Assembly: GCF_035917335.1 (NCBI RefSeq) | Contig: NZ_CP109067.1 | Coordinates: 3,657,001-3,721,000 of the forward strand | Source: Micromonospora sp. NBC_01813 | GTDB taxonomy: Bacteria; Actinomycetota; Actinomycetes; Mycobacteriales; Micromonosporaceae | Direction: 5' to 3' | DNA: 64,000 nucleotides | Shown: positions 1-64,000 of the stretch, piece after piece | Layout of the letters: every line of letters starts with the position of its first letter | Position numbering within the stretch: position 1 is the stretch's first letter | Made by a program: the position numbers and the translations under genes | Notes under the pieces: model-generated | The model's input: the letters and a program-made list of their open reading frames with translations, nothing else | What the model was told of the DNA's origin: nothing | The model's database searches: none

Positions 1-41
1 CGGAGTCTTTCACTCATGTTCGTCTGCTGGATAATGCCCCG

Positions 42-701
42 GTGACCACCACTTCCTCCTCGCCGTCGCCGTCGGAGCCGTCGATGTCGGAGCCGTCGGA
101 GCCGTCGCCGCAGCCCAAGCGGATGCGGGCCGATGCCCAGCGCAACCGGGCCCGGATCCTGGCCGCCGCCGAGCAGGTCTTCGCGGCGGCCGGCCCGTCG
201 GCCTCGACCGAGGATCTCGCCGAACTCGCCGGAGTGGCGATCGGCACCGTCTTCCGGCACTTCCCGACGAAGGCCGCCCTCATCGAGGCGGTGTTCGTGT
301 CCCGGCTGCAGGAGATCACCGCCTACGCGCGGGAGATGGCCGCCGTCGAGGACGTCGGCGCCGGCTTCTTCGCGTTCTTCACCGAGGCCGTCCGGCAGTC
401 GACGGTCAAGCACGCCTTCACCGACGCCATCGACTCCGGCGACGAGGCGATGGCCGCGGTATGGGCGGCGATCGCCACCGCCGGCGCCGACCTGCGCGAC
501 GCCGTCGGCGAACTGTTGGCCAAGGCGCAGCAGACCGCAGCGGTACGCCCGGACATCGCCACGCCCGAGTTGATCGGGTTGATGATCGGCACCGCACGGA
601 CCCTGGAACACGTCGGCCCGGATACGGAGAGCCAGCAACGAGTCCTCACCGTCCTGCACGACGGACTCAAGCCCCAGCCCGGCCCAGCACTGTCAACGTA
701 G
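42..701 (+). CDS. TetR/AcrR family transcriptional regulator
   Basis: 219 aa from a GTG start. The DNA-binding HTH lies at about residues 30-85 (RILAAAEQVFAAAG, then GVAIGTVFRHFPTK), followed by an all-helical ligand-binding domain. The first 27 residues are a low-complexity Ser/Pro/Glu stretch made by short repeats of tcggagccg, so translation could instead begin at the ATG codons at 84 or 123; the latter gives the usual MRADAQRNRARIL opening of the family. The stop codon lies inside a palindrome (691-709), and the next gene starts 11 bases later on the same strand. Its ligand is unknown; the nearby MFS exporter is a plausible target. Confidence 0.9.
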   Translation: MTTTSSSPSPSEPSMSEPSEPSPQPKRMRADAQRNRARILAAAEQVFAAAGPSASTEDLAELAGVAIGTVFRHFPTKAALIEAVFVSRLQEITAYAREMAAVEDVGAGFFAFFTEAVRQSTVKHAFTDAIDSGDEAMAAVWAAIATAGADLRDAVGELLAKAQQTAAVRPDIATPELIGLMIGTARTLEHVGPDTESQQRVLTVLHDGLKPQPGPALST

Positions 702-709
702 TGTTGACA
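691..709. promoter_or_regulatory. Palindromic operator-like site upstream of HTH gene
   Basis: TGTCAAC-GTAGT-GTTGACA, a 7+5+7 inverted repeat covering the TetR stop codon and ending 2 bases before the start of the 712 gene. Its arms recur in the palindrome at 1162-1180, just before the MFS gene. The repetition of one palindrome before two successive genes is what suggests an operator; the protein that binds is inferred, not shown. Confidence 0.6.
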
Positions 710-711
710 CG

Positions 712-1197
712 GTGGATGCGGTACGGGCAGAACTCGCAGCGGTACGGGTCGCACGGGAGCAGCTCGACGAACGCGAACTGGGGCTGATCGAGCGAGCCCG
801 CCTCGCCGGGCAGACGTGGACGGCGATCGCCCAAGTGCTCGGGCTGAGCAGTCGTCAGGCCGCACAGCAGCGCCACCAGCGGCTGGTATCGGCGATGCGG
901 TCACGGCGACGGCGCGCCGATCTCGACTACGCCGCCGGCCTGACCCAACTGCGCGCCGCCCTCGCCGAGCTCGAACGCTGGATCACAGTGGACCGACTGT
1001 GGGACGGTCGTTTCGCCCGCGCCGCGTTGGTCCGGGCAACCGTCTCCGCCGCGCTCGACGCGCCACCAGCGGGTTTGTTCGCCCTGGCGGTGCACGTCAC
1101 CGAGGACCTGGCGGCGAACACCGTCGAGCTACCCGCGCCGGCACGGTCCGCCCTCACCAGTTGTCAACGAATCGTTGACACACGTCGCAAGGGTTGA
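712..1197 (+). CDS. Small helix-turn-helix protein, probable regulator
   Basis: 161 aa from a GTG start. Residues 24-60 form a sigma-region-4-like or MarR-like HTH (ARLAGQTWTAIAQVLGLSSR followed by QAAQQRHQRL); the remainder is helical and Ala/Leu-rich with no enzyme motif. It sits between a TetR gene and an MFS exporter gene on the same strand, and the palindrome TGTCAAC...GTTGACA stands before it and again at its 3' end ahead of the exporter. Autoregulation together with control of the exporter is the simplest reading. I do not recognise a named family. Confidence 0.75.
   Translation: MDAVRAELAAVRVAREQLDERELGLIERARLAGQTWTAIAQVLGLSSRQAAQQRHQRLVSAMRSRRRRADLDYAAGLTQLRAALAELERWITVDRLWDGRFARAALVRATVSAALDAPPAGLFALAVHVTEDLAANTVELPAPARSALTSCQRIVDTRRKG
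1162..1180. promoter_or_regulatory. Perfect palindrome upstream of MFS gene
   Basis: TGTCAACG-AAT-CGTTGACA, a perfect 8+3+8 inverted repeat inside the last codons of the HTH gene and about 50 bases before the proposed MFS start. It shares TGTCAAC/GTTGACA arms with the site at 691-709 at the same total length of 19 bp. Confidence 0.65.
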
Positions 1198-1229
1198 TCC
1201 GTCCAGGCTCAGCTTGGAACATCGCCAGT

Positions 1230-2450
1230 GTGCCCACCCGCAATACCGCACTCTTCGTTGCGACTTCCGTCCTGTCCGGATTCGGCAGCAACGCCATGGC
1301 ACTCGTCACCGCCGTCTGGCTGCTGGACCTGACCGGTTCCAGCAGCCTCGCCGCGCTCGCCGGCCTCGGCGTCTACGCCCCGACACTGGCTGGGCCGTGG
1401 CTGGGACGGCTGCTCGACCGGCTGCCGCGCCGACCGGCCGTGATCGTCGTGAACCTGGCGATGGCCGGCATCCTGCTCAGCCTGCACCTGGTGCGCGGCC
1501 CGGGTGAGACCTGGCTGCTCTTCGCGGTCTCCCTCGCGTACGGCATCGGCATTGTCCTGCGCGACGCCGGCGAGACGGCACTGCTGCCGGCGGCGGTGGA
1601 CGCCGGTCGGATCGCCGCCGTCAACGGCTGGCGCTCGAGCGCGATGGAGGGCATGAAGCTCGTCGCGCCGCTCGCCGGGGCCGGACTCTACGCCTGGCGA
1701 GGCGGGGCAGCTGTCGCCACCATCAGCGCCGTCGCTCTGGTCGTCGCCGCAGTCCTCTACGCGGCCCTGCGACTCGTCCCGCACCGGTCGCTACCGCCTG
1801 CGGACCGGACCGGCGTCAGCGGTGCCGTGTTTCGCGGAAACCGAATGCTCACCGTCACCGTTGGGCTGGCCGCCGTCGCCATCGCCACGTCGGGATTCCA
1901 GACGGCGGCCACCTACGCCGTGGTCACGGACGTGCTCGGCCGGCCGGCGACCGCCCTCGGGGCGCTCAGCGCGGCCCAGGGTGCTGGGTCGATCGCCGCA
2001 GGTCTCGTCGCCGGGCGACTCATCACCCGATACGGCGCGGTCCAGGTCAGCGCGGCCGGCGCAGCGCTCTTCGCGGTCGCACTGCTCGCCCGCTGCCTGC
2101 CCTGGTGGCCGGGGACACTCGCATCCGGCGTCGCGGTCGGGATAGGTCTGCCGTGGACGCTGACCGCAGCCATCACCGCCATCCAGACCACCGCGCCGCC
2201 GGCCGCCCTCGGCCGCATCGCCGCCACCGCGAACACGGTGATGTTCGGACCGATCGTGTTGGCGCTTCCGCTTGGCTCGGCGACCGTGCACCTCGGCAAC
2301 CGGCTACCGCTGGTCATCGGGGCTGCGGGGTGCCTCGCCGCTGCCGGCTTGGCGATGCGGGTGGGCGCTGTCACGGCGCGCCGGGCACCACCAGCCCGCT
2401 CTGGTACGCCAGCGCGACCGCCTGGGCCCGATCGCGCAGCCCCAGTTTGA
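1230..2450 (+). CDS. MFS transporter, probable drug or metabolite exporter
   Basis: About 406 aa. I chose the GTG at 1230 (MPTRNTALFVATSVLSGFGS), which opens directly into the first membrane helix; an upstream TTG at 1194 overlaps the previous stop codon and adds a non-family leader. Roughly 12 hydrophobic segments are visible, with the MFS-type basic loop between TM2 and TM3 (GPWLGRLLDRLPRRPAVIV). The Pro/Arg-rich tail overlaps, convergently, the last 80 bases of the response-regulator gene on the other strand. The substrate is unknown; its neighbours suggest regulated efflux. Confidence 0.85.
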   Translation: MPTRNTALFVATSVLSGFGSNAMALVTAVWLLDLTGSSSLAALAGLGVYAPTLAGPWLGRLLDRLPRRPAVIVVNLAMAGILLSLHLVRGPGETWLLFAVSLAYGIGIVLRDAGETALLPAAVDAGRIAAVNGWRSSAMEGMKLVAPLAGAGLYAWRGGAAVATISAVALVVAAVLYAALRLVPHRSLPPADRTGVSGAVFRGNRMLTVTVGLAAVAIATSGFQTAATYAVVTDVLGRPATALGALSAAQGAGSIAAGLVAGRLITRYGAVQVSAAGAALFAVALLARCLPWWPGTLASGVAVGIGLPWTLTAAITAIQTTAPPAALGRIAATANTVMFGPIVLALPLGSATVHLGNRLPLVIGAAGCLAAAGLAMRVGAVTARRAPPARSGTPARPPGPDRAAPV

Positions 2451-3051
2451 TCAACACCCGGCCCAGATGTGTCTTGACGGTGGCCTCGCCGACCAACAGC
2501 CGACGGGCGACCTCCGTGTTGGACAGTCCGTGGGCCACCAACACCAGCACGTCGCGCTCGCGACCGGTCAGCGCGGACAGCCGGCCGGGCACCCCGATCG
2601 ACGCCTCGGGTCGAGCGGTGAAGTCGTCGATCATGGTGCGGGCCACCGCCGGGTCGAGCCAGGCCTCGCCGCCGGCGACCGCGCGGACCGCGAGCGCCAG
2701 TTCGGTCGGCGCCGCGTCCTTGAGCAGGAAGCCGGACGCGCCGGCCCGCAGCGCCGCGTAGACCGTCTCGCCCACGTGGTAGGTGGTCAGGATGATCACC
2801 CGGATCGGCCGGTCGGGGTCGGCGGAGAAGTCGTCCGAGGTGATCTCCCGGGTGGCGGCCACCCCGTCCATGCCGGGCATCCGGACATCCATCAGTACGA
2901 CATCCGGCTGCTGCGTGTGGGCCATGGCGACCGCCGCCGTGCCGTCGGAACACTCGCCGACGATGTCGATGTCCGGCTCACCGGCCAGCAGCATCGCGAT
3001 CCCGGACCGTACCAGCTGTTGATCGTCGACCAGGAGCACCCGGACGCTCAT
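2371..3051 (-). CDS. NarL/LuxR-family response regulator
   Basis: 226 aa. The receiver domain (about 3-120) shows the acidic pocket D9-D10, phospho-acceptor D55 in VVLMDVRMPG, the conserved Thr in IILTTY and Lys in FLLKDA. A LuxR-type HTH follows at about 155-215 (LTGRERDVLVLVAHGLSNTEV, then ATVKTHLGRVLIKLGLRDRA). Its start overlaps the stop of the histidine-kinase gene by 4 bases, so the two are translationally coupled as a two-component system. Target genes are unknown. Confidence 0.95.
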   Translation of the reverse strand: MSVRVLLVDDQQLVRSGIAMLLAGEPDIDIVGECSDGTAAVAMAHTQQPDVVLMDVRMPGMDGVAATREITSDDFSADPDRPIRVIILTTYHVGETVYAALRAGASGFLLKDAAPTELALAVRAVAGGEAWLDPAVARTMIDDFTARPEASIGVPGRLSALTGRERDVLVLVAHGLSNTEVARRLLVGEATVKTHLGRVLIKLGLRDRAQAVALAYQSGLVVPGAP

Positions 3052-4361
3052 GTCGGGTCCCCCGCGCCAGCGGTCAGCCGCAGCGCGGTCGGCCGGGTGG
3101 CCACCGGCAACGTCGCGGCCACCTGGAAACCGACGGATACCGCAGGTCCGGCGGGCTCAGCCGGTCCGGCCGACTCGGCAGGTCCGGCCACCAACTGCCC
3201 GCCGATCAGCCGGAGCCGTTCCCGCAGGCCGGTCAGCCCGTTGCCGGTGGACAGCCCGGCGGCCGACCCGTCCGGGTGCACGGTGGTCCGGTCGGCCGGC
3301 TGCTGGTTGGTGACGGTGACCGACAGCTGCGTCGGCTGCCAGTCGAGCCGTACGGTGGCCTGCGCCGAACGGCCGACGTGCCGGACCACGTTGGTCAGCG
3401 CTTCCTGCACCGTACGGTAGGCGGCCAGGCCGACGCTCGGGTCCACGGCGCGGAGGTCGCCATCCTGTTCCCAGTGGACAGTCAGCCCGAGGCCACGGAA
3501 CCGGTCCAACAGCGCTGGCAACTCGGCCAAACCGGGCTGCGGCCCGCTGTCGGGCTGGTCGTCGCGGCTGTCGTCAGGCCCGCCGACGGGCTGGTCATCC
3601 CGGAGCAGGGCGAGTAGCCGGCGTAGCTCGCTGATCGCCTGCTGGCCCTGCGCGGTGATCTGGTCCAACGCGGTCGCGGCCCGGTCCGGGTCCTGCCGCA
3701 GCACCCGCCGCGCGCCACTGGCCTGCAGCACCATCACCGTGACGGCGTGCGCCACGATGTCGTGCAGCTCGCCGGAGATCCGCTGCCGTTCGGCGTCGAC
3801 CGCACGGGCCGCCGCCTCGGCGCGTTGCCGATCCGCTGCGACCAGCCGTCGCCGGCTCTGCCCCGCCCGGTAGCCGACCGCCCAGACTCCGGCGACGAAC
3901 AGCGTGTAGATCGCGAGCAGCGCGGACAGCACCGGCCCGAACTGCCCAGTGCCGGCCTGCTGCGCCCGCCAGGCCTCGTTGCCGGCGATCACCGCGTACG
4001 GCAGCATCGCCGGGCCGATCAACCAGCCGTAGCGCCTCGGCCGGTAGGCGCCGACGGTGTACACCGCCACCAGCAGCACGATGACCGGCTGGTAGCCGGC
4101 CACCAGCGCCGACCCGACGAGCGCGTGCCCGCAGGCGAGCGCCAGCACGGCGACCGGGTACCGTCGCCGCCCGACCAACGCGGCCGCGCCGAGCAGCCCG
4201 TACGCGGCGATGAGCAGCGGGTGCAGCGACCGGGGGTCGCTGCCGTCGAGGTTGGCGCCGGCGGTGGAGAACAGCGCCACATCCAGTACGCCGACGCCGA
4301 GCGCCAGCAGCGTGTCGAGCAGTACGGTCCGCCGGGTGACGGCCGGGACACCGGTGGGCAT
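3048..4361 (-). CDS. Two-component sensor histidine kinase (HisKA_3 type)
   Basis: 437 aa from the ATG at 4361; a GTG one codon upstream is also possible. Five or so membrane segments occupy the first 165 residues with little extracytoplasmic sequence, as in intramembrane-sensing kinases. The phospho-acceptor His is near residue 200 (ISGELHDIVAHAVTVMVLQA), and the HATPase domain has an N-box (EALTNVVRHVG) and a G-box (GNGLTGLRERLRLIGGQL). It forms a coupled pair with the response regulator and lies 10 bases downstream of the 190-aa gene at 4372-4944. The inducing signal is not evident. Confidence 0.93.
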   Translation of the reverse strand: MPTGVPAVTRRTVLLDTLLALGVGVLDVALFSTAGANLDGSDPRSLHPLLIAAYGLLGAAALVGRRRYPVAVLALACGHALVGSALVAGYQPVIVLLVAVYTVGAYRPRRYGWLIGPAMLPYAVIAGNEAWRAQQAGTGQFGPVLSALLAIYTLFVAGVWAVGYRAGQSRRRLVAADRQRAEAAARAVDAERQRISGELHDIVAHAVTVMVLQASGARRVLRQDPDRAATALDQITAQGQQAISELRRLLALLRDDQPVGGPDDSRDDQPDSGPQPGLAELPALLDRFRGLGLTVHWEQDGDLRAVDPSVGLAAYRTVQEALTNVVRHVGRSAQATVRLDWQPTQLSVTVTNQQPADRTTVHPDGSAAGLSTGNGLTGLRERLRLIGGQLVAGPAESAGPAEPAGPAVSVGFQVAATLPVATRPTALRLTAGAGDPT

Positions 4362-4371
4362 CACCGGTCGG

Positions 4372-4944
4372 CTACTTGGTGCGGTGGTCGTTGCAGAAGC
4401 AGAAGAAGATGCAGAATCCGCCGACCAACTGATCGTACGAGTCGAATTGATGCTCTGACCGGCGCGGCCGGCGCTGCTCGCGCTCGACGCGGGAGATCTC
4501 GGTCAGCAGTTCGTGGCTGATGTCGGCGATCCCGGGCGGCACCGCGGCGAGCTGGTTCAGCGCCGCCCACAGGTCCCCACCGTGTTCTTCCGTAGCGGCG
4601 GCCAGCTCGCGAGGGTCCACCGGGCCGATCTGCGCGCTGTAGCGGGAGTGGTGGCGCAGCCGGCCGACGGTCGCCAGCGGCTCCTTCGCGCCGGTCAGCT
4701 GGAACGGGCTCCACTTCCACCCGTCGATGCGCTCGACCGGCAGGTGCGCTGTCGGGTCGGCCGGGAAGATCAGGATCTCCAGGTCGGCGGCCGGGTCGAG
4801 CAGTTCCGGCCTCGGGTTCGGCACCAGCACCGCGTCCCCGTCGACCAGTACGGCGGCGGCCAAGTGCCCGGCGGCCAGGTCCCGGGCGTTGCGGTCCTGG
4901 ACGGACACCCGGATGTCGGCGTGAGTCGTCGTTCCCGTACACAT
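4372..4944 (-). CDS. Hypothetical protein with Cys-rich hydrophobic C-terminal tail
   Basis: 190 aa; the ATG at 4944 has a GGGAG ribosome site 8 bases upstream. Residues 20-60 (AAGHLAAAVLVDGDAVLVPN) look beta-rich and faintly resemble the start of trypsin-like peptidases, but no His/Asp/Ser triad can be traced. The C-terminus is unusual: GGFCIFFCFCNDHRTK, three cysteines among aromatic residues, after a basic helix. It is the first gene of a leftward operon with the two-component system below it. I do not recognise the family; metal binding, lipid contact or a modified peptide tail are all possible. Confidence 0.7.
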   Translation of the reverse strand: MCTGTTTHADIRVSVQDRNARDLAAGHLAAAVLVDGDAVLVPNPRPELLDPAADLEILIFPADPTAHLPVERIDGWKWSPFQLTGAKEPLATVGRLRHHSRYSAQIGPVDPRELAAATEEHGGDLWAALNQLAAVPPGIADISHELLTEISRVEREQRRPRRSEHQFDSYDQLVGGFCIFFCFCNDHRTK

Positions 4945-5184
4945 TCTGGAGCTCCCATGATCGAAGTCATCAGCAGGGTAGTGGTCCGCGTCATCTTCCG
5001 GGTGGATCGCCGCTGCGACCGCGACCGGAGATCGGCGGCGGACCGCGCCCCCAGGTGGACCCGCCGGTGGTCACCGCCCATCCGGGGTGGATCTCCGGGG
5101 TAGCGCGTCAGGCTGACGCGCGGCGGCCACCAAGCCGCGATCATCAGGTTCCTCCACTACCCACCGCACCGAATGAGGAGCACG

Positions 5185-6099
5185 ATGCACCGTTTCAGGT
5201 GGAAGCGCCGGTTGGCTGTGCTGGTCGCCGGTATCGTCGCCGCGACCGGCGCCCTTGCCGTCGTCAGTGTCCCGGCCGCTCAGGCCGGCGCCATCCGGCC
5301 GGGCGCGTTCGCCGGCGCGACCAGGATCGGGACCCAGCTCAACGCGAACACGACCATGTACGGGGGTCAGTACATCCTCTCCCCCGACGGCCGCTTCGGC
5401 CTGCTGATGCAGACCGACGGTAACCTCGTCGCCTACGGGCCGTCACCCTGCGGGGCGCTCCAACCCAATATCTGCCGGGGTCCGTACGACTGGTGGGCCA
5501 GCAACACCGGCGGCCAGCCCGGCAACCGGGTCCTCATGCAGAGCGACGGCAACCTGGTCATCTACCGCCCCAACGGAAGCGTCGCCTGGGCATCGAACAC
5601 CCACGGCTCCGGCGCGACCAGGCTGATGGTCACCGACCAGGGCCGCTTCTACCTGGCCCGCTGGGACGGTTCGACCGTCCTGATGCTGATGGGTCTGTCC
5701 GAACAGAACAGCTACCACTCGTACGTCGGCACCATGCCGGCCACCTACCGGCTCCCCACCCTGCGCTACTTGTCCTCGCCCAACGGGGTCTTCCACCTGA
5801 TGCAGCAGCAGGACGGCAACCTGGTCCTGTACGGGCCCGGCACCAGCGTGCTGTGGTCGTCCGGCACGTTCCAGACCGTGGTCGGCGGCATGAGCATCCG
5901 GGAGACCCGGATGCAGTCCGACGGCAACCTGGTCATCTACAACAGCTCCGCCCCCGGCGCTGCGGCGGTGTGGGCGTCGAACTCCGTCGGGGCGGGCCCG
6001 ACCCCGGAGCTGGTGCTACAGAACGACGGGAACCTGGTGCTGCGGTCCTGGTCGACCTGGCACGTGTTCTGGCAGACCGGCACCGGCGGCCAGCTGTAG
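5185..6099 (+). CDS. Secreted bulb-type mannose-binding lectin domain protein
   Basis: About 304 aa. The ATG at 5185 is preferred over 5173 because the GAGGAG ribosome site lies between them. A classic signal peptide (RFRWKRRLAVLVAGIVAATG, cleavage near AAQAGA) is followed by two B-lectin-like modules. The QxDxNxVxY-type strand motif recurs: QTDGNLVAY, QSDGNLVIY, QQDGNLVLY, QSDGNLVIY, and a degenerate QNDGNLVLR. Such domains bind mannose or other glycans and, in actinomycetes, are often exported carbohydrate-binding proteins or bacteriocin-like lectins. It appears to stand alone, with a terminator hairpin just downstream. Confidence 0.9.
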   Translation: MHRFRWKRRLAVLVAGIVAATGALAVVSVPAAQAGAIRPGAFAGATRIGTQLNANTTMYGGQYILSPDGRFGLLMQTDGNLVAYGPSPCGALQPNICRGPYDWWASNTGGQPGNRVLMQSDGNLVIYRPNGSVAWASNTHGSGATRLMVTDQGRFYLARWDGSTVLMLMGLSEQNSYHSYVGTMPATYRLPTLRYLSSPNGVFHLMQQQDGNLVLYGPGTSVLWSSGTFQTVVGGMSIRETRMQSDGNLVIYNSSAPGAAAVWASNSVGAGPTPELVLQNDGNLVLRSWSTWHVFWQTGTGGQL

Positions 6100-6119
6100 C
6101 GGCCGCGAATTCCCCTGCC

Positions 6120-6160
6120 CTGGCCGAGTCACGTCGCGATTGTCGACGTGGCTCGGCCAG
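6120..6160. terminator. Hairpin terminator after lectin gene
   Basis: CTGGCCGAG...CTCGGCCAG with an inner ACGTCG/CGACGT pairing forms a stem 20 bases after the lectin stop. No strong T-run follows, so it may be a factor-assisted or bidirectional terminator; the facing DHFR-like gene also ends nearby. Confidence 0.6.
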
Positions 6161-6275
6161 CACCCACGCCTGATCGTCCTGCACCACCGGCGGGCCCTGC
6201 GCGACGGCACGCGAGGCGCCAGCGCCAACCGGACACCGCGCAGCGGGTGAGCTGGCGGCGGTGGAGTCCGGTGAT

Positions 6276-6833
6276 TCAGCGCGCCCGGCGGTAGTGCATG
6301 GCCACCACGCCGTTGCGCAGCGGTTGCGCCGAGAGCAGCTCGAGCTGGCGGGTGCCCGGCAGCCCGCCCTGGTACAGCGTCGGGCCGTGACCGGCGATCC
6401 TGGGATGGACGAGCAGCTGGTACTCGTCGATCAGGTCCAGCCGGTCGAGTTCGGTCGCGAGCGTGCCGCTGCCGAGGAGGACCCCGGCCGGGGTCGCGTC
6501 TTTGAGCTTCTGCACGCCCTCACGCAGATCGCCGGCGATGTGGTGGCTGTTGGTCCATGAGAAGTCGGTGCGCGTCGACGACACCACGTACTTGGGTTTG
6601 GCCTCCAGCTTGACCGCCCACTCGCGGATGGCCGGTGGCGCCTCCTCGTCGCCGCGGGCGACGGCCGGCCAGTAGCCCTCCATCATCTCGTAGGTGACGC
6701 GACCCCACAGCATTGCCCCGCCCTCGTCCAGGAGACGGGTGAAGAAGGCATGCGTCTCGTCGTCGGCGATGCCCGCCTGGTGGTCGACGCAACCGTCCAG
6801 GGTGAGGTTGAGACTGAAGGTGAGCAGGCCCAT
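6276..6833 (-). CDS. Dihydrofolate reductase-like (RibD C-terminal domain) protein
   Basis: About 185 aa from the ATG at 6833 (MGLLTFSLNLTLDGCVDH), the usual family opening; an upstream ATG would add eight residues. The RibD_C/DHFR fold is recognisable by the opening strand SLNLTLDG, the WGRVTYEMMEGYWP segment and the NADPH-loop-like VLLGSGTLATELDRLDLIDEY. Members of this stand-alone group are common in actinomycetes and mostly uncharacterised reductases; true folate or riboflavin activity should not be assumed. It is a single gene convergent with the lectin gene. Confidence 0.85.
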   Translation of the reverse strand: MGLLTFSLNLTLDGCVDHQAGIADDETHAFFTRLLDEGGAMLWGRVTYEMMEGYWPAVARGDEEAPPAIREWAVKLEAKPKYVVSSTRTDFSWTNSHHIAGDLREGVQKLKDATPAGVLLGSGTLATELDRLDLIDEYQLLVHPRIAGHGPTLYQGGLPGTRQLELLSAQPLRNGVVAMHYRRAR

Positions 6834-7195
6834 GGCCAGCGAGTCTAGCGCCCTCATCTCATTGACCAGGCGGCGGAACTGGACGGGCCGCCCATCGGAT
6901 CCGCCGAGGGATTACGACCATCTATGGGAAATACCCTAGTTTGTACGGTCCCTATGAGCTATCGACGGCTTTGACCGCGTTGAATGGAACGGAAGGCGGC
7001 TACGCCACCACGGGATCGTCGGATAAGTGAGGAGAGACACGGCGTCGAGGCCGGTGGTGCCGCCGCGCCCACACCATGCCCGAAACCCGAAACCCACCCA
7101 GGACAGCGACAGCTATCAGTCGGCGGCCAAACCGACCAAAACTACGGGTCCTTCGACACCCGCTCGCGCCGGGACGACCACTCATTGGAGACTCA
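6834..7195. other. Intergenic region upstream of the polyketide cluster
   Basis: About 360 bases between divergent genes. It must hold promoters for both the DHFR-like gene and the rppA cluster, but I see no convincing -35/-10 pair. An in-frame extension of rppA back to 7076 exists but does not resemble the enzyme family and is probably untranslated. Confidence 0.5.
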
Positions 7196-8239
7196 GTGCC
7201 CGTACTTTGCAAACCTGCGGTTGCCGTTCCGGAATTCGTCGTCACGTTGGACGAAACACTCGAGCTTACCCGGCAGGTACATGCTGGCCACACAAAACTC
7301 TCTCTTGCGCTCCGCCTGATCGGCAATACCGGCGTTCTCAAACGACACATTGTTCAGCCGTTGCAAGAGACTTTGAAGCATCCGGGTCTCACCGAGCGCA
7401 CACAGATTTACGTCGAGCAGGCGATAGCTCGGATCCCACCAGTGGCCCAAGAGGCCATGCACAACGCGGATCTGCGTGCCGTCGACATCGACGCGATCGC
7501 CGTTGTCTCCTGCACCGGTTTCACCATGCCGCCGCTGAGCACTTGGATGATCAACAAGCTTGGCTTCCGCCTTGACACAGTCCAGATTCCTATCGCCCAA
7601 CTGGGCTGTGCGGCAGGCGGGGCCGCGATCGGACGTGCCTATGACTACTCGGTTGCCCATCCCGGATCAAACGTCCTCATCGTCGCTTGTGAGTTCTGCT
7701 CGTTGGGTTATCAGCCGACCGATCTCCAGGTAGGCAATCTGCTTTCCAACGGTCTCTTCGGTGACGCGGTGGCAGCGGTCGTGGTGGCGGGCCGTGATCG
7801 AAGTGGTCTGGTCATCGAGCGGGTCGGTTCAAGGCTTGTGCCCGACACGCAGGACTGGATCTCCTACCTGGTCAAGGAGACCGGTTTCCATTTCCTCCTG
7901 GACAAGCGGGTTCCCGCGACGATGAAGCAGCTCGCGCCGGAGCTGAAGGCATTCGTTTCGGAGACCTCCAGGTCGATCGATGAAATCGACCATTTTGTCA
8001 TACATGCCGGTGGGCCACGAATCCTCGATGATCTGTCGTTGTATCTAGGTATCGACGCGGAGAATTTCGACGTCAGCCGGCGGACACTACGTGAGTATGG
8101 AAATATCGCCTCCGCGGTAGTGCTCGATGTTCTTCGTCGGAAATTCGATGAGGCTGCGATGGTCGACGGAGAGACCTGCCTCCTGGCCGGTTTCGGTCCC
8201 GGTATCACCGCAGAAATGATGGTGGGCACGTGGCAATAA
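7196..8239 (+). CDS. rppA: Type III polyketide synthase, 1,3,6,8-tetrahydroxynaphthalene synthase
   Basis: 347 aa from the GTG at 7196, preceded by TTGGAG; this gives the RppA opening MPVLCKPAVAVPE. In RppA numbering the catalytic triad is intact: C138 (IAQLGCAAGGAA), H270 (FVIHAGGPRILDD) and N303 (REYGNIASAVVL). C106 (VVSCTGF) and Y224, which shape the THN synthase pocket, are also present. The enzyme condenses five malonyl-CoA to THN, which oxidises to flaviolin or melanin. It is the first gene of a three-gene operon with an AKR-NTF2 fusion and a P450. Codon use looks less GC-biased than in flanking genes, suggesting transfer. Confidence 0.95.
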   Translation: MPVLCKPAVAVPEFVVTLDETLELTRQVHAGHTKLSLALRLIGNTGVLKRHIVQPLQETLKHPGLTERTQIYVEQAIARIPPVAQEAMHNADLRAVDIDAIAVVSCTGFTMPPLSTWMINKLGFRLDTVQIPIAQLGCAAGGAAIGRAYDYSVAHPGSNVLIVACEFCSLGYQPTDLQVGNLLSNGLFGDAVAAVVVAGRDRSGLVIERVGSRLVPDTQDWISYLVKETGFHFLLDKRVPATMKQLAPELKAFVSETSRSIDEIDHFVIHAGGPRILDDLSLYLGIDAENFDVSRRTLREYGNIASAVVLDVLRRKFDEAAMVDGETCLLAGFGPGITAEMMVGTWQ

Positions 8240-8274
8240 GGAAGGGTTTTACCATCAGAACAGTGGGAGCTGAA

Positions 8275-9570
8275 ATGAAGAGAGATCTCGTCATCGGTGG
8301 CGATCTCAAGGTCAACCGTATCGGTTATGGCGCCATCAAGCTGACCGGACCTGGGTGTTGGGGACCACCGCGCGACCCGCAGGCAGCCATCAAGTTGCTT
8401 CGTCATGCGGTCGATCTGGGTGTCAACTTCATCGACACCGCAGATTCGTATGGCCCCGACTTCAACGAACAAATCATCCGCGAGGCCTTGCATCCGTACC
8501 CCGATGACTTGGTCATTTGCACGAAGGGGGGCTTGCTGCGGCGCGGTCCCAACGATTGGCGCGAGGGGAAGATCGTCGCTTGCGGTCGGCCGGCCTATCT
8601 GCGTCAGCAGGTCGAGATGAGCCTACGCAATCTGGGTCTGGACCGTATCGACCTCTACCAGCTGCACAGCATTGATCCCACGGTTCCGCTCGTCGACCAG
8701 GTGGCGGAGCTGCGCACGTTGCAGGAGGAGGGGAAAATTCGACACATCGGACTGTCATCGCAGCCTGGAGTCTCGATCGCTCAACTGGCCCAAGCTGCGA
8801 GCGTCGCACCTATCTCCTCAGTCGAAAATCTGTACAACGTCGCCGACCGTACTGACGAGGATGTCGTCCGATACGCGGAGAAACACGACATCGCCTACAT
8901 CTGCTACTGGCCCCTGGGCAGCGGTCGCCTCCTCGCGTCGCAGGGCGCTTTGAAGCGGATCGCAGACGATGCCGGGGTGACGCCCGCTCAGCTCGCACTT
9001 GCCTGGCTACTCCGCGACTCGCCCCGGACACTGCCGATCCCGGGAACGACGTCAATCGCACACATGGCGGAGAACATGCGGGCGCTGGAAGTCGTGCTCG
9101 ACGAGGGCAAGTGGGACGAGATCGGCGAACTCTGCAAGGACGAGGCACCTCAGCGGCCCACCGCACCGACCCGGCACCAGCCTGACGAACACCCCCACTT
9201 GGGCATGCTGCGAACGATTTATGCGGACTTCACCACCCTCGGGAACTACGCGGACGATGACATCGTCCTGCACCCGGCTTGGCGTACCGCGAGGGATCCC
9301 GGCGACCTGGTCGGGAAAGCCACCGCCCTGGCGCGACAGGACGCGCTGCTGAAGTCCCATCGCGGCACGATGGTGATGGAGGTGGAAAGCATAAGCGCCA
9401 ACGACAGATTCGGAACGGTGCTCGGCACCATACGCACCGAGTATCCGCAGGTCGCGGCAATTCCGTTCTGTGGAGTCTGGCGGTTCCGCAACGGCCGGAT
9501 CGTCGAGCACTGGGAAAACGCATACAACGCCCAGGACGATGTGCGAAAGCTGACTCAAGGCCATGAGTGA
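8275..9570 (+). CDS. Aldo/keto reductase fused to an NTF2/SnoaL-like domain
   Basis: 431 aa from the ATG at 8275, chosen for the GTGGGAG site upstream and the family-like opening MKRDLVIGGDLKVNRIGYGA. Residues 1-295 are an AKR barrel with the full tetrad D54, Y59 (NFIDTADSYG), K84 (ICTKGG) and H131 (YQLHSIDP), and a C-terminal NADPH site (PIPGTTSIAHMAENM). Residues about 310-425 are a separate NTF2/SnoaL-like cone (GTIRTEY...FCGVWRFRNGRIVEHWENAY). The gene lies 35 bases after rppA and overlaps the P450 by 8 bases. A role in reducing and then dehydrating or cyclising the naphthol product is inferred from context. Confidence 0.85.
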   Translation: MKRDLVIGGDLKVNRIGYGAIKLTGPGCWGPPRDPQAAIKLLRHAVDLGVNFIDTADSYGPDFNEQIIREALHPYPDDLVICTKGGLLRRGPNDWREGKIVACGRPAYLRQQVEMSLRNLGLDRIDLYQLHSIDPTVPLVDQVAELRTLQEEGKIRHIGLSSQPGVSIAQLAQAASVAPISSVENLYNVADRTDEDVVRYAEKHDIAYICYWPLGSGRLLASQGALKRIADDAGVTPAQLALAWLLRDSPRTLPIPGTTSIAHMAENMRALEVVLDEGKWDEIGELCKDEAPQRPTAPTRHQPDEHPHLGMLRTIYADFTTLGNYADDDIVLHPAWRTARDPGDLVGKATALARQDALLKSHRGTMVMEVESISANDRFGTVLGTIRTEYPQVAAIPFCGVWRFRNGRIVEHWENAYNAQDDVRKLTQGHE

Positions 9571-10783
9571 GGCCGAAACGCCGCGTAGTGCCGGAGTCCA
9601 GGACTGTCCCTTCCACCACGCCGATGGGCTCGAGTTCGACCCGCTGCTGTCGAGGCTACTCACCGAAGATCCAGTCGCACGTATTCGCATGCGGTACGGA
9701 ACCGAGGAAGCTTGGTTGGCGACCAGGTACCGCGACGTGCAAGTAGTCACCGAGGATCGTCGGTTCAGCCGGGCGGCCGGCGTCGGTCGGGACCTGCCGA
9801 GGATGACACCCGAGCCCATCGCGCACCCGGATGCCATCAACCTGATGGACCCGCCGGCCCACACACGTTTGCGTCGGGTCATCGCCAGCGGTCTGAGCCC
9901 TGGGGCAGTCGAGCGTCTGCGGCCCCGCGCCGAGCAAATCGTGGACAGGCTCCTGAATGAACTCGTTGCCGAGGGTGCGCCAGCGGACCTCGTTGGGCAC
10001 TTTTCCGACCATCTTCCCCTCGCGGTGATGAGCGAAATGTTCGGCATACCCGAGCAGGACCGTGACTGGCTGCGCCAGCGCACGATCTCGATCATGACCA
10101 TTGCGCCCGAGCGCGGCATTGCGGCAAGTGATGCGAAGGCCGAGTTGCGAGAGTACTTCACGGACCTGGTGGCACACCGCCGACGAGAGGGCGGCAACGA
10201 CCTCCTGAGCGCGATGTGCCAGGCGGACAGCACGGACGAGCCGCTGAGTGATAGCGAAGTGGCCATGCTCGGTCAGGTTCTCATGGTCGCGGGCCACGAC
10301 ACACTCACCTACGAGATCAGCAACATCGTTTATGTCTTACTCACCCACGAGGCTGTCCTGGCTCAGATCCGGGCTCGCCCAGAGCGGCTGCCCAGGGCGA
10401 TCGAGGAGCTGCTGCGCTTCATCCCGTTCCGGCAAGGCGTCGGCATCGCCCGGATAGCCATGGAAGACGTAGAACTCGGAGGCCGCTTCATCCGCGCCGA
10501 CGACACTGTGCACGTGTCCTATCTGACCGCGAACCGAGACGGCGAGGTCTTCCCTCAGCCGGACGAGATCGATGTGAACCGGACGCCCAAGCCGCACATG
10601 ACATTCGGGTACGGCCCACACCGTTGTCCTGGAGCTCAGCTGGCTCGCATGGAGCTGCAGGTGGCGATAGGGGCATTGCTGCACCGGTTCCCGAACCTGC
10701 GACTGGCTGTCGATCCAGACGACATCGAGTGGAACGCGAGCTCCATTTGGCGTTTTCCAGTCGCCCTTCCGGTCCGATGGTGA
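9563..10783 (+). CDS. Cytochrome P450, CYP158-like
   Basis: 406 aa. The I-helix oxygen motif is VAGHDTLTYE, the K-helix ExxR is EELLRF, and the heme-binding loop is FGYGPHRCPGAQLA with the Cys ligand near residue 355. The sequence resembles actinobacterial CYP158/P450mel, which couple flaviolin or oxidise THN products and whose genes commonly sit next to rppA. The start overlaps the AKR-NTF2 stop by 8 bases, so the genes are coupled. The actual oxidation (biaryl coupling or hydroxylation) cannot be read from sequence. No ferredoxin gene is nearby. Confidence 0.93.
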   Translation: MSEAETPRSAGVQDCPFHHADGLEFDPLLSRLLTEDPVARIRMRYGTEEAWLATRYRDVQVVTEDRRFSRAAGVGRDLPRMTPEPIAHPDAINLMDPPAHTRLRRVIASGLSPGAVERLRPRAEQIVDRLLNELVAEGAPADLVGHFSDHLPLAVMSEMFGIPEQDRDWLRQRTISIMTIAPERGIAASDAKAELREYFTDLVAHRRREGGNDLLSAMCQADSTDEPLSDSEVAMLGQVLMVAGHDTLTYEISNIVYVLLTHEAVLAQIRARPERLPRAIEELLRFIPFRQGVGIARIAMEDVELGGRFIRADDTVHVSYLTANRDGEVFPQPDEIDVNRTPKPHMTFGYGPHRCPGAQLARMELQVAIGALLHRFPNLRLAVDPDDIEWNASSIWRFPVALPVRW

Positions 10784-10884
10784 AGCCCGCAGTGCCGGCG
10801 CCGTGACCACGAACGCCTGATCGGATGGGGCGCCGGGGACCTGCTCGCCTGGCGCACGCGCGCACCGACCACATCTCACCCGGC

Positions 10885-10950
10885 GGACCGGCTTGGGGGT
10901 GGATCACCGACCAGCTCGGGGTCCACCCCGAGGCGTTGTGCCGCCGGGGT
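10885..10950 (+). pseudogene. Possible IS3-type OrfA remnant
   Basis: A short reading (WGWITDQLGVHPEALCRRGQV) resembles the HTH of IS3-family OrfA proteins (IA.QLGVHPEALRTWV). Only about 20 codons match and no ends are visible. It lies between the P450 and asparaginase genes, where a transfer boundary would be expected. Weak call. Confidence 0.3.
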
Positions 10951-10960
10951 CAGGTCGTGG

Positions 10961-11989
10961 CTACGCATCCGTACGGCTCGTTCCCGACCGGTCGTCGTCG
11001 CTGGTGGTGGTCCAGGGCCAGGCGGTGGGTTCGGCGAGTCCGCCCGCGGTGGTGACCGCGGCCGTGATGTCGTGTGGTTTCGTGTCGGCGGCGAGGAGGG
11101 CGCGGAGCAGGATGCGGGCCTTGTAGGGGTGGAGCCAGCCGGCGGGGATGAGACCACGGCCGATGAGGTCCTGCTCGGAGCCGGGGAAGCCGTAGGTGCG
11201 GGTGAGGGTCGGTCCGGCGGGGGTGCGGGAGGCGAGGACGACGGGGATGCGTCCGGCGAGGGTGGTGAGGGTGTCGACGAGGGGTTCGGGGACGTGGCCG
11301 ACGCCGAATCCGGCGATGACGAGGCCGTCGCAGTGCCGGCCGATGGCGTCGAGGATCGTGGGGTCGTCGTCGAGGGTGACGGTGTGCAGGGCGACGGTCG
11401 CGGTGTCTGCCCGGCGCGGGGCGGGGACGGTCAGCCGGTAAGGGACCCGGTTGAGCATCCGTACGGTGCCTTCGAGGACGTAGCCGAGGGGGCCGGTGTC
11501 CAGGGAGCGGAAGGTCGCGCCGCTGGTGGAGTGGGTCTTGGTCACCCAGCGTGCGGCGTGGATCTCGTCGGCGAAGGCGACGAGGCAGCCCTGGTCCCGC
11601 GCCTGCGGAGAGGCGGCGGTGTGGATGGCGGCGAGGATGTTCGCGGGTCCGTCGGCGCCGGCGAGGGTGGGGTTACGCATCGCGCCGGTGACGACGATCG
11701 GCTCGGGGCGGTGGTGGAGCAGGTCGAGCAGGTAGGCCGTTTCCTCGATGGTGTCGGTGCCCTGGGTGACGACGACGCCGGCCGCGCCGCCGGCCAGGGC
11801 GTGCGTCGCGGCGGTGTGCAGGTCGGTAACGTCGGCGACGGTGAGGCTCGCGCCAGGTCGGCGGCGGAAGTCGACGACTTCGACGGCGATTCGCGCGTCC
11901 GCGAGTCCGGGTACGGCGTCGACGAGGCCGGTGGCCACAGCCCGAGATCGACACTCTCGCACCAGGCCTCCACCATATTCAATCAGCAC
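10961..11989 (-). pseudogene. Asparaginase-family protein lacking the N-terminal nucleophile motif
   Basis: 342 aa from a GTG at 11989. The core of the L-asparaginase family is clear: the second catalytic motif TQGTDT (75-80) in VVTQGTDTIEETAYLLDLL, GAMRNPTLAGADGPANILAA, and the conserved Lys in VTKTHSTSG. The first motif, TGGTIA with the nucleophilic Thr, should lie just before residue 10 but the sequence there is VLIEYGGGLVREC, and in-frame sequence upstream does not restore it. The gene is therefore probably a 5'-truncated or decayed asparaginase, or a non-hydrolytic relative. It is divergent from the toxin-antitoxin pair. Confidence 0.7.
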
Positions 11990-12036
11990 ATAACGCTCAT
12001 AAGGTACTAGAACGAGGCGCGGTTTGGCAGACGATA

Positions 12037-12062
12037 GCGTACGACTTGTACAAGGCGTACGA
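12037..12062. promoter_or_regulatory. Candidate operator of the toxin-antitoxin pair
   Basis: Direct repeats GCGTACGA (12037-12044 and 12055-12062), 18 bases apart, bracket the palindrome TTGTACAA (12046-12053), immediately before the antitoxin start. Phd-type antitoxins usually bind such repeated sites at their own promoter. Confidence 0.5.
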
Positions 12063-12069
12063 TCCGTAC

Positions 12070-12351
12070 GTGACCGCAGAACCGATCAGGCCCGCTCAGG
12101 AGTTGAGCATCTCGGCCGCCCGAGATGAGCTCGCCGACATCGTGTCCCGCGCCCACTACAGCGGCCGGATCACCTACGTCACTCGACGGGGTCAACGGCT
12201 CGCCGCGATCGTCCCTGCCGACCTGGCCGAGGCGATCGAGCGCGCCGAGGACGCCGCCGACGTCGCGGCGGCCCGCGAGGCGCTGGCCCGCATCGACGCG
12301 GGCGAGAATCCCGTCTCGCTGGCAGAGCTTCGTGCCGAGCTCGGGTTGTGA
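12070..12351 (+). CDS. Phd/YefM-family antitoxin
   Basis: About 93 aa from the GTG at 12070; a TTG at 12046 lies within the proposed operator and is less likely. The N-terminal DNA-binding part has the family pattern ISAARDELADIVSRA...TYVTRRGQRLAAIVPADL, and the C-terminal helix (AREALARIDAGENPVSLAEL) would wrap the toxin. Its stop overlaps the RelE start (GTGA, 4 bases), the normal antitoxin-first arrangement. It neutralises the RelE toxin and is expected to repress the operon. Confidence 0.88.
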   Translation: MTAEPIRPAQELSISAARDELADIVSRAHYSGRITYVTRRGQRLAAIVPADLAEAIERAEDAADVAAAREALARIDAGENPVSLAELRAELGL

Positions 12352-12632
12352 CCGGACCAACTCGGCGGCCGCCGTACGAGATCCAGCTCGATACGAAAGC
12401 TGCCAAGCTGCTGCGCAAGCTGGACCGACCCGTCCAGTCCCGACTTGTCGCGGCCATCGCCGCCCTCAGCGTCGATCCACGACCGCACGGGGTCAAAGCC
12501 CTGACAGGCCACCCTGGGCTCCTGCGAATCCGCGTCGGTGACTACCGGGTGGTCTACCAGATCGACGATGGCAAGCTGATCGTTCTCGTGGTGCACCTCG
12601 GCCATCGCAGCGACATCTACGACCTGTTGTAG
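12348..12632 (+). CDS. RelE/ParE-family toxin
   Basis: 94 aa from a GTG overlapping the antitoxin stop. The fold is recognisable: YEIQLDTKAAKLLRKLDRPVQ, then GVKALTGHPGLLRIRVGDYRVVYQIDDGKLIVLVVHLGHR. The RxGxYRVVY strand and terminal basic HRSDIYD are typical of RelE-type ribosome-dependent mRNA interferases. Length is normal. A long hairpin follows within 150 bases. Confidence 0.9.
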   Translation: MTGPTRRPPYEIQLDTKAAKLLRKLDRPVQSRLVAAIAALSVDPRPHGVKALTGHPGLLRIRVGDYRVVYQIDDGKLIVLVVHLGHRSDIYDLL

Positions 12633-12717
12633 CCCGACGGCATCGGCGGCGACCGGCAACGGCAGCACCGAGTACATCCAGGCCGGTGCCCGCATCGCCC
12701 CCACTTTCCTCAGCCAC

Positions 12718-12780
12718 CATCGAGGTGAGGCTGAGACACCCTAAAACGCAAACGTTAGGTATCTCAGCCTCACCTCGATG
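12718..12780. terminator. Long perfect inverted repeat, probable bidirectional terminator
   Basis: 19-base perfect arms CATCGAGGTGAGGCTGAGA (12718-12736) and its complement (12762-12780), with an inner CCTAA/TTAGG pairing. It separates the rightward relE gene from the leftward GNAT gene, as a shared terminator would. No T-run; a second palindrome GAAGCGCGCTTC follows at 12780-12791. Confidence 0.6.
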
Positions 12781-12850
12781 AAGCGCGCTTCGCTGCACCC
12801 CATAGCCCGAAGTAGACCGGTCAGGGCAGCAGCCAGCGTCCACCACCGGT

Positions 12851-13489
12851 TCAGCCGACGCGCAGGGCTGCGGCCATGGGTGGTTGGTCGACCGGGTCGC
12901 CGGAGCGGCGCATCGCCCACAGCGGCGGCCCACCGGCCGGCAGGTGCGCGACGCGGACGACGCGGTAGCCGTGGCGTTCGTAGAACGCCCGCTGCCGTTG
13001 GCTGCTCGCCTCGACCACGGCCGGCATTCCGATCCGGTCCAGCCGGGCATGACGCGCGGCCAGCAGTGTCGACCCGATGCCTTTGCGTCTCAGCCAGGGT
13101 GCCGCCGCCAAGAACGCCAGGTGATGATGCCGGCCGGTCGGCTCCAGCCGGCCGGCGGTGAACGTGTAGTGCGCGTACGGTCCGTGCCGGTCACCGCAGG
13201 ACCGCAACCGCCGCCGCTGATGCTCCGCACCGAGCGCCCGGTCGGCGGGGTGCGGATACCAGATCGCCACCCCGTCACAGTGCCCGACCACGTCGACGAC
13301 CCCGTGCCGCACGCCGAACTCCAGCTCGGCGGTGAAGAACCGGTGCATCGTCAGATACCGCAACGCGTGATCGCCGATCAGCCACGCCACCACCGGATCC
13401 ACCACACACGCCTGCGCCAACAACTCCCCCAACGGCTCCACGTCGGCGGCCGTCGCGGCCCGTACGGTCAGCACGGCCGCCACGTCCAC
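12851..13489 (-). CDS. GNAT-family N-acetyltransferase
   Basis: 212 aa. The acetyl-CoA site follows the GNAT pattern: LAFLAAAPWLRRKGIGSTLL (R-x-x-G-x-G/A) near residue 135, then SQRQRAFYERHGYRVV near 170. The N-terminal part (RAATAADVEPLGELLAQACV) is the usual first strand and helix. The start overlaps the end of the flavin-reductase-like gene upstream by 22 bases, suggesting a leftward operon. The acceptor substrate is unknown. Confidence 0.88.
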   Translation of the reverse strand: MDVAAVLTVRAATAADVEPLGELLAQACVVDPVVAWLIGDHALRYLTMHRFFTAELEFGVRHGVVDVVGHCDGVAIWYPHPADRALGAEHQRRRLRSCGDRHGPYAHYTFTAGRLEPTGRHHHLAFLAAAPWLRRKGIGSTLLAARHARLDRIGMPAVVEASSQRQRAFYERHGYRVVRVAHLPAGGPPLWAMRRSGDPVDQPPMAAALRVG

Positions 13490-13677
13490 ACCAGAAACCG
13501 ATCAAACAACTCCGCCGCCGTCACCTCGGGCAGGTCGAACGCCGCCTCGGTCATCCGCTCCACCGCGTACGTCGCCAACGCGACCGGCCCGAACACCCCC
13601 GCCAACTCGACCCGCGCCACCAGACACGGCCACAACTCGCCACAGCCGGCACACGACCACGACGGCCGCACCGCCAC
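13468..13677 (-). CDS. Small CxxC protein (flavin-reductase-annotated family)
   Basis: 69 aa from the GTG at 13677. The N-terminal RPSWSCAGCGELWPCLVAR followed by ATYAVERMTEAAFDLP and TAAELFDRFLVW matches a short actinobacterial family often labelled flavin reductase, although it lacks any reductase domain; the Cys pair plus WPC suggests metal binding. A longer in-frame extension to 14181 is Gly/Arg-rich and reads as antisense noise. It overlaps the GNAT gene and lies in the cluster divergent from the XRE/TPR regulator, where this family commonly occurs. Confidence 0.6.
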   Translation of the reverse strand: MAVRPSWSCAGCGELWPCLVARVELAGVFGPVALATYAVERMTEAAFDLPEVTAAELFDRFLVWTWRPC

Positions 13678-13829
13678 ATGACCACCACCACCGCCGCTGT
13701 CGGCCGCCGGCTCCACACCGGCACCATCCCGGTACGCCGAACCGCCGACCCGGCCGACCCCAGGTTGCCCGTCATGGCGGACGACCAGCACCCCACCACC
13801 GGCAGCGGCCAGCTCCCGCAACCGCTCCC

Positions 13830-14090
13830 TCACCGCGACCACCGCCCCCGGTTCACCCGGGCCGCGTCCACCGCAGCCCGACCCACAGCACCGGACCGAC
13901 CAGCCCTCGCCGCACCGGGCACGCCCGCCGGACCGGTCGGGCTGAACCGCACCGAATGCCGAGGCGCACACTCCGGACACCGCAACGTCGCCCCACACAC
14001 CGGACACCACCGCCGCTTCAGCCGGAACGTGAAGAAGCCGACGCACAACCCGCCCAGCGCCGCCAACACGACTCCTACCAAGGTCAACAC
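13830..14090 (-). CDS. Small membrane protein with zinc-ribbon motif
   Basis: 86 aa from the GTG at 14090, which has GGAGG seven bases upstream; that site decides the start. One N-terminal membrane helix (LTLVGVVLAALGGLCVGFFT) is followed by a basic stop-transfer (RLKRR) and two Cys pairs (CPVCGATLRCPEC), a probable zinc ribbon facing the cytoplasm. The C-terminal part is Ala/Gly/Arg-rich and disordered. First gene of the leftward group divergent from the XRE/TPR regulator. Function unknown. Confidence 0.6.
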   Translation of the reverse strand: MLTLVGVVLAALGGLCVGFFTFRLKRRWCPVCGATLRCPECAPRHSVRFSPTGPAGVPGAARAGRSGAVGRAAVDAARVNRGRWSR

Positions 14091-14381
14091 GCTTGATCCT
14101 CCCCACCACGCCGGTACGGCCGTGGCCAATCGGCGTGCTCCTGAGCGTCTGAGTTGTCCCTGTCGCGGACCGCGACGACACGCAGCTTGGCGATCACAGA
14201 TAGTCAGCGCCACTCACAGCGGCATAGGAATCAAGATCTATACCTTCAGGCATACGCCTGCGATACGGAAGCGGCATAGTAGAGGAGGTCCGTTCGCTTC
14301 CCTAGCGGACGGATGCGCAGCACCGCAGGAGGGGCAGATGCAAGAGCAGGAAACAGCGCCGAGCTGCGCAGGCATGAGCAA

Positions 14382-15230
14382 ATGATCAAGCTGCCACCCG
14401 AGATCCTGGAGCGAGCAGATGTCCGCCAGGCGTTGAAGGCCGGCGACTGGGCCACCGTCCTTCAGGTCGTCACGGTAGAAACTCGGGTGTCGCAGACAGA
14501 GATCGCGCAAGCCGTTGGCATATCGCAGCCACACGTCTCTCGGCTGCTCACCGGACGGAGCCGAGATCCAGGGCTTCGCACCGTACGGGCACTTTGCGAC
14601 GGCCTGGGGATACCTCGATCTCTGGCCGGCTTGCTGGATGAACAGGAGAGTGACACGAACCGCCGACAATTCGTCTCCACAGCCGCAGCAGCCGCAGGAG
14701 TTGCCCTGGTCGGCACGGCTGCCGGAGGCGTTCCCCTCGAATCACGCGACGACGAGCAACTACTAACCATCCCCTCGACCACCTACCGCAGGTTGGAGCA
14801 GCGCGTGCCTGCGCGCAAGCTGCTTCCGCCTGTGAGCGCACACCTTGCGCTCATCCGCCAACTCGCATCGCGGAACGAACGCTCACCTGTGCACACCCGT
14901 CAGCTTTACTCGGTGCTCAGCGAGACCGCGGGGCTGACCGCCTGGCTGTACGTCGATGTCGAGGACCGAGCCAGCGCCCGCCGCCACTACCAGCTCGCGG
15001 TCCACGCGGCAGACCTGTCGGGACACCCGCTGCTACTCGCATACATGCGGGCCAGCCTGGGCCAGTTCGCGGCAAACTGCGGCGACGCACGGGAAGCCGT
15101 CCAGATTGTCGCATCCGCTCGCCGCGCCCTTCCCCGTTCAGCCCCCGCCATCTCTACGGTCTGGATGGACGCGATCGAATCACTCGCGCTCGCCGAGGCT
15201 GGCGACAAAAAGTCGCTTCACCTCCTGAAC
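14382..15230 (+). pseudogene. XRE-family regulator with TPR repeats, 5' part (IS-disrupted)
   Basis: Codons 1-283 of a regulator split by the IS4-family element. From the ATG at 14382 (MIKLPPEILERADVRQALKA) it has an XRE HTH (VSQTEIAQAVGISQPHVSRL), a twin-Arg/Ala linker (NRRQFVSTAAAAAGVALVG) and TPR-like helices. Reading stops in IS sequence shortly after LHLLN. Removing the IS and one copy of the 10-bp target duplication joins it in frame to 16772-17179, giving a 418-aa protein of normal family length. Such regulators occur in actinomycetes next to the SLOG-fold gene found here at 17181. The N-terminal fragment keeps the DNA-binding domain and could still be made. Confidence 0.9.
15221..15230. 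repeat. Left target-site duplication of IS4-family element
   Basis: CCTCCTGAAC, repeated exactly at 16762-16771 on the other side of the element. Ten bases fits the 9-12 bp duplications of the IS4 family. Confidence 0.92.
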
Positions 15231-16761
15231 CAATGCCGTTCAGATAGGGAGCGGGTTGAGGTCGGCGTGGTGAGCTGACGTCGATTGTGGAGGCCGGTAC
15301 GGTGGCTGGCCGTGACGTCATCGGTGGAGCAGCTGCCGCAGGGTCGGTTGACCGACCATATCGGGTTGGGTGTGGTGTCGGCCCGGTTCGGCCGTGACCT
15401 GCTGGAAGAGATCCTCAACCGCACGGGGCGGCGGGAGAAACGCTCGCGGCGGCTACCGGCACACGTGATGGTCCGGTACGTGATCGCGATGGGGTTGTTC
15501 TTCGCCGAGTCGTATGACGAGGTGATGCGCCGGCTGGTCGGTAACCTGCGCAAACTCGGCTCGTGGGACGACGACTGGCAGGTCCCGACCAAGTCCGCGA
15601 TCACCCAGGCCCGGCAGCGACTCGGGCCCGAGCCGATGAAAGCGTTGTTCGAGCGGGCCGCGGTGCCCCTGGCCGGTCCGGGCACGAAAGGTGCCTTCAT
15701 CGGCCGGCGCCGGCTGATGGCGATCGACGCGACCAGCTTCGACGTGGCCGACACCCCGGACAACGCCCAACGGTTCGGCCGGCTGGGCTCGGGGCCGAAA
15801 GCGTCGGCGTATCCGAAACTGCACGTCGCCGCTGTGGCCGAGTGCGGCAGCCACGCCATCGTCGGCGCGGTCCTCGGCGGGTGCCGTACCGGGGAACGGA
15901 CCCTGGCCGCCGACCTCACCGGCACGGTCGGGCCGGGCATGCTGGTGATGGCCGACGCCGGCCTGTACTCCTACGACCTGTTCAACCGGTACGCGGCCAC
16001 CGGCGCGGACCTGGCCTGGCGCATCGGCGCGTCGGTGTCGGTCGGGCACCTGAACTGGCTTGCGGACGGCTCCTACCACGCGCTGATCTACGCCCCCGGG
16101 CTGAGCGCCGCCCGTCGGGCGAGGCTGGCCGAACAGGCCAGAGCCGGCCACCAGGTTCCCGCCGAGCTGGCCCGCCTCGTGCGGGTGGTCGAGTACACCG
16201 TCCCGGACCGCAACCCCGACGGTGACCTGATCGTGGTGATCACCACCGTCACCGACCCGCACGACATCGACGCCCTCACCCTGGCCGAGGCGTACCACCA
16301 GCGCTGGGAAGAGGAATCCGCCCTCGACGAGATCAAGACCGACCTGCGCGGACGCGGTGAGGTCCTCCGTTCGAAGACCCCGGACCTGGTCGAACAACAG
16401 ATGTGGGGACTGCTACTCGCCCACTACGCCATCCGTGCTCTCCTGCTGGACGCCGCCGACCCCGCCGGCTACGACCCGGACCGCATGTCGTTCATCAAAG
16501 GCCTCCGCGTCGTGCGCCGCCAGGTCACCGACCAGGCGGCCATCACCCCCTGAGGACCTTTCCGAGGCCCTGACCGACGCGCTCACCGAGATCCGCCACC
16601 AGCCCAACCCGCCCCGCCGCCACCGGACCTGCCCCCGCGTCGTCAAACGCGCCCGCCACAACTCCTACCGCGTCAAACGCCCGACCGATCGGATCACCCG
16701 TCACCCCGCCCCACCCACACCGCACCTGGCCTGCCCAGACACCTCTATCTGAACGGCATTG
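15231..16761 (+). mobile_element. Complete IS4-family insertion sequence
   Basis: 1,531 bp. Terminal inverted repeats are perfect over 17 bp: CAATGCCGTTCAGATAG at 15231-15247 and its complement at 16745-16761. Both ends are flanked by the 10-bp duplication CCTCCTGAAC. It carries one rightward transposase gene filling most of the element and is inserted in the coding sequence of the XRE/TPR regulator, in the same orientation. Exact repeats and duplications indicate a recent insertion. Confidence 0.95.
15312..16752 (+). CDS. IS4-family transposase, +1 frameshift near the C-terminus
   Basis: The main frame (GTG at 15312; a TTG at 15285 is an alternative) runs to TGA at 16551-16553. DDE residues are visible: first Asp in MAIDATSFDV, second in MADAGLYSYD, and the IS4 signature Y-x2-R-x3-E-x6-K in YHQRWEEESALDEIK. 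The expected C-terminal tail (EDLSEALTDALTEI...RVVKRARHNSYRVKR) continues in the +1 frame and ends at 16752, inside the right inverted repeat. The switch lies at ATC ACC CCC TGA, either a one-base indel in a C-run or a +1 recoding site. If not recoded, the product is 413 aa without the basic tail. Confidence 0.85.
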
Positions 16762-16771
16762 CCTCCTGAAC
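16762..16771. repeat. Right target-site duplication of IS4-family element
   Basis: Second exact copy of CCTCCTGAAC; see 15221-15230. Confidence 0.92.
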
Positions 16772-17179
16772 CATGCCGAGGATCGCCTAGCGAAGGCACG
16801 GAACGACGAACCCGTCTGGCCTTGGATCTTCCGCTTCGATCACCATAAATTGGCATCGTTTCGAGCGCAAGCCGCAAGCAAGCTGGATCAGCCCAACCTG
16901 GCCAGCCGGGCGCTCTCTATAGCAGCGAGTGGTCCAGCTCAAAGCCCGAAGGCAAAAGCCTTATCTGACGTCCTGCGAGCAGAGATCCTGGCGAAGTCTG
17001 GACGCCTCGACGAGGCATGCAACATAGCCTGCGAGGCTTTCGACGCAGGCAAGAAGTATGAGTCAGAGAAGATCCTCCAATCAGTCTCGCGGTTCCGCGA
17101 AGCCATCGGAGGACGGGCCGGAAAGCTAACCCTCGATCTTGACGATCGACTCTATGGAAGATATCAGGAGGATCGTTAA
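16772..17179 (+). pseudogene. XRE/TPR regulator, 3' part (IS-disrupted)
   Basis: 135 codons plus stop, beginning HAEDRLAKARNDEPVWPWIF immediately after the right target duplication and in frame with the 5' part across the excised IS. The sequence is helical repeat (KLDQPNLASRALSIAASG, then SDVLRAEILAKSGRLDEACN), typical of the TPR C-terminus. There is no good start codon and ribosome site of its own at the junction, so it is probably untranslated as a separate protein. Its stop codon lies one base before the SLOG start, so the pair was an operon. Confidence 0.9.
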
Positions 17180-17180
17180 G

Positions 17181-17654
17181 TTGCGCATCGCCATCACTGG
17201 ACATCGCGGACTAAATGACGAAGTCACAGCCAAGGTCACCGAAACCTTGAACATGAGGCTTTCCGAAGTCAAGGAGGAAATCGTCGGCCTAACCTGCCTC
17301 GCCGACGGAGCCGATCAGCTCTTCGCCGAGGCGGTACTCCGGCACGGCGGTCAGCTTGAAGTCGTCGTCCCCGCCCAGGAGTACCGCGACGGACTGCCCG
17401 AGAATTCCCATTCCGCGTACGACAAGTTGATCAGTCAGGCCGCAGCTGTCCACCTCTGCGACTACCGCGTCTCCGACTCGACTGCCCACATGGCCGCAAG
17501 CGAGTTGATGGTCGACCAGGCAGATCGACTCTTCGCCGTTTGGGACGGCATGCCCGCCCGAAGCTACGGCGGCACCGCCGACGTCGTCGCCTACGCCAAG
17601 TCTCGCGGCATCCCCGTGACCGTCATCTGGCCACCCGGCGCCCACCGTGACTGA
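17181..17654 (+). CDS. SLOG-fold (YpsA/LOG-like) nucleotide-binding protein
   Basis: 157 aa from the TTG at 17181, which has AGGAGGA eight bases upstream; longer ORF versions start inside the regulator gene. The Rossmann-like SLOG pattern is clear: MRIAITGHRGL at the first strand, CLADGADQLFAEAVL, then RLFAVWDGMPARSYGGTADV and a terminal strand GIPVTVIWPPG. SLOG proteins bind or cleave nucleotide-derived ligands. It follows the XRE/TPR regulator by one base, suggesting that the pair senses a nucleotide signal; the IS insertion upstream may now block or alter its transcription. Confidence 0.82.
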   Translation: MRIAITGHRGLNDEVTAKVTETLNMRLSEVKEEIVGLTCLADGADQLFAEAVLRHGGQLEVVVPAQEYRDGLPENSHSAYDKLISQAAAVHLCDYRVSDSTAHMAASELMVDQADRLFAVWDGMPARSYGGTADVVAYAKSRGIPVTVIWPPGAHRD

Positions 17655-17659
17655 CCAAC

Positions 17660-17857
17660 CCATCGGCAACGACCCTCAGGCAACTCAACATCCTCGTCAA
17701 CGCCGCTTCGCCGGGAAAGGTCGACACCCGCCTCGCCTACGGCAAAGCCAACCACACCCCCGACGAAGCAGCCGACACCTTCACCTGGCTGGCCACAATC
17801 CCCGACGACGGACCAACCGGCCAACTATTCTACAACCGCAAAGCACTCGCCTGGTAG
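17660..17857 (+). pseudogene. C-terminal remnant of a short-chain dehydrogenase
   Basis: The frame ending at TAG 17855-17857 reads LNILVNAASPGKVDTRLAYG, then TPDEAADTFTWLATIPDDGPTGQLFYNRKALAW, which is the last third of an SDR (NAVxPGxVxTD and the WLATLPDDGPTGxFF tail). The NAD-binding GxxxGxG and YxxxK regions are absent; upstream sequence is the SLOG gene. A deletion fused the two and marks a rearrangement edge beside the restriction locus. Confidence 0.8.
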
Positions 17858-17881
17858 CACGTTGCCGACTATAGATAGGCG

Positions 17882-20083
17882 CTAAACTGCGGCGTCTAGT
17901 ACTCCACTTTCCAGGGCAGCAGCCCGAATCTCGGCAAGATTTACAGGACGACCCTCACGAATTGCGCGCCAGACGGCCCAACCGTTGACCGCCCCCCTGC
18001 CGATCACAGTAGCAGCTGCCGGGGATGGCGAGTTAAAACACTCACCAGTTGGCAGCCCAACCTGTCCAGCCGTTGTTACCTCAGCCACATACTGAATACC
18101 TTTGTATCGCAGATGAATTTGTTCGCCTGCACGCAGGAAACCTACTTGCACCAATGACGCGACCGTGACTCCCGAGTAATGGGCTCTTGTCCGACTGACA
18201 ACAGAGACAGAGTCCCCAGACTTATTGGTTGATTCGGAACCAGTAATTCCAAGATCAACTGGATTCCAGACAAGTTCAAACAGGCGAAAGTACAGGCTTT
18301 GCCTCGTCTCGATAGCCTGCAAGTCAAATTGACCAAAAGGGCGAAAGACTTTTTGCAGAGAGTGTTTACGTACGACTCCTTCAGTGAAGGGCCTGTTTCG
18401 TTCATGCGTCGCTTTGTGCAAAGAAGCAGCAAGATGGTTGGTACTGCGGTACCACTCGATCTTTTTCTCATAAGGCGCATCCTGATAGCTCGCATTGTGC
18501 GACTTGCGCAACAACAGCAATGCGCCAAATCTGTTTCGATAGATTCGGAAGTCAGATTCGGTTCGCACAAGAGCCTGGTATCTGACAAATTTGTCGGCCC
18601 ATATATGCTCAATCTCGTAGGGCGCGGACCTATCAAGATATGACGCAATCTCATTCGGCTTGCCGCACTCAACCTCCACAAAAGCAGTTATCCTGGCTAG
18701 CAGGTATCGAACGTGGGATCGGTTATCCGGTCGAAGACCATAGGTTCTAAGGGCCGAGAAGTCGAGATCTGCGATTAGTGGGTGTCGCCCAAGGAAAGCA
18801 GTCACTTCATCGACATACTGGCATGCCCGCAGGCCAACAATAATGTCAAATAGCGTAGCATTGAAGGCCGAGGATTTCATCACGGAATTATTCACGATCG
18901 ACTGGGCGAATATTAGATCAAGGAAGCCGCCGACAACCTTGCACTTTGCACGAAATTGTGCATCAGTATCAGCTGGATCGAATGCAGCCATCAAGAACGG
19001 CATTTGGTCGATCTCGTTATACGAGTTGTAGTAAATATGCTCCAGGTCGGGGTCGAACCTCTCACAGGCAGCCCGCACCGTCTTGTAACGCTTAACGAGT
19101 CGCATCAAGTCGTGCTCAATGAATCGGGCATAATCAGCCGGGTTGCACAGGCCCATCTTTCCTGCTGCGTTCTCCTGAACCCATCCATGGAAAGAAACTA
19201 TGACATTCTCGGCATCTTTGTATTCGCTTGCATACCTACCGATCAACAGCACTTGAACAAAATCGGCCATACCAATACTATCCAGTTGATGCACCTCTGC
19301 CACGACGTTTCGCCAAGCCTCCCCCAGCCGGCCGAGGTTGTCGCTGTTCTTGGCCTTTCTAAGGAGGTAGCTTTTTAACAGATCGGCGGGACTCAACTGC
19401 ATCCCGCGATCGTTCATCGTCTCAAATATCTCCCACCCCTGCCGACGATCGACAGCATTGATTCCCACCAAGCAAACCCGATGCATCAACCAGTGAATGA
19501 ATAGCGGAAGAGCCTCATCGCGAACGTGTTCCGGGACGAAGTCGATGATATCGCCATATCTCTGGCTTAGATTATAGACAGAAGGTGTCGCGTCAGTCGG
19601 AACTTCGTAATCATCGCCTTCGTAAATAGCATCAAGTAGCGGCTTACGCTCATCAGATCGGATAGTGTACGAGCGCTCGCCATACAGGTAGCCAGCAACC
19701 AACGGCTCAATCGCCTCGGCATCTCTCTCATAGTCGTCAATCTTGCTATCGATCGCAATCCTGCGCAATTGAATTAAGATAAGATGGAGGGTGGAAACCC
19801 GCTGTTGGCCATCCACCAGCGACTGCAAGCCGTCATCGTCATAGTAAACGAAAGGCCCGAGGAAATATGCGCCGTAGTGGCGTACAGATTTCCGCTCATC
19901 GCCCGGCTTCCAATCAGCAAGAAAATGGCGAGTAAGATCAGTAACGAGCGCACCAACCTCCTTTCTGCCCCAGCTATACTCGCGTTGGTAAGGGTCAAGC
20001 TTGAACTGAAATCGCGAGAAGAGCTGTTGAACCGTAAGCCCTTCGCCACCAATGGGCGCCGTTGCCATCAGCAGTGAAGCCAT
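17882..20083 (-). CDS. DUF262-DUF1524 nuclease with RAMA-like C-terminus (GmrSD-like)
   Basis: About 733 aa from the ATG at 20083; GTG 20098 or ATG 20068 are alternatives. The DUF262 part has DPYQREYSWG and the ParB-like LVDGQQRVSTL. The DUF1524 part near residues 485-540 has an HNH-type centre (YEIEHIWADKF, then YRNRFGALLLLRKSHNASYQ). The last 100 residues (VASLVQVGFLRAGEQIHLRY, CFNSPSPAAATVI, NGWAVW) resemble the RAMA domain of restriction proteins. GmrSD-type proteins cut modified phage DNA. It lies 60 bases after hsdM, and base composition is visibly lower in GC than its neighbours, suggesting acquisition. Confidence 0.85.
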   Translation of the reverse strand: MASLLMATAPIGGEGLTVQQLFSRFQFKLDPYQREYSWGRKEVGALVTDLTRHFLADWKPGDERKSVRHYGAYFLGPFVYYDDDGLQSLVDGQQRVSTLHLILIQLRRIAIDSKIDDYERDAEAIEPLVAGYLYGERSYTIRSDERKPLLDAIYEGDDYEVPTDATPSVYNLSQRYGDIIDFVPEHVRDEALPLFIHWLMHRVCLVGINAVDRRQGWEIFETMNDRGMQLSPADLLKSYLLRKAKNSDNLGRLGEAWRNVVAEVHQLDSIGMADFVQVLLIGRYASEYKDAENVIVSFHGWVQENAAGKMGLCNPADYARFIEHDLMRLVKRYKTVRAACERFDPDLEHIYYNSYNEIDQMPFLMAAFDPADTDAQFRAKCKVVGGFLDLIFAQSIVNNSVMKSSAFNATLFDIIVGLRACQYVDEVTAFLGRHPLIADLDFSALRTYGLRPDNRSHVRYLLARITAFVEVECGKPNEIASYLDRSAPYEIEHIWADKFVRYQALVRTESDFRIYRNRFGALLLLRKSHNASYQDAPYEKKIEWYRSTNHLAASLHKATHERNRPFTEGVVRKHSLQKVFRPFGQFDLQAIETRQSLYFRLFELVWNPVDLGITGSESTNKSGDSVSVVSRTRAHYSGVTVASLVQVGFLRAGEQIHLRYKGIQYVAEVTTAGQVGLPTGECFNSPSPAAATVIGRGAVNGWAVWRAIREGRPVNLAEIRAAALESGVLDAAV

Positions 20084-20145
20084 TTCATTCCGACACACCT
20101 CGCCAAGTAATATTTCGAGCCGAAATTTCTCTTACAGAATGCCAC

Positions 20146-21633
20146 TTACTCGACACCTCTTATTCTCATGTCATCGGCGATGGCCGCGAACTCGCGTAGG
20201 GCGGCTTGTAGGTCTTCGACGATCTCCTGGGCGATAACCTCGGGGGGCAGCAGCGCGTCGGCGTCCTCCAGCGAGGCGTCCTTCAGCCAGGTGATGTCCA
20301 GGTTGACCTTGTCCCGGCTCAGCAACTCGTCGTAGTCGTACGCCCGGAACCGCTCGCTCTCCACCCGCTCGGCCCGGTCCTTGCCCGGCAGGTAGCAGTC
20401 GACGAACTCCTGCAGATGCTCCCGCCGCAGCGGGTTCTGCTTGAGCGTGAAGTGCTGGTTGGTGCGGAAGTCGTACACCCAAAGCTTGGTGGTCCACGGC
20501 TCCTCGCGGGCGCGCTTGCGCTCGAAGAACAGGACGTTGGCCTTGACCCCACCGGCGTAGAAGATGCCGGTCGGCAGCCGCAGCATGGTGTGCAGGTCGT
20601 ACTGCTTGAGCAGCCGCCGCCGGATCGTCTCCCCTGCCCCACCCTCGAAGAGCACGTTGTCAGGCAGGACTACCGCGGCCCGCCCGTCGATCTCCAGCAT
20701 CGAGGCGATGTGCTGCACGAAGTTGAGCTGCTTGTTCGACGTCGTCGCCCAGAAGTCGGCGCGTTCGATCTCCCGCTCCTCGCGGCTCGCCCGCCCGTCC
20801 TCGCCGATCATGCGGATCGACGAGCTACGCCCGAACGGTGGGTTGGCCAGCACCAGGCTGACCTTGCCGTCCGGCTCCCGCCCGAGCGAATCCCGGACGT
20901 CGATCAGCGACGGGCCGCTCGGCGTACCGATGCCGTGCAGCAGCATGTTCATGGCCGCGAGCCGCGCGGTGCCGTCGACCAGCTCGGTGCCGGTGATCCC
21001 GCCGTTGGCGAGGTGCCGGGCCTGGTCGCGGGTCAGGCTGTCGCCGTGGTGCCGCTGGATATGGTCGTACGCCGACAGCAGGAACCCGCCGGTGCCGCAT
21101 GCCGGGTCGGTGATCGTGTCGCCCGGGGTCGGTTGCACGCAGTCGACGATCGCCTCGATCAGCGCACGCGGCGTGAAGTACTGCCCGGCACCCGACTTGG
21201 CGTCCTCCGCGCCCTTGGCCAGCAGTTCCTCGTAGGCGTCGCCCTTGACGTCGACGCCAGCCTGCGACCACTGCTCCTTGTCGATCAGGTCGACGATCAG
21301 CTTCTTGAGCTTCGCCGGGTCCTGGATCTTGTTCTGCGCCTTGCGGAAGATCGTGCCGAGCGTGCCGGACTCCTGCCCGAGCCCGCGCAGGATGTTGCGG
21401 TACTGCACCTCCAGCCGGACACCGTCGCTGTCGAGCAGCGTCTGCCAGCTCAGGTCCGCCGGCACGATCTGCTCCGCCTTGAGCGCACGGTTGGCCCGCT
21501 CGTGGGCCATCTTCAGGAACAGCAGGTACGTCAACTGCTCCACGTAGTCGATCGTGGAAACCCCGTCGTCGCGCAGCACGTCGCAGTAGTTCCACAGCTT
21601 CTGCACCAGCCGGCGCGAATCCACGTTGCTCAA
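20146..21633 (-). CDS. hsdM: Type I restriction-modification system methyltransferase subunit HsdM
   Basis: 495 aa from a TTG at 21633 that overlaps the hsdS stop (TTGA). N-terminal HsdM helices (RRLVQKLWNYCDVLRDDGVS) precede the N6-adenine methylase core: GQYFTPRALIEAIVDCVQP, the SAM-binding DPACGTGGFLLSAYD and the catalytic NPPFG. The length is normal. It forms the methylation core with HsdS and the full restriction complex with HsdR, all in one leftward operon. The DUF262 gene follows, making a fourth operon member. Confidence 0.95.
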   Translation of the reverse strand: MSNVDSRRLVQKLWNYCDVLRDDGVSTIDYVEQLTYLLFLKMAHERANRALKAEQIVPADLSWQTLLDSDGVRLEVQYRNILRGLGQESGTLGTIFRKAQNKIQDPAKLKKLIVDLIDKEQWSQAGVDVKGDAYEELLAKGAEDAKSGAGQYFTPRALIEAIVDCVQPTPGDTITDPACGTGGFLLSAYDHIQRHHGDSLTRDQARHLANGGITGTELVDGTARLAAMNMLLHGIGTPSGPSLIDVRDSLGREPDGKVSLVLANPPFGRSSSIRMIGEDGRASREEREIERADFWATTSNKQLNFVQHIASMLEIDGRAAVVLPDNVLFEGGAGETIRRRLLKQYDLHTMLRLPTGIFYAGGVKANVLFFERKRAREEPWTTKLWVYDFRTNQHFTLKQNPLRREHLQEFVDCYLPGKDRAERVESERFRAYDYDELLSRDKVNLDITWLKDASLEDADALLPPEVIAQEIVEDLQAALREFAAIADDMRIRGVE

Positions 21634-23027
21634 AGCGGCAACTCTCCCTGCTGAAAATCGGTCCCAATCGCCCTGGTCGCGGGCGCTGCCAGTTCCTTGG
21701 CCGCACGCCGACCCCGCTGCTTCGGCACCACCCGCTGCGCCCGGATGCGCGCCAGCAACTCCGACGCCGGCTCATCCGCCGAATCCTGCTCCACCAACCG
21801 CCCCGCAAACGCCTCCACCAGCAACGCCTCACGAAGCTGCCCAGCCCTCACCTTCGCGAGCTGGACCGAGTCCGCCAGCCGAGCCAGCCCATCCAGCCGC
21901 TCCTTGGTCTGCGCGACAATCGCCCGCTGCTCCTCTATCGGTGGCACGGGGAATTCGACTTCCTTAAAGCGACTTGCGGACAGGTGGGCGATGTTCGTAG
22001 TAATTCGCACTTCCTTCATGAAACGCCCTGCGTGCATGTGCCTGCGAAACACCAGCAGCGCCCACGCAGGATCGATACCCTCGTGTGCCCTGAACCGCAG
22101 CAGACTGTTGGTGAAGGCCATTTCCGCTGGCTCACCCTGGTACACGGCGGGTCGCCCGAGGTACTCCGGGCTCTGCCCCTCGTTCAGCAGGATGTCGCCA
22201 GGCGTCAGCCGGAAACGCTCAAACACCTCGGGCGGAAAGTCCATCTGCATGACATCGCGCAGATCGATTCGATCCTCGAAAACGTTGGCCACTCGCAGGT
22301 ACGGCCGCATGTTCGGCCCGGTGTGCCAGTCTGGATGGCGTTGCCGTCCGAGGTCCACCTTGCCGGCCTGGCCGACCGTCAGCACTCGCCATCCAGGCCT
22401 GCCAGTCGCCGGCACCGACTCAACCAACACCCGCTTCGAAAGCAGCTTCAGCCGAACACCGCTTGCCAACACATTCTCTGTAGCTGCACTGACATGCGAG
22501 AGCAGACTCTCGATCTTCGTGACGATGCGGCGCTGCTCGGCGAGTGGTGGGACTGGGATGTCCATCTCCAGCAGGGCCTGTTGGGAGATGTTCCGCATTG
22601 ACTCCTGCTGGCCGGTTGACCGCTGAGAGATCTGGCGTCGGATGCTCGGCGAGGACAGTGCGTGGAGCAGCCACTTCCGGTCGATCTCGTTAGCGACTAC
22701 CAGGCGGAGGCTCTTGTCGCTGAGCAGCAGTCGCGGTCGGCAGCTGTGCACGAGCACCGGCGCTCCCACGTACTCCACGGTGTTTGCTCGGCTGACGAGC
22801 AGGTCTCCCGGCGCGATCTCGTGGCGTGGGTCGATCCCCCGGCCATCGGGCACGGCCTTGTTCTCCGACTCACGGAACTCTCCCCAGGTCATCGCGCTGA
22901 CCTTGATGACGCCCCACTCGTCGTCCCGTGCCGGCCGAGGCTCGCAGGTGAACGACTTGCCTGCCTCGATCCGGGTGACGATGTCCCGCAGCTTTGCCCA
23001 TTCCCAGCCTGAGGGGAGGTCGCTCAT
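21630..23027 (-). CDS. hsdS: Type I restriction-modification specificity subunit HsdS
   Basis: 465 aa from the ATG at 23027 (MSDLPSGWEWAKLRDIV), overlapping the hsdR stop by 4 bases. Two target-recognition domains are each followed by a conserved helical spacer: PVPPLAEQRRIVTKIESLLS near the middle and PVPPIEEQRAIVAQTKERLD near the end, followed by a long Leu/Arg-rich helix. Two halves imply a bipartite target sequence that cannot be predicted here. The C-terminal tail (PKQRGRRAAKELAAP) is basic. A much longer open frame extending upstream is only an antisense-like overlap with hsdR. Confidence 0.94.
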   Translation of the reverse strand: MSDLPSGWEWAKLRDIVTRIEAGKSFTCEPRPARDDEWGVIKVSAMTWGEFRESENKAVPDGRGIDPRHEIAPGDLLVSRANTVEYVGAPVLVHSCRPRLLLSDKSLRLVVANEIDRKWLLHALSSPSIRRQISQRSTGQQESMRNISQQALLEMDIPVPPLAEQRRIVTKIESLLSHVSAATENVLASGVRLKLLSKRVLVESVPATGRPGWRVLTVGQAGKVDLGRQRHPDWHTGPNMRPYLRVANVFEDRIDLRDVMQMDFPPEVFERFRLTPGDILLNEGQSPEYLGRPAVYQGEPAEMAFTNSLLRFRAHEGIDPAWALLVFRRHMHAGRFMKEVRITTNIAHLSASRFKEVEFPVPPIEEQRAIVAQTKERLDGLARLADSVQLAKVRAGQLREALLVEAFAGRLVEQDSADEPASELLARIRAQRVVPKQRGRRAAKELAAPATRAIGTDFQQGELPL

Positions 23028-26000
23028 GCCGCCAGTTCCTGGTTGAGTTCGGTGATGAGGGGTTCGGCGCGGTCGTTGCCGAAGGCTCGGACGTACCCGT
23101 CGATGCCGCCGCGTTCGGTGAACGGGGCGCCGTCCAGGTCGTCGGGGGTGACGGCAACGCTTGCCGCTATCACGTTCTTGATCCTTTCCAGCCACCAGAC
23201 TTGCTCGGGGGTGAAGGTGGTGCCGGCCTGCTCCTGGCGGAGCAGCCATCCTTGGAAGCGTTCTTCGACGACCGTCCGATAAGGGCGCAGCTCCTGGTCG
23301 AGGTCGAGTTCGTAGCGGATCAGGGTGATCAGGTCGGTGACGCCCCGGTCGCCGGGGGCTTCGGCGGTGCGGCCGAGCAGCACGTACGCCTCCCACAGCC
23401 GGTCCGGGGTCCAGGCCTGCGGGGGTCGGGCGATCCGCGCCGCCAACTCTTTGAGCTGGTCGAAGTCGACCCGGCCTTTGCCGTCGAAGAAGACCTGCAA
23501 CGCGGTGATCTCGTCGCGGTGTTCCTCCAGGTACGCGTGCCAGCTGTGGACGACCTTTTGAGCACGTTCGGCGGCCGGCACCCCGGCGGCCGAGACCAGC
23601 CGGTCGGCGTTGACCTCGTCGATGGTGATGTCGTGGGCGCGGCGGATCTCCAGGATGCGTTGCCGCAGCTCCGGTGCGGCGGCGAGCGGCCGGAGGGCTT
23701 CGGCGAGCAGGTCGCGGACCGCGTCGGGGCCGGCGGCATGCGCGGGGATGAGCGCTTCGGGGGCGACGGCGTCGGTGAGCCGGCGGGCGATGGCGGCCAG
23801 GGGTTGGCCGTCGGCGAGGTCGGTCAGCTCGGCGCGTTCGTCGTCGGTGAGTTGGCGGTCGAGCCGGGCCAGTCGGGCGGCCAGGGTCGCCACCTCGTCG
23901 GCGTCGGCGGTGAGGGTGCCGGCTTTGCCGAGCAGTTCCTTCAGCGAGATCTGTGCTTCGGTGCGCCGGTGCAGCGGCACCGCCTCGTCCAACTCCTGTT
24001 CGGTGACGCCGACCGCGTCGACGATGACGAACCGGTCCTTGACTTTGGCGTCCGGGGTGACGGATTGGAAGTCGGCGGGGTCGATGGTGCGGGCGCCCCG
24101 GCCTTTCATCTGCTCGAAGTAGGTGGCGGTGCGCACCGGGCGCAGGAAGAAGACGCATTCGAGCGGCCGTACGTCGGTGCCGGTCGCGATCATGTCGACG
24201 GTGACGGCGATCCGCAGCTCCGGGCTGTTGCGTAGCGCCTGGATCAGCTCGTCGGGGTTGTCGCCGTTGCGCCGCGACGCGTACGTGATCTTGGTGGCGA
24301 AGTCGTTGCCGCGGCCGAAGATGTCGCGGACCATTTTGACGATCTCCTCGGCGTGGTTGTCGTCCACCGCGAAGATCAACGTCTTGGGTACGGTCGTGCG
24401 GCCGGGGAAGATCTCGGTGAAGAGTCGATCCCGGAAGGTCTCCAGCACCAGTTTCAGCTGCCCCTTGGAGATCACCGACCGGCCGAGGTCCTTCGCGGCG
24501 TAGCTGAAGTCCTCCTCCAGCTCCTGGTAGCGCTCGGCGCGGGTCCGCCGGTCGCGCAGCGGCACCACCGTCTTCGCCTCGATGGTCGCCCCGGCGTCGC
24601 TGATCTCGGTGCGGATCCGGTAGACGTCGAAGCCGACGTTGACCCCGTCGGCGACCGCCTGCTCGTAGGTGTACTCCGAGACCAAATTTTGCTGGAAGAA
24701 GCCGAGGGTCTGCTTCACCGGCGTGGCGGTCAGCCCGACCATGAACGCGTCGAAATACTCGAGCACCGCCCGCCACTTGCCGTAGATCGACCGGTGGCAT
24801 TCGTCCACGATGATCAGATCAAAAGCTTCCGGTGGGATAGCCGGGTTGTAGGCGACCTGCGCCGGTTCGTCCAGGTCATAGCTGTCGTATGCCTGGTCGT
24901 CGACGTCGACGTCCGGCAACTCCCGGCCGGCCAGCGCGCCGTACAGCCGCTGGATCGTGGAGATCACCACCGCCGACGAGTCGAGCATGCCCGCCCCGGC
25001 CAGCCGGTCCACGTTGTACAGCTCGGTGAACTTGCGCCCATCCCCCGGCGCGGCGAACCCGGCGTACTCGCGCAGCGTCTGCCGGCCCAGGTTGTTGCGG
25101 TCGACCAGGAACAGAATGCGGGTCGCCTTGGCGTGCCGCAGCAGCCGATAACTGCTGGTCACCGCCGTGTACGTCTTTCCGGCACCAGTAGCCATCTGGA
25201 TCAGTGACCGGGGGCGGTCGGCCGCCAGCGCGCCTTCGAGGCCGCGTACCGCGTCGATCTGAGCCTGCCGCAGCCCGTCCTCCGCAAGTGGCGGCAGTTG
25301 CCGCAGCCGGGCCCGCAGCGTCGGTGCCGCCGGGTCGTCGGCCGCCTCCCGCATCCACCGCGCGAGCGTCTCCGGCCGGTGAAAAGCAAAAACCTCCCGG
25401 GTACGCGGCTGCGGGTCCAACCCGTTGACGAACGCCGTCTCGGTGCCGGTGGCGACGTAGCCGAACGGCAGCGGCGCGTCCCGCCGCCAGGCCGACATCC
25501 GCTGCGCGGCGGTCAGCCCGCGCAGGTAGCGGTCCAGCTGCGCCTCCGCGCCACGCGGCGCGGTCCCCTCCCGCTTGGCTTCGATCACCCCGACCAACTT
25601 CTGCTGTACGTAGAGCAGGTAGTCGGCCCGCCCGGTGGCCAGAGTCACCTCCCGTACGGCGACACCGGTCCCCGCGTACAGATTGATCTGGGTTTCGTCC
25701 TGGACCTGCCAGCCGGCGGCGGTGAGCTGCCGGTCGATCTCGGCCCGGGTCTGCACCTCGTTGAGCGGCTCGGCCGACGCGCGCCGGGCGCGGCTGATGA
25801 ACGCCTCGCGCTTGGCCGCCGACACCTTGACCGGTTCGCGGGCGGCGAACTCCGCGCTGGCCGCCGTCATCTGCGGCTCCAGGTCGGCGACCAGCTCGGC
25901 GGCGACCGTACGGCGGGCCGCCGACTCGGTGACCGCCCGGTCGGCCGCGGCCTCGGCGACGACGCGGGCCGCCGCCACCGACGGCTCCCCGTCGAGCAGC

Positions 26001-26521
26001 AGTTTCGCCTCGGCCAACTCCTGGCGGTAGCGGTCCAGCTCAGCTTGCAGGCCGGCGACGATGCTCTGTGGCACCTGCTGCGGTGGCGGGCTGGGTGGCA
26101 CGAAACCGATCGGGCTGCGGTCGTCGGTCAACGCCCGGTGGAACCAGATGCCCAGCTCGAAGCAGTCGCGCAGCATCTCCAGCGCGGTTCGCACCTGGTC
26201 GAGGTGGTCGTGCACCGCCTGGTTGCCGACCTTGCGCAGCCGGGTGAACGCGTCGAAGACCTTCGGCACCAGTACGCCGGCCGCGTTCAGTGCCTGCACC
26301 TGGTGGTGGAAGCTGCCGTCACTCGTCCTGGTGCCGGTGCGATGCACCAGGTCACGGGCCATGGTGTCGCCGAAGGCGCGCGCTTTGAACATTGACGCCT
26401 GAGCGTCCACATAGATTAGCGACTCGGTGCCCACGCCGTAGAAGACCAGCAACGGATGATCCACAAGGAACCCGAAGTTGGCGGACTGGTTGGCGAGCCT
26501 ACGAATACGCTGATGATCCAC
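23024..26521 (-). CDS. hsdR: Type I restriction endonuclease subunit HsdR
   Basis: 1,165 aa if started at the GTG at 26521 (VDHQRIRRLANQSANFGFL), which has GGAGAG just upstream; the open frame extends to 26659 but that leader is not family-like. Domains: DUF4145-like N-terminus (to about 150), coiled coil (about 160-240), nuclease domain (near 265-360), and an SF2 motor with Walker A MATGAGKTYTAV near 445, DECH in IIVDECHRSIYG near 572 and GLTATP, then a helical C-terminus. It translocates and cuts unmethylated DNA. First gene of the hsdRSM operon, whose order differs from the common hsdRMS. Confidence 0.94.
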   Translation of the reverse strand: MDHQRIRRLANQSANFGFLVDHPLLVFYGVGTESLIYVDAQASMFKARAFGDTMARDLVHRTGTRTSDGSFHHQVQALNAAGVLVPKVFDAFTRLRKVGNQAVHDHLDQVRTALEMLRDCFELGIWFHRALTDDRSPIGFVPPSPPPQQVPQSIVAGLQAELDRYRQELAEAKLLLDGEPSVAAARVVAEAAADRAVTESAARRTVAAELVADLEPQMTAASAEFAAREPVKVSAAKREAFISRARRASAEPLNEVQTRAEIDRQLTAAGWQVQDETQINLYAGTGVAVREVTLATGRADYLLYVQQKLVGVIEAKREGTAPRGAEAQLDRYLRGLTAAQRMSAWRRDAPLPFGYVATGTETAFVNGLDPQPRTREVFAFHRPETLARWMREAADDPAAPTLRARLRQLPPLAEDGLRQAQIDAVRGLEGALAADRPRSLIQMATGAGKTYTAVTSSYRLLRHAKATRILFLVDRNNLGRQTLREYAGFAAPGDGRKFTELYNVDRLAGAGMLDSSAVVISTIQRLYGALAGRELPDVDVDDQAYDSYDLDEPAQVAYNPAIPPEAFDLIIVDECHRSIYGKWRAVLEYFDAFMVGLTATPVKQTLGFFQQNLVSEYTYEQAVADGVNVGFDVYRIRTEISDAGATIEAKTVVPLRDRRTRAERYQELEEDFSYAAKDLGRSVISKGQLKLVLETFRDRLFTEIFPGRTTVPKTLIFAVDDNHAEEIVKMVRDIFGRGNDFATKITYASRRNGDNPDELIQALRNSPELRIAVTVDMIATGTDVRPLECVFFLRPVRTATYFEQMKGRGARTIDPADFQSVTPDAKVKDRFVIVDAVGVTEQELDEAVPLHRRTEAQISLKELLGKAGTLTADADEVATLAARLARLDRQLTDDERAELTDLADGQPLAAIARRLTDAVAPEALIPAHAAGPDAVRDLLAEALRPLAAAPELRQRILEIRRAHDITIDEVNADRLVSAAGVPAAERAQKVVHSWHAYLEEHRDEITALQVFFDGKGRVDFDQLKELAARIARPPQAWTPDRLWEAYVLLGRTAEAPGDRGVTDLITLIRYELDLDQELRPYRTVVEERFQGWLLRQEQAGTTFTPEQVWWLERIKNVIAASVAVTPDDLDGAPFTERGGIDGYVRAFGNDRAEPLITELNQELAA

Positions 26522-26673
26522 AACTCTCCACAGGGGTATGAAACCGGTGCAGAACGCCAGAGCATAGCCGCGCTTCTCGATGGGCCGCCATCCTCCGGCG
26601 ACATTCAATTCATGCCGCTTCGGCCCGGCCCGCCGCGACGATGCGGTGGCGGCAGCCACCTACCGTCGACCAG

Positions 26674-27204
26674 GTGACCGACGATCTCGACTCTGGCGGC
26701 TCCCGACGCACGCCTCCTCGGTGGCTGGTACGCCTCGGGGGCGCGCTGCTGCCTAGCACCGTCGCGTTGGCCTGCTACCTGGCGATGATCATCGGTCTGG
26801 TGATGGTCGGATCCTCCGTGTCCCGGATCCCGAAGGTCGCAAGTGAGATGAGCCGCTATCTCACCCTCAGCGCGCTGATCATCATCGCGGTCTGGGCCGT
26901 GGTCGGACTGGCCCTGCGCCGGCTGGTGGTCGACGAGGACCGGGCCATGGCCCAGATCTTCACGCTCTTCCTGCTCACGGGGACCACCTTCGCGCTCGGC
27001 GCGCTCGTCTCCAGCGAGCGGGACCGGGAACTGATCCGCACCGGGCCGTCCGCCGCCGCTGAGGTCGCCGTGGCCGGAAGGTCCGCCGACCCACTGCTGA
27101 TCGGCGATCCATATCAGATCTATGAGCTGCGGCTGCTACACGGCGACCAGCGCGAGTTCATCGTGACCGGAGCTGCCGGCGAGTTCCGGGAGGGCGAACT
27201 ACTA
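26674..27204 (+). pseudogene. Membrane protein, 5' part (IS630-disrupted)
   Basis: 177 codons from the GTG at 26674. Membrane helices are seen near residues 20-45 (GGALLPSTVALACYLAMIIG), 60-80 and 90-115, then a soluble beta-rich stretch (DPYQIYELRLLHGDQREFIV). It ends in LL at the TA target of the IS630-family insertion. Joining to 28349 restores an in-frame 228-aa protein with a further C-terminal membrane helix. Family not recognised. The chimeric frame through the IS adds only about ten foreign residues before stopping. Confidence 0.85.
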
Positions 27205-28346
27205 GTGTCGCGTGTCGTAAGTGGTTTTGTGGTTTAGGTGCGGGACAATGAGGCATGTCTGTTGCCGCGCCTTTGGCGCTTCGCCCGGGAGATGGGTCTC
27301 GTCTACGCGCACTGACCCGGTCATCACAGGCAGCGGCGGGTCTGGCGCAGCGGGCGAGGATTGTTCTACTGGCCGCTGAAGGTATGCCGAACGCGGCGAT
27401 CGGCCGTCAGGTCGGGGTGTCGACCCCGACGGTCCTGGCGTGGCGTAACCGCTACGACGCCGGCGGCATCGACGCGTTGGCCGACCTGGGGCGCTCGGGC
27501 CGACCGTCGGTGGTCGACGAAGTCGCCATCGTGGTGCGTACCGTCTCCGACGACGGGCGGCCGCCAGCGGACCTCGGAGTGACGCACTGGTCGGCGCGGC
27601 TGCTGGCCGACCAGATGCGCCGGGAGGGAACCCCGGTCAGCTTCGCCACCGTTTCACGTGTCTGGCGCAAATGGGGCCTGCAGCCGCACCGGTCGGAGAC
27701 GTTCAAGTTCTCCACCGATCCTCAACTGGAAGCCAGGATCCGGGACGTGGTCGGCCTGTACCTGAACCCGCCGGCCGGCGCGGTGGTGGTCTCGGTCGAC
27801 GAGAAGTCCCAGGTCCAGGCGCTCGACCGGACCGCGCCGATCCTGCCGCTCCGCCCCGGACTGGCGGAGCGCCGGACCCACGACTACGTCCGCAACGGCA
27901 CCACCACCCTGTTCGCCGCCCTGGAGGTGGCCACCGGACGCGTCAGCGCCGACGCCTGCTTCGACCGGCACTCCAACGTGGAGTTCCTGGCCTTCCTCAA
28001 GCAGGTCGCCAAGGCCCACCCCCGAGTGCAACTGCACGTCGTGGTCGACAACTACGCCACCCACAACCACCCGAACGTCAAAGCCTGGCTGGCCCGCCAC
28101 CCCCGCATCACCATGCACTTCACCCCCACCAGCTGTTCCTGGCTGAACATGGTGGAGATCTTCTTCGGGATCATCACCCGCCAGGCCATCCGCCGCGGCA
28201 CCTTCACCTCCGTGCCCGACCTGACCGCCGCGATCCGTGCGTTCATCGACGGCTACAACCAGCGATGCAAACCCTTCGCCTGGACCAAAACCGCCGACCA
28301 GATCCTCACCAAAGCAAACCGCGAAAAGACTTCAGACACGGGACAC
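27205..28346 (+). mobile_element. Complete IS630-family insertion sequence
   Basis: 1,142 bp. Imperfect terminal repeats: left GTGTCGCGTGTCGTAAGT, right (complement) GTGTCCCGTGTCTGAAGT. It is flanked by a TA duplication (27203-27204 and 28347-28348) within an original CTAG, the target preference described for IS630. One transposase gene fills it. The host gene reads through exactly after excision, so the insertion is recent. Confidence 0.93.
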
Positions 28347-28349
28347 TAG
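27255..28349 (+). CDS. IS630-family transposase
   Basis: 364 aa from the ATG at 27255. An N-terminal HTH (EGMPNAAIGRQVGVSTPTVL) and a second winged-helix-like part precede the DDE core: VVSVDEKSQVQALD, HVVVDNYATHNHP and the glutamate in SWLNMVEIFFGIITRQAIRR. Length and motifs are those of intact, probably active enzymes. The stop codon TAG is formed by the TA target duplication plus the first host base, so the element does not encode its own stop. Confidence 0.95.
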   Translation: MSVAAPLALRPGDGSRLRALTRSSQAAAGLAQRARIVLLAAEGMPNAAIGRQVGVSTPTVLAWRNRYDAGGIDALADLGRSGRPSVVDEVAIVVRTVSDDGRPPADLGVTHWSARLLADQMRREGTPVSFATVSRVWRKWGLQPHRSETFKFSTDPQLEARIRDVVGLYLNPPAGAVVVSVDEKSQVQALDRTAPILPLRPGLAERRTHDYVRNGTTTLFAALEVATGRVSADACFDRHSNVEFLAFLKQVAKAHPRVQLHVVVDNYATHNHPNVKAWLARHPRITMHFTPTSCSWLNMVEIFFGIITRQAIRRGTFTSVPDLTAAIRAFIDGYNQRCKPFAWTKTADQILTKANREKTSDTGH

Positions 28350-28504
28350 CGGTCCAGGTCGACCCGGCCGGCATCCTCAACCCGAAACTCGCCCGGGACA
28401 CCGATCCCAACCTCGGCCTGCTCCAGACCAGCGCCGCGCTCTCGCTGATCGTGGCGCTCGTCGGCGCCACCGCTTTGTTCGTCAGCGAATGGCGGGCGCG
28501 TTAG
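28349..28504 (+). pseudogene. Membrane protein, 3' part (IS630-disrupted)
   Basis: 51 codons plus stop: AVQVDPAGILNPKLARDTDP, then the membrane helix TSAALSLIVALVGATALFV and a basic end WRAR. In frame with 26674-27204 once the IS and one TA are removed. Separated from its start by the element, it is not expected to be made. Confidence 0.85.
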
Positions 28505-28535
28505 CACACCCCGCGCCGGCCGGATCGGGAGGGCG

Positions 28536-29423
28536 GTGAATGATGGCCGGGTGAGCGAGTATCAGTACTACGAATTCCTGGCCATCGACCGGCCGCTCGA
28601 CGCTGAGCAGATGAGCGAGCTACGCGAGTTGTCGACCCGCGCGGAGATCACCCACACCAGCTTCACCAACTCGTACGACTGGGGCGACTTCAAAGGCGAC
28701 CCGCTCGCCATGGTCGAGGGATACTTCGACGCGCACCTCTACCTCGCCAACTGGGGCAGCCGGCAGCTCGTGCTCCGGCTCCCGCTGCGGCTGCTCGATC
28801 TGGAGACGGCCCAGCAGTACTGCTGGGCCGAGCCGGCCGAGGCGTACCAGACCGACGAACACCTGATCCTCAACTTCTCCAGCGAGCAGGACGACGAGGA
28901 CTTCGAGCACGGCGGCGAGGGCCTGCTCGGCCCGATGGTGTCGATCCGCGAACACCTGGCCGCCGGGGACCACCGGGCGCTCTACCTCGCCTGGCTGCTG
29001 CAGATCCAGGGCGGCGAGTTCGGCGACGAGGCGACCGAACCACCGGTGCCGGCCGGGCTCGCCGACCTGACCGGCGCGTTGCAGGGCTTCGTCGACTTCC
29101 TGCGGATCGACCCACATCTGATCGCCGCCGCCGCGCAGGCCAGCCCCGCCATTGGCGCGGGCGCCACGTCCGGCATCGGGCCTGGTGCCGACGATTCCGC
29201 GGAGCTGACCGACTGGGTGACCCGGCTGCCCGCCGCCGACAAGGACGCCGCCCTGCTCGGCCTGCTGCGCGGCGACGCGTTGACGGTGGCCGCCGAGCTG
29301 CGTCGGCGGTTCCGGGCCGACCACCGGCAGCCGGCCGACACCGACGCTGGCACCGGCACCCGGCGCACCGTCGGCGAGCTGCTCGACACCGCCGAGACGC
29401 TACGGACGGCGGTACGTAGCTGA
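28536..29423 (+). CDS. Conserved hypothetical protein
   Basis: 295 aa from the GTG at 28536, or 290 from the GTG at 28551 (MSEYQYYEFLAIDRPLD). The opening YEFLAIDRPLDAEQMSELRE, then TSFTNSYDWGDFKGDP and YFDAHLYLANWGSRQLVLRL, is a pattern I recall from uncharacterised actinobacterial proteins. No catalytic motif, signal peptide or membrane helix is visible; the middle is acidic and the C-terminus helical. It stands alone after the disrupted membrane gene. Function unknown. Confidence 0.8.
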   Translation: MNDGRVSEYQYYEFLAIDRPLDAEQMSELRELSTRAEITHTSFTNSYDWGDFKGDPLAMVEGYFDAHLYLANWGSRQLVLRLPLRLLDLETAQQYCWAEPAEAYQTDEHLILNFSSEQDDEDFEHGGEGLLGPMVSIREHLAAGDHRALYLAWLLQIQGGEFGDEATEPPVPAGLADLTGALQGFVDFLRIDPHLIAAAAQASPAIGAGATSGIGPGADDSAELTDWVTRLPAADKDAALLGLLRGDALTVAAELRRRFRADHRQPADTDAGTGTRRTVGELLDTAETLRTAVRS

Positions 29424-29460
29424 CCGCTCTGCAGTACGTCGCTGACCGGTCCGGCGACCG

Positions 29461-30915
29461 TCAGGACGAGGTCGGCGCCGGCAGGACCGCTTTCACGCAG
29501 TCGTGGAGCCGCCGCAGACCCTCGGCGACCCGGTAGGTCGGGATTGCCCCATACCCGAAGATGAGACCGGGCCGGGTCGCCGGGTCGACGACGAACATCC
29601 CGAAGTCGAAGATGTGGACGCCTGCCCGCCGGGCCACCTCGACCAGCCGGCTGCTGTCGGTCGCCGTCGCCGACCTCAGGTGCGCACTCACGTGCAGCCC
29701 GGCCGCTGACCCGACGACTTCCAGCCAGGGCGCGAGCGGGCCGACCAGCGCGGCCATGATCTCCCGATGCCGCAACCGGTAGACCGCGCGCATCCGCCGT
29801 ACGTGCGCGGCCAACCCGCCGCTGTCGATGAACTCGGCCAACGCGGCCTGTTCGAACAGCGAGCTGTGCCAGTCGGTGACGAACCTCGCCCCCAGCAGGG
29901 CGTGGTGCAGCGACGGCGGTGCCACCAGGAACCCGAGGCGCAGCGCGGGCAGCAGCGTCTTCGAGAACGTTCCCGCGTAGAGGACCCGGCCGGTGTGGTC
30001 GATGCTGTGCAGCGGCGACAACGGCTGGTCGGTGTAGCGGAACTCGGTGTCGTAGTCGTCCTCGATGATCGCCGCGTCGTGCCGGACGGCCCAGGCGAGC
30101 AGCGCGGCCCGCCGGCGGTGTGACATCGCCATACCCAGTGGCAGCTGATGCGACGGCGTCACGTACACCAACCGGGCGTCGTCCGGCAGCCCGTCGACGA
30201 CGATGCCCTCGTCGTCCACCGGCACCGGCACCACCCGGGCACCCAGCGCGGTAAACAGCATCCGGGGCGGCGACCACCCCGGCTCCTCCACCGCGACACG
30301 GGCACCGGGCGCGAGCAGTACCCGGGCGACCAGGTCGACGGACTGCTGGATTCCGTTGGTCACCAGCACATCCGAGGCGCTGGCCGCGATCCCTCGGGAG
30401 ACCCGCACGTGCCGGGCGATCGCCGCCCGAAGTGCCGGATGCCCGGCCGGGTCGGTGGGCAGACCCGATCCGACGACCGAGGGGTGCACCTGCCGGCCGA
30501 GCAGCCGCCGCCACGTGGCGTACGGGAACAGTCTGGGGTCCGGGCTGCCGACCCGGAAGTCGAACAGTGGTGTCTCGGTGAGGTCCGGCGGCAGCAGCAC
30601 CTGCTCCCAGGCCCGCCGCGCCCGCAGCGGCGAACCGGCGACCGCCGCCGGGGGCGGCGTGGTCGCGGCCCCGTTCGCCACAGACCGCACATAGGTGCCG
30701 GCACCGGTACGGGCCACCAGTAGCCCTTCGGCGACCAGCCGGTCGTAGACGCCGCTGACCGTGTTACGGGAAACGCCGAGTCGGTGGGCGAACTCCCTGG
30801 TCGGCGGCAGTGCGCTGCCCGGCCGGAGCTCCCCGGCCAACACAGCGGCCCGGATCCGCCGGTAGATCTGGCCGGCAAGGTCGCGCCTGCCGTCGAAGGG
30901 GACATGCAGGTCCAC
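29461..30915 (-). CDS. MocR/PdxR-type GntR regulator with aminotransferase domain
   Basis: 484 aa from the GTG at 30915 (MDLHVPFDGRRDLAGQIYRR); the frame remains open to 30999. A GntR winged helix (LPPTREFAHRLGVSRNTVSG) covers residues 10-80. The rest is a fold-type I aminotransferase-like domain with the PLP aspartate in IIEDDYDTEF and the PLP-binding lysine in YAGTFSKTLLPALRLGF. Such proteins sense PLP or amines and often regulate a divergent gene; the gene upstream and divergent here is a ricin-type lectin, not a vitamin B6 gene. Confidence 0.9.
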   Translation of the reverse strand: MDLHVPFDGRRDLAGQIYRRIRAAVLAGELRPGSALPPTREFAHRLGVSRNTVSGVYDRLVAEGLLVARTGAGTYVRSVANGAATTPPPAAVAGSPLRARRAWEQVLLPPDLTETPLFDFRVGSPDPRLFPYATWRRLLGRQVHPSVVGSGLPTDPAGHPALRAAIARHVRVSRGIAASASDVLVTNGIQQSVDLVARVLLAPGARVAVEEPGWSPPRMLFTALGARVVPVPVDDEGIVVDGLPDDARLVYVTPSHQLPLGMAMSHRRRAALLAWAVRHDAAIIEDDYDTEFRYTDQPLSPLHSIDHTGRVLYAGTFSKTLLPALRLGFLVAPPSLHHALLGARFVTDWHSSLFEQAALAEFIDSGGLAAHVRRMRAVYRLRHREIMAALVGPLAPWLEVVGSAAGLHVSAHLRSATATDSSRLVEVARRAGVHIFDFGMFVVDPATRPGLIFGYGAIPTYRVAEGLRRLHDCVKAVLPAPTSS

Positions 30916-31066
30916 GAACCGATCGTAGATTGGCCCAGCTCGATTTGGTGCCCATTGGACCTCTGATTCAGGTCCACGGCGGACATAACCTGACCGCACC
31001 GGATCCGGCTCCGATCATCAGTCGCCCCATCGTGGGCGTCATCGTCGAACGGCAGGGAGATCCAGC

Positions 31067-31681
31067 GTGCTCTTGCGACCACCTCAGAAGTCAGTCATCC
31101 GACCGCCACGGCGGCGGCTCGCCGCGGTGCTCAGCGCACTCGTGCTGGCGGTCACCGCGCTCGCCGCTCCCCTGGTTGCCGCCCCCAGCGCCCACGCCGC
31201 CGCCCCCTGTGCGGCCGACGAATACGGTCCCTACTGGTTCGGCAACGTCAACGCGTCGAGGACCCGTGGCACCACCGTGGTGCTGGCCATCGACTCGCCC
31301 TGGGGCAACTGGTCGAAGGCCTACCTGTGGAGCTACAACAACGACAACCGGCAGAAGTTCTGTCTGCGACCCAACAGCTCCACCGGCGACGTGAACTACT
31401 ACCAGTTCCGGTACGCCGCCAACCTCGACCTCTGCCTCACCGCGCCGACTCTGGCGGCCGGGCAGCGGCTCGAACTCCTCTCATGCAATTCGAGTCTTGG
31501 CCAGGTCTGGGGTTGGGTCCCGAACGGCACCGCCATTGTCAACGGCGTGACGTGGGCCGCCATCCGGTTCCACGAGAGATCATCCGGTATGTGCATGGAT
31601 GTCTACGGCGGCTACACCGGCAACGGAACGGCGGTGCAGTTGTTCACCTGCAAGGCCGGCGACCACCAGCGCTGGTTCTGA
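31067..31681 (+). CDS. Secreted ricin-type beta-trefoil protein
   Basis: 204 aa from the GTG at 31067, with GGGAGA upstream. A long signal peptide (RRRLAAVLSALVLAVTALAA, cleavage near SAHAAA) is followed by one trefoil domain with repeated strands: DLCLTAPTLAAGQRLELLSC, QVWGW, GMCMDVYGGYTGNGTAVQLF and QRWF. These carry the QxW and C-x-x-C-type spacing of ricin B lectins. Probably an exported carbohydrate-binding protein without a catalytic domain. Divergent from the MocR gene and followed by a strong hairpin. Confidence 0.88.
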   Translation: MLLRPPQKSVIRPPRRRLAAVLSALVLAVTALAAPLVAAPSAHAAAPCAADEYGPYWFGNVNASRTRGTTVVLAIDSPWGNWSKAYLWSYNNDNRQKFCLRPNSSTGDVNYYQFRYAANLDLCLTAPTLAAGQRLELLSCNSSLGQVWGWVPNGTAIVNGVTWAAIRFHERSSGMCMDVYGGYTGNGTAVQLFTCKAGDHQRWF

Positions 31682-31716
31682 TCCGGCCGGCACGCCGCGA
31701 TCTGCGGCCCAGGGAT

Positions 31717-31756
31717 GTGAACGGCCCGTCAGGGTACTCCCTGGCGGGCCGTTCAC
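31717..31756. terminator. Hairpin terminator after ricin-type gene
   Basis: 18-bp arms GTGAACGGCCCGTCAGGG and CCCTGGCGGGCCGTTCAC with one G-U pair and a TACT loop. Nearly the same stem recurs at 33144-33176. Confidence 0.75.
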
Positions 31757-31866
31757 CGGCGGACTCCACAGTCGGCCGTGAGCCGAGCGGACCGGTCGAT
31801 CGGCCGCTGCGAGTGACATGATCTGTCCACAATGTGTCGCAGATGGCTCTGCCACGAGAGGACAGC

Positions 31867-33069
31867 ATGCACGAGAGAACACTGACCCGCCGGCGCCTGG
31901 CCGCCGGTCTGGTCATCGCGGTGACGATCACCGTAGGAGTCGCGTCGGCGGGCAGCGCCGCCTCGGCGACGGCGAAGACGGCAGCGGCCGGCGACGAGCA
32001 GCTGATCGCCCGCTCCACGACGAGTGCGGCCCCGGCGACGCGGCAGATCGTCGGCGCGGTCGCGGTCGGCGACAGGTACCCGCACGTGTTCGTCATCGGA
32101 ACCGACGGAAACCTCTGGATCAACTGGCAGGACCAGTCGGACCAGTGGAACTGGTCGAGCATGGGCACCCCGGCCGGGGTCGGCCTGCGGATGCCGATCG
32201 GGGTGACGATCGTGGACGACTCCAGCCGCCCGTACGCCTTCGTTCTCGGCACCGACCAGAACGTCTGGAGCCTCTGGCGGTCGAGCACGAGCTGGCAGTG
32301 GCGCAACCAGGGCAGTCCGCCGGGGGCGAACTTCGTGAGTTGGCCGAGCTTCGCGGCGGTCGCGGTGAACGGGACCAGCCCGTACCTCTTCGTCCGCAGC
32401 GACGGCGACGAGACGGTCTGGGTCAACTGGTGGAACGGGGCCACCTGGAACTGGACCAACATCAGCTCACCGCCGGACGGCATCGCGGCCAGCGGCCCGA
32501 TCGGGGTGCTGTTGGAGAACGGCACCCCGCAGGTCTACACCGTCAGCAACGTCGGACGGATCTGGACCACCCGGTTCGACGGCGCGCCAGCGCCCTGGGT
32601 CGACCTCGGCCAGCCTTCCCCCGGGTCGATCAGCGACGGCAGCACCGCCGCCGGCGCCAACAGCGCGATCCAGGTCGGGCCGGACGCCCGGCCGTACCTG
32701 TTCACCTCCGGTAGTGACGGCCACGCCTGGCTGCGCCGGTGGACGGGGAAGTGGGAATGGCGCAACATGGGCTCACCGCCAGGAGGACAGCTGATCCCCG
32801 GCCCGCTCGGCGCACTCTCGGTGGGCGGCACGTCGCCGTACTCGTTCTACGCTGCCGACGGTGGTGGCCTGTGGATCATCTACTGGGGCGGGCAGGACTG
32901 GTACTGGAGCGATCAGAGCCCGCCCTTCTCGCCCGTGGTGAACGGAGCTGCGGTGCTCGCGCCGCAGGATTCCACCCGGCCGGCGATCTTCCTGCGTGAC
33001 ACCAGCGGCAATCTGTGGAGCCGATGGTGGAACGGCAGCTTCTGGAGCTGGACGAACCGGAGCGCCTAG
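31867..33069 (+). CDS. Secreted seven-repeat propeller lectin-like protein
   Basis: 400 aa from the ATG at 31867 (MHERTLTRRRLAAGLVIAVT); the upstream in-frame ATG at 31834 lacks a site. After the signal peptide there are seven repeats of about 50 residues, each ending in a W..W..WxW..xxSPPxG motif (for example WRSSTSWQWRNQGSPPG, WWNGATWNWTNISSPPDG, WWNGSFWSWTNRSA). Seven blades with paired Trp/Tyr resembles PLL/PHL-type fucose-binding propellers. Function as a sugar-binding exoprotein is inferred. It is flanked by two nearly identical hairpins. Confidence 0.8.
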   Translation: MHERTLTRRRLAAGLVIAVTITVGVASAGSAASATAKTAAAGDEQLIARSTTSAAPATRQIVGAVAVGDRYPHVFVIGTDGNLWINWQDQSDQWNWSSMGTPAGVGLRMPIGVTIVDDSSRPYAFVLGTDQNVWSLWRSSTSWQWRNQGSPPGANFVSWPSFAAVAVNGTSPYLFVRSDGDETVWVNWWNGATWNWTNISSPPDGIAASGPIGVLLENGTPQVYTVSNVGRIWTTRFDGAPAPWVDLGQPSPGSISDGSTAAGANSAIQVGPDARPYLFTSGSDGHAWLRRWTGKWEWRNMGSPPGGQLIPGPLGALSVGGTSPYSFYAADGGGLWIIYWGGQDWYWSDQSPPFSPVVNGAAVLAPQDSTRPAIFLRDTSGNLWSRWWNGSFWSWTNRSA

Positions 33070-33143
33070 AACACGGGCGGTCAGCCGAGCCGCCGACCGG
33101 CGGGCTGGCCGCTGGCTACATTTCTGGCTACATCCGGATGCAA

Positions 33144-33176
33144 AACGGCCCGCCAGGGAATCCCTGGCGGGCCGTT
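33144..33176. terminator. Bidirectional hairpin terminator (tRNA and propeller gene)
   Basis: AACGGCCCGCCAGGGA and TCCCTGGCGGGCCGTT arms. Read leftward, downstream of the tRNA, the stem is followed by a short T-run (TTTTG), a proper intrinsic terminator; read rightward it closes the propeller gene. Confidence 0.8.
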
Positions 33177-33181
33177 CACCG

Positions 33182-33258
33182 TGGTAGCGGGGACAGGATT
33201 TGAACCTGCGACCTCTGGGTTATGAGCCCAGCGAGCTACCGAGCTGCTCCACCCCGCG
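33182..33258 (-). tRNA. tRNA-Met (CAT), initiator type
   Basis: 77 nt on the minus strand, 5' end at 33258, with CCA encoded at 33184-33182. The anticodon arm is CTGGGCTCATAACCCAG, with the three G-C pairs of initiator tRNA, and position 1 (C) does not pair with position 72 (T). T-arm GGTTCAAATCC and D-arm AGCTCGGTAGCT are canonical. This is the start-codon tRNA that carries formyl-Met. Confidence 0.97.
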
Positions 33259-33316
33259 GCGATGTGTAAACCTTAGCGCACCCGGTCGGCCCGCCGCAAA
33301 ACGACCCCCAAGATCC

Positions 33317-33380
33317 CGACGATCTTGCACTTATCGTTGGACATACCGGACAAAAACTCTCGATAAGTGCAAGATCGCCG
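33317..33380. repeat. Palindromic intergenic repeat (REP/MITE-like)
   Basis: Inverted arms CGACGATCTTGCACTTATCG (33317-33336) and CGATAAGTGCAAGATCGCCG (33361-33380), 19 of 20 bases complementary, with a 24-base AT-richer loop. It lies between the tRNA and the UPF0182 stop. It could terminate the latter, but the low-GC arms are unlike the other terminators here and suggest a dispersed repeat. Confidence 0.65.
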
Positions 33381-33400
33381 GGGAGGGGAAGGGCGGAAGG

Positions 33401-36394
33401 TCAGCCCGTCGGCGACGGGTCGGCGCCCGGGTCGGCGGCCGGCGGTGGGGCTGCGGCACCGCCGATCCCGGCTGCCTGCTGGGCTGCCTGGAACGCCGTC
33501 ATCGCGGCGTCCAGCCGGGCCAGCGCCTCGCCGTACCGCTGGAAGTCCCCGGCGGCCTGCGCGGCGCGGGCCTCGTCGATCGCGGCGCTGACCTCGGCGG
33601 CGGCCGCCTGCAGCTCCGGCGTGATCAGACCCGGGTCGGTCGGCGGGGTCGGGGTCGGCGTGCCGCCCGGCTCCTCGCCCTCGCCTTCCTCACCTTCCTC
33701 GCCCTCCGCCGGCGGTGGCGGCGCGCCCTCCTCGGCCTGCTCGATCAGCTGCCGGATGCCGTCCTGCACGCTGTTGGCGAGCACCACGTACGAGCCACCG
33801 TCACCGTAGGAGAGCAGCACCCGCTGCAACAGCGGGTACGCGTTGGTCTGGTTGCTCTTCACGTACACCGGCTCGACGTAGAGCATGCCGTTGGCGAACG
33901 GCAACGACAGCAGGTTGCCGTACTGCACCTGAGCCTGGTTCGACGTCAACAGGTTCAGTTGCTGCCGGATCGCCGCGTTGTTGGTCATCCGCTGGTGCAC
34001 CTGCACCGGGCCGGAGACCGCCGTCTGATCCGGCAACTCCAGCACCTGCAGCTGCGGCTGCCCGTCGACGTACGACCCGGAGATCAGCCCGGCCAGGTTC
34101 TGCCGGCCGGCCGGCGTCACCGCCGAGGTCAACTGGAAGCGCGGCTCGTCCTGCTCCGGCCACTGGGTCATCAGGTAGTACGGCGGCTGCTTGACCTCAC
34201 TGTCCGGCGCGTCCGGGACGTTCGGCACCTCCCAGAAGTCCTGCCCGGAGAAGAACTCCGCCGGGTTGGTGACGTGGTATCGGGCCAGCAGGTTGCGCTG
34301 CACCTTGAACAGGTCAGCCGGGTAGCGGAAGTGTGCCTGCAGCGACTGCGGGGTCTCCGCCTTCGGGATCACCAGGTCACCGCCGAAGGCCGCGTTCCAC
34401 GCCTTGAGCACCGGGTCGTTCTCGTCGAACTCGTACAGCCGCACCGTGCCGTCGTACGCGTCGACGGTCGCCTTGACCGAGTTGCGGAGGTAGTTGACGT
34501 TCTCCCGGGCCAGCGCGAAGGTGCCCTGGCCGGTCAGCTCGTCGGCGGTCTCCGCCTGCAGGTTGACCCGCTCGGAGTACGGGTAGGTCGCCGACGTGGT
34601 GTAGCCGTCCACGATCCACTGGATCCGGCCGTCCACCACCGCCGGGTACGGGTCGCCGTCCAGGGTGAGGAAGGGCGCGACCTTCTCCACCCGGTCGCGC
34701 GGGTTACGGATGTACAGCAGCTTGGAGTTCTCGTTGACCGCCTCGGAGAGCAGGAAGTTGGTCTCCTGCTCCTTGATCGCGTACAGCAGCTTGCGGCTGA
34801 ACGAACCGACCTCGACGCCACCGGAACCGGAGTAGGTGTAGTACTGCTCGCCGCCGCTGCTCGTCGGCCGGTCGAACTCGACGTTGGTGTCGCCGGGCGA
34901 GCCGACGATCGCGTAGTCGGTGCCGTCCATCTGCTCGCCGAAGTAGATCCGTGGCTGCTCGACCGGGATCTCCTCGGTCGACGACGAACACTGCTCCTGC
35001 GCCTGGTCACCGAGGAAGCCGGAGACGAAGTACGGCTGGCCGCCGCAGACCACCTGGTTGGCCGGGGCGCCGACCATGCCGTACCCGTGGGTGAAGACGG
35101 TGTGCCGGTTGATCCAGTTGCTCTGCTGCTCGGTCAACTCGCCGTAGTTGATCTCCCGCATGCCGACGACGTAGTCCTGGGTCTGGTCGTCGATGGTGTA
35201 CCGGTCGATGTCGAGCTTGGTGCCGAAGTCGTAGAAGCCACGCACCTGCTGCAGCTGGGTGTAGGTCTCGGAGACCAGCTGCGGGTCCAGCAGCCGGATG
35301 TTCGGCACCACGGCGGTGTCGGTGGCCAGGCTCGCCGGCGGGGTCAGGTTCGTCGCCGGGTACGCCGACTGCTCGCTGATGTCCAGCCCGAACGCTTCCC
35401 GGGTGGCGGTGATGCCGCGCTCGATGAACTCCGACTCCTTGTCCCGCAGGCTCGGGTTGACCTCGAAGGTCTGCACCGCCCACGGGTAGATGCCGCCGAT
35501 CGCCACCGCGGAGACACCCAGCAACGCCAGCGAGATGCCCGGCCAGACCAGGTTGCGCATCACCGCGTTGGAGAACACGACGATCGCGATCGCCACCACG
35601 ATCGAGATGTAGGCGAGGATCTCCTTGGCCGGCAGCAGCGCGTTGATGTCGGCGTAGCCGGCACCGTAGATCCCCGCCTCGGCGTTGTACTCCAGCAGCA
35701 TTCCGCGCCGGTCCAGCACGTACGCCACGGCCTTGAACAGCACGAAGATCGCCACCAGCGACGTCAGGTGGGCGCGCGCGGCGGTGGTCATCCGGTCACC
35801 GATGCCCTGCAGCCGGACCCCGCCGAAGATGTAGTGCATGGCCAGGCCACCGATCACCGCCAGCACGACGGCGGTGAAGGCCAGCCCCAGCAGGTAGCGC
35901 AGGAACGGATACTCGAAGACGTAGAAGCCGACGTCGATGCCGAACTCGGGGTCGACGACGCCGAACTCCTGGGAGTTGCGGAACAGCATCCACTGGCTCC
36001 ACCGGCTCTGGGCCGACATCCCGGCGAAGATCCCGACCAGCAACGACGCCACCGCGATCCACGCGCCGATGCGCGGGGTCAGCAGCATCCGGTACCGCTC
36101 CAGGCTGACCTGTTCCGGCGAGTGCGGCCGCAGGGCCGGGCGCAGCCGGTACGCCAGCCACAGGTTGACGCCGATGACCAGGGCCATCGCCAGCCCGACC
36201 GCGGCGAACAGCGCCAGCCGGGTGAACAGCACGCCGGTGAAGACCTGCGTGTAGTCCACTTCCTCGAACCACAACCAGTCGGTCCAGGCGTTCACCCCCC
36301 AGCCGAGCAGGGTGAATAAAAGGAAGATCCCGATGAGTACGCCGACCGTGACACGGCCCCGACGGCTCATTCCGGGCATAGGACTGTTACGCAT
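33401..36394 (-). CDS. UPF0182 family membrane protein
   Basis: 997 aa from the ATG at 36394 (MRNSPMPGMSRRGRVTVGVL). Seven membrane segments occupy the first 310 residues or so, starting with VLIGIFLLFTLLGWGVNAWT; a large exported domain follows, and the C-terminus is acidic and low-complexity (Pro/Glu/Gly). Family motifs include DWLWFEEVDYTQVF. Its counterpart in M. tuberculosis is Rv3193c, and the genes that follow are in the same order. Molecular function is unknown. It is transcribed leftward with the PDZ protease gene about 130 bases upstream. Confidence 0.93.
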   Translation of the reverse strand: MRNSPMPGMSRRGRVTVGVLIGIFLLFTLLGWGVNAWTDWLWFEEVDYTQVFTGVLFTRLALFAAVGLAMALVIGVNLWLAYRLRPALRPHSPEQVSLERYRMLLTPRIGAWIAVASLLVGIFAGMSAQSRWSQWMLFRNSQEFGVVDPEFGIDVGFYVFEYPFLRYLLGLAFTAVVLAVIGGLAMHYIFGGVRLQGIGDRMTTAARAHLTSLVAIFVLFKAVAYVLDRRGMLLEYNAEAGIYGAGYADINALLPAKEILAYISIVVAIAIVVFSNAVMRNLVWPGISLALLGVSAVAIGGIYPWAVQTFEVNPSLRDKESEFIERGITATREAFGLDISEQSAYPATNLTPPASLATDTAVVPNIRLLDPQLVSETYTQLQQVRGFYDFGTKLDIDRYTIDDQTQDYVVGMREINYGELTEQQSNWINRHTVFTHGYGMVGAPANQVVCGGQPYFVSGFLGDQAQEQCSSSTEEIPVEQPRIYFGEQMDGTDYAIVGSPGDTNVEFDRPTSSGGEQYYTYSGSGGVEVGSFSRKLLYAIKEQETNFLLSEAVNENSKLLYIRNPRDRVEKVAPFLTLDGDPYPAVVDGRIQWIVDGYTTSATYPYSERVNLQAETADELTGQGTFALARENVNYLRNSVKATVDAYDGTVRLYEFDENDPVLKAWNAAFGGDLVIPKAETPQSLQAHFRYPADLFKVQRNLLARYHVTNPAEFFSGQDFWEVPNVPDAPDSEVKQPPYYLMTQWPEQDEPRFQLTSAVTPAGRQNLAGLISGSYVDGQPQLQVLELPDQTAVSGPVQVHQRMTNNAAIRQQLNLLTSNQAQVQYGNLLSLPFANGMLYVEPVYVKSNQTNAYPLLQRVLLSYGDGGSYVVLANSVQDGIRQLIEQAEEGAPPPPAEGEEGEEGEGEEPGGTPTPTPPTDPGLITPELQAAAAEVSAAIDEARAAQAAGDFQRYGEALARLDAAMTAFQAAQQAAGIGGAAAPPPAADPGADPSPTG

Positions 36395-36523
36395 GACCAC
36401 GACTGGCACTCCGCACGTTGGTGTGATCCCTTGGCGATCAGGCACCAAGACTACGGGGTGTGTCCACCTCAGGGCCGGTTGAGGTCGACTTGAGCGGTGT
36501 CAGCCGGGGCGGTGGTTCTGGGG

Positions 36524-37549
36524 TCAGCCGCCGTCACACAGGGTCGGCTCACGCCCGCCGCGCAGGTCCTCGAGCGCGGTGAGCGCCTCGTCGAGCGTCG
36601 CCACCCGCAGCAGCGGCAGATCCGGTACGGCGTTCGCCACCGCTTCGGCGCAGTTCGACTCGGGCACCAGGAACGCGACGGCGCCGGCGGACCTGGCCCC
36701 GACCAGCTTCTGCGGGATGCCGCCGATGGCACCGACGTTGCCTTCGTGGTCGATGGTCCCCGTACCGGCGATGATCTTGCCGCCGGTGAGGTCCGTCGTC
36801 TCGATCTTGTCGATGATGCCGAGGGCGAACATCAGGCCGGCGCTCGGCCCGCCGATCTCGTCCAGGTCGATGGTCAACTCGAACGGGTGCGGCTGGTCCT
36901 CGGTGATCTCGATGCCGATCCGCGGCGGCCCGCCGTCGGTGGCGCGGGTGGTGATCTCGGTGCTGCCCGGCTCGTCGTCGCGGGTGTAGCCGACGGTCAG
37001 CGTCGCCCCCACCGGCTCGGCCCGGACCAGCTCGGTCAGCTGGGTGGCCGAGCTGACCGGGGTGCCGTCGACGGAGGTGACCACGTCGTCGACCTGGAGC
37101 AGCCCCACCGACGGACCGTCCGGGGTGACCGCCCGGACCAGCACCTGGACCGGGTATCCGAGCTGACGCAACGCGGCCGTCTCGGCGCTGGTCTGCGACG
37201 CCGCGAAGTCCTCCGCGTTGCGTTCCTCGACCTCCTCGCGGGTCTCCCCCGGCGGGTAGATGGCGTCGTAGGGCACGACGGCCTCGGAGTCGCTGAGCCA
37301 GCCGGCGACCGCTTCGCGCAGCCCCACGTTCGGCCGTACGCCGACCGTGGTGAGCCGCAGCTGTCCGGCGGAGGTCGACGTGTCGATCCCGGAGATCTGG
37401 ATGACGTCCTCGCCGTTGTCCTGGCCCAGCGTGTCGACCGTCGGACCGGGGCCGAGCACCACGTACGGCACCGGGGCGGCGAACACGCCGTAGGCGAGCA
37501 GTGCGGTGAGCAGTGCGCCGAGGATGACCGTTACACCGCGACGTCTCAT
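36524..37549 (-). CDS. YlbL-like PDZ domain serine protease (Lon-type catalytic dyad)
   Basis: 341 aa. One N-terminal membrane helix (VTVILGALLTALLAYGVFAA) anchors it outside the cell. A PDZ domain is near residues 135-205 (PSVGLLQVDDVVTSVDGTPV), then an S16/Lon-type domain with the catalytic Ser in IGGPSAGLMFALG near 234 and Lys in LTGGKIIAGTGTI near 257. Equivalent to Rv3194c. It probably cleaves membrane or envelope proteins. Divergent from the DUF2342 gene. Confidence 0.92.
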   Translation of the reverse strand: MRRRGVTVILGALLTALLAYGVFAAPVPYVVLGPGPTVDTLGQDNGEDVIQISGIDTSTSAGQLRLTTVGVRPNVGLREAVAGWLSDSEAVVPYDAIYPPGETREEVEERNAEDFAASQTSAETAALRQLGYPVQVLVRAVTPDGPSVGLLQVDDVVTSVDGTPVSSATQLTELVRAEPVGATLTVGYTRDDEPGSTEITTRATDGGPPRIGIEITEDQPHPFELTIDLDEIGGPSAGLMFALGIIDKIETTDLTGGKIIAGTGTIDHEGNVGAIGGIPQKLVGARSAGAVAFLVPESNCAEAVANAVPDLPLLRVATLDEALTALEDLRGGREPTLCDGG

Positions 37550-37671
37550 GCGCCCGAGCGTACCGATCGCGCTCGCGCGCGGTGCCGGCGCAGGCGGTCC
37601 CCCGGCCCGCTTCGCGCTGAGCGGAACTCACCTGGCCTGTCCGGCCTGGCGACACGCGTACCGTGGAGGGC

Positions 37672-38952
37672 GTGCCTGATACTCCGTTCGGTTTCCAGCT
37701 TCCCGGCGGCCAGCCCCCGGACCCCAATGACCCGCAGCAGCTGCAGCAGTTCATGGCGCAGCTACAGCAACTGCTCGCCGCCGGCGGCGGCAGCGGTGGC
37801 GGCCCGGTGAACTGGGATCTGGCCCGCCAGGTGGCGGCCAGCCAGCTCGCCTCGGCGGGCGACCCCGCCGTCAACCCGCACGAGTGGCACGCGGTCACCG
37901 AGGCGCTGCGCGTCGCCGACCTGTGGCTGGAGGCCTCCTCGGCGCTGCCGTCGGGGATTCGGACATCGGTGGCCTGGAACCGCAACGAGTGGATCTACCG
38001 GACGCTGGACGTCTGGCGCAAACTCTGCGACCCGGTCGCCGGGCGGATGGTCGGCGCGATGGGTGACCTGGTGCCGCCGGAGGCGCGCGGCCAGCTCGGC
38101 CCGATGCACGCGATGATGACGACGTTGGGCGGGGCGCTGTTCGGCGGGCAGCTCGGCCAGGCGCTCGGCTCGCTGGCGACCGAGGTCCTGTCGGCCAGCG
38201 ACATCGGGCTGCCGCTGGGTCCGGCGGGCACGGCCGCGCTGCTGCCGGCCAACATCCGGGCGTACGGGGACGGCCTGGAACTGCCCGAGGACGAGGTCCG
38301 CCTCTACGTGGCGCTGCGCGAGGCGGCACATCAACGCCTGTTCGAGCATGTGCCGTGGCTGCGCGGGCACGTGCTCGCGGCGGTGGAGACGTACGCCTCG
38401 GGGATCACCGTCAACCGGGAGGCGATCGAGGAGGCGCTGGGTCGGGTCGATCCGACCAACCCGGAGTCGATGCAGGAGATCGCCATGGAGGGGATCTTCA
38501 CGCCGGAGGACACCCCGGCGCAGCAGGCGTCGCTGGCCCGGATCGAGACCGTGCTGGCGCTGATCGAGGGTTGGGTGTGCCACGTCGTCGACAGTTCGTC
38601 GGCGGACCGGTTGCCGAACGTCGCGAAGCTGGCCGAGGCGTTCCGGCGGCGCCGGGCCGCCGGCGGGCCGGCGGAGCAGACCTTCGCCGCCCTGGTGGGC
38701 CTGGAGTTGCGGCCCCGGCGGCTACGGGAGGCCACCGCGTTGTGGGCGGCGCTGGCCACCCATCGGGGCATCGACGGACGCGACGCGGTGTGGAGCCACC
38801 CCGATCTGCTGCCCTCGGACACCGACTTCGCCGACCCGGAGGCGTTCGCCCAGGCCAAGCTCGACTTCGACCTGGGCGACATGGACTTCGGTTCGCCGCC
38901 GGCCGAGGCACCGGAGCCACCGAAGCGGCCCGATCCGGATTCGTCCGAGTAG
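37672..38952 (+). CDS. Zinc-dependent metalloprotease-like protein (DUF2342)
   Basis: 426 aa from the GTG at 37672 (MPDTPFGFQLPGGQPPDPND). The N-terminus is Gln/Pro/Gly-rich; the conserved core contains VNWDLARQVAASQL, MHAMMTTLGGALFGGQLGQALGSLA, the metal-site-like REAAHQRLFEHVPWLRGH and LALIEGWVCHVVD. The family, also labelled as coenzyme F420-associated hydrolase, corresponds to Rv3195 and is strongly conserved in actinobacteria. Protease activity is predicted from the fold, not shown. Confidence 0.88.
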   Translation: MPDTPFGFQLPGGQPPDPNDPQQLQQFMAQLQQLLAAGGGSGGGPVNWDLARQVAASQLASAGDPAVNPHEWHAVTEALRVADLWLEASSALPSGIRTSVAWNRNEWIYRTLDVWRKLCDPVAGRMVGAMGDLVPPEARGQLGPMHAMMTTLGGALFGGQLGQALGSLATEVLSASDIGLPLGPAGTAALLPANIRAYGDGLELPEDEVRLYVALREAAHQRLFEHVPWLRGHVLAAVETYASGITVNREAIEEALGRVDPTNPESMQEIAMEGIFTPEDTPAQQASLARIETVLALIEGWVCHVVDSSSADRLPNVAKLAEAFRRRRAAGGPAEQTFAALVGLELRPRRLREATALWAALATHRGIDGRDAVWSHPDLLPSDTDFADPEAFAQAKLDFDLGDMDFGSPPAEAPEPPKRPDPDSSE

Positions 38953-39546
38953 TCAGCTGGCGGTGAGCAGGGCGCGGGTGGTCTCCCAGCCCTCGACGGC
39001 CGGGTCGAGCGTGCGCAGGTCGGCCTGGCCGCGGATCCGCCGCCAGGCGGGCGTGGTCGCGACCATGCTCCGGCGTGGGGCGGCGGCCCGCAGGATGTCC
39101 GGGTCCGCCGTCAGGTCCAGCCGCGGCAGCCATGGCGGCGCCGGCAGTCCGGCGGCGACGCCGAGCAGTCCCCCGCCGCCACCGGCGGGGGCCACCGCCA
39201 CCGGCCGGGTGGTCAGCGGGCGCAGCAGCTTGCCGACCAACAGGCCGGGCAGGTCGGGTGCGTCGGCGGCCAGGACGGCGGCCTGGTCGAACCCGTCGGC
39301 GGCAGCGGCGGACAGCACCGCGTTGATCGAGAGCTCGGCCAGTTGGTAGATCGGCATGTCCGGCCAGGCGATCGACCGGGCCAGCGGCAGGTCGGCCTCG
39401 ACGCCGGCGATCGCGGGTTCCAGCTGGCTCATGGTGGCCAGCAGGTCGACCATGTCCTCGGCCAACGCGGCCCGCCAGGTCGCCACGTCGACGCCGGGCG
39501 GGGACCAGTCGACCGGGTTGAGGAGGATCACCACGGCTCGGCGCAC
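38953..39546 (-). CDS. DUF2064-like nucleotidyltransferase/glycosyltransferase-fold protein
   Basis: 197 aa, convergent with the DUF2342 gene and nearly touching it. The opening strand (RRAVVILLNPVDWSPPG), the segment VLAADAPDLPGLLVGKLLRP and AVAPAGGGGGLLGVA resemble the GT-A-like core of DUF2064 proteins, where S/A-DxPDLP binds a nucleotide-sugar metal. The match is partial, without a clear DxD beyond AADAPDLP. The role is unknown. Confidence 0.6.
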   Translation of the reverse strand: MRRAVVILLNPVDWSPPGVDVATWRAALAEDMVDLLATMSQLEPAIAGVEADLPLARSIAWPDMPIYQLAELSINAVLSAAAADGFDQAAVLAADAPDLPGLLVGKLLRPLTTRPVAVAPAGGGGGLLGVAAGLPAPPWLPRLDLTADPDILRAAAPRRSMVATTPAWRRIRGQADLRTLDPAVEGWETTRALLTAS

Positions 39547-39580
39547 CCGGCCACTGTAGCCCTGTCGGTGGGCAGGGCTG

Positions 39581-40111
39581 TCAGTCGGCGAGGACGAACC
39601 CGCTGGCCGCCGCGACGCCTTCCAGGTAGCCGCGGGCCCGTTCGGCCTTGGGGTAGCGGCCGACCAGCTCCCAGAAGCGGGCGTTGTGACTTGGCACGAC
39701 CAGATGCGCCAACTCGTGCAGTACGACGTAGTCGATCACCCAGTCGGGCATCTCCTGGATCCGGTGGGAGATGCGGATGGTCCGGTCCGCCGGGGTGCAC
39801 GACCCCCAGCGGCTGTTCTGGTTGGTCACCCATCGGACGCTGGCCGGGGCCACCACCCGGGCGTGCTCCGGCAGGTACCGGTCGATCAGCCGGCCGGCGC
39901 GGGCGACGAGCTCGCTGTCGGAGCGACGGAGCCGCTCCTCGCGGGCGGCGAGCCTGGCCAGCATCCGGTCGACCCACTCGCTCTCCTCGGCCCGGGAGAA
40001 CTGGTCCGGGATGAGGATGACGACGCGCTCGCCCTCCCGGTAGGCGGACACCGTCCGGCGGCGACGCTGACTGCGCCGCACCTCGACGACCGGCTTGCGC
40101 ACCCCCGCCAT
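39581..40111 (-). CDS. YgjP-like M48-type metallopeptidase
   Basis: 176 aa from the ATG at 40111 (MAGVRKPVVEVRRSQRRRRT), which fits the family better than the open frame to 40180. The zinc site is VVLHELAHLVVPSHNARFW (HExxH with a distal His), preceded by VRWVTNQNSRWGSCTPAD. In the family this is a cytosolic SprT/WLM-related peptidase; the physiological substrate is unknown. It lies upstream of the DUF2064-like gene with a 34-base gap, likely co-transcribed. Confidence 0.9.
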   Translation of the reverse strand: MAGVRKPVVEVRRSQRRRRTVSAYREGERVVILIPDQFSRAEESEWVDRMLARLAAREERLRRSDSELVARAGRLIDRYLPEHARVVAPASVRWVTNQNSRWGSCTPADRTIRISHRIQEMPDWVIDYVVLHELAHLVVPSHNARFWELVGRYPKAERARGYLEGVAAASGFVLAD

Positions 40112-40593
40112 CAGCGGCCCGCGCAGCCCCGGGTTTCGCTCACGATGGCACGCTAATCCGTACTGACTAGGGGAACGCAAGAGGCAACACGGAGTAGCGC
40201 GGCAAAATCACCCATTTTAGGGCCTATTGTCGCGAAAAAAGTTGCCCACTCGACCGCCGTACGTCGCGCCCGAGCCGCTGGGATCACCGTAGGCGATCAC
40301 GAAGAAGTTTTCACCTCTGACCCCCGACGGAAGGTGACCTGCGGACCTTCTACCGGCGTGTCACTGCGAATCTGACTTATCCGATGTATTCCGGCATGCA
40401 CACTCTCGACGTCGACTTACTCACAGTGTCGGCGAATTGTTGACATGGAACCGCCCAGTCCTGGGTAGGGTCCGCGGACCGGCGGTCAACAGTGGCCGCG
40501 GAGAAAATCCCAGCGCGCGGCACCTCGGTAGGTGGCCGCGAGCGGGTGCACGCCGGGTCTGCAACCACCCGGCGACGAGACGAGGAGGGCACC
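40112..40593. other. 482-base intergenic region
   Basis: Lies between the divergent YgjP-like and DUF5679 genes. I see no ORF with a ribosome site. It is AT-richer around 40200-40250 and contains the promoter-like TTGACA listed separately. Confidence 0.5.
40440..40471 (+). promoter_or_regulatory. Possible housekeeping promoter of the DUF5679 gene
   Basis: TTGACA at 40440-40445 and TAGGGT at 40466-40471 match principal-sigma -35 and -10 boxes, but the spacer is 20 bases, longer than usual. It would give a leader of about 115 bases. Confidence 0.4.
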
Positions 40594-40761
40594 GTGGCCG
40601 ACCAGGCCCAGACCTACAACGGTTACTGCGTGAAGTGCAAGGAAAAGCGCGACTTCGAGGGCACCGTCGCGGTGTCGAAGACCGGGATGAACATGGCCAA
40701 GGGCAAGTGCCCGGTCTGTGGCACGACAGTGAACCGGATCTTGGGCAAGGCCAAGGTCTGA
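40594..40761 (+). CDS. DUF5679 zinc-ribbon protein
   Basis: 55 aa from the GTG at 40594, with GAGGAGG upstream. Two Cys pairs (YCVKCKEKRDF and KCPVCGTTVNRILGKAKV) form a one-domain zinc ribbon. This short family is near-universal in actinobacteria; it may bind nucleic acid or ribosomes, but no function is known to me. A strong terminator follows 10 bases after the stop, so it is monocistronic. Confidence 0.9.
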   Translation: MADQAQTYNGYCVKCKEKRDFEGTVAVSKTGMNMAKGKCPVCGTTVNRILGKAKV

Positions 40762-40770
40762 ACCAGCGCT

Positions 40771-40804
40771 GCGGGAAGGGGCGGCTCCGGCCGCCCCTTC
40801 CCGC
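40771..40804 (+). terminator. GC-rich hairpin terminator
   Basis: GCGGGAAGGGGCGG and CCGCCCCTTCCCGC arms (14 bp, perfect) around a 6-base loop, directly after the DUF5679 gene. No T-run. Confidence 0.85.
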
Positions 40805-40861
40805 GCGTCCACACCCCAACACTGTCGGTCATGTCTCCAGGCCGACAAAGTTACCGACGGG

Positions 40862-40924
40862 TTGTGGATAACTACCCGAAACCTGTGGACAACCGAGGCC
40901 ATGCGGGCCACAGGTTGTGGATAA
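40862..40924 (-). promoter_or_regulatory. Cluster of three DnaA-box-like sequences
   Basis: Read on the minus strand: TTATCCACAA (40862-40871), TTGTCCACAG (40883-40892) and TTATCCACAA (40915-40924). All have one orientation and are spaced 21 and 32 bases, about two and three helix turns. The group lies 40 bases before the ThiF-like gene. Matches to the DnaA consensus are exact or near exact; binding is inferred. Confidence 0.6.
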
Positions 40925-40964
40925 CGATCCGCCCAGCGTTCCGTTACGGCGACAGCCTGTAGCG

Positions 40965-42020
40965 ATGACCACGAATTCGCTGCTGCGGCCCACCCTGCTT
41001 CCTGGCCTCGTCCGCCTCTGGCGGGACCCGCACACCCTGCAGCTCGGCACCGATCCGGCGCACGCCGTCCTGCTGGAACTGGCCGACCCGGCGCTGGCCG
41101 ACCTGCTCGACGCCCTCGACGGGACCCGACCGACCCGGGCGGTGCTGGACACCGCCGACCGGCTGGGCCTGCCCCGCGTACTGGCCCAGCAACTGCTCGA
41201 CACCCTGACCGGCCACGGACTGATCGTCGGCGCGCACACCCTGCTCCCGGCCGGGCTGCCCGCCGGCTCCCGCCCCCGGCTCACCGCCGAGGCGACCGCC
41301 ATCGCGTTGCGCGGTCGCGGTGGCGACGGCACCCCGGCACAGATCCTGCGCCGCCGCGCGTACGCCCGGATCGCGCTGACCGGGCGCGGCCGGCTGGCCC
41401 GGCCGCTCGCCGTCGCCCTCGCCGAAGCCGGAATCGGACATGTCGCGCTCGACCTGGACGATCCAGGAGCCGGCCACGACGAGGTGGCCCGCGCGGTCAC
41501 CCAGGCCGCGCCGGGGACCGAAACCGGTCCGGTACGCCGCAGCCGGGTCACCCTCGTGGTGCTGCTCGGCACCGACCGCCCGGCGAACCTGGTCGCCGCG
41601 AGCTACGCCCGCCACCGGCAGGCCCACCTGCTGGTCGACATCCGCGACCACACGCCGGTCGTCGGCCCACTCGTACCGGTCGCCGGCACGCCCTGCCTCA
41701 ACTGCCTCGACCTGCACAGACGTGACCGGGATCCGGGGTGGCCGCAGTTGGCCGCCCAGTTGTGCGCCCTCGGCCCGGCCTCGACCTGTGACACCGCGAC
41801 CCTGCTGGCCGCCGCCAGCATCGGCGCGGCGGAGATCCTGGCGTTCGTCGACGGCGGGCGCCCGGAGACGATCGGCGCGGCGGTCGAGGTGCACGCCCCC
41901 GCACGGCTGCGCCGCCGAGCCTGGTCGGCCCACCACGGGTGCCACTGTCAGCGCCGTCGGCCGCACCGCCGTGGCATGAGCCACCCTCAGGGAGGGGTCA
42001 CCGTACGCGATCGTCGGTAA
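40965..42020 (+). CDS. ThiF/cyclodehydratase-like protein (Rv3196-type)
   Basis: 351 aa from the ATG at 40965. The N-terminal 90 residues resemble the winged-helix/RRE-like part of TOMM cyclodehydratase partners. The middle is a degenerate ThiF-type Rossmann domain (ARIALTGRGRLARPLAVALA, GIGHVALDLDDPG). A zinc site is likely from GTPCLNCLDLHRRDRDPGWP plus the C-terminal HHGCHCQ. Equivalent in position to Rv3196, whose function is unknown. It is followed by the ABC1 kinase gene with a 10-base gap. Confidence 0.8.
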   Translation: MTTNSLLRPTLLPGLVRLWRDPHTLQLGTDPAHAVLLELADPALADLLDALDGTRPTRAVLDTADRLGLPRVLAQQLLDTLTGHGLIVGAHTLLPAGLPAGSRPRLTAEATAIALRGRGGDGTPAQILRRRAYARIALTGRGRLARPLAVALAEAGIGHVALDLDDPGAGHDEVARAVTQAAPGTETGPVRRSRVTLVVLLGTDRPANLVAASYARHRQAHLLVDIRDHTPVVGPLVPVAGTPCLNCLDLHRRDRDPGWPQLAAQLCALGPASTCDTATLLAAASIGAAEILAFVDGGRPETIGAAVEVHAPARLRRRAWSAHHGCHCQRRRPHRRGMSHPQGGVTVRDRR

Positions 42021-42030
42021 CAATGGCCGA

Positions 42031-43359
42031 GTGACCGATATCCCGCGCTGGGCCGTGTCCAGGACCGCCAAGCTTGCCGCCCTGCCCCTGGGCTTCGCCG
42101 GCCGTACCGTCCTGGGGCTGGGCAAGCGGGTGACCGGGCTCGCCTCCGACGTCGTGTCCGCCGAGATCCAGGAACGCACCGCCGAGCAGCTGTTCAGCGT
42201 GCTCGGGCAGCTCAAGGGCGGTGCGATGAAGGCCGGCCAGGCGCTGTCGGTGTTCGAGGCGGCGCTGCCCGAGGAGTTGGCGGCGCCGTACCGGCAGGCT
42301 CTGACCAAGCTGCAGGAGGCGGCTCCGCCGCTGCCGGCCGCCAGCGTGCACAAGGTGCTGGCCGAGCAGCTCGGTGCCGACTGGCGGGACCTGTTCGTCG
42401 AGTTCGACGATCGTCCGGCCGCGGCGGCCAGCATCGGTCAGGTGCACAAGGCCAGCTGGCGCGACGGTTCCGACGGCGGGCGGGCGGTCGCGGTCAAGGT
42501 GCAGTATCCCGGGGCCGGCGACGCACTGCTGTCCGACTTCAAGCAACTTGCCCGGTTGAGCACGATGTTCCGGGCCATCCAGCCCGGTCTGGACATCAAA
42601 CCGCTGCTCAGCGAGCTGCGGGACCGGCTGGCCGAGGAGCTGGACTACGAGTTGGAGGCCGAGTCCCAGCGGGCGTTCGCCGCCGCGTACGCCGACGACG
42701 ACGAGATCCTGGTACCGGCGGTACTCGCCGCCGCGCCCCGGGTGCTGGTCACCGAATGGATCGACGGCACACCGCTTTCGCAGATCATCGCCGACGGCTC
42801 CCCGGAGCAGCGCGACCACGCCGGCCGGCTGATGTCCGTCCTGCACTTCTCCGCCCCGACCAGGGCCGGCCTGCTGCACGCCGACCCGCACCCGGGCAAC
42901 TTCCGACTGGCCGCCGACGGCCGGCTCGGGGTGGTCGACTTCGGTGCGGTGGCCCGGCTGCCCGGCGGGCACCCCGAACCGATCGGCCGGCTGGTCCGGC
43001 TGGCGCTCGACGGAGACGCCGACGCGGTGGTGGCCGGGCTGCGCGACGAGGGCTTCATCAAGGCGGACACCCCGATCGACGCCCAGGCGGTGCTGGATTT
43101 CCTGCTGCCGATGCTGGCCCCGTTGGCGGCCGAGGAGTTCCAGTTCACCCGGCGGTGGCTGCGCGACGAGGCGACCCGGCTGGCCAACCCGAAGTCACCG
43201 GCGTACCAGTTGAGCCGGCATCTCAACCTGCCGCCGGCGTACCTGCTGATCCACCGGGTGACGCTCGGCTCGATCGGGGTGCTCAGCCAGTTGGAGGCCA
43301 AGGCACCGTACCGCGAGGTCGTCGAGCGCTGGCTGCCCGGCTTCGCGCCGGCAAACTGA
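42031..43359 (+). CDS. ABC1/UbiB-family atypical kinase
   Basis: 442 aa from a GTG. Family hallmarks are present: KxGQ in GGAMKAGQALSVFEAALP, the Ala-rich loop AAASIGQVHKAS in place of a normal glycine loop, AVKVQYPG, the catalytic-type LLHADPHPGNFRL and VDFGAVARLPGG. UbiB-type proteins bind ATP and support lipid or quinone metabolism; the substrate here is unknown. Position equals Rv3197. Co-directional with the ThiF-like gene and closed by a strong terminator. Confidence 0.94.
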   Translation: MTDIPRWAVSRTAKLAALPLGFAGRTVLGLGKRVTGLASDVVSAEIQERTAEQLFSVLGQLKGGAMKAGQALSVFEAALPEELAAPYRQALTKLQEAAPPLPAASVHKVLAEQLGADWRDLFVEFDDRPAAAASIGQVHKASWRDGSDGGRAVAVKVQYPGAGDALLSDFKQLARLSTMFRAIQPGLDIKPLLSELRDRLAEELDYELEAESQRAFAAAYADDDEILVPAVLAAAPRVLVTEWIDGTPLSQIIADGSPEQRDHAGRLMSVLHFSAPTRAGLLHADPHPGNFRLAADGRLGVVDFGAVARLPGGHPEPIGRLVRLALDGDADAVVAGLRDEGFIKADTPIDAQAVLDFLLPMLAPLAAEEFQFTRRWLRDEATRLANPKSPAYQLSRHLNLPPAYLLIHRVTLGSIGVLSQLEAKAPYREVVERWLPGFAPAN

Positions 43360-43400
43360 CCAGCGCGGCCGACCTGCGGCGTCCGGGGCGACCTGTACGG

Positions 43401-43437
43401 CGCGGGGCCGCAGGGAGATCGTCCCTGCGGCCCCGCG
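43401..43437. terminator. Strong hairpin terminator
   Basis: CGCGGGGCCGCAGGGA and TCCCTGCGGCCCCGCG arms, a perfect 16-bp stem with a 5-base loop. It separates the convergent ABC1-kinase and whiB7 transcription units. Confidence 0.88.
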
Positions 43438-43486
43438 TCGGTGTGAGTTGGGCCAGCCGGGCCCCGTTGGTCGGGGCCCGACTCGG

Positions 43487-43630
43487 TCAGCGCCCGCCGA
43501 GGATGCCGGCCCAGCGGTGCCGGGCCTGCATTGCGACGGTACGGGCGGGTCGGGTTGCCTCAGTGCGCGCGGTGCCGGCCTGAGGCGATTGCATTCGCGT
43601 TCGGGAGAGCGCTTCGTAGAGCAGATGCAT
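43487..43630 (-). CDS. Small basic hypothetical protein
   Basis: 47 aa from the ATG at 43630, with AGGAG eight bases upstream. Sequence MHLLYEALSRTRMQSPQAGT then ARTVAMQARHRWAGILGGR: an amphipathic basic helix without motifs. The good ribosome site and its place about 100 bases after whiB7 support translation; it may share the whiB7 transcript. No function can be given. Confidence 0.55.
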   Translation of the reverse strand: MHLLYEALSRTRMQSPQAGTARTEATRPARTVAMQARHRWAGILGGR

Positions 43631-43727
43631 GACGGACACTCCTGTGACGGTCGGTGCGGAATCTCTGTTCACGGTGCTGGTGGGTGCCGCCGGCGTCCGG
43701 CCGGCGATCGCCGTGTTCGGATGCATG

Positions 43728-44132
43728 TCAGGCCGCCAACCGGACGGCGCGGTGGGAGTCGCCGACTCCGTTGGCCGCCATCCGTGCCGCGACCTCGACC
43801 TGCAGGGCCTCGTCACGGGCGACGTCCTCCTTACGGGGGCGGCCACGCGGCCGCTTGCGTGGCACCACGGCACCACGCTCGAAGATCTCGCCACCCCAGA
43901 CGCCCCACGGCTCGGCCCGCTCGACAGCGCCGGCCAGGCACTGCACCCGCAGCGGGCAGTCCACGCAGAGCGACTTGGCCAGCTCCAGTTCGGTCGGGGA
44001 GTCGGAGAACCACAGGTCAGGGTCGAACTTCCGGCACGGCAGGCCTGCCAGCACCTCCGGCTGGCCGGTTCCGGCCGGCCGGCAACCCGGCTGGGAGACA
44101 CTGCGGTCGAGAGTGGCCAACGCCAGACTCAT
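43728..44132 (-). CDS. whiB7: WhiB7 redox-sensing transcriptional regulator
   Basis: 134 aa from the ATG at 44132, with AGAGGTGA upstream. The Fe-S cluster cysteines are C33, C56, C59 and C65 (LPCRKFDPDLWF, LCVDCPLRVQC), followed by the turn GVWGG (77-81) and the AT-hook RGRPRK (96-101) that marks WhiB7. It activates intrinsic antibiotic-resistance genes with the principal sigma factor and typically itself. Position matches Rv3197A. A terminator-like attenuator in its leader (44203-44245) indicates induction by translation stress. Confidence 0.95.
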   Translation of the reverse strand: MSLALATLDRSVSQPGCRPAGTGQPEVLAGLPCRKFDPDLWFSDSPTELELAKSLCVDCPLRVQCLAGAVERAEPWGVWGGEIFERGAVVPRKRPRGRPRKEDVARDEALQVEVAARMAANGVGDSHRAVRLAA

Positions 44133-44202
44133 CGCCCGGTCACCTCTTTCTTTCGCTTCGATCTTGTGGATCGCTTCCGACGTGCTCGTACTTTGCGGTC
44201 GC

Positions 44203-44245
44203 AAAAAAATTAAGGCCGCGGATCCCGGTTACGGGTTCCGCGGCC
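44203..44245 (-). promoter_or_regulatory. Transcription attenuator in the whiB7 leader
   Basis: On the minus strand, GGCCGCGGA pairs with TCCGCGGCC, with an inner CCCG/CGGG stem, followed by TTAATTTTTTT: a textbook intrinsic terminator 70 bases before the whiB7 start. It does not close any gene except the short upstream ORF, so it must act as an attenuator, as described for whiB7 in other actinomycetes. Confidence 0.85.
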
Positions 44246-44290
44246 TCGAGGTGAGCCGGTTGGTCTGTGTCAGACCGGCCTTCCTCGAGG
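44244..44290 (-). promoter_or_regulatory. Competing upstream hairpin in the whiB7 leader
   Basis: On the minus strand, two CCTCGAGG copies (44283-44290 and 44244-44251) can pair, with inner GCCGGT/ACCGGC or GGTCTG/CAGACC pairing. The distal copy shares two bases with the terminator arm, so the stems compete at the base. The stop codon of the upstream ORF (44270-44272) lies in the apical part. Confidence 0.6.
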
Positions 44291-44635
44291 GGGAACACCG
44301 CGGGCAGCATCCATGAACGGCTTCTTGACCGTCGGGATGGTGGTGCGGACGCTGCCCTCAGAGCTGATGCTGCCGTTGCTCGCCGTCGCTACGGACGCGC
44401 CACGGTGCCGCAGCCATGCCTGCGCCCGCTGGGCCTGCTCTTCGACGATCTGGCGCCGACCGGACGGACCGGTGGGCACCGCGGCGACGGTGAGCTGGGC
44501 GTTGCGGGTCGGCTGGAGCTGCACCTGGTGCGACCCGGTCAACAGACCGGTGGTCGCGACGGCGGTCAGATAGCCGCCGACCGTCGGAGCGCAGGCAGCA
44601 GTCGGCACCGACGTCGGGATCACGTTGATCGCCAT
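44270..44635 (-). CDS. Upstream ORF of whiB7, hypothetical protein
   Basis: 121 aa from the ATG at 44635, with the near-perfect ribosome site AGGAGGTGA five bases upstream. It opens MAINVIPTSVPTAACAPTVGG, has a middle basic helix (GRRQIVEEQAQRAQAWLRHR) and no known domain. It stops within the whiB7 leader hairpin, 137 bases before whiB7. Either it is an independent small protein between uvrD2 and whiB7 or the leader ORF whose translation controls the attenuator; the two are compatible. Confidence 0.75.
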   Translation of the reverse strand: MAINVIPTSVPTAACAPTVGGYLTAVATTGLLTGSHQVQLQPTRNAQLTVAAVPTGPSGRRQIVEEQAQRAQAWLRHRGASVATASNGSISSEGSVRTTIPTVKKPFMDAARGVPPRGRPV

Positions 44636-44727
44636 CGTCGTCACCTCCTGCCTGAACTCGTCACGGAAACCCTGGGCACCCCGGTCGAGCAGCCAGAACG
44701 CCACTGCTCGCGAGGTGTGAACTGAGG

Positions 44728-46941
44728 CTAAGCCTCTTGCGTGGCCGGGGGCAAACCATTTTTCGGGTCGGATTCCGAACTTTTTTGCGGAGCAAGATCA
44801 TCTACGGCTGCACCGCCGACCAGCAGGCGCACCGCTTCGCCGTAAAGGCCCAGCTTGCGGGGGCCGATCCCGGCGATCGCCAGCAGCTCGGCGTCGCCGC
44901 CCGGCAGCCGCTCGGCGATCGCCAACAGCGTCGCGTCGGTGAACACCACGTACGCCGGGACCCGTTGTTCCCCCGCCACCCGCGAGCGCCACGTCCGCAA
45001 CCGCTCCAGCAGCTCCTCGTCCAGATCGGACGGGCAGGTGGCGCACCGGCCGAGTTTGCGGTCGACCCCGGCCAGCAGGGTCGTCCCGCAGACCCGGCAG
45101 GACACCGGCTGCCCGCGACGCCGCTGGCCCGGCTTGTCCCCCGACGAAGCGCCGCGCTGCGCGCCGCCGCCCCCGCCTGCGTCGGAGCGGTCCAGCTGCG
45201 GCAGGAACCGGCACGGCCGGCGGGCCCGGCCGGCGGGTGAGCGGGCCAGCCCGTAGGAGAGCCAGAGCCACTGCCGGGCCCGGGTCACCCCGACGTAGAG
45301 CAGCCGGCGCTCCTCCTCTACCTGCTCCGGCGTCCGGGCGTACGTGGTGGGCAGCGTCCCGTCGGCGAGCCCGACCAGGAACACCGCGTCCCACTCCAGG
45401 CCCTTCGCCGAGTGCAGCGACGCCAGCGTCACCCCGGCGACCGTCGGCACGTGCTGCGCCGCCGCCCGACGCGCCAACTCGGCGCAGAAGTCGGCCAACG
45501 ACACCGACCGCTCGCTGACCGCCGCCTCCCCCACCGGCACCAGCACCGGCTGGGCGGCGGTCTCCTCAGCCAACTGCACCAACGCCGCCAGGGCCTCCCA
45601 GCGCTCCCGTGCCGCCCCGCCGGGCGGCGGCTGGCCCGGCGCCCACCCCGTCGCCGACAACGCGGCCACGACCGCCTCCACCAGCGGCGTCTCCCCCGGC
45701 GTCGACCGGACGGCGGAGCGCAGCGCCACCATCGCCTGGCGTACCTCGGCGCGTTCGAAGAACCGCTCCGCGCCCTGCACCGTGTACGGCACCGACGCCT
45801 CGGCCAACGCCTTCTCGTACGCCTCGGACTGGGCGTTGGTCCGAAACAGCACGGCGATCTCGGCGGCCGGCGTACCCGCCTCGATCAGTTGCGCGCAGCG
45901 GGCCGCGACCGCCGTCGCCTCGGCCGGTTCGTCGGTGAAGATCCGCACGTCCGGCTCCGGGCCGGGCGGCCGCTGGCCAACCAGCTCCAGCCGCAGCCGG
46001 GCCTCGGTGCCCCGGGCCTGCTTGATCACGGCGTTGGCCAACCCCACCACCTGCGGCGTCGAGCGGTAGTCGCGGACCAGCCGGACCACCACCGCGTCGC
46101 GGTGCCGGCGGGCGAAGTCGACCAGGTACGCCGAGGTGGCCCCGGTGAACGAGTAGATGGTCTGGCTCGCGTCCCCGACCACCGTCAGGTCCTCGCGCCG
46201 CCCCATCCACGCCTCCAGCAGCCGCTGCTGCAGTGGGTTGACGTCCTGGTACTCGTCGACCACGAAGTGGCGGTACTGCCCGCGTACCTGCTCACCGACG
46301 TCGGAGTGCTCCTCGATCCCCCAGATCGCCGCCCGCAGCACATCCTCGAAGTCGATCACCCCGTTGGCCCGTTTGATCTGCTCGTAGCCGGCGAACACCT
46401 CGGCGACCTTGGCCGGGTCGTGCTGGGTCTCCCGCAGCGCCTTGGCCGCCGCGACGGCGTACTCGCCCGGCTCGACCATCGACGACTTCGCCCACTCGAT
46501 CTCACCGGCCAGGTCGCGGGCGGCGGCCCGGTCGGTACGCACCCCGACCCGCCCGGCGGCGAGGGTGACCAGTCGGACCTTGCTGTCCAGCAGCTCCGGC
46601 ATCTGCCGGCCGCTCAGCAGCCGGGGGGCGAAGTAGCGCACCTGGCGCAACGCGGCGGCGTGGAAGGTGCGTGCCTGCACCGCACCGGCGTCCAGCGCGC
46701 CGAGCCGGGCCCGCATCTCGGCCGCCGCCCGCGCGGTGAAGGTGACCGCCAGCACCTGCCGGGCCGAGATCTCGCCGGACAACACCCGGTAGGCGATCCG
46801 GCTGGTGATCGCCCGGGTCTTGCCGGTGCCCGCGCCGGCCAGGATGCAGACCGGGACAGCCGGCGCGACCACCGCCGTACGCTGCTCCGGGTCCAGCCCG
46901 GCCAGTACGCGTTCGGGACCTGAGTCGCTGTACTCCGTCAC
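44728..46941 (-). CDS. uvrD2: ATP-dependent DNA helicase UvrD2
   Basis: 737 aa. SF1A helicase motifs: Walker A AGAGTGKT (35-42), DEYQDVNPLQ (motif II), GDASQTIYSFTGA (III), and SLHSAKGLEWDAVFLVG with VTRARQWLWLSYG (V-VI). The C-terminus has the tetracysteine motif CRVCGTTLLAGVDRKLGRCATC, then an HRDC domain (YVVFTDATLLAIAERLPG, then LLAIAGIGPRKLGLYG), the combination that defines mycobacterial UvrD2 (Rv3198c). It unwinds 3'-tailed DNA in repair or replication. Divergent from mycoredoxin. Confidence 0.95.
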   Translation of the reverse strand: MTEYSDSGPERVLAGLDPEQRTAVVAPAVPVCILAGAGTGKTRAITSRIAYRVLSGEISARQVLAVTFTARAAAEMRARLGALDAGAVQARTFHAAALRQVRYFAPRLLSGRQMPELLDSKVRLVTLAAGRVGVRTDRAAARDLAGEIEWAKSSMVEPGEYAVAAAKALRETQHDPAKVAEVFAGYEQIKRANGVIDFEDVLRAAIWGIEEHSDVGEQVRGQYRHFVVDEYQDVNPLQQRLLEAWMGRREDLTVVGDASQTIYSFTGATSAYLVDFARRHRDAVVVRLVRDYRSTPQVVGLANAVIKQARGTEARLRLELVGQRPPGPEPDVRIFTDEPAEATAVAARCAQLIEAGTPAAEIAVLFRTNAQSEAYEKALAEASVPYTVQGAERFFERAEVRQAMVALRSAVRSTPGETPLVEAVVAALSATGWAPGQPPPGGAARERWEALAALVQLAEETAAQPVLVPVGEAAVSERSVSLADFCAELARRAAAQHVPTVAGVTLASLHSAKGLEWDAVFLVGLADGTLPTTYARTPEQVEEERRLLYVGVTRARQWLWLSYGLARSPAGRARRPCRFLPQLDRSDAGGGGGAQRGASSGDKPGQRRRGQPVSCRVCGTTLLAGVDRKLGRCATCPSDLDEELLERLRTWRSRVAGEQRVPAYVVFTDATLLAIAERLPGGDAELLAIAGIGPRKLGLYGEAVRLLVGGAAVDDLAPQKSSESDPKNGLPPATQEA

Positions 46942-47035
46942 GGGTAGGAATCATCGCAGCCCCGCCCGACGTTGCACCGGCTAGCCCGGGCGCCCACCCG
47001 GGCTGGACACCGTCCCCGACTGGGAGGATCAACCG

Positions 47036-47281
47036 ATGTTGACCATGTATTCGACGAGCTGGTGCGGTTACTGCCACCGACTGAAGTCGCAGTTCGACCG
47101 GGAGAAGATCCCGTACGAGGTGATCGACATCGAGCGGGACACCGACGCCGCCGCCTACGTCATGGGTGTCAACGGCGGCAATCAGACGGTGCCGACGGTA
47201 CGATTCGCCGACGGTTCGGCATTGACGAACCCGAGCATCGTTCAGGTCAAGCAGCGACTGGCGGAGATCACGACGAGCTGA
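47036..47281 (+). CDS. mrx1: Mycoredoxin (glutaredoxin-fold, CGYC)
   Basis: 81 aa from the ATG at 47036, with GGGAGGA upstream. A short thioredoxin fold with active site CGYC at 10-13 (YSTSWCGYCHRLKSQFDREK), the cis-Pro loop QTVPTVRFADG and a normal C-terminal helix. Mycoredoxins reduce protein-mycothiol mixed disulfides. Position corresponds to Rv3198A beside uvrD2. Confidence 0.94.
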   Translation: MLTMYSTSWCGYCHRLKSQFDREKIPYEVIDIERDTDAAAYVMGVNGGNQTVPTVRFADGSALTNPSIVQVKQRLAEITTS

Positions 47282-47441
47282 GTCGCACTCACGGTCCGTC
47301 CCCCACCGTCCACAACGTCGCATTTGGCTAACACGCCCGGCGGAGGACCCCATCCGGGCAGCAACCGGTCCATACTGTTTCGGGCCGCGACGCACATCGC
47401 CGCGACAATGGCGGACATCAACGGATCGGGGGGATTTTCCG

Positions 47442-48575
47442 GTGCAGCCCGAGCAGCCCATACCCAGCCCGACCCTGCGTCGCCGCCGACTCGGCAGCGA
47501 GCTGAGGCGGCTGCGAGAAAGCGCCGGACTGACCGGCGAGCAGGTGATCGAACGGGTCAACTGGGCGTCTGCGTCCAAGCTCTCCAGGCTGGAGAACGGG
47601 CGCAGCCGCCCAGGAGTCGGCGATGTGATGGATCTGCTCGATCTGTACGGCGTCACCGGCGACGAACGCGACGAGTTGGTCGCGATCGCCCGGGACGCCG
47701 GCAACACGCGGGCATTCCTCAGCGCGTACAAGGTGATGACCAGCCGGCAACGGGCGTACGCCGAGCTGGAGGCCGGATCCATCGCGATCCAGGAGTACGG
47801 CGCGGTCATCATTCCCGGGCTGCTGCAGACACCGGCCTACGCGAAGGTCCGCATCCTGGCGGCCCGGCCACTGGGCGGCACCGCCGAGCAGCAGGCGGCC
47901 GGCACCAAGACCAACGGCGCGAAGTCGGCAGGTCAGAAGTCGACCGGCCCGAAACGCAACGCCGACGACCCGGACACCGAGGTCGCCGCCCGCCAGTCCC
48001 GGCAGTCCATGCTGCTGCGCGGCAACGGGCTGCCCCGCTACACGGCCGTCCTGGAGGAGTCCGCGCTCGGCCTGCGCTGCGGGCCGCCCGACGTCATGGT
48101 CGAGCAGCTGCAGCACCTGCGTAACATGGCCGCGTTGGCCAACGTCACCCTGCGGGTGCTGCCGCCCAACGCGACGATCGCCTCGTGGTTCCTGTCCGAG
48201 ACCGCCTTCTCGATCTACCACTTCGCCGACCCGGACCCCAGCGCGGTGGCGATCGAGACGCTGGCCGCCGACTTCATCGTCAACGAGGCCCCGGCGCTGC
48301 AGCGGTACGGCCAGGTCTTCGACTGGCTCTGCGAGGCGGCCCGCGACCCGGCCGAGTCGATCGACTGGCTCACCGAGGAGATCGGCCGGCACGTCGCCGC
48401 CGGGGCGACCGAGCTCGGCACGGTCCACCCCGACCCCGAATCACCCACCACCCCTGCCCCGCTGTCCCTGCCCGCCACGGGCGGGGCGGGTCCTGGCCGA
48501 CCGGCCGGGCCACCCACTCAGCGTGGCCCGCAGGAGCAGGCCACGCGCCGGACCGAGCAGGCGACACCGGATTGA
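47442..48575 (+). CDS. XRE-family regulator with DUF5753 domain
   Basis: 377 aa from a GTG. The HTH lies near 15-70 (RRLGSELRRLRESAGLTGEQ, SASKLSRLENGRSRPGVGDV). The DUF5753 part follows (IQEYGAVIIPGLLQTPAYAK, RQSRQSMLLRGNG, AVLEESALGLRCG, LRVLPPNATIA). Between them is an unusual Gly/Ala/Lys insert (about 145-175). The C-terminal 40 residues are Pro/Gly-rich. It forms the standard pair with the DUF397 gene 40 bases downstream. Such pairs influence development and antibiotic production in actinomycetes. Confidence 0.92.
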   Translation: MQPEQPIPSPTLRRRRLGSELRRLRESAGLTGEQVIERVNWASASKLSRLENGRSRPGVGDVMDLLDLYGVTGDERDELVAIARDAGNTRAFLSAYKVMTSRQRAYAELEAGSIAIQEYGAVIIPGLLQTPAYAKVRILAARPLGGTAEQQAAGTKTNGAKSAGQKSTGPKRNADDPDTEVAARQSRQSMLLRGNGLPRYTAVLEESALGLRCGPPDVMVEQLQHLRNMAALANVTLRVLPPNATIASWFLSETAFSIYHFADPDPSAVAIETLAADFIVNEAPALQRYGQVFDWLCEAARDPAESIDWLTEEIGRHVAAGATELGTVHPDPESPTTPAPLSLPATGGAGPGRPAGPPTQRGPQEQATRRTEQATPD

Positions 48576-48615
48576 CGGCCGCCAGCGTGGTCCGCTTGAC
48601 CAGCAAGGAGCAGGA

Positions 48616-48852
48616 ATGAACCCAGCAGATCAGTCCGGCGCGCCCATCACCGGGGCGGCCGTGCCCGCCTGGCACAAGAGCAGCCGCAGTCAGAGCACCA
48701 ACTGTGTGGAGGTCGGACCGCTGGCTGGCCAGAGCGCCCCGGTGCTGATGCGCGACAGCAAGGACCGCACCGGGCCCGTGCTGTCGTTCGACCGGGACAC
48801 CTGGCGTGACTTCATCGACAGCGCGAAGTCGGGCGAGTTCGACCTGAGCTGA
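48616..48852 (+). CDS. DUF397 domain protein
   Basis: 78 aa from the ATG at 48616, with AAGGAGCAGGA upstream. The DUF397 core is complete: PAWHKSSRSQSTNCVEVGPL, then VLMRDSKDRTGPVLSFDRDT and WRDFIDSAKSGEFDL. It acts with the preceding XRE/DUF5753 regulator, in some cases as its antagonist. Confidence 0.93.
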   Translation: MNPADQSGAPITGAAVPAWHKSSRSQSTNCVEVGPLAGQSAPVLMRDSKDRTGPVLSFDRDTWRDFIDSAKSGEFDLS

Positions 48853-49139
48853 CCGCATCGATCCGTGCCGGACAATCGTCCGGGACGGGCGGAACGAGCC
48901 GGGTGGCCGCCGCCACCCCGACCCGGCTCGATCCCGTTCTACCGCCCCACCGCAGCCCCCCGCACCACAAGGACCATCGTCGATCCCCCGAACGGTCACC
49001 CGGATCGATCCGATTGTCAGGTTTAACCGGTCGCCATTCCGGGTTCTCCACCTGTGGATACATCCGATGGAAGTTCCACGCAATTCCGGAAACCGCCATC
49101 GGCCGTCCCACAGTCGGTCACGGTTTCCCGGAGTCGCTC

Positions 49140-49391
49140 GTGCGATATCTGATCGTCCGCACGGAGATCCGTGCGGTGGCACACGACGAACTCATCGCCG
49201 CCGTCACCAACGGCCAATGCATTCGCGACGAGCGGAACACCCCCGAGCTACGCCGGCAGACGGTCTGCGCCGAAGACCGCGACGCGGCGATGCGGCTCGC
49301 CAGAGCCCTGTCCACGGTCGGGTCCGTCCGCTCCGGCCGGCAACGGGTCAAAGTCGTCCCGCTCCCGATCGCCGGGGCGGCCCCGACCTGA
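49140..49391 (+). CDS. Small hypothetical protein
   Basis: 83 aa from a GTG at 49140 (MRYLIVRTEIRAVAHDELIA). It is basic with an Arg-rich helical middle and no motif I recognise. The first codons overlap a palindrome, CCGCACGGA-GA-TCCGTGCGG (49156-49175), that could form a hairpin in the mRNA. It lies downstream of the DUF397 gene after about 290 bases without a feature. Modest confidence that it is translated. Confidence 0.5.
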   Translation: MRYLIVRTEIRAVAHDELIAAVTNGQCIRDERNTPELRRQTVCAEDRDAAMRLARALSTVGSVRSGRQRVKVVPLPIAGAAPT

Positions 49392-49594
49392 CCGCCGGCC
49401 CCCGATACGACCGTCGTCGACCGGCCGGCCCGCCACACCAGCCACGGCCACGCCGGCCGACACGGGCGAAGACCCCGGCCCGATGGGCAGCGCGGCAACG
49501 GTGCCCACGGGCCGGGGTTGTCCGCAGATCGGACCCGGTGACCCGCAGCCGAGCAGGCGCTGCGGCCCGACGGTGACCCGATGCGGCGTCGCCG

Positions 49595-50611
49595 TCAGTC
49601 GGCCACCCAGCTGTGGATCAGGTAGGCGGCGATCGACGCCGGCGGTGCCAGCCGGACCACGAAGCCGTCGCCGGAGTCGACCCGCTCGCCGGCGAGGATC
49701 GCCGACACCTCGGCCCGGCTGAACCAGCGGGCCCGGACGATCTCCTCCGGGTCCGGCCGAATCGGCTGCTCCGGGTCGACATACGCCAGATAGCCCAGCA
49801 TCAGGGTGCCCGGGAACGGCCAGGACTGGCTCGCGACGTAGGCCGACCGGGACAGGGTCATCCCCACCTCCTCGGCCACCTCCCGGGCGACCGCCGCCTC
49901 CGCCGACTCGCCCGGCTCCACGAACCCGGCCAGGCAGGAGTAGAGCCGGTGCTGCCCGTCGCCGCGGCGCGCGTGGTGGTTGGCCAGCAGGCAGCGCCCG
50001 GCCGGCCCGGCCACACCGTCGGTCAGCAGCGCGATCACCGCCGGATCGGTACGCGGCCAACTACGGGCCCCACCACTGTCCACCCGGGACCACCCGCCGT
50101 CGACGGCCCGGGTCGCCAGCCCGGTCGACGCCGCGTACGGATGTCGGGCATGCCAGCTGACCAGGGCCGCCGCCGTGGTGAACAGCCCGGCGTCGCGGTC
50201 GCCGAGCAGGTGACCGACGTCGCGCACGGTCACCAGCCGGGCGGCCGGCGAACCGTCGGCGTCCGACCCGGCGGCACTCAGTACGGCGTCGACCGCGAAG
50301 ATCGGGGTGCCGTCGTCATCCGTACCGAGAAAGATCCGATCCTCGACCGCGACGGCCGGTGCCTGCTCCGGGCCGACCAGCACCAGTCCCAGCCCAGCAC
50401 CGGCGCCGTCGTCGCGGACGAACGCCCGCCCGCCGGCCGCCGAGTCGACCACCAGCACCCGCGACCGGTCCCACGCCCGCGCCAACCACTGCGGATCGGT
50501 ACGGTGCCGCGCCGCCCGGTCCACCGACGCGCGCGCCAACGGCGGCGGCCCGACGTCACCGACGGTCACCTCGGATCCGCTGTTCACCCCGCCGTGCGAC
50601 CCGGTGTTCAC
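49595..50611 (-). CDS. nudC: NudC-like NAD(H) pyrophosphatase (Nudix)
   Basis: 338 aa. The Nudix box is at 229-251 (GFVEPGESAEAAVAREVAEE, then VGM), followed at 261-269 by SQSWPFPGT, the NADH-specific SQPWPFPxS motif with two changes. YPRTDPAVI appears as WPRTDPAVIALLTDG. The zinc-ribbon cysteines that precede it in most NudC proteins are missing. The enzyme should hydrolyse NAD(H) or remove NAD caps from RNA. Corresponds to Rv3199c. Its start overlaps the M16 peptidase stop by 4 bases. Confidence 0.88.
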   Translation of the reverse strand: MNTGSHGGVNSGSEVTVGDVGPPPLARASVDRAARHRTDPQWLARAWDRSRVLVVDSAAGGRAFVRDDGAGAGLGLVLVGPEQAPAVAVEDRIFLGTDDDGTPIFAVDAVLSAAGSDADGSPAARLVTVRDVGHLLGDRDAGLFTTAAALVSWHARHPYAASTGLATRAVDGGWSRVDSGGARSWPRTDPAVIALLTDGVAGPAGRCLLANHHARRGDGQHRLYSCLAGFVEPGESAEAAVAREVAEEVGMTLSRSAYVASQSWPFPGTLMLGYLAYVDPEQPIRPDPEEIVRARWFSRAEVSAILAGERVDSGDGFVVRLAPPASIAAYLIHSWVAD

Positions 50612-51966
50612 CCGGCCGCGCCAGGTGCGGCGACCTCGGTCAGCGCGGCGACCGAGCCGCCGATGCGGGCCACGTCACCGAGCACCACGCCCAGCGCCCC
50701 CGCCGGGGCCAGGTACCGGGTGGCCGCGGCGGCGACCTCGTCGATGGTCACCGAGGCCAGCCGGGCAGTGTGCTCGGCGAGAAACTCCAACGGCAGGTCG
50801 AACCCGGCGTACGTGCTGGCCAGACCGGCCAGCCCGGCCTGCGTCGACATGCCCAACTGCAGGCTGCCGACCGCGTACTGCCGGGCCTGTTCCAGCTCGT
50901 CGGCCCCGGGCGGCAGCACCGCCAGCCGACCCAGCTCGTGCAGCGTCTCCAGCAGGGCCGGCGCGGTCACCTCGGTCGCCACGTCGGCGGCGAGCATCAG
51001 CACCGACCCGGCGACCGAATGCTCGACCATCGAATGCGGCCCGTAGCTGTAGCCCTTGTCCTCCCGGATGTTCTCCACCCAGCGCGACGAGAAGTAGCCG
51101 CCGAACACCATGTTCGCCAGCTGCAGCGCCGCGTGGTCCGGGTGCCGCCGGTCCACCGCCGGCAACGCGATCCGGATCGACGACTGCACCGACCCCGGCC
51201 GGTCGACCAGCAGCAGCGGTGCGGGCCGCGGATCGGGAGCGGGCGTGAGCGTCAGCTGCCGGCCGGCGCTGGTCCAGCCGGCCAACGCCGCCTCGGCGGT
51301 GTCCAGGGCGCGCTTGGGCGCGACGTCGCCGACCAGCACCAGGTGGGCCCCGGCCGGCCGCACCCGGTCGGCATGCAGGGCGCGCAGCCCGGCGGGGCGC
51401 ACCGCACGTACCTGGTCCGCCCCGGGCGTCGATTCGGCGTACGGGTGCCGACCGTACAGCCGGCGGGCCAGCGCCGTGCGGGCCAGGAACGCCGGCTGGC
51501 TCAACGCCACCTGGATCCGGTCGGCGAGCCGGTCACGCTCGATGGCCACCTCGCCGGCCGGATACGACGCACTGGTGAGCACCTCACCGAGCAGCTCCAG
51601 CATCCGTTTCAGCCCGGTGACCAGGCCGGCGCCGGCGACCAGCAGCCGGTCCGCGTCGACTCCGGCGGACAGTCCACCGCCGACCGCCTGCACCTCGGCG
51701 GCCAGCTCGACGCCGGAGCGTTCGGCGGTGCCGGAGAACAGGGTCTGGGACAGCACCGTCGCCCGGGCCAGCGGCGCGCGGGCGAACGGCACCCAGAGCC
51801 GGATCTCGACCAGCGGCACCGAGGGGCGGCGGATCGCGATCACCCGCAGCTCGTTGTCGAGCGTCCGCTCGGCGACCGTGGGCAACGGTGGCGTGCGGGT
51901 CGGTCCCAACGGCGGCAGCGGCCGCCGGACCCGGGTCGGCGTCTGCTCGGCCGTGTCGCTGCTCAC
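50608..51966 (-). CDS. M16-family peptidase-like subunit (no zinc motif)
   Basis: 452 aa. It has the two-half M16 architecture: RTPPLPTVAERTLDNELRVI, then IRLWVPFARAPLARATVLSQ where the zinc HxxEH helix would be, and LLVDRPGSVQSSIRIALPAV in the second half with YSYGPHSMVEHS. The HxxEH signature is absent, so it is the inactive partner of a heterodimer with the M16 protein encoded immediately upstream (4-base overlap). It is followed by nudC, also overlapping. Confidence 0.9.
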   Translation of the reverse strand: MSSDTAEQTPTRVRRPLPPLGPTRTPPLPTVAERTLDNELRVIAIRRPSVPLVEIRLWVPFARAPLARATVLSQTLFSGTAERSGVELAAEVQAVGGGLSAGVDADRLLVAGAGLVTGLKRMLELLGEVLTSASYPAGEVAIERDRLADRIQVALSQPAFLARTALARRLYGRHPYAESTPGADQVRAVRPAGLRALHADRVRPAGAHLVLVGDVAPKRALDTAEAALAGWTSAGRQLTLTPAPDPRPAPLLLVDRPGSVQSSIRIALPAVDRRHPDHAALQLANMVFGGYFSSRWVENIREDKGYSYGPHSMVEHSVAGSVLMLAADVATEVTAPALLETLHELGRLAVLPPGADELEQARQYAVGSLQLGMSTQAGLAGLASTYAGFDLPLEFLAEHTARLASVTIDEVAAAATRYLAPAGALGVVLGDVARIGGSVAALTEVAAPGAAG

Positions 51967-53270
51967 TGGGCGCCTCCGGGAACGACCTCGATCGCGGCCC
52001 GCCGCTGCGGTCGCAGCGCGGCGGCGGCCCGGCGGACCTGGTCCTCGGTGACCGCGCCGAGCAGCCGGGGCAGTTCGTTGATCAACTCTGGTGCGCCGCG
52101 CTGCTGCTCCAGCACCGCCATCCGCAGCCCCCGGCCGAGCACGCCGTCGGTGTCGCGCAGCAGATGGGTCGCCATCCGGGCCTGCACCCGGGCGAGCTCG
52201 CCCCGGGCGAACCCGTCGGTCGCCAACCGGTCGACCTCCTCGTCCACGGCGGTGAGCACCTTGTCGACGTCGCCGCCGGGCGGCAGATGCGCCTGCAGCA
52301 CCAGCGCCGACGGGTCCCGCACGTCGAACGGCTCCCCTTCGAAGCTGAGATAGCCGCCGACGCTGGTCACCGACCGGTCACCGCGGACCAGGCGATCCAC
52401 CAGCCGGGCCGCGTCGCCGTCGGTCAACACCTCGGCGAGCACCACGTACGGCAGGTAGGCGTCCAGGTCGGCGATCGGATCCGGCACCCGCCAGGCAGCC
52501 GCGACCGCGGGCAGCGGCGCCAGCGGGTCGGGGTAGGACTGCCGCCGCTCGGCGGTCAGGTCCGGCTCGGCGAAGCTCGGCCGGGGCGGCGCCGGCCGGG
52601 CCGGCACGTCACCGAAGTGCCGCTCGACGAGCTCGGTGGCGACGGCCACGTCGAAGTCCCCGGCGACGGCGAGCACCGCGTTGCCGCAGGCGTAGTAGCG
52701 GGTGAAGAACTCGGCCGCCTCGCCTACCGTGGCACTGTCCAGATCGACGAAGGACCCGTACCCGTCGTGCGCGTTGGGGAAAGTGTCGAACATCACCGGC
52801 GGCAGGTGCAGCCAGGGAAACCCGCCGTACGGCCGGTTCAGCACGTTGACCCGGATCTCCTCCTTGACCACGTCGACCTGGTTGCGCAGGTTCTCCTCGG
52901 TCAACTGTGGGCCGCGCATCCGGTCGGCCTCCAGGAACAGCGCCCGTTCCAGCGCGTTGCTCGGCAGCACCTCGTAGTAGTCGGTGTAGTCCAGATGGGT
53001 GCTGCCGTTGAACGTCCCGCCGGAGCCCTGCACATGACGGAAGTGCGCCAGCTTCGGCAGATTCTCCGAACCCTGGAACATCAGATGTTCGAACAGGTGC
53101 GCGAAACCGGTCCGGCCCGGCGGCTCGGAACGGATCCCGACGTCGTAGACGACCGCCACGCCGACCACCGGCGCGCTGCGGTCGGGCGCGAGGACCACCC
53201 GCAGGCCGTTGGCGAGAGTGAACCGCTCCACCGGGTACGCGGTCGCCGGAATCCGTACTGTTCGCGCCAC
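51963..53270 (-). CDS. M16-family zinc peptidase (active subunit)
   Basis: 435 aa. The inverted zinc motif is H58-x-x-E61-H62 in TGFAHLFEHLMFQGSENLP, and the distal Glu lies in ENLRNQVDVVKEEIRV. The R/Y substrate-gripping motif of M16B enzymes is suggested by RLVDRLVRGDRSVTSVGGYL. It pairs with the downstream zinc-less homologue, like the processing peptidases of the family. First gene of the operon M16 active, M16 inactive, nudC. The substrate is not known. Confidence 0.92.
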   Translation of the reverse strand: MARTVRIPATAYPVERFTLANGLRVVLAPDRSAPVVGVAVVYDVGIRSEPPGRTGFAHLFEHLMFQGSENLPKLAHFRHVQGSGGTFNGSTHLDYTDYYEVLPSNALERALFLEADRMRGPQLTEENLRNQVDVVKEEIRVNVLNRPYGGFPWLHLPPVMFDTFPNAHDGYGSFVDLDSATVGEAAEFFTRYYACGNAVLAVAGDFDVAVATELVERHFGDVPARPAPPRPSFAEPDLTAERRQSYPDPLAPLPAVAAAWRVPDPIADLDAYLPYVVLAEVLTDGDAARLVDRLVRGDRSVTSVGGYLSFEGEPFDVRDPSALVLQAHLPPGGDVDKVLTAVDEEVDRLATDGFARGELARVQARMATHLLRDTDGVLGRGLRMAVLEQQRGAPELINELPRLLGAVTEDQVRRAAAALRPQRRAAIEVVPGGAQ

Positions 53271-53316
53271 GGACCGACCCTAACCTGTCGGCCCCCTGCC
53301 CCGGAGGGGCAGCGGA

Positions 53317-54285
53317 TCATTCGACGCGAACCGATGCGTACAGGTCCTCGACCACCCAGTCGAGTTGACGGTGGGTGCCCGGGATGGAGACGAACAGCAC
53401 CGCGGCGGTCGGCCGCCCCACGTCGATGCAGGCCACCGCCACCAGCTCGTCGGTGGCCTGCAGGCCCGGTTGGGTGAAGTGCAGCCGGAACACGGTCAGC
53501 CAGGCCGGTCGGCCGCCGAGGGTGGTGCGCTCGTCGCGGATCGGATCCATCCGGTTGGGCTGCGGGTAGTACTCGGCCCGCACGTCGGCGGCCACCTGCC
53601 GACCCACGCATTCCAGGTCGAGGGTGAGCGCGTCGTTCTCGGCGAACGGCACGGCGGCCGACAGGATCGAGGCGTGGTAGTCGCTGAACCCGTTGTAGCG
53701 CTCCTCGGTGACGAAATGCTGGCCCATCTTGTACGGCACCTGCAGTGATCCGGCGTTCCACACCACCCGCCACGGCTGCCACGGTTCGCCGTACTGGCGG
53801 TAGGAGATGCCGGCGTCCGGGTCGACGGTGCGCGGCGTGTCCGACGCCGACGGGTCCGGCGCCGGGCCCGACGGAGCTGGGTCCGACGGAGCTGGAGTAG
53901 CCGGAGCTGGAGTAGCCGGAGCTGGAGTCGCCGGCGGCGTCTCCTCGGCCGGCGCGCCGGTCGGTCCGGGGCACAGCTGGGCCAGCGGAGGCCGCACGTC
54001 GGGCGGCGGTGCCGGGCTCCGCAGCGGACCCGCGTTGCCCGACAGCGCCAACGCCAGCACGACCGCCAGACCGGCGGCGAGGATCAACCCGGCGGCACCG
54101 CCGAACCACCACAGCCGGGCGGAGCCCCGCCCACCGGGCGGCGGCACCGGCGGGACGTCCGATCCCGAGGCCGGGACGCCACCTGATGGCGCAGGGTACG
54201 GCGAGCCGGTCCGGGTGACCGTGCCGGCGGCCCAGTCCACGGCGGCCCCGGACGGTGGCCGGGCGGGTGGCGGCGTGGCAGACAT
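53317..54285 (-). CDS. Pro-rich membrane-anchored hypothetical protein
   Basis: 322 aa. A Pro/Gly-rich cytoplasmic stretch (1-57) is followed by one membrane helix (WWFGGAAGLILAAGLAVVLA), a Pro/Ala linker built of TPAPA repeats, and a globular exported domain from about residue 155 (ISYRQYGEPWQPWRVVWNAG to DWVVEDLYASVRVE) with one Cys pair (ECVG and VACID). The outer domain has no catalytic motif. It resembles extracytoplasmic proteins often encoded near secretion or peptidase genes. Function unknown. Confidence 0.8.
   Translation of the reverse strand: MSATPPPARPPSGAAVDWAAGTVTRTGSPYPAPSGGVPASGSDVPPVPPPGGRGSARLWWFGGAAGLILAAGLAVVLALALSGNAGPLRSPAPPPDVRPPLAQLCPGPTGAPAEETPPATPAPATPAPATPAPSDPAPSGPAPDPSASDTPRTVDPDAGISYRQYGEPWQPWRVVWNAGSLQVPYKMGQHFVTEERYNGFSDYHASILSAAVPFAENDALTLDLECVGRQVAADVRAEYYPQPNRMDPIRDERTTLGGRPAWLTVFRLHFTQPGLQATDELVAVACIDVGRPTAAVLFVSIPGTHRQLDWVVEDLYASVRVE
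53888..53932 (-). repeat. 15-bp tandem repeat in Pro-rich linker
   Basis: Three copies of GGAGCTGGAGTAGCC (third copy has one change), encoding repeated APATP on the minus strand in the linker of the membrane-anchored protein. The copy number is likely to vary between strains. Confidence 0.85.
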
Positions 54286-54354
54286 CTCCGTTAGTGAAGC
54301 ACCTCCCGGCGAGGAAACCGGCAGCGCCCCGCGTCAGCCCGGGTGTGCCGTGGG

Positions 54355-54555
54355 TCAGCCCGCGTCCGACGCGCCGAGATCGGCGGCGACCCTGGCTGGT
54401 TCGGGCGCGTGCAACTCGACCACGCCAGGGGCGTCGGTGGCGATCGGGCCGGCGTACCAGGGGGTGACGACGGTGACCAGCGCCAGCAACACACCGAGCA
54501 GCGCGACCCCGACGACGAACAGGATCTCCCGTGTCGCGCTGGTGTCGGTGACCAT
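54355..54555 (-). CDS. Small single-pass membrane protein
   Basis: 66 aa from the ATG at 54555 (MVTDTSATREILFVVGVALL). One hydrophobic helix (LFVVGVALLGVLLALVTVVT) is followed by a short outer segment, PWYAGPIATDAPGVVELHAP. No family is recognised. The frame is open further upstream but without family-like sequence. It is 70 bases upstream of the Pro-rich membrane protein gene and could be co-transcribed. Confidence 0.6.
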   Translation of the reverse strand: MVTDTSATREILFVVGVALLGVLLALVTVVTPWYAGPIATDAPGVVELHAPEPARVAADLGASDAG

Positions 54556-54877
54556 GCCCACCAGACCTCCCTGCCGGTCGCGACCGAAGCCCCGTACCCG
54601 GACGCCACCGACAGGATCCCGACATCGGGCGTGGCGTGCAGTCAGCCATCGGACCAAAAGCGTGAATGTCTCGCGGATCCGGCCGACCGGACGACGATGC
54701 CCACTCATCCGTCCGGCTCGATCAATTGGCGATCCCGCCGATCCGACTCAGCCACTCGGCCGAACCCGGCGACGCGTCAACCCGAGTCAGTTGGGGTACG
54801 AGTCCGGGAAATGGCCACCAGTACGGTCGGCGAACCCGCCGAACCGGTGCGGCCGGACACACCACGAGGAGGCGCCC
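54556..54877. other. Divergent intergenic region before GH15-zwf operon
   Basis: About 320 bases separating leftward membrane-protein genes from the rightward GH15 operon. It should contain both promoters; no clear boxes, hairpins or ORF with a ribosome site are visible. Confidence 0.45.
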
Positions 54878-56734
54878 ATGACGGACCAGCTGGCGGAGAT
54901 CGCGGCCCGTCCACTACCCAAGTTGACCGACGGCTACCCGGACATCGCCGACCACGGTCTGATCGGCGACGGCCAGACCGCCGCCCTGGTCGGCGTGGAT
55001 GCCACCGTACGGTGGCTCTGCCTGCCCCGGTTCGACGGCCCGGCGCTGTTCGCCGCGCTGCTCGACGCCGACCACGGCGGAGCCTGGACGCTGCGGCCGG
55101 CCGGACTGCGCGGGGTCCGCCAGGAGTACCTGCCGGACACCGCCGTGCTGCGTACCGAACTGCACACCGCCACCGGGCGGCTGGAGGTCCGCGATGCGCT
55201 ACTGGTCAGCGGCGGCGACGACCTGCACGGATCTCCCGAGCTCGGCGCCCACTGCGGCGAACTCGCCCGGCTGGTCACCGTCACCGACGGCGAGGTCGAC
55301 CTGGAGATCGGCCTGACCGGCCGGGGCGGGCTGCGCCCGAACGCCGGTGCCGAGGAGATCCGCATCGACTTTCCCGCCGGCGACGGGACACCGCTACGGC
55401 TCACCGCCAGCCGGCCCGTACCCGGGCTCGACCGGCTCGCCGGTCGGATCCGGTTGACCGCCGGTGAACGGCTCGGACTGGTGTTGCGCTGGGCCGACGG
55501 GCCGACCCGCAACCGCGACGCGGACCAGGTCGCCGCCGCGATCGAGCGCACCGCCGCCGCCTGGCGCCGGTGGAGCCAACAGATCAACTTCACCGGTCCG
55601 CAGACGGAGCTGGTCCGGCGCAGCGCCATCACGCTCAAACTCTGCGACGACCACGACAGCGGCGCGGTGGTCGCCGCCCCGACGTCGTCGCTGCCCGAGG
55701 CGATCGGCGGGGAACGCAACTGGGACTACCGGTTCACCTGGGTACGCGACGCCGCGTACACGGTCTACGCGCTGCGCCGGGTCGGTCTGACCACCGAGGC
55801 GGACTCGTTCCTGTCCTGGGTGCTGCGGGCCTGCACCCGCGACGGGCGGCCACACGTGCTCTACACCCTCGACGGCACCCAACCGACCACCGAGCGGATC
55901 GACCCCGACCTGGCCGGCTACCGCGGATCGCGCCCGGTGCGCTGGGGCAACGCGGCGGCCGACCAGGTCCAGCACGACGTGTACGGCGAGATCCTCGACT
56001 GTGCCTGGCAGTGGGCGCGGGCCGGCGGCGACATCGACGAACGGCGGTGGGCGAAGTTGACCCAGCTCGGCCAGTCGGCGCTGGACAACTGGCGTACCCC
56101 CGATCACGGCATCTGGGAGATCCGCCAGGAGGGCCGCCCGTTCACCTACTCGGTGGCGATGTGCCAGGTGGCGGCCGACCGGATGGCCCGGATGGCGACC
56201 GCCACCGGACGACGCGACGAGGTCGAGCCCTGGCGGCGAGCCGCCGGTGAGATCCGCGACGCGCTGCTCACCGAGGCGTGGGACGACGACGCCGGCCACT
56301 TCACCGAGCACCTCGGCCAGCCTGGCACGCTCGACGCCAGCCTGCTCGCGCTGCCGCTGCGCCGGGTGGTCGACCCGGCCGACCCGCGGATGGTCGCCAC
56401 CGTCGACGCGGTGCAGCGCCGCCTCGGCGCCGGTGGTGACCTGCTCTACCGCTACCTGCCCGACGAGTCACCGGACGGGTTGGCCGGCGACGAGGGCGCC
56501 TTCCTGCTCTGCTCCTTCTGGTGGGTGGACAATCTCGCCGGCAGCGGGCAGCTGGACCGGGCCAACGAGCTGTTCGACCAGCTCTGCTCCCGGGTCAACC
56601 ACGTGGGGCTGCTACCCGAGCAGATCGACCCCGCGACCGGGGCCTTCCTGGGAAACTTCCCGCAGGCGTTCAGCCACATCGGGTTGATCAGCAGCGCGGT
56701 CAACCTGGCCCGGTACGGAGGGAAGCGCCCGTGA
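54878..56734 (+). CDS. GH15-family glycoside hydrolase (glucoamylase/trehalase-like)
   Basis: 618 aa from the ATG at 54878, with GAGGAGG upstream; the frame stays open far upstream but that part is not family-like. The N-terminal beta domain (YPDIADHGLIGDGQTAALVG) precedes an alpha/alpha barrel with ERNWDYRFTWVRDAAYTVYA, DHGIWEIRQEGRPFTYSVAM and, near residue 580, the catalytic-base region GLLPEQIDPATGAFLGNFPQ. GH15 enzymes release glucose from alpha-glucans or trehalose; the mycobacterial trehalase is of this family. Its overlap with zwf suggests feeding the pentose phosphate pathway. Confidence 0.92.
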   Translation: MTDQLAEIAARPLPKLTDGYPDIADHGLIGDGQTAALVGVDATVRWLCLPRFDGPALFAALLDADHGGAWTLRPAGLRGVRQEYLPDTAVLRTELHTATGRLEVRDALLVSGGDDLHGSPELGAHCGELARLVTVTDGEVDLEIGLTGRGGLRPNAGAEEIRIDFPAGDGTPLRLTASRPVPGLDRLAGRIRLTAGERLGLVLRWADGPTRNRDADQVAAAIERTAAAWRRWSQQINFTGPQTELVRRSAITLKLCDDHDSGAVVAAPTSSLPEAIGGERNWDYRFTWVRDAAYTVYALRRVGLTTEADSFLSWVLRACTRDGRPHVLYTLDGTQPTTERIDPDLAGYRGSRPVRWGNAAADQVQHDVYGEILDCAWQWARAGGDIDERRWAKLTQLGQSALDNWRTPDHGIWEIRQEGRPFTYSVAMCQVAADRMARMATATGRRDEVEPWRRAAGEIRDALLTEAWDDDAGHFTEHLGQPGTLDASLLALPLRRVVDPADPRMVATVDAVQRRLGAGGDLLYRYLPDESPDGLAGDEGAFLLCSFWWVDNLAGSGQLDRANELFDQLCSRVNHVGLLPEQIDPATGAFLGNFPQAFSHIGLISSAVNLARYGGKRP

Positions 56735-58131
56735 CAGCGAACGTGATCGTGCTCGGCGCCACCGGCGACCTGACCACCCGCTACCTGCTGCCCGGCCTGG
56801 CGCAGCTGCGCGAACTCGGCCGACCGGCCGGCGGGCTACGGATCATCGGGGTGGCCCGCGACGAGATCGACGAACGGACCTTCCGGCAGCAGATCGGTGC
56901 GGCGCTACGCGAACACGCCCCCACGGTGGCCGACAAGGCCCGCGCCGCGCTGGCCGACACGGCCGGCTACCTGTCCGGCGACGTCACCGACCCGGAGGTG
57001 CTGGCCACCGCGCTGCGCGCGGCCCGCACCGGCGAACACGCGAGTCAGGGCGACGATCCGGTGGTGGTCTACCTGGCGTTGCCGCACGGACTGTTCGAAC
57101 GGGTCGCGATCGCGTTGGGTCGCTGTGACCTGCCACCCGGGATCCGGGTGGTGGTGGAGAAGCCGTTCGGTGAGGACCTGGCCAGCGCCCGCCGGCTCAA
57201 CACCGTGCTGCATCAGGTGCTGCCGGACGACCGGGTGTTCCGGGTGGACCACTTCCTGGCCAAGCAGACTGTGCTGAACCTGCTCGGGCTGCGGTTCGCC
57301 AACCGGGTGCTGGAACCGCTGTGGAGCAACACGCACATCACCGGCATCGACATCGTCTTCGACGAGACGGTCGACGCGCAGGGGCGGGCCAGCTACTACG
57401 ACCACGCGGGCGCCTTGCGGGACATGGTGCAGAACCACCTGCTGCAGCTGTTGACCCTGGTGGCGATGGAGCCGCCGCTGACCATCGACCCGGCCGACCT
57501 GGCGGTACGCAAACGCGACGTGCTGCGGGCGGTCCGCCCGATCCGCGACGCCGACGTGGGCCGCTGCACCGTCCGGGGCCGCTACACCGCCGGCACCGTC
57601 CACGGCCGGCGCGGCGAGCGGACCGTGGCCAGCTACGTCGACGGTGCCGGCGTCGACCCGGCGCGGGACACCGAGACGTACGCCGAGCTCACCGTCTACA
57701 TCGACAACTGGCGGTGGTCGGGGGTGCCGTTCCGGTTGCGTACCGGCAAGGCGTTGGCCGCCGACCGGCGGGAGATCGTGGTCCGCTTCGCCGACGTGCC
57801 ACACGCGATCTTCGCCGACCGGGACAGTCAGTGCAACGAGCTGCGGCTGCAACTCGACCCGGACCGGATGTCGCTGCGGCTCAACGTCAACGGCATCGGG
57901 GATCCGTTCGACCTGGAGCCGGTCGAGTTGGTCACCGAACTGGCCAGTCAGGCACCCAGCCCGTACGGGCAGCTGCTGCTGGCCATCATCGACGGTGACA
58001 CCCGGCTGTCCGCGCAGGCGCAGGAGGCCGAGGAGAGTTGGCGGATCATCGAACCGGTCCTGGACGGCTGGGCCGCCGGCCGGTCGCCGTTGCTGGACTA
58101 CCCGGCCGGCAGCGGTGGCCCGACCGGGTAG
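56731..58131 (+). CDS. zwf: Glucose-6-phosphate dehydrogenase
   Basis: 466 aa from the GTG at 56731, overlapping the GH15 stop (GTGA). The NADP-binding loop is VIVLGATGDLTTRYLLPGLA; EKPFGEDL and the active-site segment VDHFLAKQTVLNLLGLRFAN (normally RIDHYLGKE) are present, though with Gly to Ala and Glu to Gln changes around the catalytic Lys. The C-terminal beta sheet domain follows. It oxidises glucose 6-phosphate and yields NADPH. No gnd or opcA gene is near, so it is perhaps a second zwf paired with the glucosidase. Confidence 0.92.
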   Translation: MTANVIVLGATGDLTTRYLLPGLAQLRELGRPAGGLRIIGVARDEIDERTFRQQIGAALREHAPTVADKARAALADTAGYLSGDVTDPEVLATALRAARTGEHASQGDDPVVVYLALPHGLFERVAIALGRCDLPPGIRVVVEKPFGEDLASARRLNTVLHQVLPDDRVFRVDHFLAKQTVLNLLGLRFANRVLEPLWSNTHITGIDIVFDETVDAQGRASYYDHAGALRDMVQNHLLQLLTLVAMEPPLTIDPADLAVRKRDVLRAVRPIRDADVGRCTVRGRYTAGTVHGRRGERTVASYVDGAGVDPARDTETYAELTVYIDNWRWSGVPFRLRTGKALAADRREIVVRFADVPHAIFADRDSQCNELRLQLDPDRMSLRLNVNGIGDPFDLEPVELVTELASQAPSPYGQLLLAIIDGDTRLSAQAQEAEESWRIIEPVLDGWAAGRSPLLDYPAGSGGPTG

Positions 58132-58159
58132 TCGACGAACGTGGTTGGTGTCGGTCGGG

Positions 58160-59479
58160 TCAGCGGGCCGCAGGGCGGCGGGCCGCTGCTGCCGGCCGGC
58201 GGCGGCCGCCCGGACGACGACCCGGCCGGTTGGCCCCGCCAGCGGCGGCCGACGGACGGGCCGGTGCGGCGGCGACCGTCACCGGCACCCCGCTCGGCGT
58301 ACGCGCCCCGGTGACCCGGGCGAGCTCGCCGTCACCCGGACGCACCCACACCAGCTCCGGACGGATCTTCGCCGCGGCGAAGAGCCGGTCCATCTCGCGG
58401 CGCTGCTCGGGCAGCACCAGGGTGGCCACCATCCCGGTCGCGCCGGCCCGGGCGGTGCGCCCGCCCCGGTGCAGGTAGTCCTTGTGGTCGGCCGGCGGGT
58501 CCACGTTGACCACCAGGTCGAGGTCGTCGATGTGGATACCCCGGGCCGCGACGTCGGTGGCGACCAGCGCGGTGATCTGCCCGGACTTGAACTGCTCCAG
58601 GATCCGGTTGCGCTGGCCCTGGGACTTGCCGCCGTGCAGGGCCGCGGCCCGCACCCCGCTGGCGAGCAGCTGGCGGGCCAGCCGGTCGGCGCGGTGCTTC
58701 GTACCGATGAACATGATGACCCGGCCGTCGCGGGCCGCGATCGCCGCCGCGGCGGCCGGCTTGTCGGCGGCCGAGACGTTGAGCATGTGGTGGGTCATCG
58801 CGCTGACCGTGGCGGTGCCCGGGTCGACCTGGTGCGACACCGGGTTGCTGAGGAACTCGCGGACCAGCCGGTCGACCCCACGGTCCAGGGTGGCCGAGAA
58901 GAGCATCCGCTGCCCGCCCGGCGCCACCTGGCGCAGGATCATGGTGACCTGCGGGAGGAAGCCCATGTCGGCCATCTGGTCGGCCTCGTCCAGCACCGCG
59001 ACGGTGACGTCCTCGAGCCGGCAGGCGCCCCGGTTGACCAGGTCGTTGAGCCGGCCCGGGGTGGCGACGACGATCTCCGCGCCGGAGCGCAACGCGTCCG
59101 ACTGGCGGCCCAGCGACATGCCGCCGACGACGGTGACGCAGCGCAGTTTGGCGGCCCGCGCGTACGGCTCGATCGCGGCGGTCACCTGCTGGGCCAGCTC
59201 ACGGGTGGGGACCAGGACCAGGGCCAGCGGGCGGCCCGGCCGGGCCCGACGCCCGGCGGTGCGGACGACCAGTGGCAGGCCGAAGGCGAGCGTCTTACCG
59301 GAGCCGGTGCGGCCCCGGCCGAGGACGTCGCGACCGGCCAGTGAGTCGGGCAGCGTCGCGGACTGGATCGGGAACGGCTCGTTGATGCCGTTGGCGGTCA
59401 GCGCGGCGAGCAGGCTGGCCGGCAGCCCGAAATCGGCGAACGACGCCGATTGGGCAGGGTTCAGTGTGGCGGTGCTCAT
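58160..59479 (-). CDS. DEAD-box RNA helicase (RhlE-like)
   Basis: 439 aa. All SF2 motifs are visible: Q-motif (INEPFPIQSATLPD), GRTGSGKT, PTRELAQQV, TPGRLND, DEADQMADMGF, SATL, VATDVAARGIHID and HRGGRTARAG. The last 60 residues are Ala/Arg/Pro-rich, a likely RNA-binding tail. Such helicases remodel structured RNA, often in the cold. A cold-shock protein gene lies 180 bases upstream on the same strand, consistent with a shared role. Confidence 0.94.
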   Translation of the reverse strand: MSTATLNPAQSASFADFGLPASLLAALTANGINEPFPIQSATLPDSLAGRDVLGRGRTGSGKTLAFGLPLVVRTAGRRARPGRPLALVLVPTRELAQQVTAAIEPYARAAKLRCVTVVGGMSLGRQSDALRSGAEIVVATPGRLNDLVNRGACRLEDVTVAVLDEADQMADMGFLPQVTMILRQVAPGGQRMLFSATLDRGVDRLVREFLSNPVSHQVDPGTATVSAMTHHMLNVSAADKPAAAAAIAARDGRVIMFIGTKHRADRLARQLLASGVRAAALHGGKSQGQRNRILEQFKSGQITALVATDVAARGIHIDDLDLVVNVDPPADHKDYLHRGGRTARAGATGMVATLVLPEQRREMDRLFAAAKIRPELVWVRPGDGELARVTGARTPSGVPVTVAAAPARPSAAAGGANRPGRRPGGRRRPAAAARRPAAR

Positions 59480-59605
59480 GATCGGAAAGACCTTCCGCTA
59501 GTTGGCACGTAGCGAGGAAGGCGCCAGGCGGCAGGGCCGCCGGCGGTCACAAGCACGAACCAGGATGCAACAGGATGTGACACGAATCAGAATCTGACCT
59601 GCCGA

Positions 59606-59639
59606 GGTCCGGCCCCCACCAGTCGGCGGGAGCCGGACC
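59606..59639 (-). terminator. Hairpin terminator after cold-shock gene
   Basis: GGTCCGGC and GCCGGACC arms with further inner pairing, 17 bases after the csp stop in the direction of transcription. T-rich sequence (GATTCTGATTCG) follows. Confidence 0.65.
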
Positions 59640-59655
59640 GCACGCACAGGGTGTT

Positions 59656-59859
59656 TCAGAGCGGGCGGATGTTCGCCGCCTGCGGGCCCTTCTGGCCCTG
59701 GGTGATCTCGAACTCGACCCGCTGGTTCTCGTCCAGGCTCCGGTAGCCGGAGGACTGGATGGCCGAGAAGTGGGCGAACACGTCGGCGCCGCCCTCATCC
59801 GGGGTGATGAAGCCGAAGCCCTTGTCCGCGTTGAACCACTTGACGGTGCCTACTGCCAT
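59656..59859 (-). CDS. Cold-shock protein (CspA family)
   Basis: 67 aa from the ATG at 59859 ([20 protein letters not shown]); an ATG three codons upstream sits too close to the ribosome site. RNP1 is KGFGFI and RNP2 VFAHF. It is a single OB-fold nucleic-acid chaperone of usual length. The leader is over 100 bases if transcribed from the region before 59990, as is common for cold-regulated genes. Confidence 0.96.
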
Positions 59860-59990
59860 GTAACTCATTCTCCTTGACGGAACGATCGGTCCCGAGACTG
59901 CCTGCGGGCCGATGGAAGATCCACGCTGCTACGCGGATCGGCGTCGCGGTGCTGATCGCCCCATCCGGAACTGAGCCCGGACACAACAAA

Positions 59991-60021
59991 GAGCGCCTGG
60001 GCCGAGACCCCACAGGCGCTC
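59991..60021 (-). terminator. Intrinsic terminator after adnB
   Basis: On the minus strand GAGCGCCTG pairs with CAGGCGCTC, with inner GGG/CCC, followed by TTTGTTGTG. It lies 80 bases after the adnB stop and before the csp gene. Confidence 0.85.
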
Positions 60022-60098
60022 GCACTGTCACTGTGACCGGCCGGCCGGGCGAACCCGGGGACGGCACGGGGAACCAAAACTGCAACAACGCCAGGCTA

Positions 60099-63000
60099 TC
60101 ACGAATCCGGCGCTTCACCCAGCAACGGCAACTCACTGATCAAGGCGGCCAGCCCGGACCGGTCCAACAGATCGGCCGGGCGGACCGTCACCCCGTCCCG
60201 GACGTAGTGGAACGCCGCCCGTACCTGCTCCACCGGCACCCCGGCCAGATCTGCCCAGGCAAGCCGGTACGCGGCCAACTGCACCGTGGCCGCGGTCTCC
60301 GCCACCCCGGTCGGCTGCCGACCGGTCTTCCAGTCCACCACGTCGTAGCGGCCGGCCAGCCCGGCGAACACCGCGTCCATCCGGCCACGCACCACCACCC
60401 CGGCGATCACCGTAGCGAACGGCACCTCCACCTCGACCGGGGTCCGACCGGCCCACTCGCTGGCCAGGAACCGCTCCTGCAACTCCAGCAACGCCTCGTC
60501 CGGGGCGGCGTCGGCGTCCGCCGCACCCGGCAACTCGTCGACGTCCAACAGCCGGTCCACCCCGAACCGCTGCTCCAGCCAGGCGTGGAACGCGGTCCCC
60601 CGGCGGGCGTACGGATCCGGCCGGTTCGGCAACGGCCGGCGCAGCGTACGGGCCAGCGCGAACCGGTCCCGGCGCAACGCGACCAGCTGCGACACCGACA
60701 ACTGCTCGGGCAGCGGTACGTCCACCGGCCCGACCCCCTGCGCCAGTTGTTCCCGCTCGGCCAGCAGGATCCGCGCCTCCCGCCACCAGGACTGCCCCTG
60801 CGGATCCGGCTCGTCGCCCGACGGCCCGCCGTCGGCCAGCAACTCGGCGGCGGCGGCCGGTCGGTCGCCGACCCGGTCCATCGCCTGGCGGACCAGCCCG
60901 GCCGCCTCCGCGACCCGGGGCCGCAGCGACCCCAGCGGATCCGCCGGCCACTCGGCCCGCACCGTCACCTCGTCGATCGGGTTCGACGCCCCCGGCAACG
61001 GCTCCGGCGCCCAGCGGTCCACCACCCCGGCACCGGCCAGGCAGTCGTCGTGGACCTCCTGCAGGAAGACCGATGGCCCACGGTGACGTTTGACCCCCGC
61101 CCCCCACCAGTAACCCGAGCAGAGCAGCAGCCGACGCGGCCGGGTGATCGCCACGTACGCCAGCCGCCGCTCCTCCCGCTCGTCGTGCTCGCGCCACCGC
61201 TTGCCGAACCCGGCCAGTTCCCGCTCTACCGCCTTCTGGTCCTCGGCCTCCTCAAGGTCCAGCACCGGCAGCCCGTCGGCGTCGCCACGCAGCGGGAACG
61301 GCAGCACCCCCAGCCCGTACAGGTAGTGGTCGGAGCCGCGCACCGAGCCCGGCCACACGTCGCGGGTCAGTCCGGCGACCGACACCACGTCCCATTCGAG
61401 ACCCTTCGCGGCATGCGCGGTGAGGATCTGCACCGCGCCGGAGACCACGTCGACCTCGCCCGGGCTGAGCCCGCGTTCCTCGTCCTCGGCGGCGGCCAGG
61501 AAGGCCAGGAACGACGACAGGGTCGCGCTGTCGGACTCGCCGGCGAACCGGGCGGCGACGTCGCCCAGCGCGTCCAGGTGTCCCCGGGCCAGCCCGGCGT
61601 CCCCGCCGCCGCCGGCGCCACCGGCGCGCACCGCCACCTCCACGTCCAACCCGACGGTCCGCTCGATGTCGGCGATCAGATCCGGCAGCGACTGGTCCAG
61701 CCGGTGGCGCAGCGACGCCAACTCCCGCCCGTACGCGCGCAGCCGGGCGAAGCCCTCGGCCGAGTAGAGCTGGGCCGGACCGGGATCGGCCAACGCCTCG
61801 ACCAGGCTCGCCTCGTCGAGGTTGTCGACCACGATCTCCGGCTCGGCGGCCTTGCCGGCGGCACCGGAGCGGGGCAGGTCCCGGCGGGTGTCGGCGATCG
61901 CCCGGGCCCGCCGGTGCAGCGCCACCAGGTCACGCGGCCCGATCCGCCACCGCGCCCCGGTCAGCAGCCGCAGCAGGGCGGCACCGTCGGTCGGATCGGC
62001 CAGTACCCGCAGCGTACAGACGACGTCGCGGACCTCCGGGGTGTCCAGCAGGCCGCCGAGACCGACCACCTCGACCGGTAGCCCGCGGGCCCGCAGCGCC
62101 GACTCGATCGCCGGGATCTGGCTCCGGACCCGGACCAGCACCGCGCTGGTCGGCCGGGCCTCGACCGGGATCTCGTCGCCCCGGCCGGGCTCCACTCCGG
62201 CGGCGCCGCGCCAGGCGGCCAGCATGCTGTCGGCGATCCACTCGGCCTCGTCCAGCACCGAGTCCAGCAGTGCGCAGTGCACGGTCGCGGCCGGCGCGCC
62301 GCCGGCCGTGCGACCAGGGATCGGCGGGGCCACCTTGGCGGCGGCGGCCAGCGCCGCGACCCGGGCCCCGGCCGAGCGCAGCGGTCCGGACACCTGGTTG
62401 GCGACGCTGAGGATCTCCGGCCGGTTGCGCCAACTGGTGGTCAGGGTGAGCGACGAGGCCGGGTTGCCGTCGGCGCGGGTGAACTCGGTCGGGAACCGGT
62501 CCAGGGTGCCGGCGCTCGCCCCCCGCCAGCCGTAGATCGACTGGCACGGGTCACCGACGGCGACCACCGGATGCCCGACGCCGAACAACGACCGCAACAT
62601 CACCACCTGGGCGTGGCTGGTGTCCTGGTACTCGTCGAGCAGCACCACCCGGTAACGGTCGCGCTCCGACTCCCCCACCGCCGGGTGGTCCCGGGTCACC
62701 TGTGCCGCCCGGGACATCTGGTCGGCGAAGTCCATCGCCTCGAAGTCGGCCTTGCGCTGCTGGTAGGCGCGGACCAACGGCAGCAGCCGCAGCCGGATCT
62801 GCTGGATCGCCAACGCCCGCTTGACGTCGGCGTACACCCGGCCGGGCCGCGACTGCACCTCGGCGAAGAACCGGCCGGTCCACCCCGCCAGCTGGTCCGG
62901 GGTGACCAGATGCTCGGCCAGCTCACCGGCGAGGGCCAACACCGCGTCGGTGACCGTGCCCGGCGCCCGATCCACCTCGGACATGTCGCCGTCGTAGTTG

Positions 63001-63512
63001 CGGACCAGGAAGTCGACGATCTGCCAGCGGGACGCCTCGGTGAGCAGCCGGGCGGACGGCTCGAACCCGGCGCGCAGCCCGTGCTCGGTGACCACCCGGG
63101 CGGCGTACGAGTGGTAGGTGGCGACCATCGGCTCGCCGGCGAGCGGATCCTCGTCGGCCCGGCGGCCCTCCCGGCCGACCTGGCGGACCAGCTGCCCGAG
63201 CCGGGTCCGGATCCGGTGCCCCAGCTCGCCGGCCGCCTTGCGGGTGAACGTCAGGCCGAGCACCTGCTCCGGGCGGACCTGGTCGTTGGCGACCAGCCAG
63301 ACCACCCGGGCGGCCATCGTCTCGGTCTTGCCGGAACCGGCGCCGGCGACCACCAGCAGCGGCTCCACCGGCGCGGCGATGATCGCCGCCTGCTCCGGCG
63401 TCGGCGGCGGCAGTTTCAGCAGCCGGGACAGCTCCTGCGGGGTGTAACGCGGGCCGGAGTCGGCGCGGCGACGCGGCGACGGCGTGGCAGCGAACAACGA
63501 CTGCTGGCTCAT
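60099..63512 (-). CDS. adnB: AdnB-like helicase-nuclease subunit
   Basis: 1,137 aa from the ATG at 63512 (MSQQSLFAATPSPRRRADSG). UvrD-type motor: Walker A AGAGSGKT (56-63), LLDEYQDTSHAQVV, GDPCQSIYGWRGAS, TAHAAKGLEWDVVSVAG and ITRPRRLLLCSGYWW. The C-terminal RecB-like nuclease (about 1000-1110) has FHAWLEQRFG, GRMDAVF and YDVVDWKTGRQP with an intact D/K centre. It matches actinobacterial AdnB (Rv3201c). With AdnA it forms the helicase-nuclease that resects double-strand breaks. Coupled to the upstream gene by a 4-base overlap. Confidence 0.93.
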   Translation of the reverse strand: MSQQSLFAATPSPRRRADSGPRYTPQELSRLLKLPPPTPEQAAIIAAPVEPLLVVAGAGSGKTETMAARVVWLVANDQVRPEQVLGLTFTRKAAGELGHRIRTRLGQLVRQVGREGRRADEDPLAGEPMVATYHSYAARVVTEHGLRAGFEPSARLLTEASRWQIVDFLVRNYDGDMSEVDRAPGTVTDAVLALAGELAEHLVTPDQLAGWTGRFFAEVQSRPGRVYADVKRALAIQQIRLRLLPLVRAYQQRKADFEAMDFADQMSRAAQVTRDHPAVGESERDRYRVVLLDEYQDTSHAQVVMLRSLFGVGHPVVAVGDPCQSIYGWRGASAGTLDRFPTEFTRADGNPASSLTLTTSWRNRPEILSVANQVSGPLRSAGARVAALAAAAKVAPPIPGRTAGGAPAATVHCALLDSVLDEAEWIADSMLAAWRGAAGVEPGRGDEIPVEARPTSAVLVRVRSQIPAIESALRARGLPVEVVGLGGLLDTPEVRDVVCTLRVLADPTDGAALLRLLTGARWRIGPRDLVALHRRARAIADTRRDLPRSGAAGKAAEPEIVVDNLDEASLVEALADPGPAQLYSAEGFARLRAYGRELASLRHRLDQSLPDLIADIERTVGLDVEVAVRAGGAGGGGDAGLARGHLDALGDVAARFAGESDSATLSSFLAFLAAAEDEERGLSPGEVDVVSGAVQILTAHAAKGLEWDVVSVAGLTRDVWPGSVRGSDHYLYGLGVLPFPLRGDADGLPVLDLEEAEDQKAVERELAGFGKRWREHDEREERRLAYVAITRPRRLLLCSGYWWGAGVKRHRGPSVFLQEVHDDCLAGAGVVDRWAPEPLPGASNPIDEVTVRAEWPADPLGSLRPRVAEAAGLVRQAMDRVGDRPAAAAELLADGGPSGDEPDPQGQSWWREARILLAEREQLAQGVGPVDVPLPEQLSVSQLVALRRDRFALARTLRRPLPNRPDPYARRGTAFHAWLEQRFGVDRLLDVDELPGAADADAAPDEALLELQERFLASEWAGRTPVEVEVPFATVIAGVVVRGRMDAVFAGLAGRYDVVDWKTGRQPTGVAETAATVQLAAYRLAWADLAGVPVEQVRAAFHYVRDGVTVRPADLLDRSGLAALISELPLLGEAPDS

Positions 63513-64000
63513 CCGCGCTCCGGGGGTGGCTCGACGGCTGGTGGTTCGACGACCTGGCGGCCCTTGCCGGACACCGGGCAACTGGTCTTCACCGGGCAGA
63601 CCCGGCAACTGGAGTTGGCCACCGCGGAGAAGGTCGACGCGGCCATCGTCTGCGCGGTCCGTCGGACCATCGCGGTCGCCCACCCGGCGTCGTCCGTGTC
63701 GGCCAGGGACGGCTGCTGCTGCTCCTTCGCCTCCTTGACCGGGGTGCCGAGCTGCACCAGCGACGCGCCGCCGGAGTCGTCGCCGTACTCGGCGAACGCC
63801 CCCGCCTCGACCGCCGCCTGGTAGGCACCCAGCTGCGGATGCTCGGCCAGCTCGGCGGCGGTCACCGAGGTCGACTTGCCGGTCTTGAGGTCGATCACCA
63901 CCAGCCGGCCGTCGGCGTCGATCTCCAACCGGTCCACCCGGCCGGTCAGCTCCACCGGCCGCTGCGGGTCGTCCAGCCGTACGGTGAACTCGTGCTCGAT
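63509..64000 (-). CDS. adnA: AdnA-like helicase-nuclease subunit, C-terminal part
   Basis: Only the last 163 codons are in the window; the 5' part lies beyond 64000. The RecB-type nuclease core is seen: LTGRVDRLEIDADGRLVVID followed by LKTGK (D...DxK), then HPQLGAYQAAVEAGAF. Cysteines near the end (SCRVCPVKTSCPV) with an upstream partner outside the window would hold an Fe-S cluster, as in AddB/AdnA nucleases. Overlaps adnB by 4 bases. The partner assignment comes from gene order (Rv3202c) and domain content. Confidence 0.88.
   Translation of the reverse strand: MEHEFTVRLDDPQRPVELTGRVDRLEIDADGRLVVIDLKTGKSTSVTAAELAEHPQLGAYQAAVEAGAFAEYGDDSGGASLVQLGTPVKEAKEQQQPSLADTDDAGWATAMVRRTAQTMAASTFSAVANSSCRVCPVKTSCPVSGKGRQVVEPPAVEPPPERG

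Follow-up and report, generated by a model that had tools for sequence, protein, structure and literature searches.

A probable three-gene operon in Micromonospora pairing a tetrahydroxynaphthalene synthase with a fused aldo-keto reductase–SnoaL-like protein and a cytochrome P450

The window, the whole stretch of 64,000 nucleotides of Micromonospora sp. NBC_01813 that was analyzed here, contains a compact gene cluster on its plus strand. Its features are the following:

7196..8239, plus strand: rppA (GTG start at 7196, stop at 8239), a type III polyketide synthase of 347 aa, 1,3,6,8-tetrahydroxynaphthalene (THN) synthase by phmmer and residues
8275..9570, plus strand: AKR-NTF2 fusion gene, 431 aa, aldo-keto reductase (AKR) plus SnoaL-like NTF2 domain by Pfam, intact in the same-genus genome G003
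8275..9135, plus strand: AKR domain of the fusion, residues about 1-287, by Pfam and the tetrad D54/Y59/K84/H131
9136..9186, plus strand: linker of the fusion, residues about 288-304
9187..9567, plus strand: SnoaL-like NTF2 domain of the fusion, residues about 305-431, with conserved Y316, D318, D329, H333, D377, H412 and E414
9563..10783, plus strand: cytochrome P450 gene, 406 aa, nearest solved structures 6kzs/6kzt

The P450 gene begins within the last codons of the fusion gene, its start overlapping the fusion stop (ATGAGTGA). The cluster is flanked upstream by a B_lectin protein and a RibD_C protein and downstream by an asparaginase, and we therefore take it to consist of three genes, namely rppA, the fusion and the P450. 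Their G+C content lies at 58-64%, compared with 69% for the window.

The best solved relative of RppA is the S. coelicolor THN synthase 1u0m (phmmer, 473 bits over residues 3-347), with the next structure at 140 bits. C138, H270 and N303, described as intact in the earlier note on this DNA, are found exactly at those positions. This type III polyketide synthase thus carries the Cys-His-Asn triad together with C106 and Y224 of THN synthases, as well as A305 (within NIASAV). Residue 171 is a glycine, unlike the C171 of most other THN synthases (among 26 compared, C in 23, G in two, these being the window and its same-genus copy, and L in one). Based on family and residues, RppA is predicted to make THN from malonyl-CoA.

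The likeliest start of the fusion gene is the ATG at 8275, preceded by GGGAG. Counted from this start, the AKR tetrad reported earlier (D54, Y59, K84, H131) is exact, and the claimed fusion is borne out by two Pfam domains above cut-off in one 431-aa protein: Aldo_ket_red at residues 15-286 (214.8 bits, cut-off 24) and SnoaL_2 at residues 318-412 (34.2 bits, cut-off 27). The same-genus genome G003 carries the fusion in frame with 94% identity and no indels, the frame being intact over 1293 nt, so the fusion is genuine, and a sequencing artefact or chance fusion is ruled out. Changed codons between the two copies comprise 35 synonymous and 27 non-synonymous ones, and crude dN/dS values are 0.24 for the AKR and 0.18 for the NTF2 part. 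The frame is maintained beyond chance, with purifying selection on both domains. Full-length matches (1-431) were confined to G000 and G003 among the score-sorted matches listed for 151 genomes, our own included. Of 385 plasmid records matching the AKR at 1e-40, none had 80% of the query covered at a single place; with the NTF2 domain as the sole query, no plasmid record matched at 1e-5. Among the literature matches listed, there was no described example of an AKR-NTF2 fusion.

In the survey of rppA neighborhoods proposed in the earlier note, the order rppA-AKR-NTF2 occurs as separate, adjacent genes in four other genomes (L009, a Pseudonocardia MAG; L045; L082; L083), while the same fusion is present in L044. 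At the position of the linker, G015 (L045) and G891 (L082) show an ATGA stop/start overlap between the two genes. Since the separate genes occur in this order in four genomes, the fusion unites two partners that are already neighbors at rppA elsewhere. In L083, an acyl-CoA carboxylase-type carboxyltransferase gene directly follows the three genes, which fits the use of malonyl-CoA. A conserved SDR partner was also considered for the orphan NTF2 protein of L079, and was dropped when it was not found in L080.

The AKR domain has the Aldo_ket_red profile and the D-Y-K-H tetrad of its superfamily, and its model suggests alternating strands and helices with a barrel-like secondary structure. Its nearest solved relatives are AKR13B2 (8hnq) and pyridoxine 4-dehydrogenase (8te8). 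AKRs adjoining an NTF2 gene form one clade (7/7 rows, SH-aLRT 99) separate from 35 other AKRs, in a tree built by a quick method with long branches flagged among distant AKRs. Two insertions, near 96-101 and 163-164, are specific to this clade. Residue 184 is E in all seven pair-linked AKRs versus Q in 29/29 close other AKRs; a glutamine at this position, which we take to be the binder of the nicotinamide amide, is replaced by E184 in the fusion. The clade in the quick tree and its specific changes rule out an ordinary housekeeping AKR located here by chance. Six of the seven NTF2-linked AKRs are tied to rppA. Given the unfused pairs after rppA in four genomes, the dedicated AKR clade and the predicted NTF2 fold, an association of both parts of the fusion with the THN synthase is well supported.

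These data also bear on whether the two parts might act before aromatization, taking up an intermediate that RppA releases, or merely detoxify pathway quinones. AKRs of the wide family are common (99/151 genomes at 1e-60), and three bacterial ketoreductases reduced tetralones while turning over none of the aromatic substrates offered to them (PMC7154522). However, the AKRs here form a clade of their own that goes with NTF2 and mostly with rppA, the bacterial naphthol reductase reported in that paper is an AKR rather than an SDR, and RppA alone is described as producing THN in a review (PMC6274091). We consider this the least probable of the explanations weighed.

The P450 carries the motifs FGYGPHRCPG, ELLR and AGHDT. 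Its identification as a P450 stands, while the label "CYP158-like" given to it earlier is loose, as the nearest solved structure is 6kzs (485 bits), followed by 4z5p (335) and CYP158A2 (322). According to PMC11476836, 6kzs is a biaryl-coupling P450 of S. griseus. With this closest structure and the heme, ExxR and I-helix motifs, the protein matches the THN synthase-linked coupling P450s, and P450s with 57-58% identity adjoin rppA in L061 and L062. Cross-linking of THN in the S. griseus rppA-rppB system, by oxidative aryl coupling, was reportedly described by Funa in 2005. That system resembles the present cluster in its THN synthase and overlapping P450 gene; it differs in that the passages on it name neither a reductase nor an NTF2 gene and have the P450 act on THN directly (PMC4640377).

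The SnoaL_2 profile (PF12680) is found in 10/10 NTF2 members. At E<=1, these ten matched 11 families, none of them Scytalone_dh (PF02982), in a search where HMMER filters drop most weak matches, so that a kinship with scytalone dehydratase finds no backing in the profiles. Searching our own genome with PF02982 gave no matches, and the controls likewise gave none, which makes the search uninformative. By profile, the domain matches IdmH (6.7e-8) best, followed by 1tuh (6.8e-6). An AlphaFold model of the whole fusion reached a mean pLDDT of 60 with the NTF2 part mostly at 30-56, and was for this reason not used for that domain, whereas a model of the NTF2 domain alone from four sequences (pLDDT 81) predicts a confident NTF2 fold. 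In VIA-align comparisons, this model placed SnoaL-like, IdmH, KSI, LEH, AclR, KstA15 and SnoaL2 chains within a span of about 2 Z units; a dehydratase, a hydroxylase and a cyclase are thus not told apart by their fold. The comparison upheld an NTF2 fold; no scytalone dehydratase stands among the 50 entries listed of 1000 chains aligned, which excludes nothing.

One alternative is that the AKR is the sole enzyme, with an NTF2 domain that holds or shields an intermediate, a role reported for ActVI-ORFA. PMC11315284 describes an NTF2 protein that directs flux and does not serve as a cyclase, and by our own reading, E414 is the residue aligned with SnoaL D121, and nothing in the domain clearly corresponds to SnoaL H107. 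Against this, the domain is under purifying selection, and D318, D329, H333 and D377 are kept in 10/10 relatives and H412 in 9/10, and we regard a binding role as very unlikely.

The main rival to a dehydratase is a SnoaL2-type hydroxylase. Here, the AKR would turn flaviolin into a hydroquinone that reacts with O2 while the SnoaL-like domain steers hydroxylation, as in SnoaW/SnoaL2 and KstA16/KstA15. These pairs, like ChaX/ChaU, in which a reductase is followed by a SnoaL-family dehydratase (ChaU), resemble the fusion in combining an NAD(P)H reductase and an NTF2 protein of the SnoaL family to modify an aromatic polyketide, and they differ in having SDR reductases, separate proteins and tetracyclic type II polyketide substrates (PMC12281474). 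The reductase here is an AKR, the one AKR cited as acting on this substrate serves as a THN reductase (PMC7154522), and the best NTF2 matches named above are not hydroxylases. Two-component oxygenation is therefore unlikely. The reading in which the fusion reduces and dehydrates THN is preferred.

For this chemistry, Sone et al. in 2018 are said to have described a DHN-synthesis operon of Sorangium cellulosum (soceCHS1-bdsA-bdsB), which we take to encode a THN synthase and a SnoaL-like dehydratase together. The likeness to our locus would lie in an AKR, a THN synthase and a SnoaL-like protein occurring together; the differences are the joining of AKR and NTF2 in one protein, the P450 that follows and the actinobacterial host. 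The proposed chemistry also resembles the fungal DHN-melanin pathway, with its T4HN reductase and a scytalone dehydratase of NTF2 fold. There, however, the reductase is an SDR, and the sequence of the NTF2 domain here does not place it in the Scytalone_dh family. The earlier remark that no bacterial example was known does not hold if read as referring to the chemistry, as both T4HN and T3HN are reduced by a Sorangium cellulosum AKR (PMC7154522, citing Sone 2018).

Gene structure, domain identity, active-site residues, operon conservation and purifying selection are established here. That both halves are fused speaks strongly for a joint action of the two activities. In the proposed route, RppA would condense malonyl-CoA to THN, and the AKR domain would use NADPH to reduce THN, giving a dihydronaphthalenone of the scytalone type, for which the Sorangium DHN enzymes offer a precedent. 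Within the same chain, the SnoaL-like domain would then remove water to give 1,3,8-trihydroxynaphthalene, and a second round of reduction and dehydration may lead through vermelone to 1,8-dihydroxynaphthalene. The coupled P450 would join naphthol units oxidatively, as in THN synthase-linked P450s. One biosynthetic operon of rppA, fusion and P450, with reduction and dehydration of THN by the fusion followed by P450 coupling as the likeliest role, is an explanation in which we have good confidence. The earlier proposal of reduction followed by dehydration thus survives as the best reading, with AKR and NTF2 tied to rppA and with no support for a kinship to scytalone dehydratase. The fusion probably strips oxygen from the naphthol before P450 coupling. 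More tentatively, a single polypeptide might run through two cycles in which its AKR passes the intermediate on to its SnoaL site, taking THN to 1,8-dihydroxynaphthalene and, with the P450, to a deoxygenated perylenequinone in only three genes.

Reduction and dehydration of THN by two bacterial enzymes is already reported from Sorangium cellulosum; what is new is that the two are fused, that a 6kzs-type P450 accompanies them and that the fusion occurs, rarely, in actinobacteria. If correct, our reading would extend bacterial DHN-type naphthol synthesis beyond a myxobacterium, as a rarity in actinobacteria, with evolution having merged two tailoring enzymes into one protein. It would provide a compact three-gene route and tie a SnoaL-family domain to possible naphthol dehydration. 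The dedicated AKR clade, with E184 and its two insertions, could serve as a marker for finding further such operons. Viral contigs, with 34 pattern loci, yielded one AKR (L075), one weak NTF2 stretch (L086, left out of the analysis) and two distinct SnoaL proteins (L113 and L090, the latter copied in L092).

Genes 7196 to 10783 of the window form a cluster of three, with the following layout:

7196 to 8239, forward strand: rppA, a 1,3,6,8-tetrahydroxynaphthalene (THN, T4HN) synthase (THNS) by PDB sequence comparison
8275 to 9570, forward strand: AKR-NTF2 fusion of 431 aa, by Pfam domains
9563 to 10783, forward strand: P450 gene, nearest solved relative 6kzs

RppA was assigned as a THNS because, of 128 PDB sequences that matched, 1u0m scored far above the rest (473 bits, against 140 for the runner-up). 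The fusion carries an AKR domain (residues 15-286) and a SnoaL_2 domain (318-412), both exceeding the curated Pfam cut-offs, and the residues named in the earlier note (C138, H270 and N303 of RppA; D54, Y59, K84 and H131 of the AKR domain) were all found at those numbers. A 35-base gap with a GGGAG ribosome-site-like stretch separates rppA from the fusion gene, whose stop is overlapped by the start of the P450 gene. The three genes have a G+C content of 58-64%, versus 69% for the window, and a search of five other genomes of the genus returned no THNS at 1e-95, which together suggests that the cluster was acquired.

The fusion recurs in a second genome of the genus (G003), with 94% identity across residues 1-431 and the same order of rppA, fusion and P450. 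Over the 431 codons, changes comprise 35 synonymous and 27 non-synonymous codons and no indels; crude dN/dS is 0.24 for the AKR, 0.18 for the NTF2 domain, 0.12 for rppA and 0.18 for the P450. In G015 and G891, where the two genes are separate, the AKR stop overlaps the NTF2 start in an ATGA, an arrangement only slightly removed from fusion. In a Pseudonocardia MAG (L009) and in G996, the genes lie apart.

Of the 22 loci in our first survey around THNS genes, 13 belong to the window's family (L044-L056), eight (L057-L064) come from seven genomes of genus g83, taken as Streptomyces, and the last is L009. Adjoining AKR and NTF2 were present in three (L009, L044 and L045, the latter two from G003 and G015). 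Within the family, 14 of 354 genomes carry a THNS at 1e-95, and three of these (window, G003, G015) have the pair. In genus g83, THNS occurs in 142 of 246 genomes, and an NTF2 profile made from four rows matched three of 246 at 1e-10; rppA and AKR adjoin NTF2 in two (L082, L083), while the third (L084, a contig of 8.2 kb) has an AKR and a different P450 and no rppA. A class-wide draw at 1e-15 returned the NTF2 domain in one of 236 genomes, the window's own. The profile matched 14 of 354 family genomes at 1e-7, five of them strongly (170-254 bits), including two with no AKR or rppA within the 20 kb read:

L079, 11859 to 12233 (G225): close free-standing NTF2 relative
L080, 10971 to 11345 (G071): close free-standing NTF2 relative

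From the family, g83 and class-wide counts, the AKR-NTF2 module is rare yet recurrent, in at least two families.

Both free-standing relatives have Q at position 414, where the fusion has E. In L084, the AKR-NTF2 gene pair and then a 515-aa P450 span 2140-5074, with an upstream ORF that by eye is transposase-like. Directly 3' of rppA-AKR-NTF2 in L083, positions 10127-11725 encode an acyl-CoA carboxylase-type carboxyltransferase, which perhaps supplies malonyl-CoA.

The closest solved relatives of the AKR domain are AKR13B2 and pyridoxine 4-dehydrogenase, and the type is widespread, with matches at 1e-60 in 99 of 151 genomes. In a quick tree, which left out L010 and L011 as copies of included rows, the seven NTF2-adjoining AKRs form one branch (SH-aLRT 99) separate from 35 others. 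They share E184 and two insertions, one at about 96-101 and the other, QP, at 163-164; position 184 is Q, presumably the nicotinamide-binding residue, in 29 of 29 close other AKRs, six distant own-genome AKRs being set aside. The branch, the insertions and E184 mark the AKR of the pair as a dedicated form. The pair-linked RppA rows cluster on the RppA tree (as low in 3 of 500 shuffles) and are not a single branch there (three changes). RppA residue 171 is G in the window and G003 copies, C in 23 of 26 THNS compared and L in L063; the change from C to G could alter polyketide handling.

Genes, domains, residues and conservation are established. In the pathway that we propose, THN would be made by RppA, reduced by the AKR domain and dehydrated by the SnoaL-like domain, and the product would be coupled by the P450. 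For Sorangium cellulosum, Sone in 2018 reportedly described an operon, soceCHS1-bdsA-bdsB, with a SnoaL-like dehydratase and DHN as product. The earlier note knew of no bacterial example of the fusion in such a cluster; the chemistry itself is not without bacterial precedent, since T4HN and 1,3,8-trihydroxynaphthalene (T3HN) are reduced in S. cellulosum by an AKR, not an SDR (PMC7154522), a direct precedent for the proposed AKR step. In S. coelicolor, no enzyme able to reduce T4HN and T3HN was found (PMC7154522). As to the fusion itself, we recognised no description of one in a THNS cluster in the open-licence PMC literature, among the matches listed and in the portions of text available. Reductase plus SnoaL-family dehydratase activity has been demonstrated for ChaX/ChaU (PMC12281474); the same paper describes reduction and hydroxylation of SnoaW/SnoaL2 type, which the reductase and SnoaL-like domain might carry out instead of reduction and dehydration.

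The P450 is nearest to 6kzs (485 bits), a biaryl-coupling P450 of S. griseus whose compound is given as unknown in PMC11476836, and which is likely RppB/P450-mel. PMC4640377 states that the rppA-linked P450 cross-links THN and is also required in THN formation. In the g83 loci L061 and L062, P450s 57-58% identical adjoin rppA and the pair is absent, so the coupling enzyme does not depend on the pair.

Downstream, window 15239-16761 is probably an insertion element, because it has no counterpart in G003, where the matching flanks meet (L044 1123 and 1139), and contains an ORF (15285-16553) that by eye is IS4-type transposase-like. Beyond it, reverse-strand ORFs at 17882-26659 resemble, by eye, a type I restriction-modification set:

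17882 to 20098, reverse strand: another large ORF
20146 to 21633, reverse strand: methylase-like ORF, by eye
23024 to 26659, reverse strand: helicase-like ORF, by eye
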